Notes under the pieces: model-generated
The model's database searches: none
Told to the model about the DNA's origin: nothing
Seen by the model: only the letters and a program-made list of their open reading frames with translations
Program-made: the position numbers and the translations under genes
Virus record (IMG/VR): IMGVR_UViG_3300030099_004074
Location: 1 to 27,179 of that record
Direction: 5' to 3' (one strand)
Origin: a virus
Length of the DNA stretch: 27,179 nucleotides
Shown: piece by piece, positions 1 to 27,179 of the stretch
Layout of the letters: the number at the start of each line of letters is the position of its first letter
Position numbering within the stretch: position 1 is the first letter of the stretch

Positions 1-3000
1 CCTTTTCTGCCTTCAAATATTCTTTGATACATCTGTTCATAGCTATTATAACCTTGATTTGATATTTCATTTTGTATAGATGATATCATGCCTTGCTTTG
101 CATTTTTTGGAAATGGTAATATCAAGCAAGTGTCAATAGTATCATTATCTTTATAATTATATGTTTTAGGTGAATCAGTCGATGGATATGTTTTTGTATC
201 GTCTGGGTGAACTCCAAGATTCCAATTATCCATATAAATTGCTGATTTACTTATAGGTACATAATTTCCAGGCCTTAACTCAAACGTATCAGCTTGTATA
301 AATGTGTGTAAATCTTGTGGACTTAATGTAAATGAAAATGACTCTGCAAATGTTTGAATCATTGAAATATTAGCTAAATCATCTTCATTTAATTCATAGC
401 TCCAATCTGTATCTAATTGTTTTATTATAGGGTCATTATAATCTATAGGGCCTAATAGAGCATTAAATAATAAATTATAAACCTCATAAATTAAACAAGA
501 ATTGTCAAAATTTATATCTAACAATGGCACCATAGGAATACCTGTACCAAAATCAAAATCATAATTGTTACTACCTCCACCATATGGAGCTTCATCTATT
601 AATAAATAATTATCATTTGTAAAAAAGTCTTTTGAACCTTTGTTTGGATTTGGATATACACATGTTCCATTATCTATTGTAGCTAGTGGATTATAATTTT
701 CAGCATTTGGGTCCGTACATCCTGTAATTGGACCTGGTCCAAATTCACATGTGCCATCATCTATATTAGCTGCAGGATTATAATTTAAGGCAGATTCATT
801 TGTACATCCAGTGACATCATAATTACAACTACCATCATCTATGGTAGCAGCTTCGTTATAGTTGTTAGCAGATGGATTTGTGCATCCATAAATTTCAAAC
901 TGGTCTTGATTAAAAGTCATATCATGTAACTGGGTTGCCTTTAGTTTCACTTTATCAAGGCCATAAGTAATGTCATGTATTACAAACATTGGATAAATTT
1001 GCTGTCCATTTCTAATTACAGGTCCATCTGTACTCAAACCAGTAATAGTTATATTTTCACCATAAGGTTTTTCCCCATCCAATGTTTCCAAATCTTGAAA
1101 AGCTATTATACTGCCCAGTTCCAGTTTAACAAACTTTGCAGGTAGCTCTAAAATTACGATATTGTGTTGATTGTAATTCCACATTAAATGATTTTGTCTT
1201 TGTAGTAATGCCGTATTTTCATCTGCTACATGCAAGCTAGATATTGTTTTTTTATAAACTTCTTTAGATTCATCTGTCAAATCGCCATAAATGCTTTCAT
1301 CGGTATAATCAAATACCTCATCAAAAGATAAATACCCTGTTTCTGCTAAAAATATTTTTCTTCCAGGTTCATACCTATATTGATAATTTACCTCTAATGT
1401 AACATCTTCTATGGGAGTTCTGTCAAATGAAACTTTTAATATTTCACCTCTTTTAAATATATAATCAACATCTGTTATCTGATATGACTGTTTTATTGAT
1501 TTAAATTTTAAAATATTGTTTTCATTGAAATAATAATAATATTCTGTATCTGTCAAAAGAGTTGATAAAAGAGAATTAAATGGTACTGGCCTATCAATAT
1601 AACACCTAGTATTATATGTATTTGGATTGTTTGTAGAAAATGTATCTATATACTCTAAATATCCTAATTCTAAATTACTTAATGAAAAATTTTGACCAAT
1701 AACCTCATTGTGCATTATATCTCTAATTTGATTTATAGGACTATTGTCATTATTTGATATTGTTTTTCTTCCTTTAACTCCATTTACGTAAAACTGTTTA
1801 CCATGGACCCCTGGCATATATGCTACAGCTTCAACCTCAAAATCAATTATTTCTATATTTATAGGCTGTGTAATATTCCATATTTGACCTTCTGCATAAT
1901 CATTACCAGCATGTATACCATATGAAAATTGAAAATTTGGTAGTGTCGCATCAGTGTACTGTGCAACCCAAACACCAGCGCTATCTAAAACTCCTTGTAT
2001 ATAATCTTGTGCATCCCCTGGTGGAATATTAATAAGTTCTCCACACCCCCAATGCTGTGGTGTAATTTCTAGTTCTATGGCAGGCCATGGATTATCTACC
2101 CATGAACCTAAAAACTTATTAACGGTATATATATATTCACCTGTATATCTTTCGTTTTCAAAAGTTGGTATTGTGTCTGCATAAACACCACCATTTTCAT
2201 TAAATATAGGATTTTCACCTTCCCCTACAAAAGAACCAGACTGTGCTAAATCAACAAGATTTTCATAATGCGCATACCATGCTTGACCTGATGTATTTTC
2301 TTCAGGATTACCACCACCATTATAAACATCTGCACCCTCATATTGAGTATAATCCCAAGGATTAATCCCTCGCATACCGAATCTTAAACCTCTATATGGT
2401 CCATTTGTTGTTTGTGCTAAAGCTGAATTATGTCCAGTTGATTCTCTTGGTGTCAAAAATGCACTTAACCCATCAGTAGCTAAACCTGCTGTCACCATAC
2501 TTTCAATATTAGATAAAATTGGATTTGATTGGCTTTCTGTGCCTATTTCTGATATTTTAATTTTATATTTTACTCTTACCCCATTAGCTAGTGTGCTAGC
2601 CAGTCCAGCAATAGGAATTATTACAGAATACCCCTCTCTTCTACAAGAAAATGTACCAACTTGACCATTCTGTGAATCATAATGATATATAGCAAAATCA
2701 CCAATTTCGTTTGGATTACTACCCAATAAATCAACAATACCACCAATCATTTGAGGACCCTCGTAAGACATACTTAAATTAAGTGGAGCATCCCATTTAA
2801 TAGTTTTGTTTTGGTCCCACTCCTGGTCTACAAGTAATACGTCTGCTTTTTTCACATCTTCCCAAAAAGGATTATCCTCTCTAAAACCATAACCCTTTCT
2901 GATATGAGGATGCTGTTCCTTTCTGTGTCGATTTGGGTCCTGAACAACATCATCTCTTTGTATTAGATTAGAAAATTGCACACCTGGCAAAACTTGATAA

Positions 3001-4100
3001 GTTCCTTGCAGTAATTGTTGTAATTGGTCTGCATTTAAATCATAATCATCAGTTCCGATATATGATTCTGCCAATGACCTAGAAAATGAAAAAAGCTGCA
3101 ATCCTTCCCCATACAATAATCCTGAATATATATAAAAATATTGTACAGCTCCCTTCATGTCTACCACTTCCTCACTATCTATGCCATCTTCTACTCCAAA
3201 CTGTGGTATCTGTGTATATGCAAAACTTTCTGTATCAAGTAAAAATATCCAACTGATTTTTTGATTTTGATTTGGGTCGTTTATAAACTGTGTATTAATT
3301 GTTGGTAAATATTGCTGGAACTCTGAATCCCAATATCTATCAACACGTAAAGCAAAATCCTCATCTAAATTAAAAGGTACCATATCTTGGCCAAAATCTC
3401 CATATATAATAGGTGAGTATTTACCTCTTTGATTTGACCTATATATACCTTCTGATGGAAATTTATATCCTGATGGTATATCAGCATCATTTAATATTTG
3501 TTTTGTTAATAATGCCTCTGCTTTGTCCTCTAATGTTATTGATACGGTATCCCTATTATGTTTAAATCTGGTAATTTTTCTCTGTGTTACTAAACCTGCT
3601 CTTCTTGTATCATCAGATGTTATACCTAAAAAGTCTGTTTGGTTAGTTACTATATATATAGAACACATTTTATTAATAATGTTTTTTTCGTTTAAAACAT
3701 CCATAAATGTTTTACCATTATATAAATAATTTGATAGGTCTAATTGTACTGTTGAGCTTTTAAAATTTTTTTCTACTAAATCAATACTGTTTGAAATGGT
3801 AGGAAATGACTTTAAATATGGTAATGCTCTTTTAACTATTTCTGTATCATCATTACTAGCATGATTAAGCATGTAATCTTCATACGTTTCAAACCTTTGA
3901 CTTGCTACCTCTATTGTATATTCTTTTGGAGCAGTTGATATAAGTAAAAAATTTTTATTTAATGCAGTTTCTGGGTCATTGTCATATAATGGTATATATC
4001 TATTTGGTTGAGGTCCAAACGTGTGCTCTGATATTACTAATACAATATCTAGTGCAGGATTATTTTCTAATGTTTTTTCAAAGGTTGGTGTTAATATCAT
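1..4100 (-). CDS. Giant tail-tip / central hub protein, C-terminus outside window
   Basis: An uninterrupted minus-strand frame runs from an ATG at 4098-4100 to the window edge, 1366 codons with no stop; I checked every row. It starts three bases after the tape-measure stop, the usual place for the distal tail or tail-tip hub of long-tailed phages. The first ~230 residues (segments such as VQLDLSNYLYNG and DTVSITLEDKAEALL) look like a hub beta-domain. The middle is beta-rich, aromatic and Asn/Gly-rich. Residues 1072-1147 hold three copies of a 21-residue Cys/Asp repeat, followed by more than 200 further residues before the edge. By position and size it should form the tail tip and probably carry receptor contacts; no catalytic motif was recognised. 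Ribosome binding is weak, so translational coupling to the tape-measure gene is likely. Tail location is well supported, exact role is inference. Confidence 0.72.
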   Translation of the reverse strand, partial: MILTPTFEKTLENNPALDIVLVISEHTFGPQPNRYIPLYDNDPETALNKNFLLISTAPKEYTIEVASQRFETYEDYMLNHASNDDTEIVKRALPYLKSFPTISNSIDLVEKNFKSSTVQLDLSNYLYNGKTFMDVLNEKNIINKMCSIYIVTNQTDFLGITSDDTRRAGLVTQRKITRFKHNRDTVSITLEDKAEALLTKQILNDADIPSGYKFPSEGIYRSNQRGKYSPIIYGDFGQDMVPFNLDEDFALRVDRYWDSEFQQYLPTINTQFINDPNQNQKISWIFLLDTESFAYTQIPQFGVEDGIDSEEVVDMKGAVQYFYIYSGLLYGEGLQLFSFSRSLAESYIGTDDYDLNADQLQQLLQGTYQVLPGVQFSNLIQRDDVVQDPNRHRKEQHPHIRKGYGFREDNPFWEDVKKADVLLVDQEWDQNKTIKWDAPLNLSMSYEGPQMIGGIVDLLGSNPNEIGDFAIYHYDSQNGQVGTFSCRREGYSVIIPIAGLASTLANGVRVKYKIKISEIGTESQSNPILSNIESMVTAGLATDGLSAFLTPRESTGHNSALAQTTNGPYRGLRFGMRGINPWDYTQYEGADVYNGGGNPEENTSGQAWYAHYENLVDLAQSGSFVGEGENPIFNENGGVYADTIPTFENERYTGEYIYTVNKFLGSWVDNPWPAIELEITPQHWGCGELINIPPGDAQDYIQGVLDSAGVWVAQYTDATLPNFQFSYGIHAGNDYAEGQIWNITQPINIEIIDFEVEAVAYMPGVHGKQFYVNGVKGRKTISNNDNSPINQIRDIMHNEVIGQNFSLSNLELGYLEYIDTFSTNNPNTYNTRCYIDRPVPFNSLLSTLLTDTEYYYYFNENNILKFKSIKQSYQITDVDYIFKRGEILKVSFDRTPIEDVTLEVNYQYRYEPGRKIFLAETGYLSFDEVFDYTDESIYGDLTDESKEVYKKTISSLHVADENTALLQRQNHLMWNYNQHNIVILELPAKFVKLELGSIIAFQDLETLDGEKPYGENITITGLSTDGPVIRNGQQIYPMFVIHDITYGLDKVKLKATQLHDMTFNQDQFEIYGCTNPSANNYNEAATIDDGSCNYDVTGCTNESALNYNPAANIDDGTCEFGPGPITGCTDPNAENYNPLATIDNGTCVYPNPNKGSKDFFTNDNYLLIDEAPYGGGSNNYDFDFGTGIPMVPLLDINFDNSCLIYEVYNLLFNALLGPIDYNDPIIKQLDTDWSYELNEDDLANISMIQTFAESFSFTLSPQDLHTFIQADTFELRPGNYVPISKSAIYMDNWNLGVHPDDTKTYPSTDSPKTYNYKDNDTIDTCLILPFPKNAKQGMISSIQNEISNQGYNSYEQMYQRIFEGRK
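660..887 (-). repeat. Three 21-residue GCT-NYN-A-IDDG-C protein repeats
   Basis: Inside the tail-tip protein, residues 1072-1092, 1098-1118 and 1127-1147 fit one pattern: G-C-T-[ND]-x-x-A-x-N-Y-N-x-x-A-x-I-D-[DN]-G-[ST]-C. Each copy is exactly 21 residues, with linkers of 5 and 8 residues. The copies have diverged at DNA level, so this is an old protein repeat and not a recent duplication. Each unit starts and ends with cysteine and has an Asp-rich turn, which suggests a small disulfide-closed, perhaps calcium-binding module. Similar units are known to me from surface proteins of marine Bacteroidota and other marine genomes; that comparison is from memory. Confidence 0.9.
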
Positions 4101-4103
4101 AAT

Positions 4104-7100
4104 TTAACCAATTAAACTGTATAGTCTTCTGTGTGATTTAGGTAAAACATGATGTCCTTTTCTAACCCCTTCTCTTATAGCTGGTATAAGTACATCAATA
4201 ACATGCTCATCAACCAGTGGAGCCTCTACTTTAACTTCCACATTTACAGTATTTCCAGCACCCCCACCGTTATTCATATTATCAAACATTTGTCTTCCAA
4301 ATGTATCTACGGCTGACCTGTTCATAACAAACTCACCACCTTCAAGCTCTGCAGGCACACCACCCTGTGAATGACTTGGACCTTGCACATATCCACCATC
4401 TTGAAATGATGTGGTAAAACTTGTCCCTGTGGTTGTCATTTGTGGATTTACTTGTTGTACTTTTGCGCTTTGTAATTTTTGTATCTGATTATCCAGGTTT
4501 TTAAGTTGAACAGCACCATTAGCTGCTACAGTTGCAGCTATTCCTACACCTGCAGGAAATCCAGCTTCGTATGCTCTGGCCATACCTGTTAGGATACCTG
4601 CCTTTGCAATAAATTTCATCTGCTTGATGGCATCTATTCTAGTCTTTTTAGATTCTTTTTCGTTGCCTGCAATAGATTGTAAATAGGTACCTGCTGCGCC
4701 CATTAACGCATTAGCTACATTTACTGCCATCATTACTCTTTGCTTGTTGTAAAATCTATCTATATCTTTTTTCTTTTCATGAAAATCTTTATGACCTTCT
4801 AGCTCTTTTAATTGCAGCTCATGTTCTGCATTTAGCCTTGCAAGTTCATTTGTATTTGTTTGCTCCATAAAACTTTGATGAAACTCATCTGCAAATTGAT
4901 GCTGTAACTCTGCTTGTTCTGCAGCAAATTCTTTATCAAATACCATTTTTATTGCCACCTCAGGTGACATGCCTTGCTCATCTATAAATTGTTGTATTGC
5001 ATCAATCTGTTCGCTTGTTATATCTGGCATGTTAAACGCCAGGTTTAATGCAAGTTTATCACCTACTCCCATATCTGTAAGTCTTGTAAGATTATCTTGT
5101 ATTTGTTGAATTGTATTCTCATCAAAATTTACATCAAATGCTAAATTTACTGCCTGCTCTGGGTCTATACCGTTAAAAGCTGCTATAATATCTTTTATAT
5201 TTTGTATTGTTGTTTCATTAGTAAGATTGCTATCATCTTGCGCATCTTTCATTATAGCATATTTAATTGCTGTATCTGTTAATGCTTTATTTAATTCTTC
5301 TTTTTGTTCTTGTACTTGCTGGGCATAGAATATTGTTTTTTTACCTTGTCGTTCTTCCTCGGTCCCTGCATTTATAATATTATTTATTATTTCATCTAGT
5401 GAGTCACCACGTTTTGCTGAGGCCATAGCAGCCTCTAATTCAGACCTTGTTATATTATCTATAATACCTATGCGCCTGGCTTCAATTAAGGCCAAATCAG
5501 CCTGTTTTTCCTGCTTATCTGTTAATTTTTTATTATGCTTTTCTTCTAGGTCTGTAATTCTTTTTATGCTTTTTTCAAAATCATTTAATAATTCTATTTG
5601 ATTTCTTTCTTCAACGCTAAGATTATTATACGCCTCTATTTTTTCTTGTAATGTTACTATCTGGGTCCTGTCAGATGCAATTTGTGCCTCTGTAGTTTCA
5701 ATTATATTTTTACCCTGCTGCACATTGTTTTTAAATTCTTCAGTTCCTTCGCTAAGACTAGCATTAAAAAAGTTACTAATTTCCGTAACATCTTTTAACT
5801 TTTCACCCATCTGACCTGCTACACTTGAGTTTCTAGCTGCAGCATTAGCCGTTTTATTTAGTTCTTCTCCTACTAGGCTTAAAAATTTATTTAATTCATC
5901 TAAATTATCAGCCAAAGTCCCTTCACCAATAGACTTATCTATTGCATCAGTAGATTTTTTTAATTCTTTATTGCTACCAGCATAATTAGTTGAAAATTGT
6001 ATTAAACCTTTTAAATCTTTTACACGTGAATTATATTGATTTGCTAAATTATCTTCAGATTTTAATAATTGCTCGTTTGATTTAATATTGGCTTCATATG
6101 CTTTTATTTGTTTTTTAGCAGCATCCACGCTGTCTGAGGTTAAATTGTTAATATCTATAGTAGACTTTGACAAATCTACCTGAGATATACTCAAACCACT
6201 TTGTGCAGATTTTAATTTTTGCAGCTCTTTTGAATAATCTTTAGTAATTTCTGTTCCATCTTCTGCTGAATTATACCATTTTATTAAAGCTCCTGCTGCA
6301 AGAGCTGCACCTACAGCTAATGCTCCCCATGGTGTTGTTGCAAGCGTTAAATTAAAGCTAATGGTGGCCGTTCTTGCAAACTTCATTGCTGCTGTATATC
6401 CACCAATTAATGCTGGCAAACCTTTCCAAACTCCTGCAAATACGCCTAATTGTACTATATATCTTTTTATATCTTCTATGTCTGTTTCAGATATAAACTC
6501 TGTCATAGCTTGCACTGCAGACCTTAAATCATCTTTAAACTCATCAAATACATCTAACGCTAGACCTTCCAGGGCTGAATTAAATTTATCTAAGTCGCCC
6601 TGTAGAGAATCCATCATAATGCGTTGTTGTTCTTGTGCAAATCCTAATCCACCAAATGCCTCAGATGATTCATTCAATACATCTGTTAAATCTTCTACGT
6701 TGCCTATATTGTCAAATAAAACTTTAAATCCTGCTACGGCTCTTTTGCCTACTAATGCTGCGCCTTCACCTACAGGGTCAAATCCTTCTTTTCTTAGCTT
6801 GTCAAAAGCTATTGCCATTTCCTCTGCACTTTTAACAGGGCCACCTAATTTTTTCGCCAGCTTAGAGCCTTCTGTCCCCATCTCTAACATTATTTTTCTA
6901 AGCTGCGTTCCTGCCATTGAACCTGTAATAGCATTATCATGCAGCTTTCCAAGCATTGCAACAGACTCTTCTAAACTAAATCCTAAACCAGATGCAACAG
7001 GTGCCACGTATGTCAATGAATCGCCCAGAGTAGTCATATTTAAAGCAGAGCTTGCAGTTGCTGCTGCAAATATATCTGTAACGTGTGCTGCCTCAGCCGT

Positions 7101-7568
7101 TTCTAATTGAAACGCTTTCATTGTACTCCCCACCTGCATTGCTGATTCGCCAAGTTCTTGGCCTGTTGCATATGCTAGGGCCTGAGTAGCCTCTGTCATT
7201 CCTATTATTTCATCAGTTCTAAATCCTAATCGTGCAAAATTTTCCTGTAGCTCTGCTATTTCTGATGCAGTGTTTGCTGTAGATGCACCCAAATCTCGTG
7301 CCTGCTGAGATAGAGTTTTTAGCTCGTTAGCAGATGCTCCAGATACAGCTTGTACCCTTTTCATCTGCGCTTCAAAGTCTTTTCCAATTCCTACTACTTT
7401 AGATATAGCAACGCCAGCAACGGCAAATCCTGCCATCGTAGCCATGAGGCCCTTAAATGACCGTTCTGTGGTTTTTACTTGGGTGTCCAGGCCTGCAAGT
7501 TCTGCCTGTGATAATTTAACCCCTTTGGTTTTTAGTAGTATTTGGAGTTGTTGTCTATCTATCGCCAT
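4104..7568 (-). CDS. Tail tape measure protein (TP901-1 core type)
   Basis: This 1154-aa protein sets tail length and helps DNA passage. Residues about 60-230 carry the TP901-type core: a segment on ejectosome-like helices (FEAQMKRVQAVSGAS, then ARDLGASTANTASEIAEL, then SALNMTTLGDSLTYVAP and GSMAGTQLRKIM). Hydrophobic stretches lie near residues 40-60 and 375-430, and long Gln/Lys/Glu-rich coiled coils follow. The C-terminus has the typical motif GGYVQGPSHSQGGVPAELEG followed by GEFVMNRSAVD. Residues about 791-881 hold three internal repeats. Its ATG overlaps the stop of the upstream chaperone extension (TAATG), with AAGGG seven bases before it. Gene order (tube, chaperone pair, tape measure, tip) is the classic siphovirus order. 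No lytic transglycosylase or peptidase domain was noticed. Confidence 0.95.
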   Translation of the reverse strand: MAIDRQQLQILLKTKGVKLSQAELAGLDTQVKTTERSFKGLMATMAGFAVAGVAISKVVGIGKDFEAQMKRVQAVSGASANELKTLSQQARDLGASTANTASEIAELQENFARLGFRTDEIIGMTEATQALAYATGQELGESAMQVGSTMKAFQLETAEAAHVTDIFAAATASSALNMTTLGDSLTYVAPVASGLGFSLEESVAMLGKLHDNAITGSMAGTQLRKIMLEMGTEGSKLAKKLGGPVKSAEEMAIAFDKLRKEGFDPVGEGAALVGKRAVAGFKVLFDNIGNVEDLTDVLNESSEAFGGLGFAQEQQRIMMDSLQGDLDKFNSALEGLALDVFDEFKDDLRSAVQAMTEFISETDIEDIKRYIVQLGVFAGVWKGLPALIGGYTAAMKFARTATISFNLTLATTPWGALAVGAALAAGALIKWYNSAEDGTEITKDYSKELQKLKSAQSGLSISQVDLSKSTIDINNLTSDSVDAAKKQIKAYEANIKSNEQLLKSEDNLANQYNSRVKDLKGLIQFSTNYAGSNKELKKSTDAIDKSIGEGTLADNLDELNKFLSLVGEELNKTANAAARNSSVAGQMGEKLKDVTEISNFFNASLSEGTEEFKNNVQQGKNIIETTEAQIASDRTQIVTLQEKIEAYNNLSVEERNQIELLNDFEKSIKRITDLEEKHNKKLTDKQEKQADLALIEARRIGIIDNITRSELEAAMASAKRGDSLDEIINNIINAGTEEERQGKKTIFYAQQVQEQKEELNKALTDTAIKYAIMKDAQDDSNLTNETTIQNIKDIIAAFNGIDPEQAVNLAFDVNFDENTIQQIQDNLTRLTDMGVGDKLALNLAFNMPDITSEQIDAIQQFIDEQGMSPEVAIKMVFDKEFAAEQAELQHQFADEFHQSFMEQTNTNELARLNAEHELQLKELEGHKDFHEKKKDIDRFYNKQRVMMAVNVANALMGAAGTYLQSIAGNEKESKKTRIDAIKQMKFIAKAGILTGMARAYEAGFPAGVGIAATVAANGAVQLKNLDNQIQKLQSAKVQQVNPQMTTTGTSFTTSFQDGGYVQGPSHSQGGVPAELEGGEFVMNRSAVDTFGRQMFDNMNNGGGAGNTVNVEVKVEAPLVDEHVIDVLIPAIREGVRKGHHVLPKSHRRLYSLIG
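4926..5198 (-). repeat. Three degenerate ~30-residue repeats in tape measure
   Basis: Residues about 791-881 of the tape measure contain three units with the pattern I-x-x-I followed, 12-20 residues later, by A-[VLI]-[NK]-[LM]-[AV]-F-[DN]: the tails read AVNLAFDVNF, ALNLAFNMPD and AIKMVFDKEF. The units are similar at protein level only. They may be copies of a helix-strand unit that adjusted tail length. Confidence 0.6.
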
Positions 7569-8035
7569 TAGTTGCCCTTCTTCTTAGCTTTTTTCTTTTG
7601 CTCTTTATCGTACTGCTTTTGTTTTATTTTATTTCTAGTTTGCATCGCATTGTAGATTATAAAATAATAGTCTGTCCATTTTTTTGGCTGGTCCCCATAT
7701 GAGCCTTTATATGGTGCTATTCCAGTTTCTTTGCAGTAGATAAACATATCTATCATCTTTTGCATTTTAGGGTCTATAAAGACGTTTTTACATGCAAAAA
7801 AGGGTAATGAGTGATACATATCTTCAGCTATATCACCATTACCCTGGGAGTTGCGTTTTAAATCTTCTTCAAGCATAGCATAATATTTCCAGACATCATC
7901 TACATTGTTAAATGTAACTTTAGGATATTTTTTATTCTTGTCTAATATTATACTTTTTACGGTGTATGGAAATTTATGTAGCCTGCAACCCATACACACA
8001 CCATCAATTAAGACGTTGAGGGTGAGGCTGGCTGC
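7568..8035 (-). CDS. Tail assembly chaperone, -1 frameshift extension (GT-like)
   Basis: This frame encodes 155 residues and is open across the slippery heptamer at 8035-8041. I see no independent start: the only initiator-like codons are a GTG at 7999 and an ATG at 7993, neither with a Shine-Dalgarno sequence, and the frame is the -1 frame of the upstream gene. A -1 shift would give a fusion of about 256 residues (101 from the upstream gene plus 155). This matches lambda gpG/gpGT, in which a minority product carries a T domain that binds the tape measure. The domain is rich in Lys, Tyr and Phe (DVWKYYAMLEEDLKR; KKWTDYYFIIYNAM) and ends in a basic tail, KEQKKKAKKKGN. It lies directly between the chaperone and tape-measure genes, where such extensions sit. 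Confidence 0.8.
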   Translation of the reverse strand, partial: AASLTLNVLIDGVCMGCRLHKFPYTVKSIILDKNKKYPKVTFNNVDDVWKYYAMLEEDLKRNSQGNGDIAEDMYHSLPFFACKNVFIDPKMQKMIDMFIYCKETGIAPYKGSYGDQPKKWTDYYFIIYNAMQTRNKIKQKQYDKEQKKKAKKKGN

Positions 8036-8337
8036 TTTTTTCTTGTAACTACTTGAGCTGCTTGAATTAAATCAGATGCTTCCTGTTTATCTTCATCTGT
8101 TAATTGTTTAAGCGCAGAATCTGGTGGCATTTCACCATTAACTGCTTTCCAATCACCTATTCCTGACAGTCCTGCTCTTAGCCATTTAGTTCTTGTTTTA
8201 TTAACATTTTTTATGCTTGATGGCTGCCCATCTGCAAAAGTAATGTCTATAGAATCCCTGCAATCATCCATTTCATCTATAGACATATCTTTAATAGTAA
8301 TAGTTATACCACTTTTTAAGGTTTTTATTTCTGCCAT
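8008..8337 (-). CDS. Tail assembly chaperone (G-like)
   Basis: A 109-aa protein starting at an ATG with GAGGGA seven bases upstream. It lies between the tail tube and tape measure genes, has the typical length for gpG-like chaperones, and ends just after a slippery heptamer that lets ribosomes continue in the -1 frame. The N-terminal half is beta-like (IKTLKSGITITIKDMSIDEM), followed by a helical part and a Pro/Ser tail (KKQPASPSTS). It should coat the tape measure before tube polymerisation. Sequence similarity to a named family was not recognised; the call rests on position, length and the frameshift. Confidence 0.8.
   Translation of the reverse strand: MAEIKTLKSGITITIKDMSIDEMDDCRDSIDITFADGQPSSIKNVNKTRTKWLRAGLSGIGDWKAVNGEMPPDSALKQLTDEDKQEASDLIQAAQVVTRKKQPASPSTS
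8035..8041 (-). promoter_or_regulatory. Programmed -1 frameshift slippery site A AAA AAG
   Basis: On the coding strand the upstream gene reads AGA AAA AAG CAG here, so the heptamer A AAA AAG is exactly in the X XXY YYZ register used for -1 slippage. The zero frame stops 24 bases further on (8008-8010), and the -1 frame is open from 8071 through 7568. No stem-loop was folded by hand downstream. Confidence 0.85.
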
Positions 8338-8349
8338 TTTATCCCTCGT

Positions 8350-9393
8350 TTATGTTATCTTTAAATCAATTAATGCACCTGCACCTTCTGCAGTTCCAAT
8401 AAATGGTAGTTCAATATACACTCCATCTTCTGCAGCATAATCTTTATTGTATCCTGTGAATTTAGCTGCTGGTATACCAATAAAGCATGTGGCAGCACCT
8501 ACTGCAGCATCTCCAAAGATTATAGCTGTCGATGTACCATTTAGCCAGTTATCTAATAATCCTCGTGAGTTATCGTCATATTTAACTGTCATTGAACCTT
8601 CAACAGTTATATTTCCTGCCCTCACATAGGCATCTGGCTGTCCAAATACTGTTCCTGTTGAACCTGGTGCAGCCTCGGCAATACCTTGATGTCCTGCTCT
8701 TGCTACTGGGTTTGTAATGGTTACAGAAAATGATTTACATATAACTGCGTTTCCACCTATAGAAACATTATCCATTTCAAATATGTTTTGATGACCACCA
8801 TAGGATGAAACTTCTGTATCAGCAATAGTTATGCTAGAGTTATCATATTGAATGGGTCTATAGCCACCAAAAAAAGTTCCTGATGTTGTTAGTTTACCAC
8901 CATTGGTCCCTGCATCCATTGATAATGTTAGTGAATCGCAAATTGCGCTATACATATACCTACCTTTAGCTGCATCTGGATTTTGAATTTGTAGAGCTAA
9001 ATCAAAATTATTAGCAGCATTGTATGAATATGAATTTGTTGCTGCTGTGCCTGCAACAGCTACTGCGCCAGTTACGTCTGCTACCTCTATATTACTTGTC
9101 AATAGCGCATGGAGCAAACCTTCATTTTCTGGTATATAGTTATCCCATCCCCATGTGTATGAACCCCCTGCAGTATTTGTAGCAGAATGAGATGTTACGT
9201 AATCTGTTGGCCTTAATACTCTTTGCCCTAATCGTTGTATTTGCGTGGAGTTATCTGCCCCACTAAAATCTATATCGTTTACAGTATCTAGTCGCATGTG
9301 ATACATTGTACCTGCCACCGTTGCAATTCCGAAATTGCTTGTGTGGAGTCCTACTGCGACCTTATACTCTCTTCCTGAATATGTTACAGCCAT
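8350..9393 (-). CDS. Major tail tube protein
   Basis: A 347-aa beta-rich, Gly/Ala/Thr-rich protein starting after a strong AAAGGGG ribosome site. It lies upstream of the chaperone pair and tape measure, where the tail tube subunit belongs, and its composition fits an abundant virion protein. Features: N-terminal GREYKVAVGLHTSNFGIATV, a central SLTMDAGTNGGKLTTSGTFFGG-like strand pair near residues 153-175, and a C-terminal VYIELPFIGTAEGAGALIDL strand. It is longer than minimal tube proteins (about 150-250 aa), so one part may be an outward Ig-like or decoration domain. Sheath is an unlikely alternative because no separate tube gene is present. Confidence 0.72.
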   Translation of the reverse strand: MAVTYSGREYKVAVGLHTSNFGIATVAGTMYHMRLDTVNDIDFSGADNSTQIQRLGQRVLRPTDYVTSHSATNTAGGSYTWGWDNYIPENEGLLHALLTSNIEVADVTGAVAVAGTAATNSYSYNAANNFDLALQIQNPDAAKGRYMYSAICDSLTLSMDAGTNGGKLTTSGTFFGGYRPIQYDNSSITIADTEVSSYGGHQNIFEMDNVSIGGNAVICKSFSVTITNPVARAGHQGIAEAAPGSTGTVFGQPDAYVRAGNITVEGSMTVKYDDNSRGLLDNWLNGTSTAIIFGDAAVGAATCFIGIPAAKFTGYNKDYAAEDGVYIELPFIGTAEGAGALIDLKIT

Positions 9394-9406
9394 TTGTTAT
9401 CCCCTT

Positions 9407-9604
9407 TTAATTAGCTTTTTCAATAAAGTTTTCATTTAATGCCATCTTAGCATCTGATGGCTCAATTTTAATAGTGCCACCCTCTAATATTGTCTTATAA
9501 TTTGCAGGACCTAAACCCCAAAAATTATTTTGTGTATTACATTGTTCAAAATTACTGCCCATTTTGTATGCAATTTTTGTGCTTTTTTCTTCTTTTTTAG
9601 CCAT
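9407..9604 (-). CDS. Small hypothetical protein between tube and terminator genes
   Basis: A 65-aa protein, unrecognised. I start it at the ATG at 9602-9604 and not four codons earlier (9616), because GGAG lies six bases before the inner ATG and actually overlaps the outer one. The protein begins MAKKEEKSTKIAYKMG and has an acidic C-terminal half with an IKIEPSDAKMAL segment. The N-terminal lysines and the short size resemble small structural accessory proteins, but nothing shows a function. Confidence 0.6.
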   Translation of the reverse strand: MAKKEEKSTKIAYKMGSNFEQCNTQNNFWGLGPANYKTILEGGTIKIEPSDAKMALNENFIEKAN

Positions 9605-9634
9605 TTTTTGCTCCATATATTGTGTTTAAGTTAA

Positions 9635-10084
9635 TTACTGTCTACTAATAATACAAGAAAATAGAAAATTCACTGCCATTAAATCTTCTGTTACATTTTC
9701 AAACTCTATTTCTTCTACCTGGCCCTCAATCCATGATATGACATTCGCATCATTTCCTGCATCCTTGGCATGGTTGTTTGTTAGTATCTGATTTGTTCTT
9801 TCCATTTCTCTGTACATATATTCATAATCATATTCTTTAGGATTTCGTACAGAATTATATTGCACAATATCTACAAATATTCTTCTTGAAAATGTTGTAT
9901 TTGAGTATAAGGATACAAATTCATTTCTTGTACTAAATATTCTAATACTAAAATCTTCAGATTGCTGCATAAAAAAGGGAGAAATGTATATTGGACTAGG
10001 ATTATACTGTTCTCGTAATATTTGCCTAATAGGCAGCAATACGTCATTATATGTTATATTTGAGTAATCTGTGGTCTTTGCCAT
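9635..10084 (-). CDS. Probable tail terminator protein
   Basis: A 149-aa protein that overlaps the stop region of the connector gene by one base (10084). Position between head-tail connector and tail tube, and length near 150 residues, match tail terminators, which cap the tail tube and bind the head. It begins with a helix (TYNDVLLPIRQILREQY) followed by strands (SPIYISPFFM; DFSIRIFSTR; RRIFVDIVQYN), a helix-rich middle (DYEYMYREMERTNQIL) and a final strand pair (VEEIEFENVTEDLM), an alpha/beta order typical of this fold. Ribosome binding by AAGGA or the more distant GGAG. No specific signature residue is known to me; the call is by context and predicted fold. Confidence 0.55.
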   Translation of the reverse strand: MAKTTDYSNITYNDVLLPIRQILREQYNPSPIYISPFFMQQSEDFSIRIFSTRNEFVSLYSNTTFSRRIFVDIVQYNSVRNPKEYDYEYMYREMERTNQILTNNHAKDAGNDANVISWIEGQVEEIEFENVTEDLMAVNFLFSCIISRQ

Positions 10085-11325
10085 TATCCTTGAAATCTCC
10101 TAGTCATTCTAATACTTCCCATTTGTGTATTGGTCGCATCTATACCATACCCATGAAGTTCTATTTCATATTCATCTAAATCCGTTGTTACGGCAGTTGC
10201 CACATCATCACCACCCCATCGTATCTCTAAACTACCTACGCCTAATTCTTGGAATCTTCCATTTATAGCCTCTGAATCAACAATAATATCTGTTTTTAAG
10301 TTATCTCCATCGCTTGCATATACTGTATATTTTGATGTACCCATAAGGCCACCTTCTCCAGATTCTATTTTAACCTTTAATAGTTCGTAGTCCCTACCAC
10401 CATAATGACCCCTTAATTCTACTGGTCTTAAATCTGAACTAGAGCTTACATTAACTTCTCTTAATACACCCTTACTGCTATCCCTGGTGACTTGATTTGG
10501 TAGTGTCAATGTACCCTCTCTTAAACCTAAAATTATAACATCTAATTCAGATTGAAATATTGGTATTAGTTCACTTGTAGGGTCATTCGCTTTAATCATT
10601 AGTAAAATTGCTTGCAATGATGTTGCTCTCACTATAAAAGTTGGATAGTTGCCTTCTCTGTCTTTCATTATTTCTCTTGTCATTCTGTGGTCCAATAAGG
10701 ATTCTATCATTCTGCTTGCTCTTTTTCTAACATTAGTCGTATATGTTTGAAAATCTATTCCTGCATGCACATCATAGTCTGCAGGATTTAAATTGTCTGT
10801 AATCAACAATGCTTTATCAAGAGCAGCATCATATATAAATGCAGGATTCTCTGATAATGATGATTCATCTGTTACGTCTGCGCTTGCATCATATACTACA
10901 GATACTGACACTCCTGACACATGTGCAATCGCTGTTGTTTTACATACTCCTCTTATAAATGTTACGGTAGAGCCTAATACGTTAGATACGCGCATATATT
11001 CATCTTCTATTTTAATAATATCATTTGCACCTATTTTGCTTGTAGATGTTAAATCTACTGTAGTTGCATCTTCATCTAGTGATGTTGATGTTGTTGTCAC
11101 AGATGATGATGGGAATCCAAGATTTAAACACTTTGCTCTGTCAAAAAATAAATCTGTTACTAATCCTGGTGAGTCAGCAACATACATATCTAAAGTATCT
11201 ACTATATTTGATACTGCTAATGACCACCCTGTAACTTTTACTCTATTATTATATTTTCCAAAATCAGGAAATACATCAAACAAATCTGTATTTTCGCAGT
11301 AGGTTATCGTACTTGTCAATGCCAT
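10084..11325 (-). CDS. Head-tail connector / adaptor-like virion protein with inserted beta module
   Basis: A 413-aa protein. The middle part (about residues 165-275, with IDFQTYTTNVRKRASRMIES and YPTFIVRATSLQAILLMIKA) is helical and resembles connector/adaptor proteins that sit under the portal. Residues about 83-142 form an inserted module with the pattern D-D-I-I-K-I-E-D-E-Y ... T-F-I-R-G ... A-H-x-S-G, which recurs in the 510-aa virion protein nearby. The C-terminal 130 residues are beta-rich (TSKYTVYASDGDNLKTDIIV). It precedes the tail terminator, which fits a head completion role. Ribosome site AGAGGT. It overlaps the start of the preceding basic-protein gene's stop by one base. Alternative: a neck or baseplate protein of unknown class. 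Confidence 0.5.
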   Translation of the reverse strand: MALTSTITYCENTDLFDVFPDFGKYNNRVKVTGWSLAVSNIVDTLDMYVADSPGLVTDLFFDRAKCLNLGFPSSSVTTTSTSLDEDATTVDLTSTSKIGANDIIKIEDEYMRVSNVLGSTVTFIRGVCKTTAIAHVSGVSVSVVYDASADVTDESSLSENPAFIYDAALDKALLITDNLNPADYDVHAGIDFQTYTTNVRKRASRMIESLLDHRMTREIMKDREGNYPTFIVRATSLQAILLMIKANDPTSELIPIFQSELDVIILGLREGTLTLPNQVTRDSSKGVLREVNVSSSSDLRPVELRGHYGGRDYELLKVKIESGEGGLMGTSKYTVYASDGDNLKTDIIVDSEAINGRFQELGVGSLEIRWGGDDVATAVTTDLDEYEIELHGYGIDATNTQMGSIRMTRRFQG

Positions 11326-11570
11326 TATTTACCTCTCATTTTTCTTCTAACTTTTTTTGAATATTTTGCTCTTTGTTTTCCAGCTTTAGTAGCTTTTCTT
11401 TTTTTCCTGTTTTCATATGCTTTTTGAGCAGGTGTCAAACTATCTCTAACTGATTTAGGAAGATACCTTCCTCGTTTGCTTTTTGGTTTTTTCTTATCGC
11501 CCTTGCTTACATAATCCCACTTCTGTTTAGTCCATTTCTTTAAAGACCTTTGTGATTTTTTTAATGCCAT
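11325..11570 (-). CDS. Small highly basic phage protein (81 aa)
   Basis: An 81-aa protein with about 40% Lys plus Arg. It contains SLKKWTKQKWDYVSKG, GRYLPKSVRDSLTPAQKAY and a KKRKATKAGKQ tail, a combination I know from short basic proteins in many marine phages and some algal viruses (S-L-x-K-W-x-x-x-K-W ... GRYLP ... KKR.AT..GKQ). Function is not established; such proteins could bind packaged DNA or belong to the head. Start chosen at the ATG with a perfect GGAGG site; it overlaps the next gene's start by one base and belongs to a run of four tiny basic genes. Confidence 0.8.
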   Translation of the reverse strand: MALKKSQRSLKKWTKQKWDYVSKGDKKKPKSKRGRYLPKSVRDSLTPAQKAYENRKKRKATKAGKQRAKYSKKVRRKMRGK

Positions 11571-11773
11571 TACCTATAACCTCCACCAGCAGCTTTATAT
11601 CTTCTTGCTAGCATTTGAGCTTTTCTTGCTGACCATTGCCCTGCCCTTCCACCTTTTGAGCCTCTTTTAATAGCATAAAACAATCTTTTTCTTAATGCAG
11701 GTTTAGTATAATTACCAGCCTCATTTACTCTGCTTTTTGCTCTTTTTTTTCTAGTTGTTTTTTTTCTTGCCAT
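11570..11773 (-). CDS. Small basic protein, NEAGNYTKP...GQWSARKAQ family (67 aa)
   Basis: A 67-aa basic protein with SRVNEAGNYTKPALRKRLF followed by KGGRAGQWSARKAQMLA and a final YKAAGGGYR. This is a recurrent family in marine phage genomes, of unknown function (from memory). I start it at the ATG at 11771-11773: it lies one base after the stop (11775-11777) of the upstream basic gene, consistent with coupled translation, whereas the longer start at 11830 would overlap that gene by 56 bases and add residues that do not resemble the family. Confidence 0.8.
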   Translation of the reverse strand: MARKKTTRKKRAKSRVNEAGNYTKPALRKRLFYAIKRGSKGGRAGQWSARKAQMLARRYKAAGGGYR

Positions 11774-11774
11774 A

Positions 11775-12035
11775 CTACCAAGCCTTACATGACCAATACC
11801 TGGCTTTATATTTTGGGCCAGGATTAGCACAGTTATGTCTTGCCCTAAATGATTTTCTAGCTTTTTTATTTGACTTTCTAATTCTCATTTTTGCATCACC
11901 AAATGGTACTCTTTTTATTTTACCACTTGGCATGCGAACAAAGACTTTTCTTTTTTTCTTACCATATCCAGGTTCACCTTTTCTAATCAAAGATGGCCTG
12001 TTTAATGTGACTTTTCTACCCCTATAAATTGCCAA
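11775..12035 (-). CDS. Small basic protein ending KARYWSCKAW, TTG start (86 aa)
   Basis: An 86-aa basic protein. The C-terminal part (KKARKSFRARHNCANPG, then KYKARYWSCKAW) is a highly recognisable signature found in many marine phages; the two cysteines and the histidine (R-H-N-C ... W-S-C) could bind a metal. The N-terminal part (KGEPGYGKKKRKVFVRMPSG) is also typical. The start is TTG at 12033-12035: an in-frame TAA lies two codons upstream, and a strong AAGGAAGG ribosome site precedes it by six bases, so no ATG start is possible. Function unknown; abundance among phage head genes suggests a DNA-binding or head-interior role (inference). Confidence 0.85.
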   Translation of the reverse strand: MAIYRGRKVTLNRPSLIRKGEPGYGKKKRKVFVRMPSGKIKRVPFGDAKMRIRKSNKKARKSFRARHNCANPGPKYKARYWSCKAW

Positions 12036-12189
12036 GATTTACCTTCCTTTTATGCCTGTCATTTTGTTTCTGTGCCCTTAAATGACTAATAATGCTGAAT
12101 TCGCATTTAAGGCCCAAAATAGACGATTTTAGGGACTTTAAACCCTCTTGCGTATGTTGGGACCTATTTTTAATATTTCTAAGTTTCAT
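12022..12189 (-). CDS. Possible small ORF filling the gap upstream of the basic genes (55 codons)
   Basis: An ATG at 12187-12189 opens a 55-residue frame that ends at a TAG at 12022-12024, overlapping the TTG start of the next gene by 14 bases. It is Lys/Arg-rich (MKLRNIKNRSQH; KQNDRHKRKV), like its neighbours, but has no Shine-Dalgarno sequence and contains a 9-bp inverted repeat. The gap it fills is otherwise without a gene. It may be an untranslated leader; I rate coding as unlikely but not excluded. Confidence 0.2.
   Translation of the reverse strand: MKLRNIKNRSQHTQEGLKSLKSSILGLKCEFSIISHLRAQKQNDRHKRKVNLGNL
12076..12112. repeat. 9-bp inverted repeat in the gap before the basic-protein genes
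   Basis: CCTTAAATG at 12076-12084 pairs exactly with CATTTAAGG at 12104-12112, leaving a 19-base loop. It lies about 40 bases upstream of the TTG start at 12035. There is no following U-run on either strand, so it is not a standard terminator. It could be an operator or a leader-RNA stem. Confidence 0.5.
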
Positions 12190-12246
12190 AACGAGAGTTA
12201 CTTAAATTATTTTTGTAACATACACTATGCCAAAATGTCACTTTTT

Positions 12247-12363
12247 TCATTTTTTTGCGTATCTTCGGCCTGTTAATCCCCTAGAAGATTTCATTTTCTT
12301 TCTACCTTTTTTCATGCTTTTTTTCTTACCTTTTTTCTTGTAAGATTTTCTTCCATATGCCAT
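12247..12363 (-). CDS. Tiny basic protein (38 aa)
   Basis: ATG at 12361-12363 to TGA at 12247-12249 encodes 38 residues, of which about half are Lys or Arg (MAYGRKSYKKKGKKKSMKKG and so on to GLTGRRYAKK). AAAGGG lies eight bases before the ATG, a convincing ribosome site, and the gene sits 19 bases after the stop of the 510-aa virion protein gene, at the head of the run of basic genes. Its protamine-like composition suggests nucleic-acid binding in the head or tail, which is inference. It is too short for most gene finders. Confidence 0.7.
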   Translation of the reverse strand: MAYGRKSYKKKGKKKSMKKGRKKMKSSRGLTGRRYAKK

Positions 12364-12382
12364 TTTAGTTACCCTTTATTTT

Positions 12383-13915
12383 TTAATTAAATGCTATTAT
12401 TGAAACTGTTGCATTTCGTTTTGGATTTGTACTTCTTGCTGAAATTGATTGTAGTTGAGATGTTGTTTTTGGCTCACCACTTAAACATGATAATACTTTT
12501 GCAGATATATTAAAGGTTGCATATTTCAATCCATTACGTATTGTAATTGCGCCTGAACTATAATTTATTGTTCCTACTCCTAAATTTGAATTTGGACTTG
12601 TAAGGTTACCAAAACCGTCATCAAATAACATTCCATTTAAATTAGGTTGATTATTATCATCTTTTCCTGGTAATACCTCTGGTGCTAGAACTGATGGCCT
12701 TGCATCATTAGGTGCTGCAGGAAATATGCCCTGCCCAAAAACTTTTGTACCACTATATGATGCTGATTCATTTAAAAGTATTTTTGAGCCATTTGTTCCA
12801 TCATGTGGATACATATGCGATAAAGATTCAAATCTTAACTTTCCTTGTGATATTGTTGCATTAAATGGAAATCCATCTAATCCACCTGAACCTAATTCGC
12901 TTGCAGTTTTGATTGCACTGTTAATTTTTTCTAACACCCCATTCTTACCACCAAATTTTGTATTGCTGCTATCTACAGTAAATGATAATTCTGTTTCTGC
13001 TGAATCATCGATAGTTACTGCAATTGCATATGTATTTCCACCTGTAAGTTTTGTGTCAGTCTGTGGAGTTATGGGGTTTTTAAACGAGATTTCTTGAAAT
13101 GCTCTTTGCGTATAGAATGTCAAAGCCACCGAACCCTTAACAATCCCACCAGTCGCTACATCTCTACCATATCCAAAAAAGTTACTTACCTGAAAATTAC
13201 CTGAGCCATCGGTCATACACACTGCAGAACTTCCATATATTGTTGTAGCTTCATCATAAAGATGATTAAAATGAACAAGCTCAATAGCAGGTGAACTTGT
13301 ATGCGCTGCAGCCGTTGTGCCATGAGCTCCTCTTTCTACTGTAATTGTTGTGCTACCAACATCTTCGACAATCATAACCTCATTATCTACTTTAATTCTA
13401 TCGCCTACAAAAAATACCATATCATTAGGGGTTACAGTTTTAATCGTTGTGTTTGCTATGTTATCGCAATCACTAACTGTTGTAGGTGACTCATTGTCTG
13501 TTTCAGGTGCACCAGTTACTGTAGTAGCATTTGCTGCTGATGTGCTTTCTTCATAGCTCATAGCATGTATACTTGGCATATAACAATACTCTCCTGGCCT
13601 AAATACTTTATGTATTGTTGTGGATGCTAGTGCTGTGCCTGTTGTTTTATCACCACTGTCATCTCTCCAGTTATCATACTTAAATATTATTTCTGCAGCT
13701 TGGTCAGATGTATTATATACAACAAGAGCCTCTGCCCCCTCCATGGACCTGGCAGCTTTTGAACCTGCTGTAAATAATGCTAAATTTATAAAACTATCAC
13801 TATCATCTACTGTTTGCGTGATTTCAAAAATTTCTGTATAGTTAGTAGTTTTTCCATATGAATATCTACCACCTGTATCTGTCGATAATGATAGATTTAC
13901 ATCTAATTTGCTCAT
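12383..13915 (-). CDS. Virion structural protein with Ig-like/beta module (510 aa)
   Basis: A 510-aa beta-rich, Ser/Thr/Asn/Gly-rich protein without a recognised enzyme motif. Residues about 155-213 carry a module (DRIKVDNEVMIVEDVGSTTI, then VERGAHGTTAAAHTSS) that matches the one inserted in the 413-aa connector-like protein. A second part (residues about 290-390) contains SFTVDSSNTKFGGKNGVLEK, a shape seen in head decoration or fibre proteins. It lies between the fibre-like genes and the basic genes, downstream of the capsid and lysis genes. A head fibre, head decoration or tail fibre protein are all possible. Start supported by AAAGGGG seven bases upstream. Confidence 0.6.
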   Translation of the reverse strand: MSKLDVNLSLSTDTGGRYSYGKTTNYTEIFEITQTVDDSDSFINLALFTAGSKAARSMEGAEALVVYNTSDQAAEIIFKYDNWRDDSGDKTTGTALASTTIHKVFRPGEYCYMPSIHAMSYEESTSAANATTVTGAPETDNESPTTVSDCDNIANTTIKTVTPNDMVFFVGDRIKVDNEVMIVEDVGSTTITVERGAHGTTAAAHTSSPAIELVHFNHLYDEATTIYGSSAVCMTDGSGNFQVSNFFGYGRDVATGGIVKGSVALTFYTQRAFQEISFKNPITPQTDTKLTGGNTYAIAVTIDDSAETELSFTVDSSNTKFGGKNGVLEKINSAIKTASELGSGGLDGFPFNATISQGKLRFESLSHMYPHDGTNGSKILLNESASYSGTKVFGQGIFPAAPNDARPSVLAPEVLPGKDDNNQPNLNGMLFDDGFGNLTSPNSNLGVGTINYSSGAITIRNGLKYATFNISAKVLSCLSGEPKTTSQLQSISARSTNPKRNATVSIIAFN

Positions 13916-13925
13916 TTTTTCCCCT

Positions 13926-14696
13926 TTAAGTTATATGATATTTAATATATACTGATGCTGTTATATCGTTGTTAATTGTTGCTCCACCCCTAACACACAT
14001 CAACAATACTTTTCCTGCTGTTACATCTGGTGAGCCAACAGTCATGCTGTGTACATCTGCATCTGCATTATCTATTGTTTGCGATGATGAACTAGCAACA
14101 ACGGCACCTGCTGATAAATCACCTGAGCCTGCTCCTGATGAATCTAATGTAAATGAGTTTAAACTATATTGCAGTGTATCAGTTGAGGCTGAATCATCCC
14201 CCATATGAATTACCTTTATAGCATCTATAGTTATATTATCATGAACATACCAATATTTATTTAAGGCAGTATGTGTTGCTGTGAAAGATGTAGCTGGAGC
14301 TGCATCTGTGCCAAAATTATCATCAGCGCTTGTAATAATACCACCATCAAAAGGTATTGGATACCATGTGTTAGCTACTGCACTTAATTGAAAACAGCGA
14401 AATATTATATATTGCGTATTTGCAAAGTCTTGTGTCTGGTTGACCTTTACGCCTTTATTTGTAGAATCTACTGCAAAAACAGTTGTTCCGTCTTTTATTT
14501 TGGCAGTTATGGCATCTGTTGAATCATTTGCTGATGGCCTCATTATAATTTTATCTTTTGATATTTGTAAAGCTGAGTTACCACCATTTCCATCCTGAAC
14601 TATATTTGGTGTGGTCGTTGGTAAACCTGTATTTGAGTTATTCAAATATAATAAATCTTTAAATGTATCTTTTTTCTTTTTATTAATTAAACTCAT
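13926..14696 (-). CDS. Fibre- or decoration-like virion protein (256 aa)
   Basis: A 256-aa protein, start with AATAAGGAG. The N-terminus is short and basic (LINKKKKDTFKDLLYLNN), followed by SALQISKDKIIMRPSAND, a shape used by trimeric fibre shafts. The C-terminal ~150 residues are Ser/Thr/Asp-rich beta (SSGAGSGDLSAGAVVASSSS; KVLLMCVRGGATINND), similar to a jelly-roll tip. It precedes the 510-aa protein in the operon and follows another fibre-like gene. I infer an external virion protein. No adhesin or enzyme motif is recognised. Confidence 0.5.
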   Translation of the reverse strand: MSLINKKKKDTFKDLLYLNNSNTGLPTTTPNIVQDGNGGNSALQISKDKIIMRPSANDSTDAITAKIKDGTTVFAVDSTNKGVKVNQTQDFANTQYIIFRCFQLSAVANTWYPIPFDGGIITSADDNFGTDAAPATSFTATHTALNKYWYVHDNITIDAIKVIHMGDDSASTDTLQYSLNSFTLDSSGAGSGDLSAGAVVASSSSQTIDNADADVHSMTVGSPDVTAGKVLLMCVRGGATINNDITASVYIKYHIT

Positions 14697-14707
14697 TTTA
14701 CTCCTTA

Positions 14708-15634
14708 TTACCCTTCATATATTGTTGCTGGTAATGCTGTTGCTTTTATAATAAATGGATGATTGCCTTGACCTACTGATGTTCTCCCACCATATTGCAA
14801 GAACGCTGTTTTGGTTTCTCCATTTGTACTAAATGCCACCCAAAATGTGTTTTCACTTCCAATAGCTGCTAAATCGGCTGAATCTAAAACCCATTTAATA
14901 TTTATAACTTCATCATCAGCTTCTCCATCAGAATGAAAAACTCCAACACCATCGTATTCATATTCTTGAGAAAGAGCACTATACCCATCGGTTGCATTTT
15001 GTGTACTCAAGCTTGTTTCTATATGAGTACTTGTTGATGCAACATTAATCAAAGCTGACATTTCTATCTCTACTAATTCACTTGGTGGTGTTTTAAATGT
15101 TATTTTATGTACATCAGATTCCACAGTCATTGAGTTTTGTATTTCAAAAGTTGCTGTACCTGCTGTTGCAGTTAATCTAGTGTAACCAAGTATCATACCA
15201 GCATAAGCACTATTTGCTACACTAAATTCTGTGCCTGCTTTTTTAGCTACAAAATTACCATTATGTGAGTCTAATTCAATACTAGCACCAGAATCTACAA
15301 CAAAGTCATCTGCAATAATTTTATCTAAGCTAGTAATTGTTAAATCTCCACTAGAATATGATACATCTGATAAGTCATCTAATGCTGATGCTCCACCACT
15401 TCCTGTATTTGCATCTACATAGTTTTTATTTACAATTTCGTTTGGATGTACTGGCTCTTTATTGTACATAAAACTTTTATTTGATATTTCTAAAGGCAAT
15501 GTTATATCGTCTACTTTGCTTGGTATAGGGTCATTCTTTAAACCTCCAATAGCCTGGAGGGCCCTGGATTCGAGTTCTTTCACCTTTTTTTCTAAAGATT
15601 TTACTCTCTTAGGTGTTATGGCCTCATAATCCAT
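14708..15634 (-). CDS. Fibre-like virion protein with N-terminal coiled coil (308 aa)
   Basis: A 308-aa protein. I start it at the ATG at 15632-15634, which overlaps the upstream stop as TGATG and has AAGGA six bases before it; the TTG one codon earlier is less likely. Residues 8-30 (KRVKSLEKKVKELESRALQA) form a coiled coil, followed by a KSFMYNKEPVHPNEIVNKNY linker, then beta repeats (DDLSDVSYSSGDLTITSLDK; IIADDFVVDSGASIELD) typical of phage fibre shafts, and a C-terminal beta domain (VFHSDGEADDEVINIKWVLD) that looks like a jelly-roll head. Likely a trimeric fibre or head fibre with a glycan- or surface-binding tip; that is inference. Confidence 0.55.
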   Translation of the reverse strand: MDYEAITPKRVKSLEKKVKELESRALQAIGGLKNDPIPSKVDDITLPLEISNKSFMYNKEPVHPNEIVNKNYVDANTGSGGASALDDLSDVSYSSGDLTITSLDKIIADDFVVDSGASIELDSHNGNFVAKKAGTEFSVANSAYAGMILGYTRLTATAGTATFEIQNSMTVESDVHKITFKTPPSELVEIEMSALINVASTSTHIETSLSTQNATDGYSALSQEYEYDGVGVFHSDGEADDEVINIKWVLDSADLAAIGSENTFWVAFSTNGETKTAFLQYGGRTSVGQGNHPFIIKATALPATIYEG

Positions 15635-15834
15635 CAATCTTCCTTATTAACTTGTTTTTTAAACATTTTTAACATTGCCTTGATGTCTATCTCTAACTGT
15701 TGTATTTTCTCGTCATTTTGCTTTAGCCTTTCTACTACCATTTCTAGCTGCATATCTAGATTGTTTGGTTTTTTAACATAATCTTTTATTTCTTTTGCTG
15801 CTTTCAAAAGTTTTAGAATTGCTACAGGTGACAT
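15634..15834 (-). CDS. Small coiled-coil protein (66 aa)
   Basis: A 66-aa helical, charged protein: a hydrophobic start (SPVAILKLLKAAKEIKDYVK) followed by a heptad-like stretch (LEMVVERLKQNDEKIQQLEI) and a basic tail. It overlaps both neighbours (TAATG with the upstream membrane protein, TGATG with the fibre gene), so it is translated as part of this cassette. It could be an assembly factor, a chaperone for the fibre gene that follows or a helper of the membrane proteins; no family recognised. Confidence 0.5.
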   Translation of the reverse strand: MSPVAILKLLKAAKEIKDYVKKPNNLDMQLEMVVERLKQNDEKIQQLEIDIKAMLKMFKKQVNKED

Positions 15835-16130
15835 TATTTGTTGTCACTCCTAAGGCCAGAAATAAATCCTCTAAGTGAACCCACCACAACATTATCTACT
15901 AAATCTATAAAATATGGTTCTACTGTTGCGCCCCAATATTTTTTTGTAAGTGACCACTTACCTAAACCTAAAGTCATCGTTCTACCGACTCCAAACCAAA
16001 ATGTTTTGCAAATATTAGTAATTTGCTCGTTTGGTACTTTCTTTAAAGCCCATAATATAATAGCAGATGCGCCACCCCCTACTAAAAGTCCTGAATTTCC
16101 TGCTACTGTTCCTAATAATGTATCTAACAT
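15834..16130 (-). CDS. Small membrane-associated protein, holin candidate (98 aa)
   Basis: A 98-aa protein with one clear hydrophobic segment, residues about 14-30 (GLLVGGGASAIILWALKK), followed by KVPNEQITNICKTFWFG and a C-terminal helix ending RGFISGLRSDNK. A family with this shape (A-L-K-K-[IV]-P-N-E ... GL-R-S-D-N-K) recurs in marine phages next to lysis genes, in my recollection. With a strong AAGGAG site, and lying three genes from the lysozyme, a holin role is plausible but unproved. Confidence 0.45.
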   Translation of the reverse strand: MLDTLLGTVAGNSGLLVGGGASAIILWALKKVPNEQITNICKTFWFGVGRTMTLGLGKWSLTKKYWGATVEPYFIDLVDNVVVGSLRGFISGLRSDNK

Positions 16131-16142
16131 ATTATCTCCTTT

Positions 16143-16538
16143 TTAATCTTTTTTATAACCATTGGTTTTAAAATTACTTATATCAATTTTTTCCATTGGT
16201 CGTGTCATTATAAAATCTTTTAATTTATCGTTTTGTATTTCTAAATCTTCGCCACCACTTATATATGGCTCCCCATCATGCGTGTGACCTACATTGTAAA
16301 CTATAATTGATGTTTTAAAGAGGCCCAATCTTACAATTCTTCCTGCGTATTTTTTCCCCTCTATCCATATGTATATAACATCACCTACATTAATAGAGTT
16401 TCCCCAGAAAACTTTAAATGACTCTGTAAGCCCTTCTATTGTACTCCTAAATAGTACAGCTAGAAAACCTACTACAAACAGCCATCCATAGTTGCCAATT
16501 AGATTTGTGCCAATATCTGCAATTTGCTCTTCTGACAT
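16143..16538 (-). CDS. Membrane protein with MscS-like beta domain (131 aa)
   Basis: A 131-aa protein. Residues about 16-35 (NYGWLFVVGFLAVLFRSTIE) form one transmembrane segment; residues 47-106 read NSINVGDVIYIWIEGKKYAG, then RIVRLGLFKTSIIVYNVG, ending IQNDKLKDFIM. That order (a G-D-x-[IV] strand, G-R-[IV]-V-R-[LI]-G turn, and P/Q-N-[DS]-K-L loop) resembles the beta domain of MscS mechanosensitive channels. It sits in the lysis-type cassette, with a TGA-ATG junction to the upstream spanin/holin-like gene. It lacks the three-helix channel of full MscS, so it may form a pore or regulate lysis. Family similarity is good, function is inference. Confidence 0.6.
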   Translation of the reverse strand: MSEEQIADIGTNLIGNYGWLFVVGFLAVLFRSTIEGLTESFKVFWGNSINVGDVIYIWIEGKKYAGRIVRLGLFKTSIIVYNVGHTHDGEPYISGGEDLEIQNDKLKDFIMTRPMEKIDISNFKTNGYKKD

Positions 16539-16796
16539 TCATCTATTTTCTAGGATTAAATTTTCTAATTTATCAAACCGATTCATGACAGCATCAATTT
16601 TTGTTTCAATGCGACCTTGACCCACTTCCTGGCTCTGCACTTTATCTTTATTAGTCATTATCTTTTTTCGGTTTTCATCTATGCTATTTTCCAAAGATTC
16701 TATTTTATTTGATGTTGCACCTACACTAAATACAAATGTTCCTAATATAGTGCATATTGTTATTATAGTACCTAAGGATATTTTTTTATCTATCAT
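16539..16796 (-). CDS. TM plus coiled-coil protein, holin/spanin or XhlA-like candidate (85 aa)
   Basis: An 85-aa protein with one transmembrane segment (residues about 7-25, LGTIITICTILGTFVFSVG) and a long polar coiled coil (KIESLENSIDENRKKIMTNK; RFDKLENLILENR). Signal-anchor plus coiled coil is the shape of XhlA-type and spanin-like lysis proteins. I start it at the ATG at 16794-16796, which overlaps the lysozyme stop as ATGA; the 20-residue-longer start at 16856 would lie inside the lysozyme gene. It follows the lysozyme, consistent with a lysis role. Confidence 0.6.
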   Translation of the reverse strand: MIDKKISLGTIITICTILGTFVFSVGATSNKIESLENSIDENRKKIMTNKDKVQSQEVGQGRIETKIDAVMNRFDKLENLILENR

Positions 16797-17230
16797 TGCC
16801 CATTCCTTATTAGTTGCGATACCTCTTTTGCCCTGTTTGGAGTTTGATTTGCCCACCTAGAATCTAAACATTCTTCTGCAGCATCTGCCCATTTACTATC
16901 AGCTAAAAATGCTATTGTTTTTTTAAATTTACTAAATGCTGTTAAACCAATCTGATATGCAATAGAAACCACCCCACATTTAACCATATCTGGTAAGTCA
17001 TCATACCAATTATATTTTTTTGCTAAATTGTGCTCTAATTTGTGGATTTTACGCACTAAAATCATTTCTGCTATATCTTCATCTAATTCCAAATAATCTA
17101 CCCTAAAACCGTACCCTATGGTGTAAAAGTCCTCGCTAACCTGCTTACCATCTGCTGTCTTATAACTTAGCTTATACGGTTTTGACCTAAATCCTTCATG
17201 ATGTTTTATTATTTCTAATGCTTTGTTCAT
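16793..17230 (-). CDS. Endolysin, T4-type lysozyme (glycoside hydrolase family 24)
   Basis: A 145-aa protein with the GH24 layout. Glu12 in KHHEGFR is the expected catalytic acid (T4 Glu11); YTIGYGF (residues 36-42) matches the T4 motif YTIGIGH with Thr37 as T4 Thr26; the preceding segment is longer than in T4 (an insert of about eight residues, 21-34), with Asp34 a candidate for the second acid. The C-terminal half has the usual helices and the family tail PNRAKEVSQLIRNG. It should cleave the N-acetylmuramic/N-acetylglucosamine bond in peptidoglycan. No signal peptide is seen, so a holin is needed. The ATG overlaps the stop of the upstream gene (ATGA) and its own stop overlaps the next start. 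Confidence 0.9.
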   Translation of the reverse strand: MNKALEIIKHHEGFRSKPYKLSYKTADGKQVSEDFYTIGYGFRVDYLELDEDIAEMILVRKIHKLEHNLAKKYNWYDDLPDMVKCGVVSIAYQIGLTAFSKFKKTIAFLADSKWADAAEECLDSRWANQTPNRAKEVSQLIRNGQ

Positions 17231-17433
17231 TTTTTCTTTTTCTTAGCAGCTTTTTTCTTAGCAGCTTTTTTCTTAGCTTTAGGTTTTGGTTTTTCTTTTG
17301 GTTTCGGCTTTGGCTTAGGCTTAGGCTCTACCTTTTCAATTACTTTCCAATCATCAGAATCCATCATCATAAAATGTTCGAGCTTTGTTACCTCTTTTGT
17401 TTCTCCAGATAAATTATGTTTTATAGTAATCAT
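17227..17433 (-). CDS. Small protein with Lys/Pro and Lys/Ala repeat tail (68 aa)
   Basis: A 68-aa protein. Residues 1-36 are a mixed acidic/neutral head (MITIKHNLSGETKEVTKLEH ... MMMDSDDWKVIEK); residues 37-68 are a low-complexity tail of KPKPKPKP type that ends in KKAAKKKAAKKKKK, like a histone H1 tail. A 15-bp tandem repeat (two full copies, 17242-17271) encodes the AAKKK units, so the tail can change length by slippage. A strong AGGAG site precedes it. It lies between capsid gene and lysozyme, just after the capsid hairpin. DNA binding is inferred; the head domain was not recognised. Confidence 0.6.
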   Translation of the reverse strand: MITIKHNLSGETKEVTKLEHFMMMDSDDWKVIEKVEPKPKPKPKPKEKPKPKAKKKAAKKKAAKKKKK

Positions 17434-17450
17434 GAATTTCTCCTGTTTAT

Positions 17451-17477
17451 ATATAGGGGCCTAAAAGGCCCCTATAT
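17451..17477. terminator. Perfect 12-bp hairpin between capsid and next gene
   Basis: ATATAGGGGCCT at 17451-17462 pairs completely with AGGCCCCTATAT at 17466-17477, with a three-base loop. Reading in the direction of the capsid operon (minus), it lies 11 bases beyond the capsid stop and is followed by ATAAACAGGAG, with no U-run, and only 17 bases from the next ATG. It may act as a partial terminator, as an RNA stability or processing stem, or limit expression of genes after the very abundant capsid protein. It is too regular to be chance. Confidence 0.7.
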
Positions 17478-17488
17478 TATTCTATATT

Positions 17489-18523
17489 CTAGTGAACTGT
17501 ACCTAGAATGAATACTCTTTTTTGTCCAGCAGTAGATGCATTTCGTACTAGACATCCATACATTACATCAGAAACAACTTTGGTTCCTAAGTAATCTATA
17601 TCATAATCGGCTTGCATTCTAATGTTTGAACTGTATGCAATGTGCATAGCTGACTTATGAACACAGTAACCAATCGGAGTCACATCATGGTCATCATCAC
17701 CAGCTGTACTATCCATATCAGTTCTTGCAGTTGTTACTGCATTTGACATAAGCACTGGAATTCCAAAAACAGTAGCAACTTGACCACTGTTAGCAAATCC
17801 TTGACCTAATGGAGAACCAGCAGTACCGTATGACAGCTGAACTAATCTAGCTAATCCAGCATAAGCTGTCGGTGATAATACTAAAGTCCAATTTGATGGG
17901 TCTTGGTCTTCTGCTAATATATTTTGCAACACTAAATCAAAATCAGCATTATTGGCCTCATATAGGTCACTACCCACATTGATAGAGTTTATATCTCCAT
18001 CAGCTGTTTGGCAAGATGCAAGAAGTTTGCCCTCTAGGTATGTATCAATTTCTTTAGCTAGGGCATAACCCATTTCTTGTGCATAAATATTCATTATATC
18101 ATAATTAGACTGAACCTTTAAAACATCTTCTACTAAGGTTGCTGAATACTTATGTTGGTCAACTTCTAAGGTAAGTTCAGTTTGAGCAGTCATATCGCTT
18201 CCGTATGCGCCTATTGGACTATTTATAGCTTTAGTTCCAGTAGCAACTTGGTCAAACTGAGGAATGTGAATCTTATCACCACCACTTGAAACAAATGCTG
18301 ATAAGTCATTACATAAATTAGCAAATACTAGTTTGTCTTTAAATGCTAATTCTACTGCTGGTGCCCATACTTCTGGTACGAAAACATCCCATGACCTATT
18401 TCCAGCTCCTACAGCTGTTTGGCCGAGTCCACCAGAGGTAATCTTATCAGTTGCTATATCATTAAGTACGTTACCCATAGGTCCATTTTGAACCCAGTTT
18501 TGAATATTATTTAAAAGTTTCAT
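17489..18523 (-). CDS. Major capsid protein (P22/HK97-fold type)
   Basis: A 344-aa protein, typical length for an HK97-fold coat. Residues about 42-72 (NRSWDVFVPEVWAPAVELAF, then KDKLVFANLC) and the C-terminal stretch RMQADYDIDYLGTKVVSDVM followed by YGCLVRNAS are the family signature of the P22-coat-like group. It follows the scaffold gene, has a strong AAGGAG site, and is followed by a hairpin. No N-terminal pro-domain or adjacent protease gene is seen, so assembly is probably guided by a separate scaffold, not by cleavage. Codon use is plainly more ordered (fewer rare runs) than in its neighbours, fitting high expression; that last point is an impression, not a count. Confidence 0.93.
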   Translation of the reverse strand: MKLLNNIQNWVQNGPMGNVLNDIATDKITSGGLGQTAVGAGNRSWDVFVPEVWAPAVELAFKDKLVFANLCNDLSAFVSSGGDKIHIPQFDQVATGTKAINSPIGAYGSDMTAQTELTLEVDQHKYSATLVEDVLKVQSNYDIMNIYAQEMGYALAKEIDTYLEGKLLASCQTADGDINSINVGSDLYEANNADFDLVLQNILAEDQDPSNWTLVLSPTAYAGLARLVQLSYGTAGSPLGQGFANSGQVATVFGIPVLMSNAVTTARTDMDSTAGDDDHDVTPIGYCVHKSAMHIAYSSNIRMQADYDIDYLGTKVVSDVMYGCLVRNASTAGQKRVFILGTVH

Positions 18524-18567
18524 TTAATCTCCTTCTGCTTTCGCAAAGGTTAATGTTAAATGATACT

Positions 18568-19113
18568 CTATTTTTTATTCATTAGCACCTGCGTATGCCA
18601 TTGTTTTCTTTCCTCTGCTGTCATATCTGAGTAAGATTTACTTGACGTACTATTTTTTACCATACTTGGTATATTTGGTATGTGCGCACCTTGAGGCTGT
18701 TGATTTTTTAAGGTTTTTTTATGAATATATTTTAGAGTATCTAAATCTTTACCAGCCAATTCCTCTCTATCCTCTTCTGGAAATTCCTCTAAAATATTTG
18801 TTTTTTCAGTTTCAAGATATGATGTATACTTATCTTTATATGTAGACAATTCTTTATTTTGTGATTTAAGTCTATCAATTAGTTCAGTCTGTTTACCTTC
18901 CTGAATCATTTTTTCTTCCTCATACTGATTTACTTTTAATCTAAGAGCATCTACCTCACTGACAGCATTTTGCTTTCCTGCTCGCTGTTTTTTAGAGTTT
19001 TCTATTTCCTGCAAATAGAGTGCTTTATAATCAGGTTGTGCTTCCTGTTGTGTTTGAGCAGTGCTCTGCTCCTCTGCTGACGTTGCCTGCTGGCTGTCGT
19101 TTTCTGTGTTCAT
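18568..19113 (-). CDS. Capsid scaffolding protein
   Basis: A 181-aa, Gln/Glu/Lys-rich, almost entirely helical protein just upstream of the capsid gene. A disordered start (NDSQQATSAEEQSTAQTQQE) is followed by a coiled coil from about residue 27 to 110 (VDALRLKVNQYEEEKMIQEG; LKSQNKELSTYKDKYTSYLE) and a C-terminal helix (SDMTAEERKQWHTQ). This composition, size and position are those of phage scaffolding proteins. AAGGAG lies five bases before the ATG. It is the first gene of the leftward structural operon, divergent from the large terminase. Confidence 0.82.
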   Translation of the reverse strand: MNTENDSQQATSAEEQSTAQTQQEAQPDYKALYLQEIENSKKQRAGKQNAVSEVDALRLKVNQYEEEKMIQEGKQTELIDRLKSQNKELSTYKDKYTSYLETEKTNILEEFPEEDREELAGKDLDTLKYIHKKTLKNQQPQGAHIPNIPSMVKNSTSSKSYSDMTAEERKQWHTQVLMNKK

Positions 19114-19189
19114 CTGAACTCCTTATAATATTTTGTTTAAAAATACAAGTAAAATTTATAAATTAAAATCAATATTTAAAACTAAATTT
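19114..19189. promoter_or_regulatory. Divergent intergenic region between scaffold and large terminase
   Basis: A 76-bp AT-rich gap between two genes that face away from each other, so each strand probably has a promoter here or is read from further away. On the plus strand TATAAT at 19124-19129 could be a -10 box, but no good -35 lies 16-18 bp upstream. On the minus strand TATAAA at 19155-19160 is equally unsupported. Both are low confidence. Confidence 0.3.
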
Positions 19190-20542
19190 ATGGAAAATGT
19201 CACAGATTATAAAAAAACTTGGTTTGATTTTATAGATTACAAGCCCCATAAAGGGCAAAAATTATTACATTATCCTCCAGGGGGTGAATATGACTATAAG
19301 AAAAATCCTGATGGTGTAAGGTTCACCGTTGCGTGTATGGGTAGACGTTGGGGTAAATCTCATTCCTGTGCAAAGGAAATCGAGGTAGCCCTAACTCAGC
19401 CTGGTAAGGTTGTTTGGAATGTTGCACCTAATTACAATACCAGTGAAAAAATATTTAGATTAGTATATGAAGATTTAGTTATTAAGAAAAAATTTAAGCC
19501 ATCAATGTATTCAGCAAGGGACCAAATATTAAAATTTGAATGGGCAGAAGGTGTAAGTGAGTTTCGAGGAAAATCTGCCGAGCACCCTACAGGTTTGATT
19601 GGTGAGGGTTGTGATTTAATAGTTATTGATGAGGCAAGTAAAATACCTAAGTTTCAAAGAATTTGGGAAATGTATTTGAGGCCCACATTGTCAGATAAAA
19701 AAGGTAGAGCAATTTTTATATCTACGCCTGATGGTTTTAATTATTTTTACGAACTATATAATCAAGGTAAAAAAAATAAAAATTGGTTTAGCTTAAACAG
19801 TCCGTCTACTGATAATGAGTATGCTTTTCCTTTAGGAGTAAATGACCCTGATATTATAGAGGCTAAAAATACTTTAAACAAAGATATATATAAACAAGAG
19901 TATGGTGCAAAGTTTACTGCGCTTTCTGGGGCCGTATATGGCGATTTTGAAAGAGATAATAATGTAGGTGATTATAAGGTTAATCGTGAGCTTCCTGTGT
20001 TTTTAGGTATAGATTTTGGATTTAGAGAGCCTGCTTGTTTGTTTGCACAAATAAAAAATATAGATAATTTATTACATGTATATATTGTAGATGAGTTAGT
20101 TCATATAAAAAATATAAGTGATAGAGATTTCTTTAGTCTTATAATTGAAAAAGGTTATAGATTAGGAAGGTGTTTTGGTGACCCAGCAGGGTATCAAATG
20201 CAAAGTTCTGTAGGAATGGGTAGTGCTCATATTTTTAGACAAATGATTGGCAAGCCTATCATGACTATGAAAGATAAGACCAGCAGGTCAATAGCTAGTG
20301 GAATAAATCACGTCAGAAATTTTATATTATCTGATAACAATATTTCAAGATTACACATAGATAAAAAATGTGAGGGATTGATTGAGGATATTGAATCATA
20401 CAGGTATCCAGATGATGAGGGAAAAAGCCTGAAAGAGCTGCCCTTAAAAGATGGAATACATGACCATTCTATGGATGCACTAAGATATTTATTGATTAAT
20501 CTTGACCCAATAAAACAACGTAAATTAACAAGGAATAATTAA
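19190..20542 (+). CDS. terL: Terminase large subunit
   Basis: A 450-aa packaging ATPase-nuclease. ATPase: Walker A GRRWGKS at residues 51-57, Walker B LIVIDEAS at 143-150 (Asp147-Glu148), and coupling motif STPDG at 179-182. Nuclease: first Asp in GIDFG (Asp275), a second acidic site in FGDPAGYQ (Asp331), and the C-terminal HDHSMDALRYLL (Asp425, Asp429). I start at the ATG at 19190-19192, since a TTG at 19133 would add a basic AT-derived extension. Neither start has a Shine-Dalgarno sequence. It leads the rightward operon; portal follows two bases after its stop. Partner small subunit is probably the HTH protein at 26141-26854 on the other strand. Confidence 0.95.
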   Translation: MENVTDYKKTWFDFIDYKPHKGQKLLHYPPGGEYDYKKNPDGVRFTVACMGRRWGKSHSCAKEIEVALTQPGKVVWNVAPNYNTSEKIFRLVYEDLVIKKKFKPSMYSARDQILKFEWAEGVSEFRGKSAEHPTGLIGEGCDLIVIDEASKIPKFQRIWEMYLRPTLSDKKGRAIFISTPDGFNYFYELYNQGKKNKNWFSLNSPSTDNEYAFPLGVNDPDIIEAKNTLNKDIYKQEYGAKFTALSGAVYGDFERDNNVGDYKVNRELPVFLGIDFGFREPACLFAQIKNIDNLLHVYIVDELVHIKNISDRDFFSLIIEKGYRLGRCFGDPAGYQMQSSVGMGSAHIFRQMIGKPIMTMKDKTSRSIASGINHVRNFILSDNNISRLHIDKKCEGLIEDIESYRYPDDEGKSLKELPLKDGIHDHSMDALRYLLINLDPIKQRKLTRNN

Positions 20543-20543
20543 T

Positions 20544-21899
20544 ATGATATTTAACAATAGTTACTCAACAAATCTTTTGGCAGAAGGTGTAAAATCAATG
20601 AAAGCTCAAAATTCTGCTGATAGGCGCAGTTTAGTTACAATGTTTTTAGATTATTATGATGGTGACAACACAAATCAATACATTCAGGATAAATTTGATA
20701 TAAATAATTTCCGTGAGGTGCCCTGCATGTCATTTAATATTACAAAACGTCTTATAGATAAGATGTCACGTACATATCAATTACCACCAAACAGAACATT
20801 AGCATCTGGAAATGACCAATATAAAAATCTTTCAAGATTTAAAAATTATAAAATGGGTCACGTTGAAAGAATGACAAATTTATTAGGTACCGTAGCCTTA
20901 CAAATTACAATGTCTGAGAATATGGGTGAGCCTGTTTTTAAGTATGAGCCGATATTATATTTTGACGTAACTACGTCAGAAATGAATCCATTGGAAATAA
21001 CATCAATACAATACCCAATATTTAACAATGTAGATGATGCAAGTCAGGGAAATGAAAAATTAACATTTGCATACTTTGATAATGAAAAATATATGGTTTT
21101 AGATAATGAAGATAATGTTATTGTTGAAGAACCAAATCCATATGGTAGGATTCCTTTTGTTTTTATAAACAGACAGCATTTGCTTGACTCTGTTTTTTCT
21201 GCAGGAGCATATGATATTGTAAGCTGCAATGAAATGCTTAATATATTATTTACAGAATTAAATTTAGGTTTACGTTTTCAGTTATTCGGTCAATATGTTG
21301 CATCAGGTGTATATGAAGATGAAAAGTTTGAAAGATGGGGTTCTGACCAAGTGATAACTGTCCCTGATGGTGTAGATGTAAAATTATTACAGCCTATGCC
21401 AAACGTGGATTCGGCATTGAAAGTAGCTCGTAGTATGGTAGAACTTGTAGCTACAAATAATCACATGTCGGTATCATTTGCAGAAACATCCAGGGACAGG
21501 CCCCAGTCAGGTATAGCATTAAAAATTAAAGAGTTAGAATCACATGAAAATTTTGAGAAAGAAAGAGAAAAGTGGTCGTTTTATGAGCAGGAAATATTTA
21601 TGTTAGAAAGAGTAATCGCATCTGTAAGTGGTATAAATATTGGAAATAATTTAGGCGTTGATTTTAAAGAACCAGAATATCCACAAACTGCAGCCGATGA
21701 GATTGCAATGCAACAGTTTTTATTAGATAATGACTTAACTACAAAAGCTAAAATATTAAGAAAGTATAATAAAGATTTAACATTAGAGCAGGCAGAACAA
21801 GAAGTTAAAGAAAATAAGGAATCTAATGAGCAAGGAAAAGAACAGCAAGCACCAGGATTATTTGGTCGAATTGGTCAAAGACCTCCAACAGCTCAATAA
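20544..21899 (+). CDS. Portal protein
   Basis: A 451-aa portal, the ring at one head vertex through which DNA passes. Position directly after the large terminase (gap of one base) and length are right; the central block NPYGRIPFVFINRQHLLDSV and then DIVSCNEMLNILFTELNLGL match the P-[VI]-x-F-x-N pattern followed by the stem helices of SPP1-like portals. The end is a Lys/Glu/Gln-rich helix and disordered tail (KKENKE region, GLFGRIGQRPP). Its last 74 bases overlap another gene in a different frame. Confidence 0.9.
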   Translation: MIFNNSYSTNLLAEGVKSMKAQNSADRRSLVTMFLDYYDGDNTNQYIQDKFDINNFREVPCMSFNITKRLIDKMSRTYQLPPNRTLASGNDQYKNLSRFKNYKMGHVERMTNLLGTVALQITMSENMGEPVFKYEPILYFDVTTSEMNPLEITSIQYPIFNNVDDASQGNEKLTFAYFDNEKYMVLDNEDNVIVEEPNPYGRIPFVFINRQHLLDSVFSAGAYDIVSCNEMLNILFTELNLGLRFQLFGQYVASGVYEDEKFERWGSDQVITVPDGVDVKLLQPMPNVDSALKVARSMVELVATNNHMSVSFAETSRDRPQSGIALKIKELESHENFEKEREKWSFYEQEIFMLERVIASVSGINIGNNLGVDFKEPEYPQTAADEIAMQQFLLDNDLTTKAKILRKYNKDLTLEQAEQEVKENKESNEQGKEQQAPGLFGRIGQRPPTAQ

Positions 21900-22080
21900 G
21901 GTAACACCTGAGATATTACAAGCTGATATAAAAGAGGTAGTAAAAAATCCTGAACAATATGCTTTAGATTTTGCAGAGATTATTTTTACTAGACATTTTT
22001 CCAGATATATAAAAGCATATAAATTAGGTGAAGATTTTGCGAAACGTAATATGAAAATGAAAAGTAAAATTAATGATTAA
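21826..22080 (+). CDS. Small helical protein overlapping the portal gene end (84 aa)
   Basis: An 84-aa protein, charged and helical (DYLVELVKDLQQLNKVTPEI; DFAEIIFTRHFSRYIKAYKL). It starts at an ATG with AAGGA five bases upstream, inside the portal coding region, sharing 74 bases in another frame, and its stop overlaps the next start. Long overlaps of this kind occur in densely packed phages. Role unknown; location between portal and head completion gene suggests head morphogenesis. Confidence 0.65.
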   Translation: MSKEKNSKHQDYLVELVKDLQQLNKVTPEILQADIKEVVKNPEQYALDFAEIIFTRHFSRYIKAYKLGEDFAKRNMKMKSKIND

Positions 22081-22531
22081 AAAAACTTTTAATTTAAAAA
22101 AACTAGTTGCTACAATGCCTGACCTCTTTAAAAATTTTGTAAATACACATGGGGCAGGCATAAATGATGCAATCCAAAACGGAATTGATTTATCTGAAGA
22201 TATACATGGCCGACCATTTAAATCTATGAGTCCTGTGACTGAGGCAATACGTAATAGAAAAAGTACAGGAAATAAGCTGCTAGATGAATCTGGAGAAATG
22301 AGAAAAACAAAATTAGAAAAAGCTACAAGGGATAATCTTGTTTTTTCAATTACAAATGTTGGTAAAAATAGTGATGGTGAATATTATGGAACATTTCATA
22401 ATACAGGTGATGGTGTTCCTAAAAGAGAATGGTTTGGTATCCCCAAAGAAAGTAAGCCTGGAGGTTCAGATTATAACAAAAGAAAAGAGGTTTTGCTGCG
22501 TATGATAAGACAGGCCTGGAGAAAATATTAA
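22073..22531 (+). CDS. Phage virion morphogenesis protein (Mu gpG / tail completion-like)
   Basis: A 152-aa protein. Residues about 46-80 (GRPFKSMSPVTEAIRNRKST, then LLDESGEMRKTKL) and later DGVPKREWFGIP follow the pattern of Mu gpG-type virion morphogenesis proteins (R-P-[FW] ... L-x-x-[ST]-G-x-[LM]-x-x-[ST]; F-[LM]-G-[IL]). The gene directly precedes a MuF protein, and in Mu-like phages genes F and G are adjacent. It overlaps the upstream stop by eight bases and shares a base with the MuF start. Likely head or tail completion. Confidence 0.65.
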   Translation: MIKKTFNLKKLVATMPDLFKNFVNTHGAGINDAIQNGIDLSEDIHGRPFKSMSPVTEAIRNRKSTGNKLLDESGEMRKTKLEKATRDNLVFSITNVGKNSDGEYYGTFHNTGDGVPKREWFGIPKESKPGGSDYNKRKEVLLRMIRQAWRKY

Positions 22532-24012
22532 TGGCTAAATTGGATGATTATAAGGATTTATGGGGTGAGGATTTTGGTGAGCTTGTAAAGTTGTTTAGGG
22601 CAGGGGTAACTCCTGAATTAGAAAATTTACTAGTTGGAATTGTTGATTCTATGGTATTTGATGCCAGGTCATTTGCTTTAAATATAGAAAAGTCTGTAGC
22701 TAATATGGCTCAGACTGGTATGTCTATGAATTTAATCGAAGATGTTTTGACTGAAGATATGCAGACAGGTGGTAAAATATTTGGGCAGCTTAGAAACAAT
22801 ATTAAAGAAACTACAGCTAAAGCTATAAATCAATCTTCTAGGTTAGGTCAATATTCTACTTACTTTGCTAATCCTGAATTACTTATGGACTCACCTAGTG
22901 AATCAAAACCAATGAAATTTATGTGGGTAACGGTAGCAGGTCATAAGGTTTGTAGAGATTGCATATCAAGGTCAGGAAGAATAAAAACTTTTGATGAATG
23001 GTCTACTGATGGATTACCTGGAGCAGGTCAGACAGTATGTGGTGGATATTGCTATTGCATCATAGACCCTATTGGTCAAATGGATGAAAAGATTGATGCA
23101 CCAGTTGAGCCTGAGGTAAATGCTGAATCAGCAAAGTCATCTGAAAATATAGCTTTAGCATCACTTGGAGATTTAAGTCCACAGCAAATGAAACTATATA
23201 AAAAAGCATTTGATTTAGATTCTGATAATGCTGTTGGACTTTTAAAAAGAAAAGGTTTGACAAAAGCTGAGGCATTAAAACAAATCGCTGACCATCGATT
23301 GAAATTACAATCAGTTAAACGTGATACAAGGAGTTTATATTTTAATTCTGAATCTGGAAGATATGTTAGAGATAGAGCTATCTTACATTCCAGGATTGCA
23401 AGAACAATCGTACAAGAGGGCAAGATAGCAAAGACAGGCAGGCCTGATTTCTTAATGACTGGTGGAGTTCCAGGTGCTGGTAAATCTACGATGCTAGAAA
23501 AAGCATTTGGAGTATCTGAAAGCAGACCACATAGATTTGTACATGTGGACAGTGACAGAATAAAAGGTATGCTTGCAGCTTTTGATGATACTAAAATTAC
23601 ATGGAACGCAGGACTATATCATGAAGAGGCAGACAGTATTATTAAAATGATATTCCAACAAAGCTACAATCAAAGACGGCATATACTGTTTGATGGTACA
23701 ATGAAAACTGGACCTAAAATGGTAAAGTTTTTGGATTGGTTTTCTACTACAGGTGGATACAGGCCCTTGCTTGGATTTGTAGATGTTAATGTAGATATAG
23801 CTATTGAAAGAGCTATTGCACGTTCTTTAAATAATGGTAGATTTGTAGAGCCAGCTTACATATTAACACACCTAGGAAAAAATAGAAAAAGCTATGAACT
23901 TTTAAAATCTAAATTTCCTGAAATGGAATATGTTATGTTTGACAATAATGTATTTGGTCGAGAGCCTAAACTATTAGAGGCTAGCTCGTTTTTTGATTTT
24001 CTTAATCCGTAG
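22531..24012 (+). CDS. MuF-type minor head protein fused to a zeta-toxin-like kinase
   Basis: A 493-aa two-part protein. Residues 1-185: helical MuF/SPP1-gp7-like head protein; the conserved block is WVTVAGHKVCRDC (residues 132-144), then GLPGAGQTVCGGYCYCII, with cysteines 141, 144, 170, 174 and 176 as a probable zinc site. Residues 216-300: helical linker and RYVRDRAILHSRIART, the usual lead-in to zeta toxins. Residues 308-475: P-loop kinase, Walker A GGVPGAGKST (311-320, Lys318), HVDSDRIKGM (Asp340, Asp342), HILFDGTMKT (Asp388, where zeta toxins usually have Glu), and ERAIARSL (lid arginines). Zeta toxins phosphorylate UDP-N-acetylglucosamine. MuF proteins enter the head and can carry C-terminal toxins (MuF polymorphic toxins). 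Delivery with DNA is inference. Confidence 0.85.
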   Translation: MAKLDDYKDLWGEDFGELVKLFRAGVTPELENLLVGIVDSMVFDARSFALNIEKSVANMAQTGMSMNLIEDVLTEDMQTGGKIFGQLRNNIKETTAKAINQSSRLGQYSTYFANPELLMDSPSESKPMKFMWVTVAGHKVCRDCISRSGRIKTFDEWSTDGLPGAGQTVCGGYCYCIIDPIGQMDEKIDAPVEPEVNAESAKSSENIALASLGDLSPQQMKLYKKAFDLDSDNAVGLLKRKGLTKAEALKQIADHRLKLQSVKRDTRSLYFNSESGRYVRDRAILHSRIARTIVQEGKIAKTGRPDFLMTGGVPGAGKSTMLEKAFGVSESRPHRFVHVDSDRIKGMLAAFDDTKITWNAGLYHEEADSIIKMIFQQSYNQRRHILFDGTMKTGPKMVKFLDWFSTTGGYRPLLGFVDVNVDIAIERAIARSLNNGRFVEPAYILTHLGKNRKSYELLKSKFPEMEYVMFDNNVFGREPKLLEASSFFDFLNP

Positions 24013-24202
24013 GCTCTTCAAAATCTTCGAGGTCCTCAAACTCTCCATCGACTCCATTATCTAAATTATCATACTCAGATAGCTTGTCATCTTTGACAAA
24101 CATATCACGCAAGTCATCTAGTAATGTATCTTCTGGGTCAATGAGCTGACCATTCTTATCTAGCTTACGTTTGTTTGGTAATTGGTCACCAGTGTATGGC
24201 AT
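24002..24202 (-). CDS. Small acidic protein, 3' end overlapping the MuF-zeta gene (66 aa)
   Basis: A 66-aa protein with about 24 Asp/Glu, especially in the last 30 residues (VDGEFEDLEDFEEPTD). It begins MPYTGDQLPNKRK and has AGAGGT six bases before the ATG. Its stop lies inside the last codons of the converging MuF-zeta gene (11-base overlap). No family recognised. A DNA-mimic-like or antitoxin role for the neighbouring kinase is possible, but it is not in the same operon as the toxin and nothing shows such activity. Confidence 0.6.
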   Translation of the reverse strand: MPYTGDQLPNKRKLDKNGQLIDPEDTLLDDLRDMFVKDDKLSEYDNLDNGVDGEFEDLEDFEEPTD

Positions 24203-24271
24203 GATATACCTCTAGTTTAATCTTTAATATAATATTATTATGTATTTTCTACAAGTGAAAGTATTTTTTTA

Positions 24272-24472
24272 TTATCTGCAAATTTCACAATTACTCCTAT
24301 TGCAATCACACGTACATAGTCTTTTGTCATCTTCTCCTTTTAAAAGTATTGCTTTTAATTCAAATATTATATGGGACACTAGAACTCTACTTTCATTTGA
24401 ATGTTGCTTTGGCTGTATTGATTCAAAATGTTTAATTCTATCTTCTATAAGTTCTTTATAATAAGAATCCAT
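24272..24472 (-). CDS. Small protein with Cys cluster (66 aa)
   Basis: A 66-aa protein: a helical start (SYYKELIEDRIKHFESIQPK) and a C-terminal run RLCTCDCNRSNCEICR with five cysteines in 14 residues, which could bind a metal. Its ATG overlaps the stop of the LPD29-like gene (TAATG), so the two are cotranslated, and GGGGG precedes it. Role unknown. Confidence 0.6.
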   Translation of the reverse strand: MDSYYKELIEDRIKHFESIQPKQHSNESRVLVSHIIFELKAILLKGEDDKRLCTCDCNRSNCEICR

Positions 24473-25077
24473 TATGCTACCCCCATTTTTACGATGCTTG
24501 GTTTTTCGTTATAAGCTATATCATATAATTCCTGGCACACATATCTAGCCATTCCAGGGTCACCATTGATGTGCTGGTCATCTTCCCATCTTCTAGTATT
24601 AAAACAGCCAGTTCCATCGCTATATTCGCATATCCCTATTAATCCCATGCACTGTGGATATTTCTTCTCAATATGGGCCAATACGGCCTTTAAAACACCA
24701 ACTGTACATTCTTTATGAACAAAGATATAATTGCACATGAAAGATACAATTTCAGCACCCTCAGGTAGCTTGCTTTCGTGTGGTGGTACATAGCCACCAG
24801 AGTCTGTTGTTCCACTGCTTTTATATAAACATACTTGACCGTCAGGCAGTATCATGTGACTAACGTGATATTCCATATCAATCATTCCGTCAAATCCACC
24901 ACCCTCATATTGATTTACTATTTCCTGGACAGCTTTTTTACCAGGACCATTTGTATATCTGATATCGATTCTACCATGGTCACTACCAATCCTGACAGAG
25001 AATTTAGTACCAGGAAACTCCTGCTTTAATCGTTTTCTTATCATCTGAGCTTGTTCTTTACAGTGTATATATCGCAT
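24472..25077 (-). CDS. LPD29-like (large polyvalent protein-associated) domain protein (201 aa)
   Basis: A 201-aa protein whose first ~80 residues (EQAQMIRKRLKQEFPGTKFS, then VRIGSDHGRIDIRYTNGP, EGGGFDGMIDM) match the A-x-x-I-R-x-x-L-K-x-x-F-P-G-x-K-F-S-V-R pattern of a domain I know as LPD29, found in mobile element and phage polyvalent proteins. Its molecular function is not known. A C-terminal part is Cys-rich (MCNYIFVHKECT; GLIGICEYSDGTG). AAGGGGG lies eight bases before the ATG. It is followed by a coupled Cys-cluster gene. Confidence 0.6.
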   Translation of the reverse strand: MRYIHCKEQAQMIRKRLKQEFPGTKFSVRIGSDHGRIDIRYTNGPGKKAVQEIVNQYEGGGFDGMIDMEYHVSHMILPDGQVCLYKSSGTTDSGGYVPPHESKLPEGAEIVSFMCNYIFVHKECTVGVLKAVLAHIEKKYPQCMGLIGICEYSDGTGCFNTRRWEDDQHINGDPGMARYVCQELYDIAYNEKPSIVKMGVA

Positions 25078-25078
25078 C

Positions 25079-25261
25079 TTAGATACCCCCTTCGATTTTT
25101 TTAGCAGTCATTTTTTTAGCAGCTCTCTTATATGGAATATTATTTTTCATACATTGCTTTCTGAGAAATTTAACCTCTTCTTGCAAGTCATTTCTCCATT
25201 CTTGAAGATGCTCTATTCGGTATTCCAATTTTTTTATTTCATTTATTATTTTTTCTACCAT
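25079..25261 (-). CDS. Small coiled-coil protein (60 aa)
   Basis: A 60-aa protein, mostly a charged coiled coil (IINEIKKLEYRIEHLQEWRN; LQEEVKFLRKQC), with a basic end (YKRAAKKMTAKK). It is the first gene downstream of the promoter at 25294-25323 and has AAAGGGG as ribosome site. Short coiled-coil early proteins are common among phages and act as inhibitors or adaptors; no specific function is shown. Confidence 0.6.
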   Translation of the reverse strand: MVEKIINEIKKLEYRIEHLQEWRNDLQEEVKFLRKQCMKNNIPYKRAAKKMTAKKIEGGI

Positions 25262-25293
25262 GTTTTACCCCTTTGTTTTTTTGTTACGTAAGT

Positions 25294-25323
25294 AATTTAA
25301 ATAACTTATATAATACCAGTCAA
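25294..25323 (-). promoter_or_regulatory. Sigma70-like promoter ahead of the 60-aa gene
   Basis: Minus strand: TTGACT (25318-25323), 18-bp spacer, TAAATT (25294-25299), then ACTTACGTAAC, the start of a palindrome TTACGTAA at 25284-25291, and a ribosome site ahead of the ATG at 25261. The same layout occurs at 26061-26090, so the two copies support each other. Confidence 0.6.
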
Positions 25324-25330
25324 GTTTTTT

Positions 25331-25624
25331 TTAAATTATTTTTGTGTCCGATGTATCTTTAAGATAATCAATCAAAAATCCTGGCATCTTATTTTGTTCT
25401 ATTTTGAATTGAGTGTTTAAATTTAAAAATAAGACTGGCTCAAATGGATGTTGTATTGCATGGTTTGGTTCCAGGTAAATAGTTTTACCATCTGCGTACC
25501 ATAAATAACACAATCCACCGCCATTATGAAACCAACAGTTATTACCATCAGGGTCGGTACAATGGTACCCATTATCGGCTGATTTGTAGTTTATTGTATA
25601 TTTATATTCTGCTGCTTTATTCAT
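25331..25624 (-). CDS. Hypothetical protein (97 aa)
   Basis: A 97-aa protein with strands and a central glycine-, histidine- and cysteine-rich part (YKSADNGYHCTDPDGNN, then CWFHNGGGLCYLWYADGK). It overlaps the previous gene by eight bases and has GAAGGGAG as ribosome site. No family recognised. The conserved-looking W, C and H residues suggest a small folded beta domain. It ends just before the second promoter. Confidence 0.6.
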   Translation of the reverse strand: MNKAAEYKYTINYKSADNGYHCTDPDGNNCWFHNGGGLCYLWYADGKTIYLEPNHAIQHPFEPVLFLNLNTQFKIEQNKMPGFLIDYLKDTSDTKII

Positions 25625-25946
25625 TAGTTACTCCCTTCTTTCCAGTTAAGTAGAATATAACATCATGACCACTTCCAAACCCATACTCTAAATGGTCTAT
25701 TTCTTTTATCAACATATAGTCACTTAAAGGCTCTGATACTATTGAACCATCTACAGTAATAAAATTTCTTTTTACTACTGGATTCCAAACACGTTTCATA
25801 TAATCGCTACTAGTTGATTTCCAATACTTACCATTATCTTCATAATCATAGTTATCAACGTCTTTTGTGATTATAGATACTTGTTGTTTGTAGGTCAAAT
25901 TCCAGACCTTTATTGCTCTTTTGATATCTGTCTTGTTATATATCAT
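25617..25946 (-). CDS. Hypothetical protein (109 aa)
   Basis: A 109-aa protein, unrecognised, with a helix-strand start (DIKRAIKVWNLTYKQQVSII) and a DNYDYEDNGKYWKSTSSDYM region, ending HDVIFYLTGKKGVTNE. AAGGGGG precedes the ATG. Its start overlaps the end of the 31-aa membrane peptide gene by 11 bases, so translation of both is probably coupled. Confidence 0.6.
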   Translation of the reverse strand: MIYNKTDIKRAIKVWNLTYKQQVSIITKDVDNYDYEDNGKYWKSTSSDYMKRVWNPVVKRNFITVDGSIVSEPLSDYMLIKEIDHLEYGFGSGHDVIFYLTGKKGVTNE

Positions 25947-26031
25947 AGTTACCCCCTTGCACTTCGTTAGTTATTGCGATTGCACCCACAAGCAAAAGCA
26001 CTAAAGTTACCATCACTAAAAAAACTAACAT
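25936..26031 (-). CDS. Tiny single-pass membrane peptide (31 aa)
   Basis: ATG at 26029-26031 to TAA at 25936-25938, 31 residues. Residues 1-20 (MLVFLVMVTLVLLL and on to AIAI) form one hydrophobic segment; the rest is a short polar end, NEVQGGNYDI. AAAGGGG lies six bases upstream. It is the first gene after the promoter at 26061-26090. The small single-TM architecture resembles inner-membrane phage peptides such as superinfection-exclusion or lysis-inhibition proteins; specific role unknown. Confidence 0.6.
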   Translation of the reverse strand: MLVFLVMVTLVLLLVGAIAITNEVQGGNYDI

Positions 26032-26060
26032 AATTACCCCTTTCATTTCGTTTACGCAGT

Positions 26061-26090
26061 AACTTAAAAAAGAAAATATATATGAGTCAA
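26061..26090 (-). promoter_or_regulatory. Sigma70-like promoter ahead of the membrane peptide
   Basis: Minus strand: TTGACT (26085-26090), 18-bp spacer, TAAGTT (26061-26066), then ACTGCGTAAAC. Identical -35, identical spacing, and similar -10 and downstream sequence to the promoter at 25294-25323. It lies 30 bases before the ATG at 26031. The gap between small terminase stop and this gene is otherwise AT-rich and without a gene. Confidence 0.6.
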
Positions 26091-26140
26091 GTTATTTTTA
26101 TTATTTATATAACTTTTATTATTTAATAGAAGAGAAATAT

Positions 26141-26854
26141 TTATTCATCATGGTCTGGGTACCATAAATCCTGGGCCTTTTCAAGCTCAATCAATTTCTT
26201 TTTCCATGCTTTACGTTCATGGGGTTGGGGTTTTCCTGAGGGCATTAAATCTAATCCTACAGCTTTTGCTCGCTTTCTGATTTTATACCTGGAATTAATA
26301 TCATTTAAATATCGGTCTTTTTTATAACCTTGGGATTTCTTCTTAGGTTTTAGCCTAGGCTTACGATAATCTTTGATATTTAGGCTATTTTTGGGGTTTT
26401 TACGGCTATTTGCTTCAGGGTTCCTAGGTGGTAATTCTATATTATCCTTAATTTCTACATTTTCACCCACTAATACAGCATCATCAGGTACTATCTCGGC
26501 CTGGTCAATCTTACTATTATTCATGAACTGCATAAATGGCGCATTGATTTCTATGTGGACCCTGTCTTGGAGTTTATTAAAATGTTTTAATACAAGCTCG
26601 GCAGCTCGCACATTACCTTCCTTAGCCTCATTAATAAGAGCCATCACAACTCCTGGTAAATGTCTGCCTGCAAGAACCATAAATTTATCATATATAGCAT
26701 CTATAAATTCTGGTTCTTTCATCCATTTAGATACGGCTGCATCAGATACATTTAACTGTCTAGCTATCTCAGTCTGCTTTATATTTGCATCTCTAGCAAA
26801 CAATTCAATGGCCAGTTTTTTCTTCTCATCTCGCATTATTTGTATCTCAGACAT
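26141..26854 (-). CDS. Terminase small subunit-like HTH protein (237 aa)
   Basis: A 237-aa DNA-binding protein. Residues about 10-50 form a helix-turn-helix (KLAIELFARDANIKQTEIAR, then QLNVSDAAVSKWMKEPEF). Residues 60-100 (LAGRHLPGVVMALINEAKEG, NVRAAELVLKHFNKLQDRVH) match the second block of phBC6A51-like small terminases. The rest is basic and disordered (KPRLKPKKKSQGYKKDR), longer than in usual small terminases. It should recognise the packaging site and feed the large subunit at 19190. No Shine-Dalgarno sequence; a promoter lies so close upstream that the mRNA may be leaderless. Unusual position: first gene of a leftward run, about 6 kb from the large subunit. An alternative is an early regulator. 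Confidence 0.75.
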   Translation of the reverse strand: MSEIQIMRDEKKKLAIELFARDANIKQTEIARQLNVSDAAVSKWMKEPEFIDAIYDKFMVLAGRHLPGVVMALINEAKEGNVRAAELVLKHFNKLQDRVHIEINAPFMQFMNNSKIDQAEIVPDDAVLVGENVEIKDNIELPPRNPEANSRKNPKNSLNIKDYRKPRLKPKKKSQGYKKDRYLNDINSRYKIRKRAKAVGLDLMPSGKPQPHERKAWKKKLIELEKAQDLWYPDHDE

Positions 26855-26859
26855 TACAC

Positions 26860-26888
26860 ATAATATATAAATAATTTTTATAAATCAA
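26860..26888 (-). promoter_or_regulatory. Promoter candidate for small terminase gene, possibly leaderless
   Basis: Minus strand: TTGATT (26883-26888), 17-bp spacer, TATTAT (26860-26865), then five bases and the ATG at 26852-26854. A start point six to seven bases after the -10 box would place +1 at or next to the ATG, in keeping with the absence of a ribosome site. Confidence 0.5.
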
Positions 26889-27000
26889 AAGCATATATGA
26901 TTACACATACCCCCTAAAAAAAATAGGTTTGGGTACCTGGAAAAGGGACCACAACATTGCCCCCCATATACCTAAGAGTTAACATATTGTTAGTTATCTG

Positions 27001-27050
27001 AACGTCTTCTCTCCTCTGAAACGGCCCAGTCAGACCGTTATTATGACGTT
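27001..27050. repeat. Nested inverted repeats
   Basis: AACGTC at 27001-27006 pairs with GACGTT at 27045-27050, and inside it AACGG at 27020-27024 pairs with CCGTT at 27035-27039. It would give a stem with a large internal loop. Function unknown; close to the small terminase gene. Confidence 0.4.
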
Positions 27051-27064
27051 AAACTTGTAGTATT

Positions 27065-27090
27065 TTAAGTATATGGTCAATATACCTTAA
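27065..27090. repeat. Imperfect 10-bp inverted repeat
   Basis: TTAAGTATAT (27065-27074) and ATATACCTTAA (27080-27090) pair with one bulged base, around a five-base GGTCA centre. This is the shape of an operator for a dimeric regulator or an origin element. Confidence 0.45.
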
Positions 27091-27105
27091 TATTTTAGTT
27101 CTGGG

Positions 27106-27169
27106 TACACGTTGTAAAGGTGTTTCTGTGGGTGCGCTCGACCCATTAAATTCAACAAGATACACGTTG
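27106..27169 (+). repeat. Direct repeat TACACGTTG, two copies
   Basis: TACACGTTG occurs at 27106-27114 and 27161-27169, 55 bases apart from start to start, both in the noncoding right end. The second copy lies ten bases from the window edge, so more copies may follow. Candidate iteron, operator or packaging-site repeat. Confidence 0.5.
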
Positions 27170-27179
27170 CTATTACTCA

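Follow-up and report, generated by a model that had tools for sequence, protein, structure and literature searches.

Small predicted disulfide beads may head an exchangeable, host-facing extension of a siphophage-type tail-tip protein

Introduction

What does a phage gain from placing small cysteine-bounded repeats behind its tail-tip protein, and do such repeats betray its host? The question is raised by an IMG/VR virus record of a marine-type phage, analysed here over 27,179 bases (the window), in which one long ORF carries three 21-residue Cys/Asp units. A preliminary description placed the units in a tail-tip protein, likened them to surface-protein repeats of marine Bacteroidota and other marine organisms, and took them as a hint about the host. 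Here we examine the units, the protein that bears them, and their counterparts in other phages and in cells.

Results

The unit-bearing ORF is likely a tail-tip gene

The ORF that carries the units, P0001, is separated by three bases from the tape-measure gene upstream of it (Table 1), and the order of tape measure followed by tip gene is also kept in many relatives. Pfam and PHROG scans returned no family model that names the window protein itself. PF13550 (Phage-tail_3) matches weakly in 4 of 36 relatives (best E 0.0018) and does not match the window protein. Well-covered relatives have in common an N-terminal stretch and the domain at aa 788-1065. In siphophages the gene next to the tape measure, with its N-terminal stretch and core both conserved, encodes the tail tip, and P0001 is likely such a protein, chiefly from gene order. 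The assignment made in the preliminary description is upheld by this gene order, here and in the relatives, together with the weak PF13550 matches.

Tip relatives were collected through MCP relatives and through unit-bearing loci. Among viral contigs, no close relative of the whole tip protein was found. The locus with an MCP 95% identical to that of the window, an 18-kb contig (L122), gave no tip-protein match, and the 216 visible residues of the distal extension had no homologue among the loci searched.

Table 1. Features of the tail-tip region in the window
Feature	Position	Strand	Residues	Remarks
Tail-tip protein ORF P0001	3..4100	-	1366 aa	3' end cut by contig end
Tape-measure protein	4104..7568	-		PF10145 E 1e-32; phrog_28 E 6e-57; upstream of tail-tip ORF
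Conserved core domain	906..1739	-	788-1065	from alignment; its end, ..QLHDM/L, is the boundary past which relatives diverge
Unit 1	825..887	-	1072-1092	GCTNPSANNYNEAATIDDGSC
Unit 2	747..809	-	1098-1118	GCTNESALNYNPAANIDDGTC
Unit 3	660..722	-	1127-1147	GCTDPNAENYNPLATIDNGTC
Distal extension	3..650	-	1151-1366, continuing past contig end	homologue search: self-match only

The rest of the window has a divergent layout, with the major capsid and tail genes at 3-19113 (-) and the terminase and next head-type genes at 19133-24012 (+). In the latter part, a single ORF at 22531-24012 (+) has a zeta toxin/AAA kinase domain (PF06414, E 5e-18) at its C-terminus, fused to a region with a weak match to Mu F-like minor head proteins (PF04233, E 0.056); the kinase part is also hit by PHROG 16619, 'minor head protein'. 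Three consecutive, very Lys/Arg-rich small ORFs (81, 86 and 86 aa) lie amid the structural genes at 11325-12035 (-), and the two of them that were scanned had no Pfam match. The stretch 16143-17230 (-) contains a phage lysozyme ORF (PF00959, E 4e-7) and, after it, membrane-type ORFs; one of these, 16143-16538, looks like a fragment of a mechanosensitive channel but has no Pfam match.

Three similar units, not freshly duplicated, form the array

The units occupy exactly the positions first described for them (660-887), with 5 and 8 residues between them, and the array spans aa 1072-1147. Pairs of units agree at 16/21, 14/21 and 14/21 residues. By comparison, the best ungapped 21-mer pair in the shuffled protein reached 7-10 identities (100 shuffles). 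The pattern G-C-T...NYN...IDDG.C, which had been assigned to all three units, needs one minor correction: unit 3 reads IDNG in place of IDDG. At the DNA level, 43-46 of 63 bases agree between units, and of the 14-16 residues that are identical, no more than 8-10 have the same codon. This low DNA identity and the few common codons indicate that the copies are old or were independently acquired and do not stem from a fresh duplication.

The units sit in an extension that changes behind a fixed core

The clearest core homologues in cellular genomes stop at the boundary seen in the alignment. Those of two Neomarinimicrobiota genomes (G202 and G203, the latter with two copies) and of one Bacteroidota genome (G490) end 1-7 residues past ..QLHDL; other cellular core matches are weaker or partial. 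The second G203 copy (C8:124436-125191) lies inside a 502-kb contig and the G490 homologue (C1:633580-634200) in a 3.57-Mb contig. Given their place inside large genome contigs, both are apparently prophages.

Viral relatives continue past the core with beads only, with dockerin pairs only, or with both. By Pfam, Dockerin_1 (PF00404) is present in 29 of 34 distinct tails; five tails had been collected because they bear units, two belong to close MCP relatives (L253, L255) and the rest were found by core sequence. The DxNxDG motifs of the tails come in pairs, in most cases at the end of the protein. Counted by eye and with degenerate copies included, a bead is present in 10 of 31 core-found tails. 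In the window, L026 and L094 the units adjoin the end of the core; in L051 and L070 they stand some way from it, and in L079 two beads come after two dockerins. A further module type is seen at the same place in L270 and L273, where Cys-rich CGVCGG-type repeats precede the dockerin pair. For the window, PF00404 matched neither P0001, whose C-terminus is cut off, nor the array, and no dockerin motif was found in any frame.

On a maximum-likelihood tree of the core, the presence of units needs at least three changes on well-supported branches, and six at the fewest; the window itself is a long branch whose placement is unsure. Since the clearest cellular homologues stop at the boundary, viral tails vary beyond it and units were repeatedly gained or lost, the extension behaves as a cassette joined at a fixed boundary. 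The core boundary, the bead and dockerin swaps and the changes on the tree thus bear out the placement of the units in an exchangeable C-terminal extension.

The unit is widespread outside this phage

A degenerate DNA pattern of one unit was searched in viral contigs and in one-per-species genomes, and it returned at least 120 stretches from the former and at least 119 from the latter. The cellular matches listed come mostly from Flavobacteriales, then from Neomarinimicrobiota, Saprospiraceae, marine Euryarchaeota and others. Among the matches listed, 10 of 59 cellular unit-bearing ORFs have a T9SS sorting domain; PKD, LTD, SprB, carbohydrate-binding and further extracellular types of domain are also found in such ORFs. 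Viral unit-bearing ORFs match virion structural proteins, baseplate wedge subunits, tail fibres and the crAss muzzle C-terminal domain. Units of the cyanophages S-CAM3 and ACG-2014j are found in virion structural proteins, encoded beside genes for a short tail fibre and a tail collar. Of 57 'viral' unit-bearing ORFs (loci L002-L121, among the matches listed), 11 likewise have a T9SS secretion sorting domain, a sign that some IMG/VR contigs may be of cellular origin.

Secreted proteins of marine Flavobacteriales, Neomarinimicrobiota and Saprospiraceae thus have the same 21-residue unit, also in arrays. Those proteins are exported, often with a T9SS sorting domain, whereas here the unit is part of a virion protein. 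The likeness to surface-type proteins of marine Bacteroidota and others proved correct, with matches in secreted-protein ORFs of Flavobacteriales, Saprospiraceae and other groups, and the unit is not peculiar to this phage, being found in viral contigs, two cyanophages, bacteria and archaea. This same breadth makes it a poor hint about the host when taken by itself: it spans several bacterial and archaeal phyla as well as cyanophages, so the unit alone names no host. Its use as a Bacteroidota marker was ruled out because its distribution is too wide. The unit is a widespread extracellular module, apparently unnamed so far; the open literature searched yielded no relevant paper about the motif or about phage-tail dockerins, which does not prove that none exists.

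Two invariant cysteines point to a disulfide-closed loop

AlphaFold2, given the window array and 47 related arrays, returned a mean pLDDT of 95 and a pTM of 0.49. The units are predicted to fold as separate small beads whose placement relative to each other is uncertain, as the pTM indicates. The structure prediction proposed as a check on whether the units are independent modules thus came out in favour of independence.

To count cysteines, we used a regular expression blind to them. Cys stands at positions 2 and 21 in 234/234 viral units and 257/257 cellular units (among the matches listed) and in 10/10 units from core-found loci. The viral and cellular sets had been fetched with a cysteine-requiring pattern, which leaves just the further units of each ORF as independent of that pattern; the 10 core-found units are free of this bias. 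Degenerate units without the acidic motif retain both cysteines (L026, L094, L259-L263 and S-CAM3). Because the cysteines are invariant and the acidic DDG varies, the evidence favours a disulfide loop over calcium binding, and the unit would be a loop closed by a Cys2-Cys21 disulfide.

Two known families were considered and rejected. A classical EGF domain needs six cysteines and three disulfides, and each unit has two cysteines. PsaN (PF05479) scores 12.7 bits with the full protein against a cut-off of 21; the isolated 84-aa array scores 23.7, in a match that runs across the boundary between units 2 and 3. The match arises by chance from the way the cysteines are spaced, and it serves as a warning that Pfam can label such arrays 'Photosystem I PsaN'.

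A segment of perforin-2 resembles the unit

A PDB sequence search with the array returned only MPEG1/perforin-2, weakly (E 0.36-0.59). Foldseek likewise returned only MPEG1, over 23-25 columns at 0.6-0.7 A and 48% identity, with a weak E of 2.1-6. VIA-align gave no Z of 2 or more, the unit being too short for significance. The matched segment lies between the MACPF and P2 domains (6u2k, 6u23, 6u2j, 6sb1) and has the same length and pattern as the unit; GCTN..NYN..DDGSC aligns to it in both pattern and spacing, with both cysteines paired. The MACPF-P2 region of perforin-2 has been called a truncated EGF-like domain (PMC6989145). From their position, the matched residues would belong to the MACPF-P2 linker. 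The perforin-2 segment is a single copy in an animal pore-forming protein, whereas the phage has an array of three units. Homology and convergence could each account for the likeness, and these two weak matches do not tell them apart. In either case, a solved animal perforin-2 structure has the same pattern as a unit of bacteria, archaea and phages.

Relatives of the phage lean towards a Neomarinimicrobiota-like host

Genomes of two phyla were compared, the phylum of the samples being known from the centre genomes L132 and L133. Among 120 Neomarinimicrobiota genomes, 25 have units, 71 have dockerin over the cut-off (up to ~49 copies) and 63 have cohesin. In an even sample of Bacteroidota, units are found in 10 of 118 genomes and dockerin in 40 of 118, mostly in one or two copies. 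Two Neomarinimicrobiota genomes, G164 and G190, pair the modules: in their proteins a bead directly precedes a dockerin pair, an arrangement much like that of the phage tails. Within the two phyla, the best MCP relatives are likewise from Neomarinimicrobiota, and three of them lie on a contig that also bears a tail-tip homologue. The tail-tip core was found in 8 of 245 Neomarinimicrobiota genomes vs 1 of 296 Bacteroidota genomes, which were not habitat-matched (Fisher p 0.013); with strong E-values only, the counts are 4 vs 1 (p 0.18), again without habitat matching. The module counts, the paired modules and the MCP relatives favour a Neomarinimicrobiota-like host for the relatives, on counts that are small and against a Bacteroidota sample that is not habitat-matched.

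Discussion

On balance, we lean towards reading the units as disulfide beads that head an exchangeable, host-facing attachment extension behind a siphophage-type tail-tip core. Siphophage tail-tip proteins of the lambda gpJ type have modular C-terminal receptor-binding regions. Like them, the tail-tip family studied here combines a conserved core with a variable C-terminal region and is encoded after the tape measure; unlike them, it has a variable part made of putative disulfide beads and dockerin pairs, and its receptor binding is putative. Dockerin type I (PF00404), present in the tails of relatives and without counterpart in the sequenced part of the window protein, is likewise only a putative binder of cohesin.

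From these features we infer disulfide formation, the geometry of a stalk and a role in attachment. Each bead would be closed by one disulfide between positions 2 and 21, and the beads would be strung at the start of the exchangeable extension, behind the conserved core. Because the bacterial cytoplasm is a reducing environment, the bead disulfides would have to arise after lysis, when the cysteines could oxidise outside the cell. The beads may then make a semi-flexible stalk, resistant to proteases, which keeps the distal, host-facing end clear of the tail tip and probably has a part in attachment. With dockerin type I pairs, beads or both at the same position in relatives, the region behaves as a cassette whose extracellular modules also occur in marine bacterial secretomes. 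This swapping at one spot suggests interchangeable host-attachment parts. Direct contact of the units with a receptor, and their acquisition from this phage's own host, are by comparison speculative.

Other readings of the same features differ in what they ask of the beads. They might be a passive spacer or hinge that only sets how far and how rigidly a distal receptor-binding domain stands from the core, with no host contact. The window, L026 and L094, with units directly at the core end, agree with this, but in L079 the beads come after the dockerins and in L051 and L070 they lie away from the core, so that they are not always at a hinge, and we regard a purely passive role as unlikely. Alternatively, the acidic and Asn residues (NYN, DDG) could bind Ca2+ and make the extension more rigid in sea water. 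Most units do have an acidic, Asn-rich consensus, and the neighbouring dockerin modules are calcium-binding by family. However, degenerate units drop the acidic residues and retain both cysteines, EF-hand and dockerin models gave no match to the units, and a word search of two perforin-2 structure papers did not find calcium. Calcium binding, for which a check had been proposed at the outset, is thus not supported by the variable acidic residues and invariant cysteines, and we consider it very improbable.

A more specific proposal is cohesin-dockerin adsorption, in which the extension docks the virion onto cohesin-bearing host surface proteins and the beads are the linker. It draws on the Dockerin_1 matches in 29 of 34 tails, on the frequency of dockerin, cohesin and units in Neomarinimicrobiota genomes, and on the bead beside a dockerin pair in the G164 and G190 proteins. 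Against it, the window protein, whose C-terminus is cut, shows no dockerin, EF-hand pairs that resemble dockerins are often without a known partner outside cellulosomes, and a cohesin-bearing host of this phage is only putative. That a marine siphophage family attaches through modules of the host secretome, with bead-spaced tail-tip dockerin pairs plugging into host cohesins, is a doubtful idea, and we consider docking of this virion to be distinctly unlikely. If it were true, phage adsorption would exploit the host's own protein-docking system, a new attachment route, and dockerins that bind host cohesins would give a lead to phages of the uncultured Neomarinimicrobiota.

For the preferred reading of a bead-headed attachment extension, the host-facing end of a tail-tip family would consist of swappable beads and dockerins behind a fixed core. 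The bead itself adds a small, apparently unnamed extracellular module, described here from marine bacteria, archaea and phages.

What the first reader, a model, noticed from the sequence alone, without database searches (positions are those of the whole stretch)
22531..24012. MuF head protein fused to a zeta-toxin-like kinase: a possible virion-delivered effector
One gene joins an N-terminal MuF/gp7-like minor head protein with a five-cysteine site (residues 132-178) to a C-terminal zeta-type P-loop kinase (Walker A at 311-320, Asp340/342, DGT at 388-390). Zeta toxins deplete cell-wall precursors by phosphorylating UDP-N-acetylglucosamine. MuF proteins are in the virion and known MuF polymorphic toxins carry C-terminal toxin domains. 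If packaged, the kinase could enter the next cell with the DNA, acting on a competitor phage or the host. The usual Glu of the EGT motif is Asp here, so activity needs testing. I do not know of this exact pairing as a characterised system.
Basis: partly seen in the sequence, partly recalled or inferred. Interest (0 to 1): 0.85.

Follow-up and report, generated by a model that had tools for sequence, protein, structure and literature searches.

The report
Phage head protein carrying zeta-type kinase
This phage gene really does join a head protein to an intact zeta-like kinase that is probably carried into the next cell, but the pairing was already described in 2017, a relative was already found in purified virus particles in 2009, and the kinase's target is probably not the assumed cell-wall precursor.

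Summary
Window 22531-24012 (+) is one intact 493-aa frame. Residues about 300-462 match Pfam Zeta_toxin (65.8 bits), and the five-cysteine N-terminal part is MuF-like. Seven distinct sequences (nine records, including the window) share the same single-frame architecture in the same terminase-portal-gpG-MuF cassette. The kinase half folds confidently (pLDDT 91.9); its best structural matches are zeta toxin, PezT and AvrRxo1.

The pairing is not new. Iyer et al. 2017 reported zeta-like kinases fused to MuF in phages. Cyanophage P-SS2 has such a fusion, and it gave 96.5 peptides on average in purified virions (Sullivan et al. 2009, labelled 'major capsid protein').

The Asp in 'DGT' is invariant in all 41 non-redundant viral relatives, so it is a clade feature rather than decay. 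ATP-site and catalytic residues are kept, but two of five UDP-GlcNAc contacts are not. Relatives infect haloarchaea, which lack peptidoglycan. AvrRxo1, a related kinase, phosphorylates NAD instead. No antitoxin or immunity gene is evident.

Most likely it is a virion-carried small-nucleotide kinase acting early after entry, substrate unknown. New here as far as I found: the same kinase is also fused to portal proteins and XkdF-type proteases.

The parts
22531..24012 (+). MuF-zeta fusion gene, 493 aa
   Evidence: intact frame; Zeta_toxin 65.8 bits; seven distinct full-length sequences with this architecture in nine records
22531..23100 (+). N-terminal MuF/SPP1 gp7-like part with Cys 141, 144, 170, 174, 176
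   Evidence: hhalign against clear MuF domains prob 93.7, E 1.9e-7; L006 PF04233 26.1 bits; cysteines invariant
23340..24009 (+). C-terminal zeta/AvrRxo1-type P-loop kinase (residues about 271-493)
   Evidence: AlphaFold2 pLDDT 91.9; Foldseek top hits 3q8x, 1gvn, 2p5t, 4z8q/4z8u; profile match to 1gvn 72 bits
22073..22531 (+). Mu gpG-like virion morphogenesis protein, shares one base with the fusion gene
   Evidence: Phage_tail_S 20.2 bits in the window, 22.9 in L006, both below the 24.3 cut-off; conserved next to MuF-zeta in all nine records
20544..21899 (+). portal protein
   Evidence: PHROG 145 portal, E 4.8e-5; 41-48% identical in seven relatives
19133..20542 (+). terminase large subunit
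   Evidence: PHROG 2, E 2.2e-42
21826..22080 (+). small conserved protein between portal and gpG-like gene, function unknown
   Evidence: conserved in eight of nine records including the window
24002..24202 (-). small convergent gene overlapping the 3' end; a general MuF neighbour, not a zeta antitoxin
   Evidence: conserved at this place in eight of nine records; the homologue in Flavobacterium phage lotta8-1 sits next to a MuF gene without zeta
17489..18523 (-). major capsid protein
   Evidence: PHROG 267, E 2.1e-36

Best explanation
The gene encodes a MuF-type minor head protein whose C-terminus is a complete zeta/AvrRxo1-superfamily P-loop kinase. It is made with the portal and head genes, built into the virion, and carried into (or exposed to) the next cell with the DNA. 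There it uses host ATP to phosphorylate a hydroxyl of a small nucleotide-type metabolite early in infection, helping take-over or countering a defence. Shown here by sequence: fusion, operon, fold, conserved catalytic residues, recurrent grafting onto head proteins. Shown in a distant relative: presence in virions (P-SS2). Inferred: injection, the early role and the substrate. UDP-GlcNAc is possible but not favoured.
For: Single frame conserved in seven distinct sequences within a terL-portal-gpG-MuF cassette. Kinase half as conserved as the MuF half or more so: 61% against 50% identity with L006, 44% against 41% with L008. Across 37 viral homologues K318, D342, H364, E366, D388, R431 and R437 are invariant, K345 in 36 and T390 in 33, so activity is under selection. 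Model pLDDT 91.9; zeta 1gvn TM 0.70, AvrRxo1 4z8u TM 0.78. The kinase is fused to MuF in at least nine contigs over the Pfam cut-off, to two portal families (L017; L070; L015) and to XkdF-type protease (L059; L062), all head proteins. P-SS2 ORF 030, a MuF(35.6 bits)-zeta(77.8 bits) protein, gave 96.5 peptides on average in purified virions.
Against: No experiment on this protein or its close family. P-SS2 peptide counts are per ORF, so they do not show that the zeta part is present or intact in the particle, and P-SS2 shares only about 27% identity with the window over the kinase. MuF membership of the window sequence alone is below the Pfam cut-off. An assembly-time role is not excluded. The substrate is inferred only by elimination.
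Confidence: 0.6

Rival explanations
1. It is a UDP-GlcNAc (UNAG) kinase that weakens the cell wall at entry, as Iyer et al. 2017 proposed for MuF-zeta fusions and.
For: Closest profile match in the PDB is the UNAG-bound zeta toxin. Catalytic base D67 (D342), T118 (T390) and a basic residue at R120 (K392) are kept. Proposed in PMC5512222.
Against: Zeta E100 (ribose) corresponds to K372 and T128 (uracil) to F400; these columns are mostly Lys and Lys/Arg across 37 relatives, and T390 is Val in four of them. Relatives are carried by Haloarcula viruses, whose hosts lack peptidoglycan (general knowledge). AvrRxo1 kept the ATP site but lost UNAG binding and makes 3'-NADP.
Confidence: 0.2
2. The kinase domain works during head assembly or DNA packaging at the portal vertex, in the cell where the phage is made, and is not an injected effector.
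For: All fusion partners are assembly proteins: MuF, portal, prohead protease. The XkdF-type fusion could be a proteolysed scaffold-like part.
Against: Most MuF and portal proteins lack it (for example lotta8-1), so it is dispensable for assembly. Its catalytic core is that of a small-molecule kinase, and co-fused domains in relatives are effector-like: ART-PolyVal and NUDIX, ADPrib_exo_Tox in HVTV-1.
Confidence: 0.17
3. It is a polynucleotide 5'-kinase that repairs or modifies RNA or DNA ends on entry, for example against anticodon nucleases.
For: Second-best PDB profile match is Pnkp1 of the RNA repair complex (56 bits); Pnkp1 also has Asp at the position of the zeta Glu and a GxxxP motif.
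Against: Structural ranking places zeta, PezT and AvrRxo1 ahead of polynucleotide kinases. Invariant H364/E366 and the R282/H286 motif match AvrRxo1, not Pnkp1. No ligase or phosphatase partner domain was found.
Confidence: 0.12
4. It is a MuF polymorphic toxin used between bacteria or lysogens, with a cognate immunity protein.
For: N-terminal MuF with a variable C-terminal enzyme resembles the architecture of PMC5576092 and PMC3482391. A small gene sits convergent to its 3' end.
Against: That gene accompanies MuF without zeta in lotta8-1, is convergent, and its window copy has lost the cysteine-rich body. No ORF conserved across the relatives is specific to the kinase. No family-specific relative in bacterial genomes. 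Nothing matches PADLOC. The main text of PMC5576092 does not mention zeta or kinase.
Confidence: 0.06

Closest known systems
MuF-zeta fusions noted among polyvalent proteins (Iyer et al. 2017, PMC5512222)
   Same: [quoted passage not shown] predicted virion delivery
   Different: No family was analysed there in the main text; it assigns cell-wall sugar kinase activity, which the residues here do not favour
Cyanophage P-SS2 ORF 030 (ACT65592; Sullivan et al. 2009, PMC2784084)
   Same: MuF then zeta in one protein, DGT motif, in the head region; detected in virions
   Different: 1499 aa with a long extra C-terminus; 27% identity in the kinase only; annotated as major capsid or minor head protein
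Zeta toxin / PezT (1gvn, 3q8x, 2p5t)
   Same: Fold, ATP site, catalytic Asp, Thr of the EGT motif
   Different: Asp replaces Glu; two UNAG contacts missing; no epsilon antitoxin; fused to a head protein
AvrRxo1 (4z8q, 4z8u)
   Same: Highest TM-score (0.78); shared R...LH and HxE motifs and Asp at the EGT site; ATP site kept with UNAG contacts lost
   Different: A secreted bacterial effector with a partner inhibitor, not a virion protein; NAD activity not tested here
Haloarcula virus HVTV-1 gp115 and HCTV-5 gp114
   Same: Same kinase type near a MuF/gpF-like gene in the head region
   Different: Separate gene from MuF; carries ART (HVTV-1) or ParB (HCTV-5) domains; in HVTV-1 the Thr of the motif is Val

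Membership tests
MuF / SPP1 gp7 minor head protein | PF04233 or TIGR01641 profile match | tested here: inconclusive
   Window 14.6 bits (cut-off 29.6); L006 26.1 bits, E 1.5e-5, and TIGR01641 21.1 bits below its 39.65 cut-off
MuF / SPP1 gp7 minor head protein | Profile-profile homology to clear MuF domains with the C-terminal cysteine signature | tested here: met
   hhalign probability 93.7, E 1.9e-7; five invariant cysteines
MuF / SPP1 gp7 minor head protein | Gene position next to portal and head genes | tested here: met
   terL-portal-84 aa-gpG-like-MuF cassette in the window and relatives
Zeta-toxin kinase superfamily | PF06414 above cut-off with Walker A | tested here: met
   65.8 bits; the orthologues and fusion proteins tested are above cut-off
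Zeta-toxin kinase superfamily | Fold and catalytic residues (K46, D67, K70, R158 equivalents) | tested here: met
   Foldseek top hits 3q8x, 1gvn, 2p5t; K318, D342, K345, R431 conserved (R158=R431 is my assignment from the profile alignment)
UNAG kinase of the epsilon/zeta type | UNAG contacts of zeta toxin (D67, E100, T118, R120, T128) | tested here: not met
   D67 and T118 kept, R120 to Lys, E100 to Lys, T128 to Phe, by sequence-profile alignment only
UNAG kinase of the epsilon/zeta type | Glu of the EGT motif | tested here: not met
   Asp in 41 of 41 viral domains
UNAG kinase of the epsilon/zeta type | Adjacent epsilon-type antitoxin | tested here: not met
   No candidate conserved across the family; convergent small gene is a MuF neighbour
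MuF polymorphic toxin | Cognate immunity gene in a temperate phage or prophage | tested here: not met
   None found; no family-specific relative in 84,980 bacterial and archaeal genomes by pattern scan
Phage polyvalent / head-delivered effector | Effector domain fused to or beside virion genes | tested here: met
   MuF, portal and protease fusions
Phage polyvalent / head-delivered effector | Presence in the virion | not testable with these tools
   Only for the relative P-SS2 ORF 030, by published mass spectrometry
Phage polyvalent / head-delivered effector | Translocation into the host cell | not testable with these tools
   Needs a delivery assay

The most novel reading that the evidence does not exclude
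A distinct virus-specific clade of zeta/AvrRxo1-type kinases, marked by DxT, HxE and RxxxH motifs, is a movable head cargo grafted onto MuF, portal and prohead-protease proteins of phages and archaeal viruses. It phosphorylates NAD or a nucleotide signal rather than UDP-GlcNAc, as a pre-made counter-defence released at entry. A relative is named Anti-CBASS protein Acb1 in the BFVD library, and another carries a NUDIX domain between portal and kinase.
Probability: 0.2. Interest if true: 0.82.

Novelty: new member of a known kind. Interest (0 to 1): 0.5.

Why it matters
An enzyme prepackaged in virions can act before any phage gene is expressed. Phages and haloarchaeal viruses share this kinase, and a cultured phage (P-SS2) already has a MuF-zeta protein in its particle by mass spectrometry. 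The open question of what the 'zeta toxin' in phage heads does is therefore directly testable. The residue analysis says to test NAD and nucleotides alongside UDP-GlcNAc.

Tried and rejected
Antitoxin or immunity reading of the convergent small gene 24002-24202: rejected, because the homologue sits by a MuF gene without zeta in lotta8-1. Frameshift or chimera: rejected. Loss of activity through Glu to Asp: rejected. Direct single-sequence scans with the whole protein, the kinase half and the terminase found no relatives; the alignment-based scan did. Genome scan with family-specific patterns found nothing; with kinase patterns it found six, mostly metagenome-assembled contigs. Full-length AlphaFold2 with nine sequences was poor (pLDDT 55.5), so the MuF fold was not confirmed structurally. 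phmmer of the whole protein against the PDB found nothing. The extra C-terminal part of L010/L011 (YRG, STS, EME) looks like an ADP-ribosyltransferase by eye, but Pfam, PDB and phage searches gave no support, so it is not claimed. PADLOC gave nothing.

Full report
What is there. The window is a 27,179-base IMG/VR virus record. Residues 300-462 match Zeta_toxin at 65.8 bits. The N-terminal MuF match is weak in this sequence (14.6 bits, below cut-off) but significant in the closest relative (26.1 bits, E 1.5e-5) and by profile-profile comparison with clear MuF domains (prob 93.7, E 1.9e-7).

Family. An alignment-based scan of viral contigs gave 75 loci with the kinase. Eight of them (L006-L013, six distinct sequences; L006 and L007 are identical, L010 and L011 differ by one base) are full-length orthologues, 37-53% identical to the window protein, all with the two halves in one frame. 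They share the cassette terminase large subunit - portal - small protein - gpG-like protein - MuF-zeta, with extra small genes in some. The fusion gene shares one base with the gpG-like gene before it. Both halves have the same G+C content and the kinase half is at least about as conserved as the MuF half. This is a stable gene, not a chimera.

Is the kinase alive? In 37 viral homologues the Walker lysine K318, catalytic-base position D342, H364, E366, D388, R431 and R437 never vary; K345 is kept in 36 and T390 in 33. The same position is Asp in Pnkp1 and AvrRxo1 and Glu in zeta and PezT.

What kind of kinase? The kinase half modelled with 37 sequences has mean pLDDT 91.9. Foldseek against the PDB ranks zeta toxin, PezT and AvrRxo1 first; TM-score by query length is 0.70 for 1gvn and 0.78 for 4z8u. 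A profile search of PDB sequences gives 1gvn 72 bits, Pnkp1 56, PezT 54 and AvrRxo1 47. In the AvrRxo1 alignment two further motifs match the viral clade, R...LH before the P-loop and HxES after it; zeta lacks HxES in its alignment. PF06414 alone is not a specific label, since it also matches proteins in all 14 control genomes.

What substrate? Mutti et al. describe UNAG contacts in zeta: D67, E100, T118, R120, T128. Through the profile alignment these fall on D342, K372, T390, K392 and F400. The catalytic ones are kept; the ribose and uracil contacts are not, and those columns are mostly Lys or Lys/Arg in the family. AvrRxo1 shows the same pattern, ATP site kept and UNAG site lost, and makes 3'-NADP. 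The same kinase type occurs in Haloarcula viruses, whose hosts have no peptidoglycan (general knowledge). I therefore do not favour cell-wall sugar as the substrate; the real one is unknown. This rests on sequence alignment; I had no coordinates to superpose.

Is it in the virion? The pairing is not new: Iyer et al. 2017 state that zeta-toxin-like kinases are fused to MuF in phages and suggest they aid injection by weakening the wall. Cyanophage P-SS2 carries one (ACT65592: MuF 35.6 bits at 154-270, Zeta 77.8 bits at 427-597). Its coordinates 17648-22147 are ORF 030 of Sullivan et al. 2009, which averaged 96.5 peptides in purified virions and was labelled major capsid protein. So a MuF-zeta protein is in particles of a cultured phage. 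Peptides are given per ORF, so the kinase part itself is not proven present. I found no paper in the library linking these two facts, but most subscription journals are not held.

Recurrent grafting. MuF and kinase lie in one frame, with MuF over the Pfam cut-off, in at least nine contigs (coordinates; shown on the protein for L018, L022, L023, L027, L031 and L032), some of one lineage. Three of these carry two kinase domains in tandem (L022, L027, L032). The kinase also follows portal proteins (L017; L070 with a NUDIX domain; L015 with ART-PolyVal below cut-off) and XkdF-type proteases (L059; L062). All are head proteins, which is what one expects of cargo for the particle.

Immunity. The small convergent gene 24002-24202 is conserved at this place, but its homologue lies beside a MuF gene without zeta in Flavobacterium phage lotta8-1, and the window copy has lost its cysteine-rich body. 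No antitoxin candidate remains, and the family-specific patterns found no relative in bacterial genomes. A toxin-antitoxin or lysogen-competition role is therefore unlikely.

Verdict. Observation confirmed; interpretation partly right. It is a new member of a known, experimentally untested kind. The useful additions are the published virion evidence in P-SS2, the clade-wide Asp, the doubt about UDP-GlcNAc, and the portal and protease fusions.

Noticed in passing
L017 395-4189; L070 2979-6074; L015 682-6657: Zeta-type kinase fused to phage portal proteins (PF04860, PF06381), with NUDIX in L070 and ART-PolyVal (below cut-off) plus DUF7178 in L015.
   Followed up: partly
L059 4387-6531; L062 5254-6693: Zeta-type kinase fused to XkdF-like prohead protease (Peptidase_S78_2).
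   Followed up: partly
L022 3877-9081; L027 57-4295; L032 1623-4055: MuF proteins with two tandem zeta-type kinase domains.
   Followed up: no
L010 6700-7494; L011 2352-3146: Extra C-terminal part after the kinase with YRG, STS and EME motifs resembling ADP-ribosyltransferases; no database support.
   Followed up: partly
window 24472-25077 (-): Protein with LPD29, a large polyvalent protein associated domain (69 bits), encoded alone near the head genes.
   Followed up: no
BFVD A0A6J5LTH6: Best viral structural match (TM 0.83, 28% identity) is a 1134-aa phage protein named Anti-CBASS protein Acb1, suggesting the kinase is co-fused with an anti-CBASS domain; name only, not checked.
   Followed up: no
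window 19113-19133: Head genes are split: terminase, portal and MuF run on + while capsid and tail genes run on -, diverging from a gap of about 20 bases; relatives L007 and L009 share this, others do not.
   Followed up: no
window 24002-24202 (-) and relatives in A3: Small MuF-neighbour family with CxxC...C and FPxxIPxDI motifs; the window copy lacks the cysteines.
   Followed up: partly
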